64,000 nucleotides of DNA from Tetrapyrgos nigripes (taxonomy: Eukaryota; Basidiomycota; Agaricomycetes; Agaricales; Campanellaceae), in NCBI GenBank assembly GCA_013368315.1, contig JAACJM010000123.1:1-64000 (forward strand), in the 5' to 3' direction. Positions 1 to 64,000 of this stretch are shown here, piece after piece; position 1 is the stretch's first letter; each line of letters starts with the position of its first letter. The position numbers and the translations under genes were made by a program. Below the pieces are notes generated by a model. It saw only the letters and a list, made by a program, of their open reading frames with translations, had not been told where the DNA came from and did not search any database.

Positions 1-1227
1 TTCTTCTTCTACCGACTTGCCAGACTTGGGCTTCGAGAGCGGCAACGACATCGATGGCAACTTGGGCGGGAACGGATAGGCATTACCCACTTGAGGATGT
101 GTCGTCGGTGGGGAGACCATCCCCGTGGACCACCTAGGCACTCTCTGTGGTGGTTGCATAGAATGCGAACCTCGAAGATGCGCAACATGTCTGCCTCTCG
201 CATTCCCAAAATTACCATACCCCCCAAAACTCAACGCAGCCGCAAAAGACTCTCGTTCTCTTTCCCTTTCGTTCTCTGTATCACGATCTGTCTCTCTCTC
301 TGTTTCGGTTTCTGTCTCTTCTGCGCCCGTTCCCTCTTCGCCTTCGCGGCCACCGAGTTGATGAGACGATGTACGAGGGAGGAGTAAAGAAGCAGGACGG
401 GCGGTACGGTTGAATACGCGTACGTGTTCGAGGTCTGTGGGGAGAGAGGGAAAGTGGACGTTTTTGGGTGTGGAGACGGCGGAGGAGGTGGGGGAGTGTT
501 GCTCTGATGGGGAACCAGACGACATGGGGGTACCGTAACTCGAGTTGGGGGGAGAAGGGGAAGAATTGGAGGAGGAGAGAAGATCAGCTGGAGTGGATGG
601 AGCGGAACGGGCTCGGACGTGGAAAGAAGATTGATGAGGGGGATTCGAGTTGTTGTTGTTGTTGGGGTTTTGAGCAGGGATATTGGATGTAGAAGAGGAT
701 GATTTGAGGGATGATTTGAGCGGTTTACCGTTTGAGAGGAGAATAGGAGAAGAGGCTGTCCTTGAGGGTGATGGACGGACAGGTGGAGCGAGGAACTTTG
801 GGTTGGTCGTCGATGCCGGGGACGAGGCCAACGTCGGTGGCAATCCACTCAGGGGACTTAGCATGGGACTATGTGTGGGCAAACTCTTTGGAAACGGATA
901 TGCGTTTTGTTGAACTTTGAGTTTGAGAGGAGGAATACCCGCCGCTGCTGCGTAGTCCCTCCTGGCGTTTTCATCGTCGTCGTCAGAAGAAGACTCGGTG
1001 GTGTCGTCTTCGCCGGATCGACGGCCAAAGTGGAAGCGCTTGGCGGTGGCAGAGGTGGGCGGTGTTTTACGACGGGGGAGGGCGCCGAGCGAGGTGAACG
1101 TGCCGGGACCTCGTTCGTCGGAGAATGCGCTGTAGGAACGACGATGACCGGGTCGACCCATGGAATGAGTTGGAAGAGGCGGGGACGTGAGGGATGCCGG
1201 GGGAGGGGTCGGGACGGAGTACGGCAT
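1..1227 (-). CDS. Protein phosphatase 1 regulatory (glycogen-targeting, CBM21-type) subunit, N-terminal part
   Basis: The frame starting at the ATG at 1227 stays open without a stop or obvious intron to the window edge, giving 409 residues of a longer protein. It begins MPYSVPTPP and is rich in Ser and Pro. It contains RRSYSAFSDERG (about 29-40), an acidic DDDDENARRDYAAAAGIPPLKLK stretch (shown by its ends near 81 and 103), then SNGKPLKSSLKSS and RARSAPSTP. At residues 255-259 it has KNVHF, a match to the RVxF docking motif for the PP1 catalytic subunit, followed by a conserved-looking RVFNRTARPASLL. In fungi this layout is known from Gac1/Gip2-type subunits, which direct PP1 to glycogen synthase through a C-terminal CBM21 starch/glycogen-binding domain. 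That domain would lie outside the window. The overlapping minus-strand frames are shadows. The family call is firm on motif and layout; the exact paralogue is not known. Confidence 0.75.
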   Translation of the reverse strand, partial: MPYSVPTPPPASLTSPPLPTHSMGRPGHRRSYSAFSDERGPGTFTSLGALPRRKTPPTSATAKRFHFGRRSGEDDTTESSSDDDDENARRDYAAAAGIPPLKLKVQQNAYPFPKSLPTHSPMLSPLSGLPPTLASSPASTTNPKFLAPPVRPSPSRTASSPILLSNGKPLKSSLKSSSSTSNIPAQNPNNNNNSNPPHQSSFHVRARSAPSTPADLLSSSNSSPSPPNSSYGTPMSSGSPSEQHSPTSSAVSTPKNVHFPSLPTDLEHVRVFNRTARPASLLLPRTSSHQLGGREGEEGTGAEETETETERETDRDTENERERERESFAAALSFGGYGNFGNARGRHVAHLRGSHSMQPPQRVPRWSTGMVSPPTTHPQVGNAYPFPPKLPSMSLPLSKPKSGKSVEEE

Positions 1228-1724
1228 GGTGACGAGCTCGCTGTTGTTGGCAACGACGACGAATCAGTAAATGACGTCAGTGACAACGACGCCGACGGAC
1301 CTTTGGTCACTGTGGACAACGACGAGCGCAAAGAGTCCAAGTGACTCTGAGGAGTATTGGGAGCAGCAGAAAAACCGCGGAGGAATAATGAAAAGGAGCA
1401 ACTGTGGTTTTGATAAACCCCTGCAAAAAAAAAACACTGTCTGACAAGATCTCCGATGCTCCACTTCCTGACTAAGCAGATCCGTTCTTCCGATCCCGGT
1501 TGCAGCCGGTGAGAGCGCTTCTCGGTCTTCGATCCGGCACTGTATTCGTCTTATCTCGCCAGTTCTAGAACTCTCCCTAACGTCCTCGAACGACGCGCAA
1601 CATTGTCATCAAACGTTTGATGGCTGTCTCCATTTCCCAACTGTACCCCATCAATCAACAATCAAACCACCTCCCTCCAAGCTATTCCCAAGCCTGCCTT
1701 CCAACAATAGCCACCAATTTTAAC

Positions 1725-2690
1725 AAACTGTCCCTCTTCCCGCGCTTTATCTTCTTTCTAAGCTTTTGCTACTACCCCAATCATCGTCTCTTCTGGAATT
1801 CCGCCCTTCGTCGCGTACCCTCGTTCCTGGGATTGTGGGCATGGCACCAATATCAGCATCAAGGACAGAAGACCAGAAGAGAACGTTGGAGAGTCTGGGA
1901 CGACGATGTTACACCACTTGCTCCATCGTTCTGGGTGCTCTACTGAGTACCCGACTCTTTCTGGCTCCTCATGTTTTTTCTCACTCCCACGCTTCTTCAC
2001 TTCGCTCCTCCGCTCTCCTCCCTCCAAGACTCAAGTCTAAAACTCTTAACTCGGTCTCAAGCATTCAACTCTTATCTTTATACATTTAAGCTATTTATAC
2101 TGTACCTACCGATATGACATGTACAGATACTACTTACACGCCAAGTGGACCCTGCATGTCCTTACTCGTTATCTAATTGTATACCGAACGTCGTCGGTAT
2201 GCATGTATCGGTACCGCCGTACAATGTACGCACAGTTTTAATTTTATGATAACATACGCGTTCTGGTCTAGATCACGCCTACGGATTTATTGTCACTTTG
2301 CTGGCCATAGCCCTCCTGAGTAGTATAGTACCTTGATGGTGTCTCTATCAACGACAACGACAACGACAATGATCACAACTATGTACAACGACAATCAAGC
2401 CATGTCCCAATCCCATATTCTTTACATGTTCTTATTGTTCCTATGTAGTCACTCAGCTGCAGGTGATTGATTGATTTGCGGTCGCACAGCCGCACAGACT
2501 ACACTGAGTCCAGAATAGTACTGAGTATACGTAGTACATATACATACTGGGGTAAGTAAGTAGCGTAGTCTGAACTTAAATTGGCTAGAGTCTTACTACA
2601 ACTAATGCTAGTGGCGCAAATATCATACCATCACTACCTAGGCCTTCAGCTGATTATGATGTATGCATGCACATATCTTCTCGAAGGCTG
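1725..2690. repeat. Diverged direct duplication, copy 1
   Basis: It shares ordered blocks with 3215-3990: the CGCGCTTTATCTTC start, an ATCAGCATCAAGGACAG block, GAACGTTGG, a GGTACCGCCGTACAATGTA block, a TGATTGATTTGC block and a final AATTGGCTA. The order and spacing are conserved but many gaps exist, so the duplication is old. Neither copy shows a credible protein. Confidence 0.6.
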
Positions 2691-3214
2691 ATACTGAGTC
2701 TCAAATTTGTGTCTCCAACCTCTACAAGTTACAACAACCGCAGCTGCAGGTGCAGATGCCGGCACCCTCCGAGACCTTTCGTATGGGTGGCGTATAGGCA
2801 TAGGTGGCAGTGACTCTGACCCTGAGTGCTCCAAGGAACCAAGAAGAGAAGAGAGGCCAAGTTTGGACCATACCGGGAGGTAGTAGACACCGAAGGAGAA
2901 TTTCTCAAACCTCAAACATTCGCCGTTTGGTGTTCTTTCAGCGAGGAGGACAAGGGGAGACGAGGAATATCAGGATACGAAATTAATTTTTTTTATAATT
3001 AATATTATTGTTCGAGACATTCCAACAAGTACCCGCCTATTTAGCCACAATACACTGGGCACTTGGCGTAGAACATTCAAGAAGGATCGGGGCGCGCGTC
3101 TTTGCTAAGTTGCCTATTACTATTAGTAGGACTTAGTATGACGTTCAGTACTCAGTCCTCTTCTAAACATATCTCAAACTGATGCGAGTCGGTCTCAAGC
3201 TTAACGCTTCCCTT

Positions 3215-3990
3215 CCCGCGCTTTATCTTCCACATCTCCTTTTCAAGCTTTTGCCATTGTCATTGCTCCAAGGGCCAAACGTCTCTTTTGGAACTCCAAC
3301 TCCGACCTATTCATTCGAGGCATAGGCATACCCACTCCGCTCTTCGACGATACCTACCCTTGTTCCTGTACATTGCTCTCCATCAGCATCAAGGACAGTC
3401 GAAGACTCGGAAGACTACTCGGTACATACTCATTGTCCAACAGAACGTTGGGAAGGGAAGAGTGGAGAATCAGAACCAATAAGTATGCGCATGACATGAC
3501 ATGTACATGTACATGTTCCTCCTTCCTTACAGTCTTACTCGCTGTCTAATTATACCTTTATATACCATATACCGAACGTCGGTAGTACGTCGGTATGTAA
3601 GTAGTAGCGGTACCGCCGTACAATGTACGCACAACAACAGTATTATTATTACCTACCCATGCATGCACCTCAGAATTCAGCGAAGTCTAACAAACAAAAT
3701 TCTAGTCAGGTTCATCGTCCAGCTGGCCATGCATATATATGGTACGTACCCTTGAAGCTTTGATGTACCCCTACCCCTGCTGATACCCCATATTTGCCCC
3801 ATATCTGCCCCATATCATACCCCAGTATCACTAGTCCACCAACGCTCGAGAACCACAATCAATCAACCCGTGTTAACATTCGCATTGTTCCTATTCGTGA
3901 TTGATATGATATGATTGATTTGCAGTGGCGTACTACTTACACATATACATAATATGTAGTTGAATTGGCTATATTCTGGTGGAGATGGAG
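3215..3990. repeat. Diverged direct duplication, copy 2
   Basis: This is the partner of 1725-2690, offset by about 1.4 kb, with the same motif order but shorter. The best-kept block is the one around GGTACCGCCGTACAATGTA near 3609-3630. Confidence 0.6.
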
Positions 3991-6615
3991 GTGGAGGCCA
4001 GTCCCGCATAGATACTGTAGTACACTTCGAGTGGAGTTATTATTAGTATAACACCTCCCCGCGCTACATGTACAACTACTAGTAAGCTGGTAGTGGTGGT
4101 GATCACTTTGAATTTGCGAAGACAAGAAGACTGCCACCATATCCATCTCCATCTCCAACAGCGCTAGCAATGCAATGCAATGCAATGCAACGTACTTAAG
4201 TCTTACTTATTCCTGAAATTATTCAAAACATTCCGAGTAAAGTGCTAATACTATCGATCACATGCACATACGCATATGGCGCCCACAGCTCCCGATTCCG
4301 ACCTTACACAGCTCCTATAGTATTTATAGCTGTACTACTCTCTATAGCTGCACGTTCGTACGAAGACTCAGACTCAGACTCGGACTCGGACTCGGACTCA
4401 GAAATGCGCCACGCGTTTCTGAGCAATATTGTTATTCCACAGCCAACCAGCCAATCTTAGTCTTCAAGTCCATCGACGTGAATCCAGACTCACGAACAAA
4501 AGTAGATGAAAGCCTGCCGCGAGTTACTTTTAATTCTTATGATGATAAGATAGCATTTTAAGCACATACTACACACCGGCGGTACCTACGTACCCACAGC
4601 GTTGTGTACATAGAAGAGAAGATTGGTGCTCCACCCCACTACACTAGTCTGATCGAACTGATCGATTGGACTGATTGGTAGTCAGTCGCTCCGCCGTACT
4701 CGTCGCGTGATCCTCTTCCTTCCTCTTCCAACTTAACTTTCAAACATTTTAGGACGAGTTCGGTCCCTGTGGCGCAGCTTACAGCTAATTATAACAATCA
4801 TAATGAAGTACAGTAGAGATAGGAGCAGACGCGCCGAGTGGAAGTTGCCAGAACTTTCAGCTTTTAGGGCGGCACTCGGCATCCTCGGATCCTGAAGCTT
4901 AAGTCCGGTTGGTCCAAGACTCCAACTTGAAGGTAAGTTGAAACTTGAGCTTGATCTCCTCGATTTCTGACTTCTGGATTCGCAGACATGCGCAGCTCGC
5001 AGCTCGCAGGAAGGGGAGATCTAAGTCTTAGAGGCTGGAGGCTAGAGGCTAGAGGCTAGGGTACTGGAGTCTTATCTTACTTGCAACTTGTAATTGTGAT
5101 TGGTGATTGTTTTTGTAGAAGAAGCCTCAGGTCGTAGATGGCCGTGAGCTTGAGTTAGGCTACATAAATCTAGAGTACTTCCGAGTCGGTACCGGTACCG
5201 GTAGCAGTTGAGGTAGCGATTGAGGCCTTGATCTTATGATCCTGGTCCTGGTCATGGTCATGGATCCATAAGTCTTTGGATGATCACCTATCACCTAGGT
5301 AGGTCAGAACTTCAGGCTCTAGTAAAGAACCTCGGGCTCTGGCCATATGGCTGCATCTAGGCGAATGACGAATGACAAATAGCCACAGGACACCCAAGAA
5401 ATACAAGAAATACAAGAATCTTGTATTACTCTTGCACAATATTAATCGAACATGTTTCAACGTGTTTTATCTTCTGTTGATCCTGATCCTCGAATACGCT
5501 ATGTTGCATATAGTTGTGGTCAGACTACAGCTGTACTAGATTCCTCCGTAGGTAGTGGCAGTGATTACGAGACCTATTTATAGGACGAGTCTTATTGTGA
5601 GCTCAAATGGCCGCATTTTTCGTATCCCGGGAAAATATATCCTATTCCGTCAGTTCGGCAGACTCGGCACCAAGCTTCTCCGCAAATTCTCCGTCAACTT
5701 TCGTCGAGCAACGAACTAGTGACCAGTGCCCAGTGCCCAGTCCATGACCCACATCTACCTCTTCAGAGTCTATTGCATTTTGTGCAATGGGATGAGGACT
5801 CGTACCTGCCGCTGTATACAGTGGCCCGCACCGACATATTTATGAGCGGAAGTTGCTTCAACTTGGCATGTGCACTTGCTGCGTACCGACTCAAAGGTAC
5901 CAAAGCTTTCAAAAATTTGAAATCCTTGGAATTTGAACTCTTCCCTACTGACTACGGTCTACTACACTGTACGGTTGTCCTCGAAAAAAAGATACATAAT
6001 ATTAATTATTTTAATTTCCAATGACCGTATTGATCATAAGGCTTCCGGTGGCCGCTGATAGGGTAGGTCTAGTAGCTAGGATAGTTATTAGTTGGCGCGT
6101 AACGCGTTGGGAGAGTCAGACTAGTCCACTGATAGGGTAGGTCTAGTAGCTCTGACTGGTACTAGTACAGAGTCAGAGTTGGGTTAGGAAATATCCTCTC
6201 AAGGGTGGCCGTGTCCGCCCTAGTCACCAGTCACCCTGACGCAGAGGCGTTTAGCGGTGGCAACATTTCGAACTATGGAACGACTCGGATGAGAATGGAT
6301 ATTTTGCTTACTATGATTGAACCCTCCAGTTATTCGTTCCTTCCCTCCTGCCTCTTCTGTATTCTACTCTACTCTACTCTATTGAGTCTGGCAACCGTAT
6401 ATATTCAGGTACGTTGTTGGCTACACAGGTATAGAAGACCATCGACGTACTTATGACGTCAATCGATGTAGACGCTCCTCTGTATGATATGCCTTTCTAA
6501 ACATATCTCAATTTCTGAATCTGTGGATCTCTATCCCATCTATCCGTACGTACTGAATACCTTTCATACATCATAGTAGACATAGATAGATAGAGATAGA
6601 GGAGTAGGTGGGGAG

Positions 6616-6622
6616 TATAAAA
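6616..6622 (+). promoter_or_regulatory. TATA box candidate (TATAAAA)
   Basis: A TATAAAA lies in a GAG-rich context, followed by pyrimidine-rich sequence typical of fungal core promoters. A spliceable ATG-started frame lies about 175 bp downstream at 6796. No other evidence of transcription can be seen. Confidence 0.3.
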
Positions 6623-6795
6623 GGCTTCGAGATCCACTTGTTCCTCACTCAACCTTCGCCCCGCTTCCAATTCTTTTTAGGTTCTTCGTAATATTTGCGT
6701 TCTCCTCAACTCCCAGCTCCCAACTCTAAACGTCAAATACTCCAGCTTGACTCCAGCTCCAAGCTACGCAAAGCGTCATCGTACGCCAGCGTGTT

Positions 6796-7040
6796 ATGTA
6801 CCGATTTGGGAATTACGACGGTAGCTCGAGATTGCCATGGACTTACGTATACGTAGTCCTATCTAGTCGCATCCACCCGCCACGTATCCATTCAGGATTG
6901 ATGGTTAGGGGTCAATGTTACAACCATCGACATCGACATCGACTCCACTAGCAGCAGCTTCGACGAAGCCTCGTATTGATAGGACGACTCGGACTCAGGG
7001 GCCAGGGGACTTGCAGGGGGCGAGTAGACGTCGACGATAG
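6796..7040 (+). CDS. Candidate two-exon small protein, function unknown
   Basis: Exon 1 is 6796-6846 and starts MYRFGNYDG. A GT..AG intron of 62 nt (6847-6908) would join it in phase to exon 2, 6909-7040, ending at TAG. The product is 60 residues with a Thr/Ser/Pro stretch and an Arg-rich end. Support is only the TATA box at 6616, an ATG, and an in-phase intron of usual size. I do not recognise the protein, and a chance match is quite possible. Confidence 0.22.
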
Positions 7041-7471
7041 AACAAAGCGAACGGCAACGAGAACTAGGATTATTGATAGAGAAACGAGGAAGAAGCTTGG
7101 TGCTCATCGAGGGTGACTCAATTATGACTAGTGCGTACTATTCTGCTCGAACTTAACTACTAGCTCCTTGATATCTTTAATTTCTTCACCATTCATCGTC
7201 ATTGAAAGAAAATTATCGAGACTACTGAGTTCTCTGTCTGTTCCATTCTTCGGCCGTCTGTCTATCTTGGACGCACACGTACGTTACTACGTTCTTCGCT
7301 CTTCCATGGTGAGCTCCTATTAAGCATATTACTACCCAGCGCTTACTAGTACGCCTCATTCTCGTCTTATCCAGCCTCGTGCATCCCGTCGCGACCCCGT
7401 TGCATACTTACCACCAGAGACCACCCCAATCTCAATCCCAACCCCACCTCACCCGGGCCACAGTCCCCACC

Positions 7472-7764
7472 ATGCCCCGCTTACACGGTTCACGGGTACG
7501 GTACCACCCCAGTGACCATTTTCGCTAACACGTTTTCCTTAGGATCTCCACCAAGCGTTACTGGCAATCGCTACCACGCTCTTTTACCCCTCGATCTTTT
7601 CCCAACCTTCAATCTTATTCAGCAACCGTCTGGTAAACCCCAAGCAGACCCTCTTCCGACACTCCAAGCCTCTCCAAGCCAATCTAGCCCCCAACCCCAG
7701 CGTCCGAGCGTCCGCAAAGCTCAAGCCTCCAGAAGCCTCCCCGAAGCGGCAAGGGATAAATTAG
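7472..7764 (+). CDS. Candidate two-exon basic small protein, function unknown
   Basis: Exon 1 is 7472-7495 (MPRLHGSR). The 47-nt intron 7496-7542 starts GTACGG, contains a textbook CTAAC branch point and ends TTAG. Exon 2, 7543-7764, continues in phase to TAG, giving 81 residues. The product has a hydrophobic segment near residues 11-30 and a basic, Pro-rich end with many Lys/Arg. No family is recognised. The intron signals are better than chance would usually give, but the protein is short and has no homologue I can name. Confidence 0.33.
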
Positions 7765-10700
7765 CTTTCCTATTCCAGAATTTCCAATACTAGTCTCGAC
7801 TGCCATGCCCATCAGTGCCCATCCCGCGGGCGCGCGCCTATCGCTTATCGCCTCCCGCTATAATCTCTCCGATCTAGTTAAGACTCGACCTCCGTACTTG
7901 CTATATCTGAAGATAGATAGTGAAAGTGAAAGTTCTGGGTTGTCTTAATCTAGGGTCTAGAAAGCGCTTCCTTCTCGCTCTGCCAGTGAATCAAAGATCA
8001 CACGTTACACCTGGAGGGGCTGGTCTGGACAGTCTGACTCGTGAGCCATTGGCGGCGCCACTGGCAGTGGCAACAAAACGAACCACAAGTCATATCAAAA
8101 ATCTTCAACTTATCATCATTATTCGGGGCACATCGTCGACCGAGAGCTTCGTTTTTATTGTTCTTTGATCTGACATCGGCTGGTATACAACTGATTTATA
8201 TACAGTGGTAGAACTAAACGCCAGATAGTCCCATACGTATAGATGTCTATATACCCGTGCTTGGTGGACGTCCTTTTGGTTCAAGTCTTCGCACACTCGG
8301 TACCGGTGCTCATGCGAGCTTTCAGAAGTCTCAGTCTCAAGCACGCCGTAGTCGACGATTTAATCACACTCATACTCTCGGAATTCGGATTCTGAATGGT
8401 TTCTCTCTCTCTGGCCTCGCTCTCCGAGCGGCGAGCCTACCGCTGCCTTTCGCTCTTTAACTCGGATTTTTGCCTTCAATTTGATATTCCAAGTGGCCAT
8501 CGATATCGAGTATTACTAGGTATTACTTCTCTCCAGCATATCATTCTCTGATCGGACTCTCTTTGCTTTCCTCCGATTCTTTAATGCTTAACGAGGCTTA
8601 AGACGGCAAGCATTAATCGGAATCACGTATGAATATCCGCAATATACACAGGTTGTCAAGGACTTGAAGGCACGCTGATCCCCGACATTTTATTCTCAAC
8701 AGTCAAAACCAATTAACAGGTACCGGGGGGTTGAACCGCCTGGGATCTTCGTGCTTCTTCGTATCTATGGCGTGCTTGGACACGGATACTGACCGACGAT
8801 TTGTACTTAAACGGCCTAACGTTTGATTATTTCCGTTATGCGCGGGCTGACCGATTCTCATTTTCGCAACGGCGGGAAGGAACGGAGTTTGTTCCAAGGC
8901 GATTCAAAAAAGGTGTTCGGGATTCGGGCAGGTCTCTGGAATTCCTTCTCTCCATCGAGTCGACTTTGAGCAAGTGCTGTACTCGCTTACCCGGCATATT
9001 TTCTTTCTGGTACGAAGTAACGAAGTACTTCCACACGGCGAACGCGAAATGGCGTTACTCTCACTCCGGATGGCTGAGGAATGTTGGACCTATGTCAGAG
9101 TCTACGTCATATTTTCGCAGAATTTAGTCGACGGACAATGTGACTTTGATTTTTTGATTCAACACCACCTTGTCAACGCCCATCCTATCAGCGGTTGAGG
9201 AGGTCCTACGCAGCAAGCGCTTTATCTATCAGATAACTACCATACGGTGCTCAGCGGTCAGTCCCCAAAACTGCGCGTATTCCCGATACCTTACCAGCTT
9301 CCAATGCTTCTCTATTCATCGCGTACGCGCCCAGAGTTCTTCGTATCCGTTTGCCGTTTGACGCGTCCACGCGTAGAGTCATCGGACAGTTCCGAAATCG
9401 GATCGGCATCATCTCGGGATCTCACAACTCAAATCATGACGCATTTATGATATCATGCGGTGCCAGGGTCTATTTTTAATTGAAATTTAATTTTCTTCGT
9501 CTCCATTTGGTTTGTCGTTTTACGTGTACAGAACGTCCCAATCAACCGTTCCAAGTTGAAAGCCAAAGCTTCCTGGATACGGCACACATCATTTCTTTCC
9601 TTCCGTCAGGTTGTCGTCGGGACCTCGGGATTGAAGATATTGGGACTCTGGGTAGAGAGGAGTTATGATATGTAGGCTGACCGTGGATCATGAGAGGTCA
9701 AAGCCACAAATCCGTATGTAAGTGCAAGGTCGTTTTGATTCGGGGTCAAGCCCAGTCAAACCCGATGACTCGCGTTCTTCCTTTTACACCTGAAGGACTG
9801 TCCATGTACGTCTGGAAAACCTTCCGAACCGTCTCAAGGTCATAAGTCTCACAAGAGGGATGTCCAAACCATGAAACCGCCAAGAAGGAGCTTCAAGAGA
9901 TGTCGGCACTTCCGTATTTACGGAAAAGATTTACATACCTTCGGTTGAAGGGCCTCTGTCAGCTCTGGCCATGTTGTGCTATAATTTAGGTGCCCAATTG
10001 AGACAACATAGGTGCTGTTAGGATTGAAATCATCATTTGACCCAGCTGTGGCTGAAAAACGAAGCCTATCTGCTTGTGAATGATTTCAAACTTAAAGTCC
10101 GACATCCAGCGGGGTTAAGCGGCTGAACTTCCCAATAGGCTTGCTTGTCACTGCCCTTAAGGAATCAGACAATCACCAATTCGGGTTTTCTTCCAGTCAA
10201 AGTTTGTGGAGATATCACGGCTGTAAGCGCATAACAAACCGCCCCGCCTCGCCACACCTTCCTGACTTTGTTGACATTCATTCCGAGCCGAATCCAAGTC
10301 CCAACCTAAGCTCGAGCTTTGCCCTGAATGGATACTGACGTAGTGAGATAAGTGCCTGAAGATATACTTTTACGTTTGGGCTCGACTTCAAGTATGCTAC
10401 TGGCATACGCCACTTTAGTTCCTGGACAGCCCCAATATGATCTATGGTATGCCAATCCATTTCAAACTGCATTCAGTTGTGGGGATGAGGACGACCTAAG
10501 TGGTTGCTATGTTCAAAGCTTGAATGAAAACTGAAAACGAATGTGGTACCAGTCTATTTTCGAAGTTGTCCTTTCCTTAACAAGTTACAGAGTGTCTTCC
10601 GAGTAGACAATGATTACGACGCCTCGGACTCGGAGAAATCAGGTAAATTCATGATGAGGATGAGCTAGCAGAAGAAGAAGAGAGTCTCTCGCCATCCGAA

Positions 10701-12180
10701 CATCACGATAGTATTTCTGCGAAGAATGCTTAGGACTATATCAAGAAACTGAGCAATCGGCAGTCAGCGTTTGCAATTGTCACTTCTAATTGATAAGTAC
10801 CGTTCGGAAAGAAAAGGCGGTGGCACCGGCTGTTTCTCGCACATGAGCTTCGACCTATACAGTCTGACAATAAATCAGTAAAGAGAGACAGCCTCTCTCA
10901 TAACGATGATTTCGAAGCTACCAGCGGAAGAATTCAAGAAACGCGACAGGTTGTTCTGAATAGTAAATATCCCGACGGTCCTGTGAGCACGAATCATGAG
11001 ACTACAGCCGAAGTAAGTTAGGAATCAACTTCCCGAACAGTTGATGAATAGGTCCTTATCGCGAACCCTGTATATATCGTAATCCGAGGAAGCATGAAAG
11101 ATACACATAAGAAAGAATTATGGGAAATAGAACGTAGATACACACGGAACCTTTGATCAACTACCGCCATCACTATGTGATTCAACAGTCGAGGTAAGTC
11201 TTGCTCCATCTTCTGACTGGAATTCGATGGCGATCTATTTACCGTGAAGGCAAGTTCATACAGCTTCGAAGATGTCTCGGGTAGTCATTGTCAGACGATG
11301 CGCACAAAGAATGGCGAGTGGGCATTCGGATGTAGGCCGTCCTTACCAGTCAGCCACTGAACATAAACTTCAGCCACTTTTACGTCCGCCACGCCGCGGC
11401 CTATACTAATATCAAAGCTGTATATTCGGTTAGATACCAGGTTAAGGTCAACTTAATATGGAACTCTTCAAGTTTCTCAATGAATGTCAGCGTCGCGCCT
11501 CCATTCGTACTGGATGAGAAGAATCAAACGATTTGATATGCATTTTTTGGACGTGAAGGTCGGAAATGAACGTGGAATGCGATTGACAGTGCAGGAATAA
11601 GTGGTAAGTTGTTATGAAGACATTTAAACAGCGATCTACAATCGCTAGCGTACCTGTTACAAGTTTTAAACGGTAAGCTGTCATAGCAGTAGTCTAGACC
11701 CAAGCATCTCGCTCAGTTCGATAGGCCCCTGTTCCACTATCTCTAACGAGCTGCGGACATCACTCTTGAGATGGACATTTAGTCGCTGTCATACCTCGCT
11801 GCAGAGATAAGAAGAATATTAGATACGTGATAACAGACATGAAAGTTACTCTGTGTTATGCACAGGATGAGTTGACTGGGAGACAACGACAGATTGTGGG
11901 CGTAGAGAGCGTCTCTTGAGAATTCCGGAAAGTTAACGCCGCGTCATAAGATGGGCATCAGGATTGCCACTGGCAGCTGTACATCGTATAACGATCCAGA
12001 AAATGTAGGGGAGGACGAATCGTCGGGTGCAGACATATAACCACTGCCCCTGAGATGGTGGCCCACTGCCTATATAATGGCCTCGTCATCAACTCTACAC
12101 CCAGATATATGCATACACGTAGCAGCATGCAGAAGATGTTGACATTCCTCAACGTGAAAGGGGCCACGCCAGTCTCGGCA
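7765..12180. other. Region without a recognised gene
   Basis: Open frames of 60-108 codons occur on both strands (for example 8801-9127), but they overlap antisense frames of similar length and show no domain, signal or convincing intron structure. I see no transposon ends or RNA gene here. Confidence 0.45.
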
Positions 12181-12184
12181 GGTA

Positions 12185-13360
12185 TCACCGATCAATCACT
12201 CCGTTCGGGCTGTTGTTGGTCACAATCGCGATAGAAAATCTCCCCTCTACGAAGGATAACAGTCTATCCTCTTCGCACACCTCTTCATCAAATGTTGTTC
12301 CCCAAAAAACGAAAATATCCGTCCAAACCGAGACTACTTCCATTTTCAACCGAAAGCCAGCTAGATCCCATATACATGGAATGTATTCGGTTGTCTGCCT
12401 AGGGGAGACTAAGCTAGATCCGAGTCCACGAAGGCTCGGGCAAGAGGATGAAGGAGGGCGCATCGCGGTGTTGAAGAGAGGGAGCAGTCGAGCACAATTC
12501 TTATTTTTGCCCAGTTTACAGCTAATTTTGCTGGTGAGGTGTTTACAGTGGCATTTGCGGAGAATCATTTTAGGACTGGGTAGTATAGTAGGACTTCAGT
12601 TTCTGATGCAGAGTGGCATGACTTGCACGCTGAGTCCCAGCGGACTTAATTATGGTTGTTGGGTTTTTCAAGCTACCTCCGCGAGTCTCTGAGGGGTGAA
12701 TGATTTGAGAGTCTTCAAGCAGCCCCACAGTAGAGTTGGTGCTATGAAAGGTCAACAATGCGAACGTAAACGATCATCATGCATTCTATGGTAGATGAAC
12801 TTTATACAAAAGTTCTTGACAAAACTTTGACTTCAGTTTAAGCCGTCTGCGTAACAGATTTGCAGAAGAATTTGTGCGATGGCCACGCCATACGTTGACT
12901 GTATGTGACTCAGTCAGCCACCACAGCGGAAAGCCAATTCCTGAACCAACATACCATTCCTTTCAACAATAAAACACCAGCTTGCACCTTGAGCACTTCT
13001 GCAAATCCTTATCTTTGCTAACCTTCTCGCAAAACGAACATTGTCTGGGTTCTTGTTCTTCCACACCTTACTGTTCACATTCGGCTTTCCCTCCTTCGGA
13101 TTGACGACCAGAACCCTATCCCGCGTACTCGGGTCAGCACGCTTTTTACGCGACCACGTTATCGATTTTCTCAAGCTCGCTATCAAGGAGAGTTGGGATG
13201 AAGTTATCCGCGGTGACGTGGAAAATGGGAGGAAGCTTTGGTTTTCCTTTGGCCAACGCCAAGCCAACGCAGTCGAATTGGAATTCGTGGCAGATGAGGT
13301 TGACCTTGAGCCAAAATGGAAAAGCTCGAGATTGAGTTTGAAAGCTTGATCAGGGGTCAT
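12185..13360. other. Overlapping sense/antisense open frames, unassigned
   Basis: Two pairs of opposed frames lie here: 12213-12692 (+) against 12185-12568 (-), and 13041-13349 (+) against 12914-13360 (-). None matches a family I know. The plus frame at 13041-13349 has the more protein-like composition in its second half, and the minus frame is basic and Ser-rich. I cannot decide which, if any, is real. A GATA microsatellite follows near 13394. Confidence 0.3.
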
Positions 13361-13611
13361 GTATGTAGCACGGACCCTGGTGAGGATGCAGGTTAGATAG
13401 ATAGATAGATAGTAAAGGCTAGCGGGTAGCTACGCTGTTCTAGGCACGTGACAAGTCCGATTCACGATGAAATTCAAATTGTGAAAGGTTGAAGGGATGG
13501 CCACTCATACTTTGAATAATGAAGCAAAGACATGAATCGATCAGCTTGATACCTCGTGATGGCATCATAGTGATGGTGACTAATTGCCGCAGTCGCAAGC
13601 AGCAGGGAAGA

Positions 13612-14039
13612 TCATAACGATGAGGAACTGAGTGAGAGTAAGGTCAGTGAAGACGAGGTGACCCCAGTCTCTCTATAGTGACATGAGCAAAAAAAGACAT
13701 TAGTACAAGTGAAGTAAAACATACCTCACGTTTCGCTGACGACTTGACAATCTAGAGAACTATGTGAGATAGCAGCAGGCAGAACAAATTACCAATATGC
13801 TCACCTCGTAAAGATAGAGTATAGGAGCCCACTCCTTCTTTCTTCATCTCCTCGCACCGCTGCTCGACCTCCTCAACGATAGCTTTCCTCGCGAAGTTGA
13901 AATCTCCCCTGCTTAAATCTGTCGCATTCTCAGGGTTTCCTTGCAACTTGGGGGATACATCGTTCGTGTAGACACCGAGGCCCCGAAATTGACTGAGACG
14001 ACGTGTTGCGCAGATTTCTGAGCGGTTTACCATCATCAT
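13612..14039 (-). CDS. Candidate three-exon hypothetical protein
   Basis: The first exon starts at 14039 (MMMVNRSE) and contains an Arg/Glu-rich helix-like segment (ARKAIVEEVEQRCEEMKKEG). Reading on requires an intron beginning GTGAGC near 13806 and a second one ending CTATAG near 13676. With these the frame stays open to a TGA at 13612-13614 and ends in a Ser/Leu-rich tail. The first acceptor is not the strongest one in the area. The product is not recognised. Confidence 0.25.
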
Positions 14040-14754
14040 CGGGCTAAAGCTTTGAGAAAAAGCTAATAAGATACTTCATCCGATACAGAGAGCAGTACTA
14101 CGGAAGCCCCGAAAATGCTGAAGCTAAACCCTCCATTGTCGCGTTGTCGTCAGAGAACTTGAAAGTGAAAACGCGTCGCGTAAAATGAGTGCGATCTATA
14201 TACCTAAATAGGTAAATAGACGGCAGTCGCCTAGTCAAAATTCGTTCTCCGGTATTGTGGCGTAACCCGACAACGCTTCAGAATCATGAGCCATGACGAA
14301 AGCTTGACTATCATTTTTTGCTCATTGACCTCAAGGTCAGTCCGGTCTTGCGCACTCCTGAACGGCAACTTGCTAACAGCGAAGGGTCGGGCTACCATGG
14401 TCTTTTGCGTCGAGCAGAAGGTCTGGTGAGCGCTTCTTGTTCAGCTTACTAGTTCGTTGTTCTCGCTTGAAGCCTTTACTTGTTCCGAAGAACTCTCGAT
14501 GCCGCAGGTTTCGGGCTCGACGATTTGCAATCGCTAAGCCTACATGGTCAAAAGTGGTGAATAAGTGATTTGTGAGCATATTCAGACCCACCGTGACCAC
14601 CACATGGGGTGGCTGAAGGATTGGCTTTCATCTTGATGCGGTTTTCGGAAATGCTACATACTAATACATAAAACTACGTGCTTGTAGATCCCAATTTAGC
14701 TTTAGGCAACGAGGCATGCCTTGCGGGGGCCGGACGAGGCCCAGCTGGGAGGAG

Positions 14755-14760
14755 TATAAA
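14755..14760 (+). promoter_or_regulatory. TATA box of the small secreted peptide gene
   Basis: TATAAA sits 57 bp upstream of the ATG at 14817, a normal fungal distance, with a pyrimidine-rich stretch between them. Confidence 0.55.
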
Positions 14761-14816
14761 GAGACCCTAGTTCAGCAATTCCACCATTCGCTCTCTCCTG
14801 GGGTATTCTGATCCTC

Positions 14817-15165
14817 ATGAAGTTCTCCATTACAGCCGCACTTCTTTTTGCTCTCGTCGCCGGCCCTGCAAGTGCTGCCGTCGTGAGTTCCTTATGTTCC
14901 TTTTCTTGCCACGCACATTCATGACTGAGTTTTCAGATCCAGAAACGTGATGATGTTGCCACTGTTGCCGGCCCAATCACTGAGCCTACGGTGGTCACTG
15001 CGACCAGGGTATTCCCTACTCTGATAGATGAACCGCCCTTTATGAAAACAGTTACTTCGGAGGTTGTCTGGACGTCAGTTGTTTTAGTCCTTTTTGAAAA
15101 ATACCTCTCGTTTTTGATTCTTGCTGGCACTTTTTAGGCAATACCCAGCCGCATACACCGCCTGA
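14817..15165 (+). CDS. Small secreted peptide precursor with Kex2-type site
   Basis: Three exons, 14817-14882, 14937-15073 and 15138-15165, joined by introns of 54 and 64 nt (GTGAGT..TTTCAG and GTCAGT..TTTTAG), encode 76 residues. The N-terminus is a clear signal peptide: M-K, a hydrophobic core, then the small-residue run PASAA. The dibasic pair KR follows within four residues of the predicted cleavage, a typical Kex2 processing site. The mature part is Thr/Val-rich and ends WTQYPAAYTA. Without the second intron the frame would stop at 15137 after a hydrophobic tail. The spliced form is preferred because both splice sites are good and the tail is more protein-like. There is no CaaX end, so it is not a mating pheromone. 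Few cysteines, no family name. Confidence 0.6.
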
Positions 15166-16122
15166 ATGCGTTGGGCACACTCACAGTTCTTCTATTCTTG
15201 GAAGTTGGCAGATAAGATGGGATCTAATCGAGTGGATAATGTTGTATTCATTTTGGGATGATTATTGATGATATTCGGTTGTTTTGCACTATGGAGACCT
15301 ATGCAACGCCTGAGCTTCTTCCTGCGAAAGCGGCCCATCGAATACGATATTCAAGATCGTACTAAATCCCTGACCCTGCAGCTCGTTATCCACCAAGCAA
15401 TCACCTTCGAACACTACTTTTATTGCCCAAATCCAAATGTTCCACGAAGCGTCCAGCACCTCGTGCTAACAGTCCGGGTGACTGTAGCAGGTCTCATCGG
15501 ATGGCGCTTTGTGTATAGCAGTGCTGAGACTGGGGAAGCTACCAGCGCCGTCGATCTATCGAGCTCGACAAAAGTACTTGAAGATTTTAGGGCTCGGGCG
15601 AAGGACACCCTTTACCATTTCTTTCAATAATAATGATTGAAAGAGAAATAGAGCTGTAATAGGACGAAGATTTAAGAAGAAGTGAAAGCCAACACTCATG
15701 CGTTGGACAGTCTCAACCAAGGACTCAATCCCGAAGCTCATTCCATTTGGAATAGGAGGTGGCTGCGGTAGTTACTCCAGATGTTACGAAGAGCTCTTAA
15801 CGCTAGATTGAACAAGAATGATTTCTACCCCCTTGTCCAGCTTCATCACCTGCCATGACCTCTCGCTCGCTTTCAATGGCGTCGATCTACCAGCTTGGAA
15901 TCGCAGCGACGACTGTCCACAGCTGATTTCTGCGTCCATCTGGCGCATTTTCGAATCAGTGGCCTAGGACGCCGTCAAACATACTGTAAGTACCCTATAT
16001 CAGACACTTATTCTTGCTATCCTTCCAAGTTGAATACAACTACTGTTTGTAAATGACGAATGTATACAATACTTTAATTACTTTATAAACTGGGGCAACA
16101 AACCATCGCTTCGCGTGGCAAA
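15166..16122. other. Region without a confident gene; one unassigned open frame
   Basis: A 121-codon plus-strand frame lies at 15265-15630. It reads as a plausible protein segment (for example RTKSLTLQLVIHQ) but has an antisense frame opposite and no family match. The rest shows no gene. Confidence 0.3.
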
Positions 16123-16427
16123 TTACGAGGCCCTTTTACGTAGTCTAACTCAGGTTATGCAGAAGGGAGGGAGAATCAGTGGAAAGTGGGAGGGAAGAAG
16201 GGCGTTATAATTAAGCAGACCGATTTAACATGCTGGCATGACGTCGTGGTTATTGACGTCAACGGTCCTTGGATCTGGTCCAGACCGAGTCTGGACATTC
16301 CGGTTGTTGGGAAAGGCAAAGACCGGCTGTGGCAACGAAAAGGGGTGGGATTTGAGGTCGTGGTAAAATTTTGCTACTCAATTGCGAGGTCGCCATAAGT
16401 TAACTCGGCCTTTAAGAGGCCTCGTAA
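16123..16427. mobile_element. Small TIR element of the TTACGAGGCC family (MITE-like)
   Basis: The left end TTACGAGGCC at 16123-16132 is matched by inverted GGCCTCGTAA at 16418-16427, and the similarity continues inward for about 35 bp (a TTAACT..GG motif on both sides). The element is 305 bp and has no transposase. Related ends occur at 42725/43445, 43876 and 58286/59708, so it is a dispersed family. The flank on the left carries the GCTTCGCRTGGCAA motif that also precedes other copies. Confidence 0.6.
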
Positions 16428-16441
16428 TAAGTACATGATTA

Positions 16442-17099
16442 GAGCCTGTTCAGTAGAAAGTAAAGACGCGTGTACTTTTTTAACGGATTACTCAAAATGG
16501 CAGGTGTCTGAAATTTTCTCTGAAAGCGTGACAGAGCCATAAGAGCGTCAAGGACGTCGTCTCCAGCAAGCGGTATGCATCCTCAGCGATCTCTGGATGC
16601 TCTACGGCCCATTATACTCGCTGCTGGGTGGCTGGTGAATGTAATTGCCCTTGTTGTCGCCATCTACACATCTCCTCACTACTGGAAGCAACCTTACCAC
16701 ACCTCTGCCCTGACCGGTGCACAGTGGGTTCATGAACTCGTCAAAGGCCATCCCGACTGGATATATGACGAACTTGGAATGCGGTTACATGTTTTTTTGT
16801 TCTTTGTAGAGCAGTTGAGGGCACTGGGAGTGGAGGATAGTCGGCATCTTACAGTGGAAGAAAAGGGCATTTCCGCCAGGTTTCAGTGCCCTCTTGCGTC
16901 TCCTGCTCTTGGATACAGCTGTCTCCATGTCATTCTGAGCCATTGAGGATATTGTAGGTGGTATATAGGCTATTGAGCGACGCAATGAGGTTTTTTTCTG
17001 CAAGTCACAGAAGGGTCACAATAGAATTATAAACAGAACTACCATATGCAGTAATCTGTTAAAAATTTTAAGCGTCTTTACTTTCTACTGAACAGGCTC
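16442..17099 (+). mobile_element. PIF/Harbinger-like non-autonomous element
   Basis: The ends GAGCCTGTTCAGTAGAAAGT (16442 on) and their inverse (to 17099) form TIRs that are perfect for 28 bp and extend imperfectly to about 53 bp. The flanks read TTA on the left and TAA on the right, close to the TWA target preferred by Harbinger elements and also compatible with a TA duplication. The element is 658 bp and contains a transposase fragment. Confidence 0.65.
16575..16946 (+). pseudogene. N-terminal remnant of a HARBI1-type (DDE) transposase
   Basis: The 123-codon frame contains HTSALTGAQWVHELVKGHP and LGMRLHVFLF..LRALGVEDSRHLTVEE. This pattern is known from the helical N-terminal region of fungal and plant Harbinger transposases. 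After about residue 95 the frame no longer looks like the family, and the catalytic DDE domain is absent. It lies wholly between the two TIRs, so it is the leftover of an internally deleted autonomous copy. Confidence 0.6.
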
Positions 17100-17260
17100 T
17101 AAGTTGAAGGGGTGATGATTAGCAGAGCTGATTAGGATTAGGGCTCTGAATTAGTGCCTGGGAAGTGCCAGACCCGATTTGGTTCTGGCCAGAACCTAAT
17201 TGGGATATTAGACAAATCATGATTATGCTTACCTCCCAATTTGGTTCTGTGACAATTTTA

Positions 17261-17863
17261 GATTGGAGGTCCTTACACACGAAACGGACCGCAAACACAT
17301 TCTGTTGAATTGGGCAGATGGCGGAAAATTTATTCCGACTAAATTGCGGATAAATTTTCTGAGTTGGGAGTGTCCAGGAGGATTTAGATAAGACAACCCA
17401 TATTTAAATTCTTCTGGACAACAGACTGCTGTAAGATCCTAGCGTGTATAGAGTGTAAAGTTTTGTGAGGGACTTGTCTTATTTTATTGATAGATAATAG
17501 AAACAATCATATGTTGTGTGAAAAAAATTTTTTTTTTATAGGTGGAGAAAAGAAGGGGGATGGTGGTGGGTCAACAAAATTTGAGAGGACTATCGCTTAA
17601 GGATTTTTATCCTTGAGGAGAAGATGGACGCGAAAGAGAAGGAAGAGACAGGTCATGTTATTGCGATGATGGACCTTTCAATCTGAAAATATATTCTCTT
17701 TCCTTTGTCATAGAATCACACTTTCGGATTGGAGGTACATGTGAAACGGATCACAAACGCATTCTGTCAAATTGGGCAGATGGCGGAAAATTTATTCTGA
17801 CTAAATTGTGGATAAATTTTCTGAGTCGGGAGTGTCCAGGAGGATTTAGATACGACAACCCGA
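17261..17863. repeat. Pair of direct repeats (about 137 bp) downstream of the DIRS-type element
   Basis: The blocks 17261-17399 and 17727-17862 are highly similar. Both contain GGGCAGATGGCGGAAAATTT, a TAAATTTTCTGAGT motif and the end GACAACCC. They sit just beyond the 3' end of the minus-strand tyrosine-recombinase element. They may be its terminal (split) direct repeats or an unrelated repeat; the sequence alone does not decide. Confidence 0.5.
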
Positions 17864-18057
17864 AGCTAACAAGCAAGCCACAGCACATCGTATCTGTATG
17901 AGAGGACATATACCGACACCCAAAGACTGTAGGTCAAGCTAGGCTGCACAGATAGACAATGCGTAATATGATTTGATTTTGGCACATTATATATTGTGAA
18001 TGAGTATGGATATAGATAGTAGAGGTACAGAGAACTGGTTACGTTGAGGTCATGGTG

Positions 18058-18310
18058 TGGTGTCTTGAAGGTGTGGTAAGTAGTGGTGAGTAGCAATGGT
18101 GAAAGGTATGACAAAAGATTGAGGAACATGATACAGTGATGTGATGGTATGGAGGATGTATGTGCATGATGATGTGAGGAGAGTGGATGGAGTGTCCCGA
18201 AGGTGTGGTATGTAGTGTTGAATAGTTATGGAAATAGTATGATGGAAGGCTGAAGAACGAGATACAGTAATGAGATGGTATAGAGGATGTATGTGCATGC
18301 TGACATGGGG
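18058..18310. repeat. Tandem duplication, about 130-bp unit
   Basis: Two adjacent copies start at about 18058 and 18188. They share a GAAGGTGTGGTA start, a GATACAGTRATG block and an AGAGGATGTATGTGCATG-like end. Confidence 0.5.
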
Positions 18311-18337
18311 GAGCGTAATGGTGAGTCATGGTGGCTG

Positions 18338-19446
18338 CTATATGCCGAGGCGTTGGTGAAGGCATTTGCGGGCATATACCCTGTCAATATGGATGGATGC
18401 ACAAGTGTGGAGGTCCCTCCAGTATCTAGTGAATGCACTAGATTTCCACCTTCCACACATTTTGACATATTCCGGGTCTACACCGTCCTGGAGAAGTAAG
18501 GTGGTGCCCCAGTGTGGAAGGAGTGACTGGTGAAGCGAGGGTAACCTTCCTTCTTCCATATGTTGTTGCACAAGTTGAGGAAATAGGATTTGGTCATGAC
18601 TTTGAGTTTGCCCTTTTTGTCCCTGTATGACATAAGGGGATCGTTGGGGGATAGATTGTTGTGGCAAACGTGGATGTGTGTGGCCTTGGTGGCATTGAGT
18701 GAGCCATGGTATGTGTGGATGTGGGCATGGTTGCCTCTGGAGACAGATGTCTTGGTGCTGGGTAGGAACATGGCAAGAGGCCCATGTTTGGAATTGGGAG
18801 TGGGAGGAGGAAGTTCAGTAACGTCTTGTACATGTGGATGTTTGGTTGGGTCAAAGAGATGGGAAAAGATCTCGCTTAGCTGGAGCTGACCAAGGAGACT
18901 GTACTTGGATCTGGAGAGGGCACACTTGTGGTCTCCATGGTTGGACGTGGACCAAGTGGAGTGCAGACTCTGCATCATGTCTCGTGTGACTGGAGGACGT
19001 TCTGGGCGATGTGAAGAAGAAGGTGATTGGTGGTCTACACCAGTTAGCGTCTTGCATAGCAGATCAGATCTGAGCCATCTGAAACCCAACATTGTGTGCC
19101 ATGTCTTGAGGGCACTCAACTTTGCCTTGACGGTACCTCCAGCTAGGTGGCCTAGGAAAGAGGCTGCAAATTCACACAGGACTGCTTCTGGGGCAGGTAG
19201 AACTTCATCCGGATGTAATCCCATGTCGTTCGCCCAAACAGCAAACTCCATCACTGCCAGTTGTTGGTGACGGCGAGTTTCTGGTTTTACAGACCCTGCT
19301 ATGGCAGCTGCTGCGTTATTGGATAGGTTGGGATTGTGGAGGGTGTTGAAGTTCAGTTCGTCAGTGAAGCGAGGAGGGAGAGAGTTTGAACGTTTGGCAG
19401 GGCGAATTTTTGTACGAGTGGGAGAGTGTGAGCTGCTGTGAGGCAT
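18338..19446 (-). pseudogene. Tyrosine recombinase (phage-integrase fold) of the DIRS-type element, inactivated
   Basis: The frame from ATG 19446 runs 322 codons. It contains a typical core-binding part (AVMEFAVWANDMGL, LAGGTVKAKLSALKTWH) and the start of the catalytic domain. Three faults are visible. The box I position reads GQLQLSEI where the family normally has Arg in place of the second Gln. The box II position reads HSFHTG where HxxR is expected. One base is missing in the G-run near 18510, so the C-terminal part continues in another frame (TTLLLQDGVDPEYVKMCGRW, then TRYWRD with the nucleophile Tyr). Both Arg losses are compatible with CpG to CpA changes. The enzyme cannot be active as read. 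Confidence 0.7.
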
Positions 19447-19651
19447 GATGGGATAGAGTGTATGGTATGAAGAGGTAGATGTTGTGAAGTGGTGGTAGGA
19501 ATGGACGAGATGGTTGTAGTAAGAAAGTTTGATAGATTATGTATTTACAGTTTTGGCTTCGCAATCATTGTGACGTCGTGTTAATGTTGGCACTGCATGT
19601 TTTGGTTTGATTGAGGTACAATTCTGACATGGTTACAGTAATAAAGTTTAT

Positions 19652-20350
19652 TCAGATTGTGGTAATACGTGGGTTGTGAAAATCTACAGGTTTACATATG
19701 TATGGTGATAATTCTTTGGGTAGTTTTGGAGGATGTGGGTGAAGGGTGTCGCAAGAGGGGAATAAGCCTCGGGAGGGTTCATCTGCAAGGTTGGAAGCAG
19801 AAGGTAACCATTCTACAGTTATCCAAATGGAATGTTCTTGCATCAAGGCCATGATGCGGCGTAGTGATGCGTTTTGGGCGGGTCCACAAGAGTAGCTGGC
19901 TTTGAGAGCACCAATGACGCCTTGGTTATCGGAAAGGATCCGAATGTGAGTGTTGTTGATGTGAGATGTGATTAGAGTGAGAAGGGCAAGTTCGATGGCA
20001 ACCATTTTGGCCCAGCCTATATGGCATCCTTCACCTGCCCAATGGGATTTGAGCTCCCATGCTAACCACCTGTTGTTGAGTATGAGACCAATGCCCCATG
20101 AAGTGGAGGTGTCAACATATAACACAGTTGACTCATTGAGTGGAGGTGGTTGGGTGATTTGTAGACCCAAGAATTTGAGTTGGAGTTGATTTAACCACCA
20201 TCTGAGGTCTTCCTCCATAGGTTTTGTGCATTGATGGCGAACAAAGTGCCTGTTATTGTCATTGAACCCAGAGATCAAGCGGTGGAGTGAGGCTAGGTAG
20301 GCACGACCTTGTGGGGCTACTAAGGTGATGTGTTGCAGGGTGCCTACCAT
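19652..20350 (-). CDS. RNase H region of the DIRS-type element
   Basis: A 232-codon open frame shows the RNase H acidic residues in order: D in LYVDTSTSWG, E in AIELALL, D in LSDNQGV and D in NLADEPSRG. This arrangement follows the reverse transcriptase in DIRS-like elements. It continues in the same direction as the RT region upstream and was probably one polyprotein with it. No stop is seen within this piece. Confidence 0.7.
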   Translation of the reverse strand: MVGTLQHITLVAPQGRAYLASLHRLISGFNDNNRHFVRHQCTKPMEEDLRWWLNQLQLKFLGLQITQPPPLNESTVLYVDTSTSWGIGLILNNRWLAWELKSHWAGEGCHIGWAKMVAIELALLTLITSHINNTHIRILSDNQGVIGALKASYSCGPAQNASLRRIMALMQEHSIWITVEWLPSASNLADEPSRGLFPSCDTLHPHPPKLPKELSPYICKPVDFHNPRITTI

Positions 20351-21060
20351 GGAAGCTGCTTCTTCTTTAGTGTGTGAAGTGTTGGATAGGAAGGTGGATA
20401 TCTTTGTTGAGTATTTTCGTTTCTTGGCTTCAGGTAACTCAACAGTCTTCTTCTTGATGTTCCATAAGAAACCGATGTACGTGAAGAAGACAGCAAAAGC
20501 GACAAATTTTGGAAGTGCCCACAGCCACCCTAGTTCCTCAGCGATGGACCAGACAAGGTGTTCATCATAGGAGTAGGTGAAGGAGCTGTCAGGAAGTGAG
20601 AGTTTTGGGTAGTGGAAGAAGATAAAATCGTCAACCCATTTGATGAGCGCTTCGACACCTGTTGTGATGGAAGGATTAGATTGTTAGTTGTCATGTCTCC
20701 AGTAGTGAGAATCTGTCATACCAGAGTTGAGCAAGACATGGACCATTGCATCAGCAACGTGTCCCCAAATGCCTGGAGATGACGCTTTGCCAAAGTTGAG
20801 ACACTGGTCAAGATACACAAGACCGTTGAAGGTCATAGCAACAAAGTTGTGTGTGGTCGGGTGGATAGGAATGTTATGGAAGGCAGCATCAGCATCAAAG
20901 ATGGATGCTTGCGTTCCTGGTGGTGCATTTGCGATAAGTAACCAACACTCGGAAAAGGTGCCCCAAGCACATTGAAACTTGTCGGTATCAATTAAGGAGT
21001 TGATGGAAAAGACTTCGGGATCTATGGTAATGGGAGAAGGTGCACTGGGGATGGAAGTGG
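20350..21060 (-). pseudogene. Reverse transcriptase region of the DIRS-type element
   Basis: Minus-strand reading gives ASIFDADAAFHNIPI, then FGKASSPGIWG and, after a 63-nt GT..AG intron-like gap (20721-20659), WVDDFIFF. These correspond to the RT catalytic Asp block, the SPGIF-like block and the (Y)VDD box. The segment runs into the RNase H frame. The intron-like gap is unusual for a retroelement and may be a host-type intron or a decayed stretch. Confidence 0.6.
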
Positions 21061-21205
21061 AGGTTTCACTGGAGTCAGATGAGGTTTCGAGGAGGCGCTG
21101 GAGGTGAGGAGGTGTGTGTGTGTGGGTACGAGTGATTGATGATTATTCTGAATTTACCAGGCTTCTGTTCCAGAACAGCCAAAGGAGAAGTGTGGAAAGG
21201 GCGGA

Positions 21206-22085
21206 TCAACGACTCAAGATATGTTGGCTCAAACCTGATGGAGATCCAGCCTTTGTGGCGATTTTGTCCTTGAACTTGTCCATGATGATGTGGGAGTAGG
21301 TGTTAGCGAATGGGTGGTTTCGTGGTATGAAAGTGTGTGATAGTTGGTAGGACTCAACTCCAATTGGAAAACCATCACATAGACCTTCAGGGACCTTTGC
21401 GAACCTCTCATAGCCACCAGTGGCCACTAGGAGTCTGGTCCAGGCCTCATGTCGAAGGTGAGTGATGATGGGAAATAAGTTATGGTTTCCTAGAGGAGGA
21501 GGTTGGCTTCGATGAGGAGCCAGAGGTAGGGTGGTTTTGGGAGGTGTGGTCAGCAGATCCACAGTGGCCACAGAGATGTTTGTACTGGCAAGAGGAGGCT
21601 GACAAGGAGCAGCCATGACCGTTATACCCAATGCAGAACATGTGGCCCTGCGAGTCCTTGTATGAGTTCCCAGACTTTCAGAGGAAGTCATTGTTCCTGG
21701 GTTTGTGATCTCAGTAATGGTGTTTGAGGCCACACAGCCAACATGTGAGGTCGCGCCGGGATGAGATGGCAGTGCTACTACCATGAAAGGAAGAGGAAGA
21801 TGATGTCGCAGAGGAGGAGCGTGAGTAGGTGTTACGACGGTTGTCGTGCACCCAGACAGAAAGGTATGAGTTTATGCTGGAAGGAAGGATGTTGGCCCAG
21901 TGTGTGCACTGTGAGATGATTTTCTGGTGGTAATAATCCCAGACTGGATGAAAAATGGTGGATACAGAGATCAACCACCATTCAGGAGACAATTCCCAGC
22001 TGTTTAGGGTTTCCTGCAGGTAGTAGACAGCGGTGGGGAAGTTGTCGAAGATGGTGTCACTCTTGGACATCGACATGATGAGCAT
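21206..22085 (-). pseudogene. Gag-like protein with Cys/His clusters, broken into frames
   Basis: A minus-strand frame contains FCIGYNGHGC followed by CQYKHLCGHCGSADHTS, a Cys/His cluster like those in gag proteins of basidiomycete DIRS-type elements. The frame changes several times (around 21711-21784), so it is not intact. It lies at the 5' side of the RT as expected. Confidence 0.5.
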
Positions 22086-22169
22086 GTACCACTCATTGGC
22101 AACCCATCAGGCTGTCCCAGTTCCAACGTCCTTGCCCCGATGGTATTGGTAATAGCACAAGATTGCATC

Positions 22170-22627
22170 TGTCATGACGTCTATATTTGGTACTATTTAT
22201 TTCTTCTTATCTCCGTATCCTCAGACCTTTACACCATTTGACTCTTGTTCCACATGCTACGCACCGGACCTTTCATTTCTCTGATACAGCTTCGATACAG
22301 CTTCTTGACAGCTTCCTTTACAGCTTCCTTTATAGCTTTCTTTACAGCTTTCTTTACAGCTTTACTTTTACATATATAAACCCCGCCCTGACACCTGGTT
22401 CCCCATCTTGACCTCTTTGTCGTTGGGACCAGGTGTGTATTCCCCTTTTCATTACTTCTTTCACCTTTACTGATGGGCACTGTAGTTCCAGTACTTACTG
22501 CTGTCTGTTAGATATTTAATACATTCTTCGTTGTTGGGACCAGTTCCAGTACTTACTGCTGTCTGTTAGTCGAGTCGAGCCCGTAGCTCCTTGTTATCGC
22601 TATCTAAGCGCTTGCCTCTTTGTGACA
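22170..22627 (+). repeat. LTR 1 of the Ty3/gypsy element
   Basis: It starts TGTCATGACG and ends TTTGTGACA, 458 bp, the same length as LTR 2 at 28173-28630. It has a TATATAAA box (22373-22380) and, before it, an array of ACAGCTTYCTTT units. Confidence 0.85.
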
Positions 22628-22754
22628 TTAGGTCAAGATCCCTTACTGCACCGGTGGCCTCCGTATAGGTTGCCCTTGCAGGGGACAATACGCCGCACCA
22701 TCCTCAGTCTCTGATTCATCTGTCTCTGCATCTCCCCCACCACCTCTGACGCCA

Positions 22755-24371
22755 TTGCTCTGTGTAGATTGGCTACACAGTCTTGACTTAACAGATCAGA
22801 AGCACGTTAGCTTTGATATCGACAGCTACCTTGAAAACGGAGAAGAACTCTACAACAACTGCCAGCAACAGCCTTGTCCCATTGCTCATCAATCCATCCC
22901 CCAGGTCCACTACTACTCCTGGGAAGGAGAACACAGTATAATCCTACCCAGCAATCCAGCCCTACTTCGCTCCCACTTCCTACGCCTTGCCTTCAGTCAC
23001 CTGCCATGCTTCGGTCCTGTTTCTAGTACTTCCACTGTTCCATCACCAGACATCACTCACACCCCACTACTGCTATCCACTCCACCTTCTGCCATACCAA
23101 CAGCCCGTCCCAGTCCTACACTCATACCCAATCCATCCCCTCTTCCCGTGTCACCAGCCCCACTCAGTCCCATTGCTTCCCCAATCACTGACATTGACAT
23201 GTCCTCCACCGCCCTTGAAAACCTCCTCCAGGCTCTGGTCAACAACCAGAACCAGCTGCAGCAGGCAATCACCAATTTGGTCAATAGACCTACCCACGAA
23301 TCCTCAGACAAAACTGCCAAACCGGCCCCATTCAAAGGCGAACCAGCCAAACTCGACTCGTTCCTATCTCTCTTCATTCTCTGGGCTGGAGAACAAAAGT
23401 GGCTCAAACTTGACAGTGGGAAACTCGATCCACGGAAGTGCATTGCAGAAGCACTCCTTATGATGGAAGGACCTGCTGCAGAATGGGCCGCAGAGTATGC
23501 TCGTCATATCAGCAGAGTCCGAGCAGATGAAGCTGGAGCAGTCTTCCCCTGGGAAGGGAACTGGGACAACTTCACCCACGCACTAAAAGTTCGGTTCGGG
23601 GTAGCAAACGAGCAGCAGTTGGCCAAGAACAAGCTCGAGGCGTTGAAACAGGGAGATAAAACAGTCATGGAGTTCTCTCAGATTTTCAAGATGTGGGCAG
23701 AGAAGACTGGGTTCTCGGATCAGGACCTCCAGTACAAGTTCCGAAAGCGCCTTCATAAGGACCTGTTGTTCCCATTAGCAAATGTGGAGCTAGGACAGAA
23801 GGAGGCCCCTAAAAACCTAGACGAGCTGATCAACCAAGCACTTCATGTGGAACAGACCCTAGCAGAGTTCGTAGGAAAACGAGTCACTGGCCCTACCCCA
23901 TCCCTCTCCAGATTCCCCTCTGCATGAGACCCTAACGCCATGGACGTTGATGCCTCCTGTACTGAACGTCCCCAGGGTAACGGACGCACCTTCGTGGACT
24001 ACCAGAAGGCGATGCAGGGGCGCTGCTACGGCTGCAGTTCCAAGGATCACATGAAACGAGATGGGAACCACAGATGTGACAAGTGTGACTACTGTGAGAG
24101 GATGGGTCATCGCTCTTCCATCTGTCAGGACCGATACATGGGTCGACCCAGAGGAGGGGGTCGAAGTAGACAACGTGTGGCTGCCACTATTAGTGATACC
24201 TTTAGTCTTTTCCCCGATGATCCACCCTCTCCTACCCCTGCCGCTACCCCCACTGCTACTGTTGCCACTTCCTCATCCACTGAATCACCGTCTATGCTCT
24301 CTGCCTTGCAACAATCTATCGCCGATCAAACTGCCTTACTCCGTAACATCGCTAACCAACAGGGTTTTTGA
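22755..24371 (+). pseudogene. Gag of the Ty3/gypsy element (one internal stop)
   Basis: The frame 22755-23927 has a Pro-rich start and a retrotransposon-gag fold region (DNFTHALKVRFG..LEALKQGDKTVMEFSQIF). A TGA at 23925-23927 interrupts it, but the same frame reopens and runs to 24371. That part contains CYGCSSKDHMKRDG and CDYCERMGHRSSIC, a CCHC-type zinc knuckle pair. Reading through the stop gives one continuous gag. The protein would form the particle and bind RNA. Confidence 0.7.
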
Positions 24372-26110
24372 AATGGGTGTCCGTTCCCGCCATGGCGCGA
24401 ACACCCCTGAATACCCATATGCTCTCTTGTTCCTCATACGATTCTATTCCCTCATGTACCATATCCAGTATTCCCGAAATAGAATCTTGTGCTTCTCACT
24501 TCCGTATACGTGTGAAACTCCGAGGAAGACGAAATGAGGCAGTGGTAGTGGCGATGGTTGACAGCAGAGCTACAGGACTGTTCCTGGGACAGTCATTTGT
24601 AAAGCGGCACCAGATCCAAACCTATCCCCTCCGTAAACCCCTAGATGTCTACAACATTGATGGGACCCTTAACCGAGCAGGGCGTATAGATCGGTTCTGT
24701 TGGCTAGCTATGACAGCAGATGGAGAGGAGGCATAGCTAGATTTTCTGGTTATGGACTTAGGTGGAGAAGACGTCATCCTGGGTCTTCCCTGGCTGCGTA
24801 AGATGAACCCACAGATTGACTGGACAGGCAGCCAGCTGCAAATCCCTGTAGCACCACCCCCATCAGTGGAAGAGATCCCCGATCAGGATCAGTTCGTTGC
24901 TACCAATTTCGGACCAACCTCAAGGGGAAATGTCATCCTGGAAGGCACAGAATCTGAACCAACCCAGTCAATTCCTCAGGGAACACATGCACCCATAGAC
25001 CAACCCCCGGATCTGGCAGCAGAAGAGGAGGAGGAGGAACCCCAAGTATATCGCATTCACGCTAACCGGGCTACGAGGCGCTCCTGGAAGAAAGCAGGGA
25101 TCCTTGCTGACACTGGAGAAGAAGTCTGGTGTGCTGCAGGGTTCACTTACTCACAGCAGCTGGCTGAAGAGGCAAACTGGATGAAACCGAAACAGTCGTT
25201 TGAGGAGATAGTCCTCCTCAATATCGGGATTATTCTCAGGTCTTCTCCGAAGCTGAGTCAGAACGCCTTCCTGCACACAAACCCTGGGATCATGCTATTG
25301 AACTGGTACCTGGAGCACCCGCTACCCTACGAACCAAGATCTACCTGATGTCCATCAATGAACAGCAGGAACTCGATCAATTCCTTGATGAAAATGTCTG
25401 CAAGGGATATATCCAGCCCTCCAAATCCCCTCTGTCCTCTCCAGTCTTCTTTGTGAAGAAGAAAGATGGGAAACTTCAGTTTGTTCAGGATTACCGACGC
25501 CTAAACGAGTACACTATTAGGAACCACTACCCTCTTCCCCTCGTTGCCAACATAGTCAGCTGCCTTCAAGGTGCCAAATACTTCACCAAGTTTGACGTAC
25601 GTTGGGGTTACAACAATGTCCAGATCAAACAGGGGGACGAGTGGAAGGCAGCATTTGCAACCAACCGAGGACTCTTCGAACCTACTGTCATGTTCTTTGG
25701 ACTGACAAACTCGCCAGCTACTTTCCAGGGCCTCATGAACTCCATCTTCTCAGACTTGATCGCAGCAGGCAAGGTAGCAGTTTATCTGGATGACATCCTG
25801 ATCTTCAGTGGGACTCTGGAAGAACACCGAGGAGTGGTTCGGGAAGTGCTAGCCAGGTTGAAAAGGAATGATCTGTATCTGAGGCCAGAGAAATGCAAGT
25901 TTGAACGAGAGGAGATAGAATATCTGGGGCTGATTATCCAGGAAGGGCAAGTTTGCATGGACCCAGTGAAGGTAGCAGCAGTACAGCACTGGCCAGTTCC
26001 CGCAATGTCCGCGATGTTCGGGGCGTTCTTGGGCTTTGCAAATTTCTACCGACGATTCATAGAGAACTTTGCTAAAAACTGCTTGGCCTCTGAACGACCT
26101 CACTCGTAAA
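24372..26110 (+). pseudogene. Protease and reverse transcriptase region of pol, frameshifted
   Basis: The protease motif reads MVDSRATG; the family has DSGATG, so the Gly after Asp-Ser is changed. An in-frame TAG is at 24734-24736, followed by the protease C-terminal ILGLPWL block. A frameshift near 25230 leads to the reverse transcriptase (25348-26109), with PVFFVKKKDGKLQ, the YRRLNEYTIRNHYPLPL block, FFGLTNSPATFQ and YLDDILIFS carrying the catalytic pair of Asp. A second frameshift follows near 26075. Confidence 0.75.
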
Positions 26111-26640
26111 GACATCTCATTTAATTGGGGAACTCACCAACAGGAAGCCTTTGACTCCCTTCGAACAGCCTTCACGTCTGCACCCATTCTTACACTCTGG
26201 TCACCAGATCGTCCTACCCGAGTTGAAGTAGATGCTTCAGGCTTTGCGACAGGAGGAGCTCTAGTGCAGATGTTGGAAGACGGTCTTTGGCACCCAGTAG
26301 CATTCTTTTCCACATCCATGCAGTCAGCCTGAACACAATTACGAAATCTACGACCAAGAGATGCTGGCTATTATCGAGGCACTGAAAGATTGGCGGAGTT
26401 ATCTGGAAGGACTACCACAGCCCTTTGAAATTATCACAGATCACTCCAATCTAGAGTTCTGGCGAAACAGCACAGGATCTTAGTTGACGACAAGCAAGAT
26501 GGGCCCTGTGGCTATCACGCTTTGACTTTCGACTAATCCATCGCCCAGGCAAAGCGAATACCCAAGCAGATGCCCTCTCTCACCTCTCCTCCCACCAAGT
26601 AACGGACCGGGAAGACAATCTGGAAACCACAGTACTCAAA
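26075..26640 (+). pseudogene. RNase H region of pol, with frameshift and stops
   Basis: The frame shows VEVDASGFATGGALVQ (first acidic residue), breaks at 26332, then shows HNYEIYDQEMLAIIEALKDW and IITDHSNLEFW. It breaks again near 26480, where an LSRRQARW-type block is interrupted by TGA. The end RPGKANTQADALS is intact. Confidence 0.65.
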
Positions 26641-26649
26641 CCAGAACAC

Positions 26650-28135
26650 TTTGTAAGGCTCGCCGCAACTACGCTGGCAAACCCTCTAGAGGAACGAATT
26701 CGTCAGGCACTGGGAAGAGAAGTGGAGGTGTTAAAAGGACTAGAGCAGTTGAAGAAGGAAGGATTGCAACAACTGGCCAATGGTTTACCCGAATGGGAGG
26801 AGGATAATGGATTAGTATATCACAAGGGGCGAGTCTATGTCCCCCCAAATGAAGACCTGCGGAGGGCAATAGTAGAACAATGCCATGACGAACCATCAGC
26901 AGGACATCCAGGACTACATGGAACACTCGATTTGGTAACCTCGCACTTCTGGTGGCCCACCATTCGCTCTTTTGTGGAGAAGTACGTGGAGGGATGTGAT
27001 AAATGTGCCAGGAAGAAGCTGCAACGTCATCCGTGAGCAGTAATCCAGCCTTTGGACGTATCCTTAGGACTCTGGGAAGAAGTTGGAGTCGACCTCATTA
27101 CACAGCTACCATCCTCACAAGGCTATGACACCATCCTGGTCTGCACTGACCTCTATGGAAAACAAGTCCACACCCTTCCCTGCACCTCTAATATCACTGC
27201 TACTGAAGTCGCCAACCTATACTACCAAGAAATCTTCCGCCGTCATGGCCTCCCACTCTGCTTTGTATCAGATCATGGTCCACAGTTTGCAGCGCAAACC
27301 ATGCGTTCTTTGTTGGACCGACTCGGGATCAAGTCAAGCCTTTCCTCAGGCTACCGACCCCAGACGAATGGACAGACAGAATGAGCCAACCAGGAGGTGG
27401 AGAAATATCTGCGCCTCTACACCAACTACAGACAGGATGATTGGGTGGAGCACCTTCCTATGGCTGAGTTTGTTCTGAACTCCCGCACACAGCATGGCAC
27501 CTTTTGAGGTGACTTATGGCTACCTTCCTGTATTCAACATACTGGTAGGCTGGCGCACAGGCATCCCAAACGTAGAAGACCGTCTCGAAATCCTAAGACA
27601 GGTTTGAAGAGATGCAGGATCAGCACTACACCTGGCTAAGCGCTGGATGAAGGAAGGATATGAAAGAGGGAAATGGAAAGGACATCAGTTCAAGGTCGGG
27701 GATCATGTCTGGCTGAGTGCAGAAGACATCGACTTGAAACTTTCAAGTGACAAGTTGGGGGATTGGCAACTGGGACCATACGAGATTGTAGAGAAAATTG
27801 GAGATTTGGACTATCGGTTAGACCTCCCTGAAACTCTTAATCGCCTGCACCCAGTATTCCATGTCGACAAACTCCACCCCTACAAGGGTAATCCAGTGAA
27901 CGGACTTTTACCTGAGGAACCAGAGCCAGTATACCTCGAGGGGGAGGATGAGCCTGAGTACGAAGTGGACACCCTTCTGGATAGCAGGATACGATGGAGG
28001 CGGCTGGAATACCTTGTCAAGTCGAAAGGATACGATGACAGTCACAACTCATGGGAGCCAGTTGCGAATCTCAAAAATGCGAAGTGTAAAATCACAGCAT
28101 TCCACAAGAAACACCCAGAGGCAACAAAGACTTAA
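26650..28135 (+). pseudogene. Integrase with C-terminal chromodomain, several in-frame stops
   Basis: The zinc-binding H2C2 region (H..GHPGLHG..CDKCARKK) ends at a TGA near 27036. The catalytic core follows with VDLITQLP, FVSDHGPQF and, after a TGA at 27382-27384, [10 protein letters not shown] (the Glu). Further breaks lie at about 27506 and 27605. From 27647 a GPY-like module (LGDWQLGPYEIVEK..LHPVFHVDKL) is followed by the chromodomain [34 protein letters not shown]. In chromoviruses this domain directs insertion to heterochromatin. Confidence 0.75.
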
Positions 28136-28172
28136 GGTTCATCAAGGACGATGAAGTGTAGGAGGGGGGTAA

Positions 28173-28630
28173 TGTCATGACGTCTATATTTGGTACTATT
28201 TATTTCTTCTTATCTCCGTATCCTTGGACATTTACACCATTTGACTCTTGTTCCACATGCTACGCACCGGACCTTTCATTTCTCCAATACAGCTTCGATA
28301 CAGCTTCTTGACAGCTTCCTTTACAGCTTCCTTTACAGCTTTCTTTACAGCTTTCTTTACAGCTTTACTTTTACATATATAAACCCCGCCCTGACACCTG
28401 GTTCCCCATCTTGACCTCTTCGTTGTTGGGACCAGGTGTGTATTCCCCTTTTCATTACTTCTTTCACCTTTACTGATGGGCACTGTAGTTCCAGTACTTA
28501 CTGCTGTCTGTTAGGTATTTAATACATTCTTCGTCGTTGGGACCAGTTCCAGTACTTACTGCTGTCTGTGAGTCGAGTCGAGCCCGTAGCTCCTCGTTAT
28601 CGCTATCTAAGCGCTCGCCTCTTTGAGACA
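28173..28630 (+). repeat. LTR 2 of the Ty3/gypsy array
   Basis: 458 bp, nearly identical to LTR 1, with TG..CA ends. It is directly followed by integrase sequence without the usual 5' internal region. Confidence 0.85.
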
Positions 28631-29707
28631 GTAGATCTCATTACACAGCTACCATCCTCGCAAGGTTATGATGCAATCCTTGTCTGCACCGATCTCTATG
28701 GCAAACAGGTCCACACCCTCCCCTGCACCTCTAACATCACCTATATTACCGAGAAATCTTCTGCCTTTATGGCCTCCCACTTTGTTTTGTGTCAGATTGT
28801 GGCCCACAGTTTGCAGCCCAAGCCATGTGATGTCTCTTAGACCGACTTGGGATCAAGTCAAGCCTTTCCTCAGGCTATCGACCCCGGACAAACGGACAGA
28901 CAGAACAAGCCAATCAGGAAGTGGAGAAATACCTACGTCTCTACACAAATTATAGGCAGGATGATTGGGTGGAACACCTCCCTATGGCTGAATTCGTTCT
29001 GAATTCCCATACACACTCTGCACATGGTATGGCACCTTTTGAGGTGACCTATGGCTACCTTCCTCTGTTCAACATACCAGTAGGCCATCGTACAGGCATC
29101 CCAGATGTAGAAGACCATCTAGAAGTCCTGAGGGAGGTTCGAAGAGATGCAGGGTCAGCACTACACCTGGCTAAACGGCGTATGAAGGAAGGATACGAGA
29201 GAGGGAAGCGGAAGGGACATCAGTTCAAGGTTGGAGACTACGTTTGGCTGAGTGCAGAGGATATCGGCTTGAAACTTTCAAGTGACAAGTTGGGTGACCA
29301 ACAACTAGGACCATACAGAATTATGGAAAAAGTTGGAGACTTGGACTATTGGTTGGACCTTCCTGAATCCCTCAATCATCTGCACCCAGTATTCCATGTC
29401 AACAAACTCTACCCCTACAAGGTTAATTTGGTGAATGGGCTCTTACCTGAAGAGCCAGAGCCAGTATACCTCAAAGGGGAGGATGAGCCTGAATATGAAG
29501 TAGACACCCTTTTGGACAGCAGAATACAATGGAGGTGACTGGAATACCTTGTGAAGTGGAAAGGGTATGATGACAGCCACAACTCATGGGAGCCAGCTCC
29601 AAACCTCAAAAATACAAAATGCAAGATCACCGCATTTCACAAGAAGCACCCAGAGGCAACAAAGATTTAGGAATCATTGAGGACGATGAAGTGTAGGAGA
29701 GGGGTAA
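28631..29707 (+). mobile_element. 5'-deleted Ty3/gypsy unit 1 (integrase to chromodomain)
   Basis: It begins exactly at the end of LTR 2 with sequence matching 27091 onward (integrase core, VDLITQLPSSQGYD). It runs through [21 protein letters not shown] and the chromodomain, with a TGA near 29536, and ends in the purine tract before LTR 3. At the NGQTE position it has CAA where the long copy has TGA. Confidence 0.8.
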
Positions 29708-30135
29708 TGTCATGAGGTCTATATTTGGTACTATTTATTTCTTCCTATCTCTGCATCCTCGGACCTTTACACCATATGACTCTTGTTCCACATGCTACGC
29801 ACCGGACCTTTCATTTCTCCGATACAGCTTCTTTTACAGCTTTCTTTACAGCTTTGGTTACAGCTTCCTTTACACCTTTACTTTTACATATATAAACCCT
29901 GTCCTGACACCTGGTTCCCCATCTTGACCTCTTTGTTGTTGGGACCAGGTGTGTATTCTCTTCTTCACTAGTTCTCTCACTTTTACTGATAGACCTTGTA
30001 GTTCCAGTACTTACTGCTGTCTGTTAGGTACTTTATACATTCTTTGTTGTTGGGACCAGTTCCAGTACTTACTGCTGTCTGTTAGCTCTGTGCCGTCGCC
30101 ATTATCGCTATCTAAGTGATTACCTCTTTGTGACA
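29708..30135 (+). repeat. LTR 3 of the Ty3/gypsy array
   Basis: 428 bp with TG..CA ends. It differs from LTRs 1 and 2 by fewer ACAGCTT units in the internal array and by point changes. Confidence 0.8.
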
Positions 30136-31207
30136 TCGAGGGGTGTGACAAGTGCGCCAGGAAGAAGCTACAACGTCACCACAAGCAGTAATCCAACCTC
30201 CTCCCTGCACCTCTAATATTACGGCCACAGAAGTTGCTGACCTATATTACCAAGAAATCTTCTGCCTTCATGGCCTCCCACTTCGCTTTGTGTCAGATCG
30301 TGGCCCACAGTTTGCAGCCCAAGCCATGCACTCTCTCTTAGACCAGCTTGAGATCAAGTCAAGCCTCTCCTCAGGCTATCGGCCCCAGACAAATGGACAG
30401 ACAGAATGAGCCAACCAGGAAGTAGAGAAATACCACGTCTCTACACAAACTATAGGCAGGATGATTGGGTGGAACACCTTCCTATGGCCAAATTTGTTCT
30501 GAACTCCCATACACACTCCACACATGGTATGGCACCTTTTGAGGTGACCTATGGCTACCTTCCTCTGTTCAACATACCAGTAGGCCGCTGCACAGGCATA
30601 CCCGATGTAGAAGACCGCCTAAAAGTCCTGAGGGAGGTTCAGAGAGATGCAGGGTCAGCACTACACCTGGCTGAACAGCGTATGAAGGAAGGATATGAAA
30701 GAGGGAAGCGGAAGGGACATCAGTTCAAGGTTGGAGACTACATTTGGCTGAGTGCAGAGGACATTAACTTGAAACTTTCGAGTGACAAGTTGGGTGACCG
30801 ACAGTTAGGACCATACAAAATTATGGAAAAAGTTGGGGATTTGGACTATTGGTTAGACCTTCCCGAGTCCCTGAATCATCTGCACCCAGTATTCCATGTC
30901 GACAAACTCTACGCCTACAAGGGTAATATGGTGAATGGGCTTTTACCTGAAGAGCCAGAGCCAGTATACCTCGAAGGGAAGGATGGGCCTGAATATGAAG
31001 TGGACACCCTTTTGGACAGTAGGATTTGATGGAGGCGACTGGAATACCTTGTGAAGTGGAAAGGGTATGATGACAGCCACAACTCATGGGAGCCAGCTCC
31101 AAACCTCAAAAATACAAAACGCAAGATCACTGCATTTCACAAGAAACACCCAGAGGCAACAAAGGTTTAGGATTCATTGAGGATGATGAACTGTAGGAGG
31201 GGGGTAA
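30136..31207 (+). mobile_element. 5'-deleted Ty3/gypsy unit 2
   Basis: It begins right after LTR 3 with sequence matching about 26987 (CDKCARKKLQ). It jumps over roughly 120 bp of integrase (27050-27170 equivalent), then continues to the chromodomain and the purine tract before LTR 4. A TGA sits at the NGQTE position, as in the long copy, and another near 31027. Confidence 0.8.
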
Positions 31208-31578
31208 TGTCATGACGTCTATATTTGGTACTATTTATTTCTTCTTATCTCCATATCCTCAGACCTTTACACCATATGACTCTTGTGCCACATGCTACGC
31301 ACCGGACCTTTCATTTCTCTGATACAGCTTCTTTTACAGCTTCTTTTACAGCTTTGGTTACAGCTTTGTTTACACCTTTACTTTTACATATATAAACCCT
31401 GTCCTGACACCTGGTTCCCCATCTCAACCTCTTTGTCATTGGGACCAGGTGTGTATTCTCTTCCTCACTAGTTCTCTCACTTTTACTGATAGACCTTGTA
31501 GTTCCAGTACTTACTGCTGTCTGTTAGCTCCTCGCCATTGCCATTATCACTATCTAAAGCAATTACCTCTTTGTGACA
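31208..31578 (+). repeat. LTR 4 of the Ty3/gypsy array
   Basis: 371 bp with TG..CA ends. It lacks an internal block near its 3' part that the other LTRs keep. No direct target-site duplication is seen between the flank of LTR 1 and the flank of this LTR. Confidence 0.8.
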
Positions 31579-32129
31579 GCAATCACTATGTGTAAGCCTC
31601 TGGCTCTCTTGGCATGATTTCCAGACAACCTACTGGCTCCATTTCTAGTAGCCATTCTCGATTCTCAGGAGAAGTTGCACAGAATTGCAGGGGATGTTGT
31701 TACAGATGGCAACTTCAGTTATGCAATGAACAGCAGAATACAAACATGTCAATCCGAAAATTCAATCAGCTTCAATCAGCCAGAGCCCAGAAACATTACT
31801 GAGGTTTGCTTTTTTGATAATATTTTCATAGTACTTATTGCTGACTATGATTCAATCTTTAGAATGAAGATCATGGAAATGGGAAGCAGAAAGTCCCTGT
31901 CCTTGTCATCACCAAATCCAAAACCCGCCAAAGCGCCAACACCAAAAAAGCCAAAAAAAGTCAATGAGGTAACACCCACTGAAATGGCCTAAACACCCTC
32001 AAGAGCTTAAACATCCTCAATATGCTAAACCGAAAGAAGGAGGAAGTATCTTGGTGCAGGAGGATTTCGATATAGTAAGGTAGAACAGAGAGGAAGTCTG
32101 TTAGGGCGAAGAACGCTGGAGTGGAGGAA
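31579..32129 (+). other. Exon-like fragments of an unknown gene
   Basis: After an acceptor-like TTTCCAG near 31625 a frame reads APFLVAILDSQEKLHRIAGDVVTD. After a second possible intron ending CTTTAG near 31862, a Lys/Pro-rich tail is encoded. I cannot assign a family. It may be a remnant flanking the TE array. Confidence 0.25.
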
Positions 32130-32137
32130 AGTTAGAG

Positions 32138-32650
32138 TAGTGATGTTAGCCCGGCCATAAGCCCTAAGTAGGGTCAGGCTTGGGCCAGCTTGGGCTTTGA
32201 GCCCAGGCTTCGACTAGGATGATGTCGTCACTCAAAAAGTCACAAGCAAAGTGTTGGATTAGTCTGAAGTTAAGTTTGTGTGATAGAAAGTGAACTACTG
32301 ACTTACATTAAGCATTTACTGAGCCAAACCCAACATTATTGGTGCCAACAAGTAGTGGATAACAGCTGGGGATGACCCAGGAAGATGGTTAGATGCAAGT
32401 TAGACATTGAGCAACTGTAAATTGTATGAGAACTTGGTGAGAATGCCTGCAAAAAGAAATTTCAACTATTTATTGATAATTTTTAGTGGCCAGTAACAGG
32501 TCACTAAGTATTGTTGAAAGCCCGGGCCTGAGCTTCAGGCTCAGGGCTTTCAGGAAGCCAGCCCAAACCCTCAGGCCCTCAAGCCCTCCTCGAAGGCTGG
32601 GCCGGGTTTGGGCTGGGCTAGGGCTTTGAGCCCAAGCCTGCACATCGCTA
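32138..32650. mobile_element. Non-autonomous hAT-type element with 8-bp target-site duplication
   Basis: The ends TAGTGATGT (32138 on) and inverted ACATCGCTA (to 32650) are flanked by the identical 8-mer AGTTAGAG at 32130-32137 and 32651-32658. The subterminal parts are built of GGGCTT/AAGCCC-type repeats in opposite orientation. An 8-bp duplication with short TIRs is the hallmark of hAT elements. The 513-bp element has no transposase frame. Confidence 0.8.
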
Positions 32651-32658
32651 AGTTAGAG

Positions 32659-34440
32659 TCAGTACATGGAATATGCTCGTTCGCTTGCTGCATCTCACTC
32701 TTGTGTGCCGGGACCTGCAACCAAGGGGGATCGAGGATTTTGTAGGGTCATATAGGGTCAGAAAAAATTTTAAAGCCTCGGACACTGGACTAACTAACTG
32801 TTACATAAGCTTATATACCAAATATGGTAATGATAAGCCGGCTATATCCGAGTTTTATCTCCAGAGGGCTCCATAAATGTCTCTAGGTCTACTGCAGCTT
32901 CGTAAGACTCTCTCAAAAGTGATTGCATTTATGGTCGACAATAGTTCAAAATATTGTTTGTTGAAGAACAAATGGTGATTCATACCTAGGATTACCTTAT
33001 AACCCAGTCAGAACCCCTTCCAGACCCTAGAATAGGGGGGGTTCCAAAAAAGTTTTAATGGCCTGGCAGCTGGACTAACTAACCACCCCTATATTGCTAT
33101 CATGTGGAGCCCCCTTGCCCGCAACGACCCAAGACGACTATTTCAACACAGGACGTCCAGAACAATCAAAGTACAGCCTGTTGTCCCTGTAAGAGATGTA
33201 TCATGAAAAGATGAACAAAAGATGAACAAGCTGTGTGTTGTCCCTGTAAGAGATGTATCATAAAAAGACGAACAAATGATGAAACAGGGGATAGTAGCTG
33301 TGCATAGATGATCAAGGAAAGATGAACAAAAGATAGGGCAAAGGATGAACAAAACGATGAACAAAAGGCAGTGACTGATGAAGAAAAGAAACAGAAAATG
33401 AATGAAAATACCCTGAAATAATACTGTCATGACAGGCATTGCAGTGATTGAAAGAGGGAAACACTCTTTTGGAAGGTCATTTGATGGATGAGGAGAGGTG
33501 TTTGGAAGGGATAGATAAGATAAATGAAGCAGAACAATTTGACTTTGAGGTGCTGACAGCATTAACCATTTCAGTGTCCTACTCTATTTTGTAGCTCATA
33601 TGAACTTAAAAGGAAGCAAAAATGATTTCTGAGAAAGCTCATTCCCAAGATAATCTTTTGTTCTGTTAAGGGCTATATACAAGTTGATTCTGGGCAAGCA
33701 CCAAGATTATTTTGGACCTTTTGTGCTATTATGGTCATTTTAAGACTCAAAACTATTGTGTATAGATTGTACTCTCAGACATGGTTCCAATAGGAAATTA
33801 ATATGTTTTAATGAGTGAATTTAGTAGGCTCATTCTAGTTGCCTTGAGTAAGCTCAACCTTATGTACCCTTATTCTTACTTTGTACCTTGGCAGTGAAAC
33901 AAAAACCTTTTATTCATTATAATGACTTCAAAATTATTGTACTATCATTATTCTACCTAGCAAGGCCTTGAAAATTATTTCTGAGTGATTATACTGCCAT
34001 GTTAGCCACTCAAAACAATTGTATGAACAAATAAGTTGGAATGTTATTTTATGTGCCTTGTTAGGAGGTATAAGGCAATGGATATAATTTTGATACCCTT
34101 GTAAGTGAATTATAATCAAGTATTACTCTGTTGCCAGTTATCTGCCTCAAAAGTCTTCAGCCATTTTTCTGGCGTCCTGTAATGCAACACGTAACTAACC
34201 ATAACCCAACCCATCCAACATCAGCGCCAATGCCAACACCAACGCATCTCCATCAACCGTTTATTGCATGATGCTGACATGTCCATAAGACTCAAACTGC
34301 CTCCCAACCAGTTACCATTACTGAAGCTCCAACCGACTGAAAGCCAAAGCCAGCAAGTGTAAAAGAAAAAAAGAAAAAGGTGGTTTGCAAGGCACACACA
34401 CGCATTATGAGTAAGTAAATGCACGTTTCATGATCAGAGC
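32659..34440. other. Non-coding region with short tandem repeats
   Basis: A unit of about 58 bp containing TTGTCCCTGTAAGAGATGTA is repeated at about 33180 and 33238, followed by GATGAACAAAAGA-type units to about 33370. The stretch 33560-34140 is AT-rich. No gene is recognised. Confidence 0.45.
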
Positions 34441-34446
34441 GACATT

Positions 34447-34893
34447 TTACCTCCTCTCCTCTTTCTCCTCCAGCGTATCATATGGGGTAGGCAGAGGGTA
34501 ATGAAACATGAAAAACAAGACAGGAAAACGAACAAAAGCGAAGCAAAAGAGAAGAAAAATTAACACCCACCCACTAGTATCACTCTCCTTCATCTGACTC
34601 AGCCCAACCCCACTTCCTGTCCCCATCAACAAAGGTGTTACCACTGTCGTCGTCTGTCCTCCACTTCCCGTCATAATCAAAGTTGTTGTTGAGCTTGAAG
34701 AGGAAGAGCTGGAGGTGGAGGAGGATGTTGAAGACATTGAGGATGAGGTGCTGCTCGTCGAGCTGGTACTACTTATACTACTCGTTGATGAAGTGGAGGA
34801 GGTACTCGAGGAGGTAGAACATGTAGTCCAAGAAGTGGAAGCAGTTACGAGGCCAAACGAAATGAGGCTGAGTTTCTTACACTCTCTTTCCAC
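34447..34893 (-). other. Ser/Thr-rich low-complexity open frame with a hydrophobic segment
   Basis: The minus frame encodes a long Ser/Thr run, then TTTVVTPLLMGTGSGVG, then a strongly hydrophobic segment (WVLIFLLFCFAFV) and a charged end. It lacks an ATG and the hydrophobic part may be intronic. Fungal cell-surface proteins can look like this, but simple repeat DNA gives the same impression. A shorter Ser/Thr-repeat frame occurs at 37846-38106. Confidence 0.25.
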
Positions 34894-35398
34894 GTGTGGC
34901 TATGTTTAAGTGTTCCCTATTTTACCCGTCTGCATAATCTTCCATGTGATTTTCGTTTTGTTTGTTGTTGCTTTTCTTCTGCTTCCTCCCAGACCTAGGC
35001 TCGTGACCATCCAGTTCTGTGACATCACAACAAGTGTGATTTTGGCGGGCGCTGCCAAATGCGACAACAGGCAAAAATTGATGTCCTCAACCTTCAAAAA
35101 AAGTTTTTTAGAGACTATCATATTCGTAGGATTTGAAGTTCGTTCTATAAGATTATATAGGTCAAAAAAATACGATTTTTTGAGTGCAATTTGACCGAGT
35201 ACACTGTACATTAGCACCTTGGGTGGCAATGCATATTTAGGAAGATCTTTTGGGCAAACATAAATGATGAATTTATGCTCGGCACCGGAGCTACTCCATA
35301 TGGCTGTTCGGCCTCAAATCGGCCTGATATGGAGTAGACCCGGGTGAGCAAAAATGGCACTGAAAAATCCGAAATTTTACGATTACTATTTATAGGAA

Positions 35399-35740
35399 TC
35401 ATTATTTTTTGATGCCAACCCACCCAAATTTTCGGACGTGGATCTCTGATCAGTAAGAATTAATTTCTAGAGTGAGCTGAAAAGTCAGGTGATTTATTGG
35501 CTTACAGTAACCGGTTGTGTATGCCCAAAAAGTCTGTAAGGGCAAGGATTGAACTCATGCAAGCAAGAAACAACTGACGCGGAGTTTGGAACAATGCAAA
35601 ACCATTGCACCACAGGGCCTTTATTAACTTTGGTACATAATATTATGTACCTAGCTGTACAATAAATATATATTCATGACCACATGCATTTGTTCAACAT
35701 TGTCAAGGATTATGGAGATGTGAGTTTATGGGGGAGGGGA
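35399..35740 (-). repeat. tRNA-derived SINE-like repeat, copy 1
   Basis: On the minus strand there is a pol III A box (TGGTGCAATGG, 35602-35612) and a B box (GAGTTCAATCC, near 35546-35556) at about tRNA spacing, inside a region that reappears at 56763-57105. The copies share the ends ATTATTTTTTGATG and GGATTATGGAGATG and differ at many sites. The A and B boxes with a longer non-tRNA body argue for a SINE rather than a tRNA gene. Confidence 0.6.
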
Positions 35741-35745
35741 ATATA

Positions 35746-37382
35746 CAGTGACCAAAATAATTGTCCACATGTTTGGCACTTTTGGAAAGATTGCTGATTT
35801 AAGAGCTATTGAGCAGAAATCTCAAAACATGGCTGGTGGTAGCAAGAAAGCCTTTGATTAGAGCTACAATAATGTGTCTGTTGTGTTTTATTTGGCCAAA
35901 TATCTGTGGAGGTATGATTGATTTAAAACTGTATGTCATTTGGACAATTTTTTGAGTTGCCACTTCAAAATCATTATTGCAATAACCTGATGTGTTATAC
36001 ATGATGTCATGGGTGGAGCTGTACAGTAATGTAATGTATACACTACAATGATGTCATAGCTGCCAGCTGGAGCATACATAGCAACATACAGATGCTCTAC
36101 AGCCTCTATGAAAATCATGGGGTCCCTCATATCAGCCCAGAAAGACAATCTCTACTCTCTCCTCTTAACTGCCTCTCCATCTGCAAAAATTGCAGCTTAG
36201 ACTGGAGTATGGAAGCCAAGAGTTGCTTTTGTGGCTTAAAAGACAAATACAGACAATGAGAACAATACAGCAGGGTGTCCTAGGAGGCTCTCTACTACTT
36301 GTGAAGAGGTTAGATTGGAAAAAAATCCATTCTGGTAAAGCCAGATTGCTACACAAGTGGCCTGAAACATCAAGGCTCTTCTTGGACAACCTGTCCCAAC
36401 CTATAACAGCCAAAACATTCCTGAAAACGTCTTGTGGCGATCTCCAAAACACAGAACAAGTGCAAACTTACAGTGACTTGCAGCAAGGCTCACTTGAAGT
36501 TTGCACAGATGTAAAAAGACCGGGCTGTAGAAGGCTAGAAGTGGGTTATTTTCTCAGATAAGACCAAAAACAATTATTTTGGGGCAAATATGCCCCAGCA
36601 TGTGTGAGAAAAGAGAGATAAATTCATGGTACAGCAAGATGTGACAGAAATGATGATATTTGAGAGAGAAAATGACATGATGGGGTAGGGTATGGGGCAA
36701 CAGTAAGCAGTGAAAATGGTCCAGATGAAGGGGAAGATAGATTGCAAACACTATATGACCATCTTAAGTAACAAAATCCTGGAAAGCATTAATAATATGG
36801 GAGTTGATCCAGAGGTGGCCATTTTTCAGCTGGGTATTAACCTTCTAAAGTGCTATATCCAATGGTTTCCTTTATCAGAACATGTCTCTCTACCTATAAA
36901 AGCAACACTCTGCTTTCATACTTCAGTCTGAGCTGAAATTTTGATAGAGGGAGGGGCAGTTTGGAGGAGAGGGTAGAGATTGTCTTTCTGGGCTGATATG
37001 AGGGACCCCATGATTTTCATAGAAGCTGTAGAGCATCTGTATGTTGCTATGTATGCTCCAGCTGGCAGCTATGACATCATTGTGGTGTATACATTACATT
37101 ACTGTACAGTTCCACCCATGACATCATGTATAACACATCAGGTTATTGCAATAATAATTTTGAAGTGGCAACTCAAAAAATTGTCCAAATGACATACAAT
37201 TTTAAATCAATCATAACTCTACAGATATGTGGCCAAATAAGACAAAACAGACAGATTATTGTAGCTCTAATCAAAGGCTTTCTTGCTACCACCAGCCATG
37301 TTTTGAGATTTCTGCTCAATAGCTCCTAAATCAGCAATCTTTCCAAAAGTGCCAAACATGTGGACAATTTTTTTGGCCACTG
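35746..37382. mobile_element. TIR element with 434-bp arms, TA flanks (Tc1/mariner-like)
   Basis: The arms 35746-36179 and 36949-37382 are near-perfect inverse copies, starting CAGTGACCAAAA and ending in the inverse TTTTTTTGGCCACTG. TA lies on both sides (35744-35745 and 37383-37384), matching a TA target duplication. A mirrored 70-codon frame is present in each arm. The middle holds a 123-codon frame (36190-36561) that I do not recognise. No DDE transposase is visible, so the assignment rests on ends and target only. Confidence 0.6.
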
Positions 37383-37384
37383 TA

Positions 37385-40300
37385 CTTACATAATACAGAT
37401 TAACCTTTGACCCTTTTCTCTATCATCTATGACTTGGCGTACCTATTGAGCGCCAGAGCGCCAGAGCGCTCCCTCTTATATCTCTATTTGTGATGGCTGG
37501 GTATCCATTAACTGCCCCGATACCGGTAGTATCCAGTCGCCTGACCTTCATCATCGGGTCGTTCCTCATTTGGCACTCAAGAGGTGATCAGACCTTTCGA
37601 GAGTCTTCCCTTCGGTACGCACTGTCTCCACACATTCCCAACTTCTTCCCTCTGATTTTTCCTGAGGTCGGTCATCAGCCCCTATTCCAATCTGGATTCC
37701 AATTTCTTTTCCGAGTGATACAGAGCTTGACTTGTATTTCTGTTGACTCAATATGCTGTCACATCACTAGCTGCTCTTACGCATTTTCATACCCTGTAAC
37801 CCTATATTATACCCTTGATCATACTCCGCTGGGAATAGAAAGGCCTCATATTCGCCACGCGTTAGCGTTGGCCCACAACCACTTCATTGAGGATGTAGTG
37901 GAGGATGTAGTGGAGGACGTTGTGGAAGACGTCGTAGAGGAGGTCGTGGAGGTATCTGCTTGTCGGTTTCTCAGTTGGTAGTTGACGAATTCCATAAACG
38001 GAATTGGTATTACCAATCCTGCCATTTTTGCTGCATCAGTGTTGGCGCCGGGATTCATCGGTGTGGGGAGCTCGTCCTCTGTCGTCCTGTGGGGAGTGGG
38101 GAGCAAGAATAATTGAAAAGTGGTCAGATGGCTGTCAGATGGTCTTACCCCTTTCTTTCTTATGTAATGATAGGGAAAGCTTGTTATTTTAAAGTTCGGT
38201 GGGACAATGTTCTTATAATCTCAGGTTTCCGCGTGTGGTCGTTTAGATACCTTGGTATCCGGTCTTTCTTTTGACCTGAAGGCGGTACCGGCATGTGCCA
38301 TCAAGCCATGTGCCTTGCCTCCTTGACGTCGCTCTAGTCGTCAACCATCATCATCCTCGCACTGTTGAAGCTCAACGACAAATGTGCCAATGAAATAACG
38401 GCCTCGTTATTGCCATGCGAAGCAGTGGCCTACAAAGCCTTCATACAAATCTTTCGTACTTTGACGTGAAAAGCCGTATCGAGGGAGGGGGGAGAAGAGA
38501 CCTGCTCTGAGAAAGACGTGACGTTGCAAATTGTGGACGACGAGGAGAAGTGGCGGAGAGGCGGTAGCGTAACGACCGCGCACCGGTTAACAGTAACCGG
38601 CAAGTATCTCCGTCTACATCCATGCCTCGCGTGGGCCCGCCACGCTACCCATCACACATCATGATGCACTCGAAACAACACTTTGGTTCAGGTCTAGGCC
38701 GACAAAAACGATCCAGATCGACTGGACTAAAGGGGGGCGTAAAATAAAGGGATTTTGCTGACTCGAGAGAGTACTAAGCACTTTAATTTCGCTTTTCTTT
38801 TCCACGATTTTACTACAATGATTCACGCCCGCGGCCCAGGTCCTGGGATGCGTAGCGGCAAGTTTATTCTTTCGTCAACCTTGGCGTCGTTTGCCCCTAC
38901 TGCAGCAGCCAGCTACCAAGTACCCGCTGTTCCACAATGGAGCAGCAGAGAATAATTACATACTGATCTATAAAGGTTCCTCGAATCTCGATTTCGGCTA
39001 CGATCTGCGAAAATCTGTGCGATTCCGATGGGATACGTCGTATTATCACCTAATAGCATCATAACTGTGCATTACTGAGTACAAAAGTATAAAATATACC
39101 AATCCGAGGCGTCTAACACCACTTAAACATCTTTCTTGTAACGAAGTCGACGATTGAAAAGCTGGAAACGTTGGAAGGAGTGATAGCACAGGGTAACTTG
39201 ACGCGTGCAGGAAGGATGATACGGCGAATACAGGTACATATAGCCAAAACGGGCATCAGAAATGTGCGGGTACACCTTGCGGGTACACTGCGGGTACACT
39301 GCGGGTACATGCGGGTACATGCGGGTACCTTTGAATATTCAATACCCTTTGCTTATTATGTAGAATCATTGTTAATTAAGCCTTCTGATGGCTCTTTTAT
39401 TGTGACTGAGGAATAAGCAGCAGAACATAGTAGAAAGGCTTTACAGGAAGCTGACTTATAGCTGAAAGGCCTGCCCTGTTGAAGACGAAGTAGTTATGAT
39501 GTCACAGACAGTCTAGGAGAATTCACAGCTGCATAGATCTAAGCAAGTGGCAGATCACACCAAAGAGACTGAGGAGACAGAGAATGATAAAAAATCTAAG
39601 AAACAAAGAAGACAATAATGTAGAATACTGACAAAATCATTGAATATATATTTCTGGGAGCCATATAAAGTAGTTCAAAGTCATAAATAAGCAGGAAGAT
39701 TGTGGAATGTAAATACAGAGTCATTGTTATCAGCCTGCCAAAAGGTAAAATTGTGTGGAGGCATTGAGGTTGGTCAAGATCCATGAGAATGATTCCAGAA
39801 ATTACCGTAGCAGGCGGGTTAGTATGTAATTCAATACGGGCTTGCATATCTGCAATGGCCATTAGTTCTTTCCAATGGATTCTCGTACAATATAAAGGCG
39901 AGAAACATGGTACCCGTAGGTGGTACCCGCATGGTGCCCGCATGGTACCCGCATGTGGCTGTGCACGTGCGGGTACCTTACCAGCATCTACCCAACATCT
40001 AGGTCACTTCTAATGGTTTGAAAACAAGGAATGCTGTAGCTTCTGCACCAATAGTCAGTACCTCAACATGCTTAAAGTGTAGAAGTGAATTTCTATCATA
40101 AATTTTACTAAATCTCAGTAAATTCACATTGATCTTGGCTTTTCTAGGAATTGGATGCACGAATAGCCTTAGTGAACACTTGAAACATTGGCTCAGTGAT
40201 GAAGTAGAATGAGTAGGTTGCATTTACAATGAGATATATGATGAGCTTTATTCATGTGCAGGCTTCATTTCGAGTCTAAGGGTAATTTTGGTACATAATT

Positions 40301-40946
40301 CATAGAGCATTGGCTTACAGAGAATGAAAATAGTCTCTACTGCATAGAATAGGCTTGTGGCAAAAATATCCAGGCTGTTTTGTAGAGAAATACTTGAGTT
40401 AGCAATGAGACTCTACTGTGGATAGGAATAAGTGGCTGCGCTTATCCACGCACATTTGAGTTTCACTACACTTCGTTGAAGTCCATTTACAAGCTCTATG
40501 TATACTTTTACACCTCTCTACTATATTAGAAATGCCCATATGTATGTCATACATTGTTAAACTTGAATATTTACTGGTACCCGGGCCGTACCCGCAGGCC
40601 CGCAGGGGGTACCCGCAGATTTCCCTATACCGTAGCCAAAACACTACTAGGCATACGCCACACCACATCACACCAAAAGCACATCACAGGAGGCCTTTGT
40701 TTGATGGTGATGCTCAGGAAACGCAACTTTGCAATCATTCTTCCTTCTTTTTCCTACAAATCATCATGCTTCATCATGTAGTATACTTAGATTCAGAATG
40801 ACACTTCAGGACAATGCAACTACAACACTTAACAAGGACTAAGTACAGGAAGAAACTGGAACTTTGGGGAGATGCAAGTACATGTGTATAGATAAAAAGA
40901 ATATTAAAAAAGAAAACCTGGAGTATTCATGTCCATTATTAGTGGC
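37385..40946. other. Region without a confident gene; GAGGATGTAGTG minisatellite and GGGTAC arrays
   Basis: A 12-bp GAGGATGTAGTG-type repeat is at about 37886-37950. Frames at 37490-37981 (+) and 38755-38955 (+) are unassigned. Arrays of the 8-10-bp GCGGGTAC motif lie at 39264-39330, in inverse orientation at 39908-39980, and again near 40577-40618. Confidence 0.4.
39264..39980. repeat. Segment bounded by inverted GCGGGTAC arrays
   Basis: The left array (39264-39330) has about six GCGGGTAC units with 1-5-bp spacers. The right array (39908-39980) has several GTACCCGC units. The roughly 570 bp between them have no convincing gene. A third array in mixed orientation is at 40577-40618. The layout resembles an element with repeat-rich termini. 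Confidence 0.45.
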
Positions 40947-42318
40947 CTAGTCACTCATGACCTCAGTCTGTCTCTCAAGCTGGGTCTCTGATCGAGATGC
41001 TGCCGTCTGCACCGAGGCAAATCTGATGGACTGAGAAAGAGACATGTCGTTTCGAGACCTGATTTCCTCCCTAGACCTCTCCACAGCTACAATGAGAAGG
41101 ATGAGAATTGGATAAAGTGTCTTGAAATAGTTCAGTCAAGTATAGAGGCTCCAAGGAGTATGTAAATACACCTACGACTAAACCTGGCAGAGCAACAAAA
41201 ATGGTCTGAAATACTAAGGATGATCCCCCAATTGAAAAGCTAACAATGATGTATGTGATCTATAATATTGACGGTTAACATTCATTTTGGAATAAATGAA
41301 GCAGAGCTCTGGCTACTGACCCAAATTCCACAATAGATCATTCCAGATTCAACCAATAACATCAGAATCTTTTGAGCTCTGCAAACCTGATTGCTACAGT
41401 CCTTCAAAGTCTTTTTGATATCTCGACCATGAAGCCTTTAAATAATCATGAGGAAATAATCAGACCAAACTGTCAAATGCGCACCAAGCTTTATATCCAA
41501 TGAGGCCTGTGGCAGCCATATTTGTGACGAGGAGTGGGATAGTCATAATCAAGGCATCCTTTTTCTGTCCAATATAACTAACGCTACGAAGACTCCCAAC
41601 AGCAGATAATCCTCCATCTGCTAATGCACCACCTAATGCTCAGTAGATAAGAATGAAGCCTTTAATTATGTAGATTCATCTACTCACCTAATGATCCCAT
41701 AAAACAAATAACCAGAATACCCTTGACAACCAGATTTCGGTGAAACATAATCCATGCTCTCCAGACTACAATTCCATCACCAATAACATACTGTCACGAT
41801 ATGAGCAAGTATCAATGTTGGGTTAGATTAATCTCAAGGTAATGATTGATTACTTACATTCAATCTTTGTATCATGTTTCCAGCTATCTCTACGTTTGTT
41901 AGCTGTTGTATAACATTTGCAACATTGACAACATTGTAACCGTTTAGTGGAATCTGGACCAGGGCAGATAGCACATTCAGAGTAGCAAGTGTAGTTGTAA
42001 TAAGTAGCATGAAGACCACAAAGGCAAGAAGGACAAGCTGTGGTCCTGAGGGATATTTTTGCTGTGATCTGAGAGCAGAGAGCAGTGGATTCAAGTTGAT
42101 GTGTAATGTGTTACATAAATATATCCATGGGGTCAGACTCAGAGATAAAACAACATGAAAAGTCAGGCTTACAGAATAGCACAAAATATTGTGAGGGCAA
42201 GTGTTACATTGACACCATGAAGCAGCCACCCAAAAGCCATTTCAAATATCCAGTCTTTGAGGAAAGCAAGATCAGAGTTGGAGAGAGGCAAGGAAGGTGG
42301 TTGTTGTGCCTGAAGCAT
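40947..42318 (-). CDS. Multi-pass (seven-TM-type) fungal membrane protein, 328 residues
   Basis: Seven exons: 42318-42173, 42068-41858, 41790-41688, 41638-41485, 41435-41321, 41259-41176 and 41120-40947. All join in phase with GT..AG introns of 49-104 nt. The protein starts MLQAQQPPSLPL. It has hydrophobic segments at WLLHGVNVTLALTIF, LVLLAFVVFMLLITTTL, GILVICFMGSL, LIMTIPLLVTNMAATGLIG, ILMLLVESGMIYCGIW, ITYIIVSFSIGGSSLVFQ and LYPILILLIVAV. The motif GIVVWRAWIMFHRNL in the middle and IGYKAWLHGRDIKK are typical of a large basidiomycete-specific family of about 330-residue seven-helix proteins of unknown function. The cytosolic tail is polar and ends TEVMSD. No stop or frameshift is seen. It is a surviving host gene amid TEs. 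Confidence 0.8.
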
Positions 42319-42724
42319 TTCGGAGACTTGAAGTGAGAGGGCACTGATTCAAGCACTTATATTGTCCCCAGTGTGCTCACTTTGTATCCATCTTCTGTGG
42401 CGATCAGATAGTGATAGCACTGATTTCTCAGCTTTAAATAGTTATCCTAACTGGCCTCAGTTCATCAGTCAACCCGAGGCTTTACCCAAATAACCCTTTA
42501 TTGAATCTACAGCAGACACTTTTGATGGTAATTATGTGGAAGAACACCAGGACCACAGACGCCCAAACTCTGACATGATACATCAATGGTCACAATGTGT
42601 GCCCTCACAGTTCCGAAAGTTAAGACATATCAAACCTTCACTGCATAAGATCAAACACGCAACTTAAAAATTCTTGTTCCATCTTTAACTGGGGAAAAGT
42701 GCCACTGCTTCGCATGACAAGCAA

Positions 42725-43445
42725 GTAACGAGGCCCTTGGAACGTATGATATATGATATACAGAATAACCACTAGCTCAACGGCTCTCAGCCTCACATTT
42801 TATCATTGCAAAGCAACTCTTGTGGTCTATAATGCGTGCCAAATATTAAATCTATGCATACGTACACGAGAAGGGACAAGATATGATAGAAGAGAAGTCA
42901 AAGATACACATGGACCATGGACACATGTAACACGATGGAAAGGAAATGATACTACCATGAAGTGACATGAGCGACAGCGAGATGAGCAGTTCTTGATGAC
43001 GTTTGACGTGTGGCGGCAGCAGGCAGCATCCTTGAAGGTATTGCGAGCGAAAAGGTTGACACATCACACACAGAAATGGCTCAAGACTCGACAAAGATAC
43101 GCACCTGTTGTGCAGCCAAAGCATTCTAATGTCCCCACAGTGCTCTATCCACGCTTTTAAAATGGCCTTGGAAGGTTTAGAGGTCACAACAGTGATGTGC
43201 AGAGAGCGCCTCTCAATGACTTTTGACAGCTGCTGAGGGAAGGTAACGCGTCTGAAGTTCGTCTTGCTGGTTGGTGGGGCCTCTGTCATGATGAAGGTCG
43301 ACAGGGATGACGCGATGGCATGTCAGTTGAAATGCCAATCATTTCGGAGTGCTGAGGTGGCGTGTGAGACTTAGAACCTGTGGAAAAGTTTGCTACTCAA
43401 TTGCGAGGTCGACATAGGTTAACTCGGCCTAAAAGGACCTCGTAA
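42725..43445. mobile_element. TTACGAGGCC-family TIR element, 721 bp
   Basis: The left end GTAACGAGGCCC and the inverted right end (AACTCGGCCTAAAAGGACCT, then CGTAA) match the element at 16123-16427 and the one at 58286-59708. The motif GCCACTGCTTCGCATG precedes the left end. Inside is a minus-strand frame (42852-43289) that starts MTEAPPTSKTNFRR and is not recognised; it could be captured sequence. Confidence 0.5.
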
Positions 43446-43841
43446 CTGCTCACCTCAAAGCAGATCCTAGGTCAGAGAGCCTGGTTATCATTTTAGATCC
43501 CTCTGAAATTTTCAAAATAAGTAATACAGCCCCCGCCCAACGGTGTGCAGCAGTGAATTGCTTTCCATCACCTGCACACTCGTTCAGATGTTCTTGAATA
43601 AGACCTTGGAAGAACACATCGTAAATCAGAATCATGATTTTGGTCCTTGGACCACAATTGAGCTGTTATCTGCGAGGGGTTCCGATTACTATTTATAGTA
43701 ATCGGTTTTCTTTGCGACAGAATCTCTCATTTCATGAAGGTAATGCGCATGCTTGATCCGTGGGAATATATAACTTTATATGGGTCAAAATACATGTGAC
43801 AAATTTTCTCTAGATCACACCCAGACAGGATTGAACTTGTG

Positions 43842-45081
43842 ACTGGGGAAAGGTGCCACTGCTTCGCATGGCAAGGTACGAGGCCCTCCTCAACAAGATC
43901 ATACCAAAATTTCACTCTTGTATTGACTACATAGCAGTTACTGACAAAGTAGTATGAGCGAAATAAGCTTAAGTATGTATGTGCTAAGGAGGAAAAAATC
44001 GAAACTGACATCCAAAGATCATCAACGCGCTGCCAGACACCCAACGCAACGGCTAAATCCAACTCAACTCTAGCTTCATGTCGACACAACAATTACGCAG
44101 TGAAGAGCGCAAAGCCCAATCTAACCACCAAGTCACCCATCACATAAAGGCATGAGAAATCAATGTCAACACCAACGGCAACGCCTGACTTGGGTGAAGA
44201 CCAGAACGCGTTGGGGCGAGTGAGCCGTCTTGAACAAAGACACTTTGGAGACCGAGAGGAGCAATGAGAGTGGGAGAGGGGTACCAGATGCCTAGTAGAG
44301 AGGGAACGGGTGTTGGTGGGGTCGAGCATGCGTGCAACGATGCGCAGGCAGCGGAGGGTTGCAAGGTTGCCATGATGAGTCGAGAAGGTACCGTCGGAAC
44401 TATGGGCGTAGTCGAATGCACCTGTGAAGATAGGTGAGTCAGCAGTGTTCTCCCTAAGGGCTTAAAATGAAAAATAATTAAGGCTTTACTGAGGAGCAGG
44501 AGGAATCTAAGCCTTAATTAAGCCTTAATATACATATGTTGCTACATAGCCACATAACTTTTTGTGAAGCCTGAAGTACAGTACTCCTCAGCAATACACT
44601 CTATTTCTCTCAAGCCACAGCTTGTGACAAGGGACCACTCTGGAAGTTCATCTAAGAAGGAGAAAAGTCAAACAAGTCTGACTCAAGGGCTCACTGTCTC
44701 AGGTGCATCAAGTATGATATGAGGTACTAGATGACGGAGTGTTAGAGAGTTCTGGGGATGAATATAAAGAGTAGACTTGTAGTAAAAAAAATCATTTGCC
44801 CTTAAATAAGCCTTACATAAGCTCTAGTTAATAACCATTATTAAATATTTAAGGCGTAAGTCCTGGGATCGCCCTTAAATAAGGCCTTAAGGAGAGCACT
44901 GTGAGTCAGTATACTTATATAGGCGCAATGTAGACATACATAGAAAAAGGTTTCAGTTTCTCTCTGGCCTTTCCTTCTAAGTATCTCTTCAAAAGCGACA
45001 GTTCCCAGCGGTTGAGGTCCTTGTTGACCAATATATATACTTTCCCCATTGGATCTGGTTTGCTTTTAGAGGGATTTGTGG
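43842..45081. repeat. Left arm of a large inverted duplication (TTACGAGGCC-family block)
   Basis: This block is the inverse of about 58507-59743 with few changes. It starts with the ACTGGGGAAAGGTGCCACTG motif, then GTACGAGGCC at 43876, contains the hAT-type insert 44443-44901, and stops abruptly at the KDZ TIR at 45082. The 93-codon frame 44140-44421 (-) has a near-identical partner at 59166-59447 (+). No protein family is recognised. Confidence 0.75.
44443..44901. mobile_element. hAT-type MITE, left copy
   Basis: The ends CAGTGTTCTCCCTAAGG and inverted CCTTAAGGAGAGCACTG are flanked by perfect 8-bp repeats TGAGTCAG (44435-44442 and 44902-44909). The interior is rich in AAGGCTTA-type motifs. 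The element is 459 bp with no coding capacity. The same insertion, with the same 8-bp duplication, is in the right arm. Confidence 0.8.
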
Positions 45082-45811
45082 CACCTGTGAAGCCCACCTA
45101 AGCGACCAAATATGATAGGACCAGGGATCATATGGTCCTATCAGATTTGATAGCTTAGACCCCTCCCCTCCATAGCGCGTTATTTATCCGTTAATTATGG
45201 AGGGACTTTGTAATTTCAGAGGGCTCTGGCAGCTGGGACGATGGGAGGCGTCGTGGGAGGGATCGCCATGATGTCATCGTCGGGTTTGAGTGGCACCTCC
45301 CCGTCGGATTAGTTGCCGTCGTTGGCTCCGCTCGTTGTCCCGCCCTCCCGACAACAGCGAGCATGCATGTACATCAAATAAAATCGTAAAAATTCGCAAA
45401 AAAATTATACTTCCCCGTCGGATCAGTCGCCATCGTTTTCTCCACTCATTGTCCCGCCCTCCCGACAACAGCGAGCACATACATCGAATAAAATGGTAAA
45501 AAATTCGCCAACAAATTTAGTCCAGGTGGCGCTTCCCCCTCGGATCAGTCACTGTAATTGACCCTGTACTCAATATAAAATAAAATATATTACATCTGTC
45601 GCAGGTGGCGCTTGTGGGTTTGGGTGGCACTTCCCCGTCGGATTAGTTGCTGTCGTTGGCTCCGCTCGTTGTCCCGCCCTCCCGACAGCAGCGAGCACGT
45701 ATGTACATCGAATAAAATCGTAAAAATTCGCAAAAAAATTTATAGTAGTCTACGACATAAAATAAATTACATTTAAAGGTACAAGCAAAAAGCCCCTTAA
45801 GCAGTATCATG
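45082..45811. repeat. Left TIR of the KDZ transposon
   Basis: This is a near-identical inverse of 56030-56759. It contains three to four subterminal units of about 115 bp, each with CCCCGTCGGATYAGT, CCGCCCTCCCGACA and a TAAAATCGTAAAAATTCGC-like end. Such clustered repeats are candidate transposase-binding sites. The last codons of the transposase gene reach into its inner edge. Confidence 0.85.
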
Positions 45812-48800
45812 AGGGATTACTCATGATACTTACAGCCTCACTTAACCCTTCCTCTTCGTCTCCACTGTCGTTACTGTCGTCACTGACTGTCCCGTCGTCA
45901 TTGCCAGTGGACTCTACAACTTCCCTGGCTAAACTATGTCCTCCACATCGTGAAAGCTCTCCAACTCCTCGCTGCAAAATCCCACTGAAACCTGGCAGCA
46001 ATGAAATCCTATGAAGAGTCTTCCAATGACCTTCCCAAAAGCGACCACGGCGGTTATGGTAGAGGCGAATCTGGTGAGCCAGGGAGGGATTGACAGGGAG
46101 GAGCTCCTCTACCTTGCTGAGGAGGAAGTCATCTTCATCATGCAGGTATGTAGCCAAGCGCCTAATCTCTAGGTTGAGGCGCTCAATTTCTTCTCCAGCA
46201 CGTAAGTACTTGAAGTACTTATCCATGGCAACACGCACAGCAGGCTCTGACCAGCGTTTCTGCCTGATGTCTTGCCTCGTATCTCGAAGGATGTCAAAGT
46301 CTGAGAGGAAGCAGCACTCCACAACAGTTTCCCAGTCAAGTTTGGGACCCGGGGGCTTCAAGGCAGCAGCAGCCCTGTTGTAGTTGTCCAGGGCAGTGTG
46401 GATAGCCTGTGAACGGGTCTTGAGGGCATAGGCGATGTGTTTTCGTAGTTTGTAACCTATAGATGGATGTCAAGAGTATACAAATGAAAGGGTATCTGAG
46501 CTACTCACCAGTCTGAGACATGTTCATCCTCGTTAGTTCAAAGAGCCTCGCAACTACCAACCCCTCCAGCTTATCCACACACTTCTGGTACTGTGCCTTC
46601 TCTGTTAACAACTTCACACTCTCCCACTCCATGCTCCCTGGCTTCCAACGCTCTGAGATACCCAACTTCTGCTCCAGCACATGACAGTGTATTTTCATAT
46701 CATCCCGAATTTCTGCAGCCTGTCAACGTTTCGTTTCAAGTTTGCGAGTAGTGCTAGTTGTAACCTCATAGGAGCGACCAATCATGTCGTTGTTGTTAGT
46801 TGTTAACCATGCGCTGTTGGTGGTCTTCAATGTTTCCCTGGAAAGGAAAGAAACTACCATCAGTTAGAGAACCCAAAATGAGGTACGTCTCACTCACTCT
46901 GCTTCCTGCAAACTGACTAGCCTTTGGAAATACTCCATCTGCAATGTCTCCTCCTCAGGTACTGCCGCCTTCTTCAAATCCCGCAGATAGTCCCGCTCTT
47001 CAACCAACCACTCATGAAACCTGTCCACTGAGTCAATACCCAAGTCCTGCATTGACCGAGCCAATGCCGAGAATCCTTGGTGTATTTCAAGGGCTTGCTT
47101 GTAATTCTGAAGCAGGAAGTTGGGAAGGTTGGCGTAGGTTTCAAAGTCGTCATTGTGTTCAGCATAGTTTGCAATAGCTTGGCGGCGATGGAAGACACTG
47201 GCGTATCTAACAGAGGAGGCAAGGGCATTCGATTTAGAAAAGAAGCGCTCGCATCCCTCTGAGTCTTCTAGCCCATTGCCCTCCACATAGGTACCAAAGT
47301 GTTCGGTCTGGCAAAGACGGCAGTGTGCATGTCCGTGGAAGGTGCCGACTAGAGACTTGAATCGCTTTTCGCTTGCTTTTGGGCCCAGGGTGCTCTTGGC
47401 AATAGTGGTCTTGAATCCACACACAATGTCGTAACTGATTGCAAGGTCTTCCCCTAGAACTTCAATGAGCCTGTCTATCATAGCAAGGCCATATTTAGCT
47501 CTGAAAAATGTCAGTGTTTCATTCATACATAATCAGAAAGATAACTTACTGCTCTCCACTTCTAACCATGTCCTCTATCAGGAGGACGAAACCGTGTCTG
47601 CAAAGACACAGAAAGATCCCTGTCTCTTCGAATACCCCCCACATTGACGCCGTCAACTTCTCACTCAAGTTCTTCCACCTTGGTGTGCAAGGTGAGTCCT
47701 CAACCCCTAGTTCCTCCAGGATTTCGTTGGCCATCCCGTTCGCCCACCGGTCTACCTCCTCTCTACTCAGATAGTAGTCTCCACCTCCTGTTCGTGTATC
47801 CAGTCGTTCCCTCGATGGACCTGCCCCTGGGATTAAATTCCCTTCTTGATCATACCAAGGTGCACGTCTGGCCACTCGCTTCAAGGAATCCCTGCCATCC
47901 ATGCAGCCCATCATGCTGAACTTCAACTTCACCTCTGCATCCAGCTTGTAGAGGCAGGATGGACAGGCATGGGCAAGTCTCCAGTTGGGGTCAGCACAAC
48001 CCAGAGCCTGGCGAACTTGGGATTTGACACGGTCACGCAAGTCGAGGTGTAGGTCATGGCAAATGGAAAATTGTTCGCGTAGGTATGGCCGGTATGCTAC
48101 ACCATGTAGATCACAGAGCGTCTTGACAAACGGTTGGATGTTTAGGCGTGGGCAGCGCAGATTTACAATGCGATAGTGCTCAAGAGTGCATGTGGTGATG
48201 ACGACGGTCGGTCTGCTGGGAGCACAAGGGATCAGTCCTTGAGAGATGAGCAAGGCTAGTGTATTGTTGAGGGATATATGTACATCTCTTCGGCTACTAC
48301 CTGTAAACTGGTTAGAAGAAGCAAATGAATATAAAAATTGAGAGCACGCACCAAACAAGTCTACTACCTGCAGACTAACTGTCGTCCAGTCCTCAGGAGC
48401 CTCTAGTAAGACTGAATCTCTACCCACGTCACCATCTACCCGAAGACTCCAATCCATAAAGGCATCGGTCATAGAATCCATATAGAGGGAAAAGGCAAGG
48501 GTGCATTGCTCTACACGATCTATTCGGGTGCGGTAATCTGTGCGTCCCCTAGTACAACTTGTATAAGTAAGTAAATATTATAAAGGAACACATAACATAC
48601 CTTTTACCTCGGCCAGACAATGATTCGAACAACTCGTATGTCTCTCCACCTTCATGGCTGATGTTAATCTCCTTTTCTCCCATCAAAATATCGTTTACTG
48701 CAGCCCGACCCTCCATGAAGTCCGTCATATCTCCATCGTCGTCCCAAGACCCATCCTGATCCATAGTGTCCACAGTAGGAGGTTGCCGAGTCAGTTCTTC

Positions 48801-49106
48801 AGCTGCAGCTTGAGCCTTCGCGGAACGAATAGCAGTTGGGGTGTAGGTACGAGGTTTTGGATATGGGTCATACCTATCGCCTGAAGGTATTGAAGCCCGT
48901 TGGTGACGCAAGGCAGCTTTGAGCTTGAAAGGCTTCATTGCGTTGTTGACCAAGTCTTGCAGACGTGACCAAAACGCGTCTGTCTTTCGCGTGACTTTCT
49001 GACTTGTGTTGACTAACTTGTGACTTGTTCTCGATCGCGACTTGCAACTCAGTGCGTTTTGCCTCCACTTGTAAGTACATTTTCTTCTCTTCTCTAGCCA
49101 ACTCAA
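45807..49106 (-). pseudogene. KDZ transposase (one in-frame stop)
   Basis: Exons: 49106-48601, 48548-48352, 48300-47550, 47500-46898, 46837-46509 and 46456-45807. They join in phase to 1012 codons with introns of 49-60 nt. Family features are MDGRDSLKR (first catalytic Asp, near 47890), YDIVCGFK (second), the Cys/His-rich FHGHAHCRLCQ, and LEDSEGCERFFSKSNALA (the Glu), then LEGLVVARLFELTRMNMSQTGYKLRKH. A TGA at 46725-46723 interrupts LETKR.QAAEIRDD; CGA to TGA is the likely change. Everything else is open, so this is a very recent loss, or a readthrough or sequencing question. The 5' end is uncertain: no ATG heads the first exon, and an upstream exon may exist. It is divergent from the TET/JBP gene. 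Confidence 0.8.
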
Positions 49107-49276
49107 GTTACCACTGGGCCTACTCGGTGGTTCTGAATGGTCTAAATTATAGGCCTAGGGAACTGCTGAGTAAGCCCAGAGGTTACTTGGATGGACTAGC
49201 CAAGAGAGACATGTACACTATGCCTTTTTCTTGGTCAATCCTTGGCTAACGCTTTTTCTTTAAAGGGTCCTATGAA
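49107..49276. promoter_or_regulatory. Shared divergent promoter region, transposase and TET/JBP genes
   Basis: About 170 bp separate the two divergent coding starts. No clear TATA box is visible. The exact extent depends on the uncertain 5' end of the transposase. Confidence 0.35.
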
Positions 49277-50737
49277 ATGAAACCTCGAGAAGTGAGTTCC
49301 TCTTGATCTTATAACTATAACATGGCTAATATCCCTTCCACATAGCTTCGCAATGGCAAGGTCTATGCAGAGCTCCAAGTGTTTCGCCCTTCCCACCAGG
49401 TCGACGTTGGCTGCCTCATTGACCGAGCCTTTCATCCCAATGCCCACGCCGACGAGTCTGACGATGAAGAAAACACCCCTCCTCCACTAGTTTCCCCAGT
49501 CAGCCTATCTTCCAACGGCAGCATCCACCCTTACGAGTATGCCTCTCCTTTATCGAGCCCTTCTTCCAACATTCCTGTTCCCAATCCTAACAAACGACCG
49601 GCACCTTCGGAAAGCCAACCCAGCTATCGAAGTCACAAACGCGCACGGCAGCGAGAGCGCCAGTATGAAGAAAAAGGTCACCTCACTGCCTACAATATGT
49701 CTATTGCAGCAACGACGTCCCAGCCCTTCCTCAGCTCCCTCAAATCAGATACATTGCCTATTGCACATGGTGGATATGTCGCAGTTGAGCAGGATATGAA
49801 GGGAAGAACAATTGACCACCCGCTGGAGTGGTTTCTAGACAATGGGTTTGAATTGGTGAAAAATGATGGCAAGTGCGTGTCCCTGTTTTCTTTCTTTCTT
49901 TCTTCACAATTACTCAACGATAGTAGCCAATCCATTCCTCTTGTCACAGCTGAGGACAGAGTCATCGGCGCTATTGCTAAGAAACCCGCCACCCTTCAGT
50001 ACGAGCAAGCCGTGGACACCGCAGCGCAGCTGATCGCTGAGACTGGTAGCGCCGCTGACTTCACCGCTGGCGAGAAAGCATCAAAACACGGTCGAGGCTT
50101 CGGCTCTGCAGCATACGGTCATTCTTTTGGGAAGGGACAGCCCCAACCTATGTGTCTTGTGAAACGCCGTGAGATGATGAAGGGCCTGCTCTCTGACCCT
50201 TGCTTTACTATTATTGCCCATGCTCAAAGCTGTGAGTGCCCATCTTCTGTTTTATTTCCTTTACTCATACACCTACATACAGCTGCCTATGCTGTGTTTT
50301 CACCCAGAAACTACATCTATTACTTTCAAGGCATGAAGCTCTTTCGCCGAGTCATGAAAGCTCTTGGCGCTCCATCCGAGGACTTCAAGCCCAACTTCAA
50401 GAAAAGTGTTTTTTCATGCATTACCGTCAACTTTGGTCCTCATACTTGGACCTTCGTTCATACCGATGCAAAGAATACAGCTCACGGAATGTGCGCCATC
50501 ACCGCCCTTGGTAATTTTGATTACAAGCGCGGTGGACACTTGGTCCTCTGGGATCTCAAACTCGTCATCGAGTTTCCTCCTGGCTGCACTATCCTCATTC
50601 CTTCAGCCCTACTCCTTCATTCCAACATTGGGGTTCTGCAAGGTGAAACTCGGTACAGCATCACGCAGTATACAGCAGGTGGGATATGGCGGTGGTTAGA
50701 TGATGGCGGTCGAACTGTAGTTGTACAATCATCTTGA
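49277..50737 (+). CDS. TET/JBP-type 2-oxoglutarate/Fe(II)-dependent dioxygenase (KDZ cargo)
   Basis: Exons 49277-49291, 49346-49876, 49955-50231 and 50283-50737 give 425 residues (start MKPRE, then LRNGKVYAEL). Introns 2 and 3 are 78 and 51 nt without stops, so the genomic frame looks continuous. The N-terminal third is polar with an NLS-like KRARQRERQ. The C-terminal half is the double-stranded beta-helix: FGPHTWTFVHTDAKN with iron ligands H334 and D336, then GGHLVLWDLKLVIEFPPG, H387 in LLLHSNIG, and R398 in GETRYS for 2-oxoglutarate. TET/JBP enzymes oxidise 5-methylcytosine or thymine in DNA. Mushroom members occur in many copies linked to KDZ transposons. No stop or frameshift is seen. The substrate is inferred from the family. 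Confidence 0.82.
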
Positions 50738-51629
50738 AATCGAAAAGTTTTATGCCGTCCATGCATGTATGAGCGAGGCGAGATAGTGTAATGAATTGGG
50801 AGCCAGCTCCGGACCGTACATCCGGAATAGCTTCTCAATGTCGAGAACGACGATGACAAGGTGTCCAGGCCAACGTCCAGCTCAAATATCATCTGAACAG
50901 ACTTAGGAATACTGTAACTTGCTTCTAGTAAAATTTTGGGGAAAACTATCAAGTCTATCGAATGTAGTGCACTAAATGCTTCAAGGGCGATTCAGAATCC
51001 TATCAGATACTTGGAACGAAGTATCAAAAAAGTAAAAGGTGCTCCGTTAAACTTCTATTTGACATATGCTGGAACTACATACAAGCAAGTCTTGAATCCA
51101 AAAAATCAGCTCAGAATACTAAGATATACTTCCATAATTGCGCGTTCAACTCGAAATTTTAGGTTCACTTTTCAGTCTGTATCATTGCTTCAGTAAATAC
51201 TGAGGGCAGAAGGATTATTTTACGAGTTCAGGTAGTAATTTGGAGTAATAATTGATACAGCAGCAGGCCATAACACATGCAGATAGCCCCCAACCTTTTT
51301 ATCTGGAAAAGTATCGGAAATGTTGAGTGCAGAAGGCATTTCAAGGCCTTTTTTTCACTAAAAAAATGTTAAAAATGCCTGTAAGTACTAGAATCTTGGA
51401 TACCTAATTATTACAGCAGGAAGTAAGAATCAGAGCTTCAAATCAGGAAACTTGACAATTGTGGCGGTCAGATGAGGAGGAGTGCATACTAAATTTGGAA
51501 GTTGACATAGCCACAGCCTTCAAAAACTTGCAACTTGTGTCGATTATGTAGCTTGTTGTCTATTGAAATTCCCCAAGTCTTTCAGACTGTCAAAAAATTC
51601 GTACAAGTGGAAGGAGGTGCATTTCAGTC

Positions 51630-51857
51630 GTAGTTTCTTAAGTACACAAAAAACTACATAAAAAGGGAGTAATAACAAAGGCTCTGACTCAAGCTTCGGA
51701 TTTCGCCCGTAGTATCTTAAGTACACAAAAATTTACATAAGAACTTAGTTCAAGGGAGTAATAACAAAGGCTGGCTCAGCCCGTAGTATCTTAAGTACAC
51801 AAAAATTTATATAAGAACTTAGTTCAAGGGAGTAATAACAAAGGCTGGCTCAAGCTT
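51630..51857. repeat. Three tandem copies of a 73-78-bp unit at the 3' end of a cargo gene
   Basis: The units start at 51630, 51709 and 51783, each with GTAGTATCTTAAGTACACAA near the start and GGGAGTAATAACAAAGGCT near the end. The third copy holds the stop codon and the last codons of the RNase-H1-N gene; the other two lie downstream. Confidence 0.75.
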
Positions 51858-52900
51858 CAGAACACGTTCAGCCATATACTCTGCAACAAAAAATGCGTTG
51901 GCATCTTTGGCGTTATTATGTGGATACACAGCCCCTCTACCATAATACAACCCATCCCTGATCACTTCATGTCTGAAGAATGCGTTGAGTGAAAGAAAAA
52001 AAAAAAGAAGTCAAAGAATACATACCTTGTCTTGTAAACTCCAGGGTGTATGCCCTGGGTAACAACCCAGTGAGGCTCACCAGTTTGCGGCTGGAAGCTG
52101 ATAGCATTCAGGACACCAGAAGTGGAGGCAAGTTGATAAGATTGCTTGGCAAGGGATAAAGATTGGAATCCCTTAATGACCGAGTTTTCGTCGCCTTTGA
52201 TGATTGCTTCCACTTGCCTCCTACAAAAAAAAATTAGATACACCTCCAGTCCATACCAAGGAACTTACCAGCTGCCAAAGGCTCCAACGCTCCAACCATG
52301 GTAAACAACATATGCTTCCCATTGCTTTCGATGACCACCTCTGGGAGTGTGTGTAACTGCCTGGCGCTGAGGGGTTACGGTCGGTTGAGGCTGGTGATTT
52401 GGAGGATGACGCTGGGGGGTCGAGGGAGAACGACGCTGGGTCACTTGAGGTAGGCCTGATGCGTAGGATGGCGGAGGGGTGCTGACTCGCTGTGGAGGAA
52501 CAACTTGGGGGACTGGTCCAGATTCCGGCTCACTGTCTGTCTCATAGAGATCGGAATTGTATGCTTCTTCACCTCCTGAATTGGTATCTTTGTCATCCCC
52601 GGATTGCTCTAACATGAAAAGCGTGGGTTTAAAACTTAAAACGGTGAGGCATTCTACTCACCTGCGAGGAGACATTCTATTTGCTTCCTTAATGCAGCTG
52701 GTACATCGACGAACAATCAGCAAAGACACCTCAGGTACAAGGGATAACTCACCCATCCCCTGCTCCCTAGCATTGTTGAGTTTCTCGTGCTCTGAACATA
52801 CCGTGCTTATTGTTTGATACATTCAAAGAATATAGAATAAGTACTCGCCTTCCAAAAGAGCAGCTACAGCATCCCGGTTTGTCCGTTGTGTTCATGTCCA
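51819..52900 (-). CDS. RNase H1 N-terminal / viroplasmin-like domain protein (KDZ cargo)
   Basis: Clear exons are 52791-52753, 52697-52662, 52608-52269, 52220-52026 and 51972-51819. They join in phase to 254 codons with introns of 44-55 nt. The protein has a short coiled-coil-like start (EEHEKLNNAREQGMAALRKQ) and an acidic, Pro-rich linker. Then comes AYVVYHGWSVGAFGSW-RQVEAIIKG..VIKGFQSLSLAKQSY, which fits the small domain that opens eukaryotic RNase H1 and binds RNA/DNA hybrids. A C-terminal part ends RVLKLEPAFVITPLN. The 5' exon (about 52849-52900) is uncertain: a GC-AG intron would be needed, and the frame has a TGA just upstream. There is no RNase H catalytic domain. Confidence 0.65.
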
Positions 52901-53119
52901 GTCTGTTGAAAAACTCTGGGTCAGCGTACAAAGATTTCTGGTTAATGATTATACGGGATTCACTTGTTGCGGCTTTACCTTTACCTTTTTTCAATCGAGT
53001 ATCTTTGACTGCGTAAAAGAGTTCAGTGGATGAGCATCATTTTGTAGAACAAGATTTTCTTACCCATTGATGACACTCTGACTGTGGATTCCAACAGTAG
53101 GGAAAAGTGGAGGTTGGAA

Positions 53120-53155
53120 ATGGTGGTGGTGGTGGTGGTGGTGGTGGGGGTGGGG
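53120..53155. repeat. GGT/GTG microsatellite
   Basis: About nine GGT units followed by a G-rich stretch, between the divergent cargo genes. Confidence 0.85.
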
Positions 53156-53602
53156 ATTCAGAAACAAGAAATTGAACCATGTCCATGCATATCCATGCAT
53201 GCTCGCTGCTCGCTAATACACGCCACTGACTAATTCTCAGAGTAGCTGTCAGTGAGAGCCACAGTTAGGCTGACGTTCATCTTGCTTGCAGGTGAGCCTT
53301 TGGACATCTGTTGACCCTCTTCTCACTACGCACCAGATTTTGAATTAAATGTTAGTCACGGGATCAGCTTAACTGAGTTTGATTTTGATTTGACCCTCCG
53401 ACCTCCGAGTACCAGCTCCTATCCACTTGCTAGTGTGGAGGGTGGCGGAGGGTGGCGGGTGCATTATCACAGAGACGCGACGTTGTTGATGTGTTTTGTT
53501 GAAATTCTTTTGCCAGAATACTGGGGTCCCTGACCAGTGAGCAGTAACGCTGTGTACCACCTCTGGCCATCCGCTACCTCTACGACTTTCATTTGCCCTC
53601 AG

Positions 53603-55672
53603 ATGCCACCTCTCAATTCTCTTCTCAATCCTGTTGACTCCACCATTGATCATGCTTGGTATTATAACCATACTGGAAAAGCTGAAGATACTGGGAACAG
53701 CCCTTCTTCGATTTTTTCCAGTTCCACTGGTCAGCATTTTCCATTCACCTTCACGCCAGAGTCTGTGCCACCGTCGAATAACAACCCTAAATCCCTGCTT
53801 GCTGAGCTTCTCGAGGATGATATTGATGTTGACGGGCTCCAACCATTTGGGTTTGACTATTCCCTAGTCACTGCCGCTATGGAGAATACCCCCTTCCCTA
53901 ATACTAAAAATAATGCCATAGGTTCATCCTCTAGCCTGTGGCAACTTGATTTCTCCTCAGATGCTCCTGTGGCTCCTGGCCCCATGCCAGCTCCTGTCAG
54001 TGTTCGGCATGCACCACCAGCAGAGCATAGTGATACAGAAATCACTCCCATAGACACCACAAACCACAAGCACACTTCCACCATGTCTGAAGTATCAAAA
54101 ACTCGACAGTCTTTGTCTTCAACATCTACTCGCCCTGGGGGTACAGCCACTGATCTACACACCTCTGCCTCCTCCTGTCACTATCCCTCAGCTCTGACTC
54201 ATTTAGAGCTGAACGGTCATCTTCCTTTGCAGTACCCTCACTCCCGAAGGGGCCCTAAACTTTCAGACACGCAAAAACAGGCAATTTCAGCTTCTGCTGC
54301 CCTCGCCAAAGCCAAACGTGTGAAGTTGATGGACCGACTCATCGAAGCTGGGAAGGCTCACCAGGAAGCTTTAAAGGCTATCGCAGAGGAGGAAGGAGTC
54401 AGATTTGAGGCAGTTGAAAAGCTCCTCTCCACTTCTTCCCACTTCCGATCCCACCAAAATGAGGTGTCAACTAGGAATGCTCTAATGCACTATGTGAAGG
54501 TCCAGGGCCTGAACAACAGTAAGTCATATGAACTCTATAGACCTTTCCTGATGGCTTATGCATGTCTATAGATAATCTGCGTGCGGGTGAATTGCATCGT
54601 TTCATCGACAATGACCCTGAACTTCAAAAAATTGCAAAGGATAAGGAGGCCATTTCCAAACTGAAGCAAGACGTACTGGATTACAGGGAGGCGAAAGCAA
54701 TGGGTGCTCGCATTTCTTCTCTGTCAGCTGCCCAGGATATCCAGGCTTTTACAGACAAGATGGGTGTCGAGGTATGATTTCAGTTTCCCTGATGATCACC
54801 TTTTAGCTCAAGCTTTAATCTAGTTGAACAACCTCTATTCACGCACCGGGGCTCTTGGATTTTTAATGGTTACTCCCGGTAGTCATGACGACAAGGGCCG
54901 TCCTGGGTTTGCTATTGGTGGGCTAGACACCATGGCTTTCTTTCGAAGGAATTTACGGCTTGAGCCTTGGGACATTCTCGCTGATTTTCAAATGTATGGA
55001 GCGAAAGGTGACGGTAGTAAGTTGGTCTATCTCCCTCAAAATTGTAAATGCTAATATTGTGGTATCCAGGGCGAAGGGGTATTGACTCTGGAGCTGAGCT
55101 CCGGGCTCAATGCACCAGTATGATATCGAGCAGCCTATGTATGTTAACATTTGTTATTTTTTTTTTGATACTATACTGACTACTTTTGTACCGACTACTT
55201 TATAGGTTTCGCAGTCCGAGAGCGTGTCCAAATGAACTACGACAGTTATGACACGGCAATTGTTCAAAGACTCAAGGTCAAGCTGGTTTGGCCCAAGGAT
55301 ATCAATAACGGTGCCATTATCAACCCAACCAAACTTTCTATGGATGATGTCCGCAAGCTACACCATGCACTCGAGATCGGGACCTGTAAATGGGTGGAGT
55401 TAACAACGCAGGAGAGAGCAAGGCATCAGGAGGAGCATGAGAAGGCCATGGGATCAGGCAAACGAACTCGAAAGGAACGGTCTGACAAAGGAGTTGCGCG
55501 TGGCCCAAACAAACGCGCTCGGCACGCCAAACCCAACGAAAACGCAGCTCCCCAGAAACAAGCGCCAAAAAAGCAGAATCAGAAGGGAAGGGCTAGCTCT
55601 AGGAAGACGGTGGAGGCCTTTAAGAGTGCTGAGTTTGTTGAGGATCATGAGGACGAGGCTTTGGATGGGTAG
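53603..55672 (+). CDS. Large basic protein of a KDZ-linked mushroom family, function unknown
   Basis: Exons 53603-54518, 54572-54771, 54824-55016, 55070-55117 and 55206-55672 give 607 residues, all in phase and without stops. The first 200 residues are Ser/Pro/Thr-rich. Next come a helical segment (LAKAKRVKLMDRLIEAGKAHQEALKAIAEEEGV) and a block reading NALMHYVKVQGLNN. Then RAGELHRFIDNDPELQ..LKQDVLDYREAKAMGARIS, LYSRTGALGFLMVTPGSHDD and FFRRNLRLEPWDILADFQ follow. The C-terminus is strongly basic with several NLS-like runs (GKRTRKERSDKG, GPNKRARHAKP, APKKQNQKG). I recall this architecture as a repeated family in Agaricomycete genomes but know no function. A DNA or chromatin role is inferred from the basic tail and its place inside the transposon. 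Confidence 0.75.
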
Positions 55673-55799
55673 AGAAGCTGTGGTGGTAACTAGCTATGTC
55701 TCTTTGTCTCATTCAGTACCCATCGGACTCACATAAAATTTTACACTATGTATTTATTGAAAAACAAGAGATTTGAGGTCTTGGACCATTAATAACCAT

Positions 55800-56759
55800 A
55801 TATTTGACTTTGCTGTTGTCGGGAGAGCGGGACAACAAGCGGAGCCAATATCCGACGGGGAAGTGCCACCCAAATCCACGAGCGCGCCTGCGACAGATGT
55901 ATATATTTCATATTGAGTACAGTTTCAATTACAGTGACTGAACCGAGGGGGAAGCGCCACCTGGACCCGACAGATGTAATCTATGTACTATACATATTTT
56001 TGCGAATTTTTACCATTTGATTCGATGTACATGATACTGCCTAAGGGGCTTTTTGTTTGTACCTTTAAATGTAATTTATTTTATGTCGTAGACTACTATA
56101 AATTTTTTTGCGAATTTTTACGATTTTATTCGATGTACATACGTGCTCGCTGCTGTCGGGAGGGCGGGACAACGAGCGGAGCCAACGACAGCAACTAATC
56201 CGACGGGGAAGTGCCACCCAAACCCACAAGCGCCACCTGCGACAGATGTAATATATTTTATTTTATATTGAGTACAGGGTCAATTACAGTGACTGATCCG
56301 AGGGGGAAGCGCCACCTGGACTAAATTTGTTGGCGAATTTTTTACCATTTTATTCGATGTATGTGCTCGCTGTTGTCGGGAGGGCGGGAAAATGAGTGGA
56401 GAAAACGATGGCGACTGATCCGACGGGGAAGTATAATTTTTTTGCGAATTCTTACGATTTTATTTGATGTACATGCATGCTCGCTGTTGTCGGGAGGGCG
56501 GGACAACGAGCGGAGCCAACGACGGCAACTAATCCGACGGGGAGGTGCCACTCAAACCCGACGATGACATCATGGCGATCCCTCCCACGATGCCTCCCAT
56601 CGTCCCAGCTGCCAGAGCCCTCTGAAATTACAAAGTCCCTCCATAATTAACGGATAAATAACGCGCTATGGAGGGGAGGGGTCTAAGCTATCAAATCTGA
56701 TAGGACCATATGATCCCTGGTCCTATCATATTTGGTCGCTTAGGTGGGCTTCACAGGTG
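55800..56759. repeat. Right TIR of the KDZ transposon plus extra subterminal units
   Basis: 56030-56759 is the inverse of the left TIR. Further subterminal units (CGGGAGAGCGGGACAA, ATCCGACGGGGAAGTGCCAC) extend inward to about 55815, so the right end has more repeat units than the left. Confidence 0.8.
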
Positions 56760-56762
56760 TTA

Positions 56763-57105
56763 TCGTTATTTTTTGATGTCCACCCACCCAAATTTTTGCG
56801 CATTCAAACGCGGATCTGTGATCCATGGGAACTTATCACTATATTGAGCTGAAAAATTCATGTAATCTATTTGCTTACAGTAAGTGATTGTGTATCCCTA
56901 AAAAGGGTGCCAGTGTGAGGATTGAACTCGCGCAAGCCAAACATAATCAACGCGGACTTTGGCACAGCGCAAAACCATTACACCACAGGACAACCGTTAA
57001 ACTGCATACATAAAGGTCCATATCTAGTTGTACAATCAATATATGTTCATTACCATTTGTTCAACATCATCAAGGATTATGGAGATGTGGGTTTGGTTTA
57101 TGGGG
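56763..57105 (-). repeat. tRNA-derived SINE-like repeat, copy 2
   Basis: On the minus strand there is an A box TGGTGTAATGG (56975-56985) and a B box GAGTTCAATCC (near 56919-56929). It matches 35399-35740 along about 340 bp. It starts three bases outside the KDZ right end. Confidence 0.6.
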
Positions 57106-57196
57106 GGTAAGATATGTAAGTGCAGAGAAGTTTATTATGAATTCATTTTAAGGGGCTATTTTGGATGGGAAATAAAATTTTGCAGGGGTGAGGGGA

Positions 57197-57950
57197 AGTT
57201 TACCATTGATACATTTTTGGTCTGAGCCAATTATGGCTTTCTTTAATTCCAGATTGAGAAGGAAAGAAAGCCCACAATAATAGGTAGGGTAGTTTACCAT
57301 CAATATATGTTTGGTCTGGGCCAATTCTTACCTCATTTCACTCCAGAAAAATAGGGAAACAACCCCCATACTGAGAGGTACTCTGGATCTATGGATATGA
57401 GTTGTGGGTGGGTGAGGGGGAGGATATGTGAGAGCAGGGAAGTTTACCATTCATATATTTTGTTCTGGGGAAATTCTGGCCTCATTTAACCTCAGAATAA
57501 GGGGGAAAGAAACCCTAGAGTTATAGGTGCTCTGGATGTGGAGATATGAGTTTTTGGGTGGGTGAGGGGAAGGTATGTGAGAGTGAAGGAGTTTACCATC
57601 AATATATTTTTGTTCAGGGGCAATTCTGGCCTCATTTAACCTCAGAATAAGAGGGAAAGAAAACATAGAGTCATAGGCTCTCTGGATGTGGAGATATGAG
57701 TTTTTGGGTGGGTGAGGGGAGGGCACGTGAGTGCTGGGAAGTTTACCATCAATATATTTTTTATCTGGGGCATTTCTGGCCTCATTAAACTCCAGAAAAA
57801 CAGGGAAAGAAACCCCATACTGAGAGGTTCTCTGGATCTACAGATATGAGTTTTGGGTGGGTGAGGGGAAGGTACATGAGAGCAGGGGAGTTTACCTTCA
57901 ATATATCCTTATTATGGGCCAATTCTTGTCTCATTTAACTTTGGAACAAG
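57197..57950. repeat. Minisatellite with a 150-bp unit, about five copies
   Basis: Unit starts marked by AGTTTACCATCAATATAT-like sequence are spaced about 150 bp apart at roughly 57290, 57440, 57590, 57740 and 57888, with a diverged copy at 57197. Each unit contains GGGTGGGTGAGGGGA and a CTCTGGAT block. Confidence 0.8.
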
Positions 57951-58285
57951 ATATACTTCACCTGTGTCTTTGCCGCTCACCTGTCTTTGTTGTTGTCAAC
58001 CATCACTATGTATGATTTTGGGGAGCTGTGTGTTCCTTTTGGCTGCCTGTTGTCATTGTACTCATTGCATCTAGGTCCCCTGAATTGGTGGATTGGGTAC
58101 TTTCCCATCTTTCTATGGATGAGTTGATGCCCTTCTCCATCTCTTATTTCAATTTCTGAAGCTGTACACTCCAACAAGGCCCAACTTCACTCTCTGAAAC
58201 ATTTACAGTGCCACACTCAGTTTATTATTTCTGGTTCAGTTGTCCATTTACTGGGTTAACAAGAACCATTTTGTGGTGCATGTAG
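57951..58285. other. Non-coding spacer
   Basis: Sequence between the minisatellite and the TTACGAGGCC-family block. No gene or repeat is recognised. Confidence 0.4.
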
Positions 58286-59708
58286 TTACGAGGCCTTTAG
58301 GCTGAGTTAACTTAGGTCGACCTCGAAAATGTTCCCAGGGGTTCAGTCTCCCACCCCTTTTCATCCGGTCTCTACCTTCCCGACAACCGAAATGTGTCTA
58401 GACTCGGTCTGGACCGGGTCCAATGACCGCTGGTGACGTCGACAACCCATGCTAGCGTGTCGAGCGTGTCAACTCATCTTGCTCGCAGCTCATCATGTTT
58501 CCCCCCACCACAAATCCCTCTAAAAGCAAACCAGATCCAATGGGGAAAGTATATATATTGGTCAACAAGGACCTCAACCGCTGGGAACTGTCGCTTTTGA
58601 AGAGATACTTAGAAGGAAAGGCCAGAGAGAAACTGAAACCTTTTTCTATGTATGTCTACATTGCGCCTATATAAGTATACTGACTCACAGTGCTCTCCTT
58701 AAGGCCTTATTTAAGGGCGATCCCAGGACTTACGCCTTAAATATTTAATAATGGTTATTAACTAGAGCTTATTTAAGGCTTATTTAAGGGCAAATGATTT
58801 TTTTTACTACAAGTCTACTCTTTATATTCATCCCCAGAACTCTCTAACACTCCGTCATCTAGTACCTCATATCATACTTGATGCACCTGAGACAGTGAGC
58901 CCTTGAGTCAGACTTGTTTCTTTTCTCCTTCTTAGATGAACTTCCAGAGTGGTCCCTTGTCACAAGCTGTGGCTTGAGAGAAATAGAGTGTATTGCTGAG
59001 GAGTACTGTACTTCAGGCTTCACAAAAAGTTATGTGGCTATGTAGCAACATATGTATATTAAGGCTTAATTAAGGCTTAGATTCCTCCTGCTCCTCAGTA
59101 AAGCCTTAATTATTTTTCATTTTAAGCCCTTAGGGAGAACACTGCTGACTCACCTATCTTCACAGGTGCATTCGACTACGCCCATAGTTCCGACAGTACC
59201 TTCTCGACTCACCATGGCAACCTTGCAACCCTCCGCTGCCTGCGCATCGTTGCACACATGCTCGACCCCACCAACACCCGTTCCCTCTCTACTAGGCATC
59301 TGGTACTCCTCTCCCACTCTCATTGCTCCTCTCGGTCTCCAAAGTATCTTTGTTCAAGACGGCTCACTCGCCCCAACGCGTTCTGGTCTTCACCTAAGTC
59401 AGGCGTTGCCGTTGGTGTTGACATTGATTTCTCATGCCTTTATGTGATGGGTGACTTGGTGGTTAGATTGGGCTTTGCGCTCTTCACTGCGTAATTGTTG
59501 TGTCGACATGAAGCTAGAGTTGAGTTGGATTTAGCCGTTGCGTTGGGTGTCTGGCAGCGCGTTGATGATCTTTGGATGTCAGTTTCGATTTTTTCCTCCT
59601 TAGCACATACATACTTAAGCTTATTTCGCTTATACTACTTTGTAAGTAACTGCTATGTAGTCAATACAAGAGTGAAATTTTGGTATGATCTTGTTGAGGG
59701 CCTCGTAC
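58286..59708. mobile_element. TTACGAGGCC-family block; right arm of the inverted duplication
   Basis: The left end TTACGAGGCC (58286-58295) and the inverted right end GGGCCTCGTAC (to 59708) bound 1.42 kb. From about 58507 on it is the inverse of 43842-45081. Near the left end it shares GACTCGGTCTGGACC-type sequence with the small element at 16123-16427. The frames inside (59166-59447, 59258-59494) encode no recognised protein. Confidence 0.65.
58688..59144. mobile_element. hAT-type MITE, right copy
   Basis: It has the same ends as 44443-44901 and is flanked by CTGACTCA on both sides (58680-58687 and 59145-59152), the inverse of the duplication in the left arm. The insertion therefore predates the duplication of the arms. 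Confidence 0.8.
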
Positions 59709-60539
59709 CTTGCCATGCGAAGCAGTGGCACCTTTCCCCAGTGAGAAAAGATGGCACAGTTTGGCTCAATGATGGCATGGTGCATGGAAACACTTCATGA
59801 CCTGAAGGAGGATATAACACCACAATGCTACTTATAATGATGATCCTGCATGTTCCTATATATATGCCCTGATGTAATATAGTAATCGTCTTGCCAGCAA
59901 CAGCTTGGCCTCTACCCCCCAGTTCCTTAGTAACACTAACTGTGAGTCCGCAGGTTGGGATTCCCCATTCAAGATCAAACACAAAATAACAATCAAATCA
60001 CAATGATATTCTCTGTTTCCACCTGAAGATGAGATTCTCTAGTGTCAAACAGGGATGGTTGGTTTCTGTGTTGTACATATCTACAGGTGAGTACTTTATA
60101 TACATGGCTAATAAATTAATCTAAAACCTGAATACATAGCTGTGGGCACAGAATGGTAGTTCATTGTCTCTAAGGTAACTGCCAACATTCCAATGTGTTG
60201 AATGACTCAAATGAATCTTGAATTCTTGTGTTCTAATTTGGTAAGTGTGGCCTCCACCTCGGAGCTGCAGGCACATCAATTTCTATTCTTCTCTTCTCAC
60301 TTTTCTCTTTGTTGAGCTTCCCTGACTCATTTCTTATTCTTTAATGCTACCACTGCTCGTATTTCTTGGTTACAAGTCTCCTGGCATGGATATCAAGGTG
60401 TGTTGCTTTGCCATTCACTCGTGATTGAGTATTTACTAGTATGGGGCCACAGCTCCTTTCTTTTACTAGTACTGATCGGGGAGTCTTGCACGGATAGACT
60501 CCATCAAACCAGGTTCAAGTAAGTGAATATGTTTTATTA
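59709..60539. other. Non-coding region without a recognised gene
   Basis: The first 35 bp carry the CCATGCGAAGCAGTGGCACC motif also seen next to other TTACGAGGCC copies. The rest shows no gene. Confidence 0.4.
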
Positions 60540-61291
60540 GGGACTATTAGCAACGCGTTAGAATTTAGCCGAGTTTTCACAGAAATTAATTAGCCAACCA
60601 GTCAGAATATTCTCTCATTGACATCAATGGATTCTGGTCAGTCGAGCGTAAACCAAGCCATAACTCTGAAAGCCCTAGTAGACAGGCCATCAGAATCCTA
60701 TCCTGAAGCATTAGTCTTCCTTTCACTACTCTTTGACGACGGCAATGATGATGAAGACAATCTTTTATTCCTATCTTCACTCAGTCAGCTCTCTGCACTA
60801 CGTCTGACACCTTCCAGTAACCAGATAACTTGGAAATGGCTGTCCTTGATCAACGAGCAGGATTGCATCTGGCGCTTTCACTTTTCTCAGTCTTAGTTCA
60901 TGAGGCTAGCAAAAGTGTTAGATATTCCAGATCCCTTCATCACTGCATGAGGCAACAGGGATGGCTTAAGCTTTAAGGATGGTATGCAGAGGCAGTGGAG
61001 TGGGCGAAATGGAGGGACCTCCAGCAAAAATAGTCTGACATGAGGCTATTCAGCGAGTGGAGACTTGAGTGGGTGTCATGGTAATTGTGCCAGGTGTTGG
61101 CCACAGCCCACAGGAAGAGTGGGACCAATGTGGGAGGTGATGATGCAACGACAATGTTGAGAGGAAATACTATGGTGGTGGGAATATTTTCACACAGTCA
61201 GAATTTAGCCGAGTGTCAACCGGGTGTCAGAACCTAGCCGAGTTTTCCCTGAAAAAAAAAAAAAGTTTTCTGATGTGTTGCTAATAGTCCC
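60540..61291. mobile_element. TIR element with GGGACTATTAGCAAC ends
   Basis: The 15-bp ends GGGACTATTAGCAAC (60540-60554) and the inverse (61277-61291) are perfect. The flanks read TATTA on both sides (60535-60539 and 61292-61296), a possible 5-bp duplication. A TTAGCCGAGTTTTC-like motif is subterminal on both sides in opposite orientation. The 752-bp element holds a 92-codon frame (60618-60896) with an acidic DDGNDDEDN run, unassigned. The superfamily is not clear. Confidence 0.65.
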
Positions 61292-61296
61292 TATTA

Positions 61297-63020
61297 TCAT
61301 CGTGATTTTCTAGGGGTATATGACTATCAGTTGTATCATCCTCAAAAACATGGGGACCGTCACTTTCCGTGATACCTAGTATACTGATACATCTGATATA
61401 TTACATGAGTTATTGCAAACACTAATCCCAACAACAAAGCACTCACAATTTGAGACCAGGCTGCAATGCAATTCAATGCTACCTCTTACAATCAGTACAT
61501 TTGAATCAACACAGCATTTAGTTTCACACTTTATGGAGCCCTGAGCTGATAAATGTCACTCTTGTCATGCTGATATGTTCTGAATGTACAAGTCCCTAAG
61601 ATTTCCAAAATTCCTTCTGATGTCACTATCTTATGAATGCGAGACAAAGGTTCAGAAGGTTATACATGTGCCTCAAGGAGCTGAATTTCGAGAATATCAA
61701 ATCAATGGCATCATTTATTTGGGTAGAGATCACTTCATCACAAGAATGTTTAACAGAGCTCAGCACAAGTGGTTATATGATGGCATTGGAACTGGAGTAC
61801 CAACAAGAATATCCACAGCACTCCAAACAGATGGAGAAAATCTGGAATACTTTGCTGATAAAAATGCTGTAGTAATTCTATATGTAAAAAAGAAATAGAA
61901 GAGACAAGCTGAATATGTTTTGATGAGTGGAAACAGCCTCATACCTGCCACGCACAGCGTTGGCCCACACCCCTTTCATAATACTTCAGTAAGTCAAGTG
62001 GAGTTACTTATTGAGTGCTCCCCAGTAAGGCTTCAGTAATGCTTCTGGATATCCAAGGAATTACAAGTATTTGCACCCAGTGTGTGTGAAACATGTATCA
62101 GTGATGTGCTCATAGAGGCGTAGCATCCTGGACGCTGTGTGAGTGCTTGGTGTACCATGCGAAACATGTATCCTGGACGCTACTTGAGGGCTTGGTGTAC
62201 CATATATTCTAGGTATTGTGCGTAGCGTCCTGGATGCTATGTGAACACTAATATGGAAGCCTAGGCTGTATGGGGGATACAGCCCATGTCATATAGATAG
62301 CTGTCACTATTCATTGACAGGAAGTCAATTTTCTGATCACGAACTTGTATGGTGTAATCCTCCCATATGATGTGAGCCTGTATGTGATATACCTTATTCT
62401 CGTTCTGACTACTTGGACGACTGACCGTTACTACAAAATCATTACTAGATCTAACCATCAACGTGCTGGCATATTATCAGACGTGAAATCACCAATAGTA
62501 ACAGTGCGTATTCACGATCTCCCCAAATGTACGACGAAGTCTCCATCATCTCTCGGTCAATCGAACCCAACGAGTCCACCAGCAAAATGTCCTCAGAATT
62601 GCTACCCAGATACGACCCAGATGTTTCTGAGATATAGCGCATCAGGCTAAAATTTATTTCCCATCGCGCCGTCCGAGGCATTACATCTTTCTTATAATAC
62701 ATCTTTTGCAAGCAAGGGTATCTTTACGCCAACATAATTCCTATATTTCGTCAGAATTCCTCCAAATGCATGCCATATGTTCGCATTCAGCTCCCATTGC
62801 ATTTTGCGAGATATGATTGGGATACAACATTGATATAATTCCCCTATTGCATGATATCACCGAGGTAAAATCCAAGACGCGATATATTTCCCCTAGATGC
62901 GTTATATTTCTGCGTACGCAATATGGAGCGATATATTTTCCACATGAACAACGGTGATATATTCTTGCCATTCAATAAGTTTGCCCTCATGCATCATATT
63001 TTACACTATTGAATCACATT
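61297..63020. other. Region without a confident gene; short repeats
   Basis: TCCTGGACGCT/GCTTGGTGTACCAT units repeat between about 62105 and 62245. CCATCGCGCCGTCC at 62661-62674 is matched by its inverse at 63095-63108, and GATATATT-type motifs are frequent between them. The frame 61584-61898 is unassigned. Confidence 0.4.
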
Positions 63021-63128
63021 CCTTGTCTTGCAGTGCAAGCAAGATTTGGGTTATACATTGGCCACCTTGCACTATATCCCTGATATGATGGACTGGACGG
63101 CGCGATGGGGGTTATCAAAGCAGTACAG

Positions 63129-63570
63129 AATATTATATACAGGAGTCTATTCTGGGGAAATTTTACTGGTGTCAGTCATCTACGTGTCGATGAACTACCG
63201 TGTCACTGCCTTTGGGTTCTTAGCTTCTCAGAAAGTTAAGGACGCGGATGTCGGTAATCTTGGTCTTTAGGATCAGCGTGAGGCTCTTGAGTGGATTCAG
63301 AAGTATATTGGTGCGTTTGCAGGGGATCCGGAGAAGGTCACGATGTGAGTATACTCGCTTCGCTAGTCACTTTCCCCCATTCCCCCCTTTTTCCGTAGTA
63401 TCTCACTCTGATGCGTATACGTAACGTTCAACCATAGCTGGGGAGAATCTGCCGGGGCCATTTCCGTTGCTCTGCATATGGTCAACAACGATGGCGACCC
63501 TGAGGGATATTTCCGAGCTGGATTTATGCAATCTGGTTCTCCAATTCCAGTGATATCATCAAGTTACTAA
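63129..63570 (+). pseudogene. Type-B carboxylesterase/lipase fragment, broken
   Basis: The frame reads VIYVSMNYRVTAFGFLASQ..VGNLGL, then a TAG at 63268-63270 where the family has Gln, then DQREALEWIQKYIGAFAGDPEKVT. A 93-nt intron (63345-63437, GTGAGT..CATAG) follows, then WGESAGAISVALHMV with the nucleophile Ser in GESAG, then FRAGFMQSGSPIPV. After that the reading is lost to stops. The N-terminal third is not found upstream. The enzyme class hydrolyses carboxylic esters and is often secreted in fungi. The rest of the gene to the window end could not be joined. Confidence 0.7.
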
Positions 63571-64000
63571 CGGACAGAAGTGCATGTATTCTCATTTTTA
63601 CCTTCTTTCATGCTGATACTGATAGTCATCCATTGATGCACTAGGTACGACTACTAAATGTCCACTTTCCTCTGTACTAGCGACTGACATTGAGTAGCGA
63701 GGGTCCCTAGCTTCCTTCGCCGTGCAGATTCGGTCAAGTCCTTCGAGTCTGGCTTGTTTTACCATCGGTGGCTCGGCAGAATGAGTATGAGCATACTAGC
63801 TAGAAGCCTCTTTATTGTTCAAAAGTCTTCTTAATGTCATGCCGTGCTCTACAGGCGTAATTGAAAAGCGATTTAGAATGGAAAGCATCCGTGGATCAAC
63901 TCTTTCCGAGTGGAACTACACAGTGGTACGCGTTTGTTGCAAGATGACGCCCCGGCGCCTGGGCGCTGTATAAAGCTTCGGATTTCGAAGAATCGATGAT
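63571..64000. other. No recognised gene
   Basis: Possible decayed downstream exons of the carboxylesterase, but no segment could be assigned with confidence. Confidence 0.3.

Follow-up and report, generated by a model that had tools for sequence, protein, structure and literature searches.

A TIR-type KDZ transposon family in Tetrapyrgos nigripes carries a TET/JBP-fold dioxygenase and two further conserved genes

Introduction

Among the works on TET+ Kyakuja transposons is reportedly Iyer et al. 2014, which Kojima 2025 cites. TET+ KDZ elements have already been published, and by that publication's own account, in the extract available, the purpose of TET genes in mushroom transposons is without experimental test (Kojima 2025, PMC12730594). 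According to the same extract, TET+ Kyakuja elements of Agaricomycetes combine a KDZ transposase and a TET/JBP dioxygenase with CA..TG ends; TET+ IS3EU elements carry an alpha-kinase and TET+ PHISTA elements a third protein. The KDZ1 element of Cryptococcus neoformans is ~11 kb long, with long terminal inverted repeats (TIRs; 241 bp) and 8-bp target-site duplications (TSDs). Its insertions were observed in the laboratory, and the extract available gives its transposase a CxC1 domain but mentions neither a TET nor a set of cargo genes (PMC12810828).

Here we describe a KDZ DNA transposon of Tetrapyrgos nigripes (Agaricales), at positions 45082-56759 of the window (the whole stretch of DNA analysed, 64,000 nucleotides). 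Its family resembles TET+ Kyakuja in transposase, dioxygenase, terminal dinucleotides and mushroom host, and KDZ1 in size, long TIRs and 8-bp TSDs. As in TET+ IS3EU and TET+ PHISTA, the TET is accompanied by further genes, but the transposase superfamilies and the cargo differ.

Results

Element ends and flanks

The window element ends in CACCTG..CAGGTG. It is bounded by TIRs of 730 bp at 45082..45811 (beginning CACCTGTGAAGCCCACC; CpG observed/expected 1.15) and 56030..56759 (ending ..GGTGGGCTTCACAGGTG; CpG observed/expected 1.13). Read from 45811 to 45082, the left TIR is identical to the right one at 725 of 730 bases (99%, E=0, inverted-repeat comparison). Between the TIRs lie four genes, all spliced and arranged as two divergent pairs, transposase/TET and gene 3/gene 4, as the first-pass annotation had claimed. 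Because two sister copies, C19 and C124, have the same CACCTGTGAAGCCCACC.. termini and are both flanked by perfect 8-bp duplications, the window TIR termini are the true element ends. A 43-bp subterminal motif occurs three times on the left (+ strand, 45321..45363 and from 45435 and 45655), and opposite-strand copies begin at 55807, 56144, 56364 and 56478. The motif itself holds CpGs, the element ends are CpG-rich, and 0 copies of the motif occur in 47,000 bp of surrounding window sequence. Scanning the window for tRNAs and Rfam families gave no matches.

Directly adjoining the left TIR is a further inverted repeat, lying outside the first (43842-45081 / 58508-59742, 99%). This outer repeat, repeat A, is distinct from the transposon: it is a dispersed sequence at least 1457 bp long, and its copies elsewhere do not border the element. 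By repeat comparison, the window holds a left copy truncated where the transposon begins (43842..45081, + strand) and a right copy of 1457 bp (58286..59742, − strand), both outside the transposon. A single nested palindrome, in which one 1.97-kb TIR is split by a 1.75-kb insert, was ruled out on two grounds: the outer 1240 bp are a dispersed repeat also present at sites lacking the element, and the sister elements have their termini precisely at CACCTG.

No TSD flanks the window copy (ATTTGTGG on the left vs TTATCGTT on the right). Nine of the ten other listed repeat A copies run on at the left cut point; the tenth, on contig C216, likewise enters the element. C216 carries near-identical copies of window 39000-41000 and 42342-46087 (41001-42341 lay outside the comparison) and ends inside the element. 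The right flank (56760..58285, outside the transposon) starts with sequence resembling window 35398-35727 (74%), followed by a 150-bp tandem array (57286-57939). We observed that the remainder of repeat A is absent to the right of the window element, and a pattern joining the element end to this remainder gave 0 matches with up to one mismatch allowed. Because repeat A is cut at the left and its remainder is missing at the right, the right junction of the window copy is rearranged, or misassembled.

Gene models

The four gene models were built by hand so as to be open, and have introns of 45-99 bp, GT-AG boundaries (one GC-AG) and 0 internal stops. Gene 1 (45807..48938, − strand, 940 aa) has seven exons (48601-48938, 48352-48548, 47550-48300, 46898-47500, 46765-46837, 46509-46719 and 45807-46456), and terminates at a stop codon a short way into the left TIR. 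It matched the whole KDZ transposase profile (PF18758, positions 1-217; 6e-73, 245.6 bits, above cut-off), confirming its first identification. Candidates for the three catalytic acidic residues, a D, a D and an E, were picked out by eye.

Gene 3 (51819..53067, − strand, 309 aa, seven exons, the N-terminal ones uncertain) had been read as an RNase-H1 N-terminal-type protein. PF01693 agrees (28.4 bits vs a cut-off of 21, 1.9e-6, residues 179-220), and a second stretch resembles the same domain by eye (HWVVTQGIHPGVYKTR..). A catalytic RNase H domain is absent, with no RNase H family among the Pfam matches at E up to 1. The gene-3 homologue search found at least four proteins, including D9758_016467. 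A six-frame PF01693 search matched only two adjacent pieces on C15; it says little, because it failed even on gene 3 of the window, where an intron interrupts the domain.

Gene 4 (53603..55672, + strand, 614 aa; exons 53603-54518, 54572-54771, 54824-55016, 55070-55138 and 55206-55672) encodes an orphan protein with a conserved middle and a basic, R/K/G/P-rich C-terminus. It matched no Pfam family above cut-off, and its structure model was too poor for use (pLDDT 38). Scoring the best 7994 candidates by shared words gave three homologous proteins. In Stygiomarasmius scandens, NCBIfam returned 0 matches for the TET and gene 4, and one far below cut-off for gene 3.

TET identity and active site

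Gene 2 (49277..50737, + strand, 408 aa) has four exons (49277-49291, 49346-49868, 49950-50231 and 50331-50737). Structure searches with its S. scandens relative placed TET/JBP as the closest fold among 2OG oxygenases, so the earlier TET/JBP call is upheld by fold. Pfam Tet_JBP (PF12851) scored 15.3 bits on gene 2, below its cut-off of 34.9, and was matched by 16 of 58 relatives at E 0.01 or better. The homologue search gave 309 proteins, with the best 120 listed. Against PDB, the TET alignment used as a sequence profile reached no TET, CcTet of Coprinopsis cinerea included, and gave chance-level matches only; the single sequence gave none.

The active site reads H317-x-D319-xx-N322 .. C328 .. 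H370 .. R381. We found the iron triad and the 2OG arginine conserved in an alignment of 26 sequences (H317, D319 and R381 in at least 90%, H370 in 26/26). Asn322 and Cys328 fall at CcTet positions 331 and 337 by ungapped register from H-x-D (numbering from PMC11040006, in extract). Asn322 is invariant in both alignments (58 and 26 proteins), and the place of CcTet Asp337 is Cys in 58/58 and 26/26. By this register the Gly/Ser and Asp described for AG-type TETs at 331/337 (PMC12730594, in extract) are replaced by Asn and Cys, and the window motif is HTD, not the HxE of PE-type TETs. CcTet (PDB 8jkk, 7w5p, 7vpn; 12-16% identity), the sole fungal TET of known structure, has Gly331/Asp337, and so differs from the gene 2 group at two active-site places.

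The cysteine leaves room for other substrates. A TET fold acting on another substrate (6mA, RNA or thymine) would fit the cysteine, the low PF12851 score and the action of CcTet itself on 6mA (PMC11040006, in extract). We consider it improbable: Asn322 occupies the place of human TET2 Asn1387, a residue reported to hold 5mC and to clash with 6mA (same extract), and the CpG scars described below point to 5mC.

The four-gene module across copies

The family consists of KDZ transposons of 11-12 kb with TIRs. All four genes, in one order, lie between matching TIRs in 7/7 full-length elements read, the co-occurrence that the first-pass annotation had proposed to check. TIRs together with 8-bp duplications, which characterize TIR-type KDZ elements, were found in six of the seven (five perfect, one with one mismatch). 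This reading excluded C49 and C342 (TIR, KDZ and gene-4 matches) and the TIR places C159, C269, C153, C95 and C239. Seven short TIR pairs that we read enclose deletion derivatives or sequence with no match to the window's genes. In the copies examined, the checks proposed by the first-pass annotation did not refute the module.

The cargo was found mostly in such settings. Gene 4 adjoins another module gene in the same layout at 15/17 loci (from 56 rows), and gene 3 is in the module setting at 9/10 (from 25 rows; one or two rows per locus in both cases). The layout is constant across elements whose gene-4 pieces are merely 40-55% identical, and genes 2-4 are consecutive in S. scandens. dN/dS was 0.15-0.26 between the window copy and its 76%-identical sister, and another transposase exon co-varied weakly with the TET (r=0.49). 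Relative to the window gene models, C34, C19 and C124 have stops or frame-shifting indels. The four-gene set is inherited as one by family members.

This constancy of setting, layout and neighbourhood makes it quite improbable that genes 2-4 are passive hitch-hiking cargo, serving themselves or the host and not the transposon. Such cargo would be consistent with the 61 of 85 TET loci (113 rows, one row per locus) that had no KDZ match within 8 kb among the KDZ matches listed. However, three of the 61 (C124, C34 and C21) lie in elements whose transposase another search found, and neighbours were taken from the best 150 of 345 KDZ candidates, minus two second pieces, so that neighbour counts are lower bounds.

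CpG scars

Element copies bear a strong CpG-to-TpG deamination scar. Methylation therefore reaches them, and the scar points to 5mC. By the same token, the TET failed to hold the scarred copies free of methylation. Of the two copies that allowed a clean test, C124 had its TIR CpGs spared and C19 did not (14/195 vs 49/696, p=1). Sparing was not significant on the window copy's long branch (10/195 vs 62/696, p=0.10), and was absent from two short-element families (2/264 vs 5/480, p=1; 16/336 vs 14/174, p=0.16). We dropped a general rule of TIR protection, hinted at by C124, because C19, the window copy and the short elements disagree. The earlier suggestion that the element escapes silencing may hold: methylation does reach the copies, but TIR sparing varies between them.

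Discussion

We think it reasonably probable, and the likeliest mechanism, that the element is an autonomous transposon equipped with an anti-silencing kit of its own. The transposase would bind the arrayed 43-bp motifs close to each end, then cut and paste the element. The host would methylate CpG in the element, as the scars imply, and the TET would oxidise this 5mC, chiefly in the CpG-rich termini and in the promoters that divergent genes share, making transcription or transposase binding possible. By domain type and composition, gene 3 most likely binds RNA-DNA hybrids or dsRNA, and may act on the RNA side of silencing or recruit the TET to copies under transcription; the basic-tailed gene 4 product most likely serves as a partner that binds DNA. 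Several observations count against this reading: the uneven sparing of TIR CpGs, the scars themselves, the active-site cysteine, the stops and indels in C34, C19 and C124, the weak co-variation of transposase exon and TET, and the link of high 5hmC/5fC with silencing in Laccaria (PMC8889193, in extract).

Alternatively, the TET could write a 5hmC/5fC mark at the TIRs that the transposase or gene 4 reads, labelling the element's own ends or target sites, with no demethylation for expression. The cohesion of genes 2-4 and the CpG-rich ends with their repeated CpG-holding motif would suit such a mark, as would Laccaria bicolor, where oxidised cytosines (5hmC/5fC) are enriched at TIR elements and high levels go with silencing or low expression (PMC8889193, in extract). 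We regard it as rather unlikely, as genes 1, 3 and 4 gave no Pfam match to a modified-cytosine reader at E up to 1.

The anti-silencing kit might also take a bolder form, which we hold doubtful: a complete, co-inherited epigenetic apparatus for self-defence, unlike any described so far. Here a further type of TET (TET2-like Asn, Cys for CcTet Asp) would be directed by gene 3, as a binder of RNA-DNA hybrids, and gene 4, as its DNA-binding partner, towards copies under transcription and their CpG-rich ends, and transcripts of the element itself would guide demethylation.

The family makes it possible to test directly whether the TETs of transposons protect the elements that carry them. The constant company of the TET in 7/7 full-length copies read names the two partners to test. 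Short natural copies share the TIRs without intact genes, and the CpG scars record methylation.

Among described systems, the two Kyakuja families described from Laccaria have 7-bp TSDs and no TIRs, whereas the family described here has 8-bp TSDs and 730-bp TIRs and departs from that description; it also has two more conserved genes than TET+ Kyakuja (PMC12730594, in extract). As described, Zisupton elements share the 8-bp TSDs, TIRs and KDZ transposase, and some of their families are TET+; the extract mentions no third and fourth genes like genes 3 and 4 (PMC12730594). The term 'RNase H' has 0 occurrences in the Kojima 2025 main text, and literature searches listed no earlier account of the four-gene set. 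By published descriptions and predicted sequence features, the family appears to be new relative to published TET+ KDZ elements, set apart by its TIRs and 8-bp TSDs, by genes 3 and 4, and by a putative TET active site, HxDxxN..C, unlike the AG and PE hallmarks.

A four-gene KDZ transposon

Tetrapyrgos nigripes is an Agaricales mushroom (Campanellaceae) whose 98.5 Mb genome, in 587 contigs, contains at least 173 KDZ-domain matches. The first-pass annotation had placed a KDZ transposon, bounded by 730-bp terminal inverted repeats (TIRs; left 45082-45811, right 56030-56759), at 45082-56759, with four genes including a TET/JBP dioxygenase, and this was borne out. The TIR arms are identical at 725/730 positions, and the transposase matches Pfam KDZ across the whole profile (6e-73). 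With introns placed by hand and models built so as to be open, all four frames of the window copy are open (940, 408, 309 and 614 aa for transposase, TET, gene 3 and gene 4).

Gene 2 has a TET fold, with a Pfam Tet_JBP match below the cut-off (0.011). Gene 3 contains an RNase H1 N-terminal domain (PF01693, 1.9e-6, above cut-off) and, by eye, a second hybrid-binding-like stretch that is also present in Stygiomarasmius scandens; a Pfam search found no RNase H domain. Gene 3 is 98% identical to the public T. nigripes protein D9758_016467 across 84% of our model, with an uncertain N-terminus, the public model starting differently. Gene 4 matched no Pfam family above cut-off. In a six-frame search of the genome, the only match above the Tet_JBP cut-off was C284:50588-51019 (C numbers denote contigs), perhaps a CcTet-like copy.

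The family is mobile and its genes are linked

We read six other full-length elements, named here by contig. The C19 (724088-735683) and C124 (137640-150019) elements have the same terminal letters as the window copy and are each flanked by a perfect 8-bp duplication (TCTCAAAA and GAGTTACA, respectively); the outer TIR ends are therefore the true element ends. Perfect 8-bp duplications also flank C121 (GATGTATG), C21 (GGTCAGAC) and C30 (GGCAGGTA), and C34 has an imperfect one (GCCTTAGG/GCCCTAGG). The KDZ family is mobile. The window copy itself lacks a target-site duplication.

The four genes co-occur between matching TIRs in 7/7 full-length elements read, including the window copy. Transposase, TET and gene 4 were found in all six others by tblastn of the window exons; gene 3 was found in all six with a profile (E 3e-16, 3e-16 and 5e-15 in the distant C121, C21 and C30), lying on the expected strand with TET on one side and gene 4 on the other. 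Nor do the cargo genes lie mostly outside this setting. At 15 of the 17 gene-4 loci genome-wide, a KDZ match (among those listed), TET or gene 3 lies inside 14 kb, always as transposase(-) TET(+) gene 3(-) gene 4(+) or its mirror image; the exceptions are C239, with a TIR match 1.1 kb off, and C6, with none nearby. Nine of ten gene-3 loci lie in the module setting, C151 being solitary.

Neighbours of cargo genes 2-4 were compared in two other species. In S. scandens, the contigs carrying the TET, gene-3 and gene-4 proteins (VKT23_018417, VKT23_018418 and VKT23_018419) all measure 277,347 bases and were taken as one on that basis; in Dendrothele bispora, the contigs with a TET and with a gene 4, both of 655,008 bases, were likewise taken as one. 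Over the seven elements, the pairwise identity of one transposase exon co-varied with that of gene 4 (r 0.97-0.98) and TET (0.80); another gave 0.80-0.85 with gene 4 and just 0.49 with TET. The genes of the family are linked.

In the T. nigripes genome, at least 24 TET loci have a KDZ match, among those listed, no more than 8 kb away (13 tandem, 5 convergent, 6 divergent). The tandem and convergent layouts differ from the four-gene layout.

Seven shorter TIR pairs were read, and these hold deletion derivatives or no gene, rather than unrelated genes. C148, C375 and C272 (2.0-2.1 kb) retain a piece of the last TET exon and another of the transposase end. Nothing in C138, C5, C43 or C108 (2.4 kb, 99% alike) matched the window's genes, and none of their frames exceeds 122 aa. 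An 8-bp duplication was seen in 5/7, the exceptions being C375, with none, and C272, with an unplaced right end. That near-identical short copies occupy different sites argues for recent movement.

Selection, decay and subterminal motifs

Between the window copy and C34 (76% identical), dN/dS was 0.15 for transposase, 0.19 for TET, 0.26 for gene 3 and 0.24 for gene 4; against C19 and C124 it was 0.31-0.57. These values are well below 1. By the window models, internal stops in the same gene order number 3, 4, 3 and 3 in C34, 4, 3, 0 and 1 in C124, and 0, 0, 0 and 1 in C19. The copies also carry indels whose length is not a multiple of three, and alignment error may account for some of them.

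A subterminal 43-bp motif, which may make up binding arrays at the element ends, occurs 3+4 times (left+right) in the window copy and C19, 4+3 in C124 and 1+3 in C34, with no copies in the 47,000 window bases outside the element. At the same threshold none was found in C121, C21 or C30, where 67-78-bp stretches around the motif still align (78-89%).

The right junction of the window copy

Two inverted copies of a dispersed repeat (repeat A, at least 1457 bp, with many partial copies across the genome) surround the transposon at 43842-45081 and 58286-59742. The left end of the window copy cuts repeat A, and 9/10 other repeat copies shown extend past that point; the tenth is on C216. The sequence to the right is other than the rest of repeat A, with a 150-bp tandem array (4.4 copies, 57286-57939) a little to the right of the transposon, and a pattern search of the genome gave no match to the expected right junction. 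This leaves a rearrangement of the right end following insertion, or an assembly in which two places have been joined. C216:128082-135165 holds near-identical copies of window 39000-41000 and 42342-46087, and C216 ends inside the transposon; this duplicate is either a haplotig or an assembly duplication.

Elsewhere in the window, by eye, two long ORFs at 18478-20683 (-), perhaps belonging to a DIRS-like element, resemble a tyrosine recombinase and a reverse transcriptase/RNase H, and ORFs at 22632-26109 (+) resemble the gag and reverse transcriptase of a Ty3/gypsy-like element.

Methylation reaches the elements

CpGs in the elements have mutated. When three copies were compared, C-to-T at CpG accounted for 63/92 private changes in C19 (rate 0.071 at CpG vs 0.0020 at other C/G) and 97/126 in C124 (0.109 vs 0.0016). 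In 6/7 elements CpG is abundant in the outer 730 bp (observed/expected 0.79-1.22) and scarce in the interior (0.49-0.62), the exception being C34 (outer 0.30 and 0.83 vs interior 0.28). TIR CpGs were spared in C124 (1/195 vs 96/696, p 4e-10) and unspared in C19 (14/195 vs 49/696); sparing was not significant on the long branch of the window copy (10/195 vs 62/696, p 0.10) and absent from the short-element families. These data indicate that methylation reaches the elements and that protection of their ends is at most copy-specific.

Relation to known systems

TET would oxidize 5mC, gene 3 may bind hybrids and gene 4 may bind DNA, and the element would probably counter silencing. Passages of a Laccaria study associate 5hmC and 5fC with silencing (PMC8889193), which counts against a simple anti-silencing reading. 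In the titles, abstracts and passages of the literature searched, we found no earlier description of the four-gene family. KDZ1, as described in part of its report, measures ~11 kb, has long TIRs as well as 8-bp TSDs, and jumps in Cryptococcus (PMC12810828). KDZ transposons carrying TET have already been described, in the passages available (PMC12730594), and we class the four-gene family, with its two further genes, as a new version of these.
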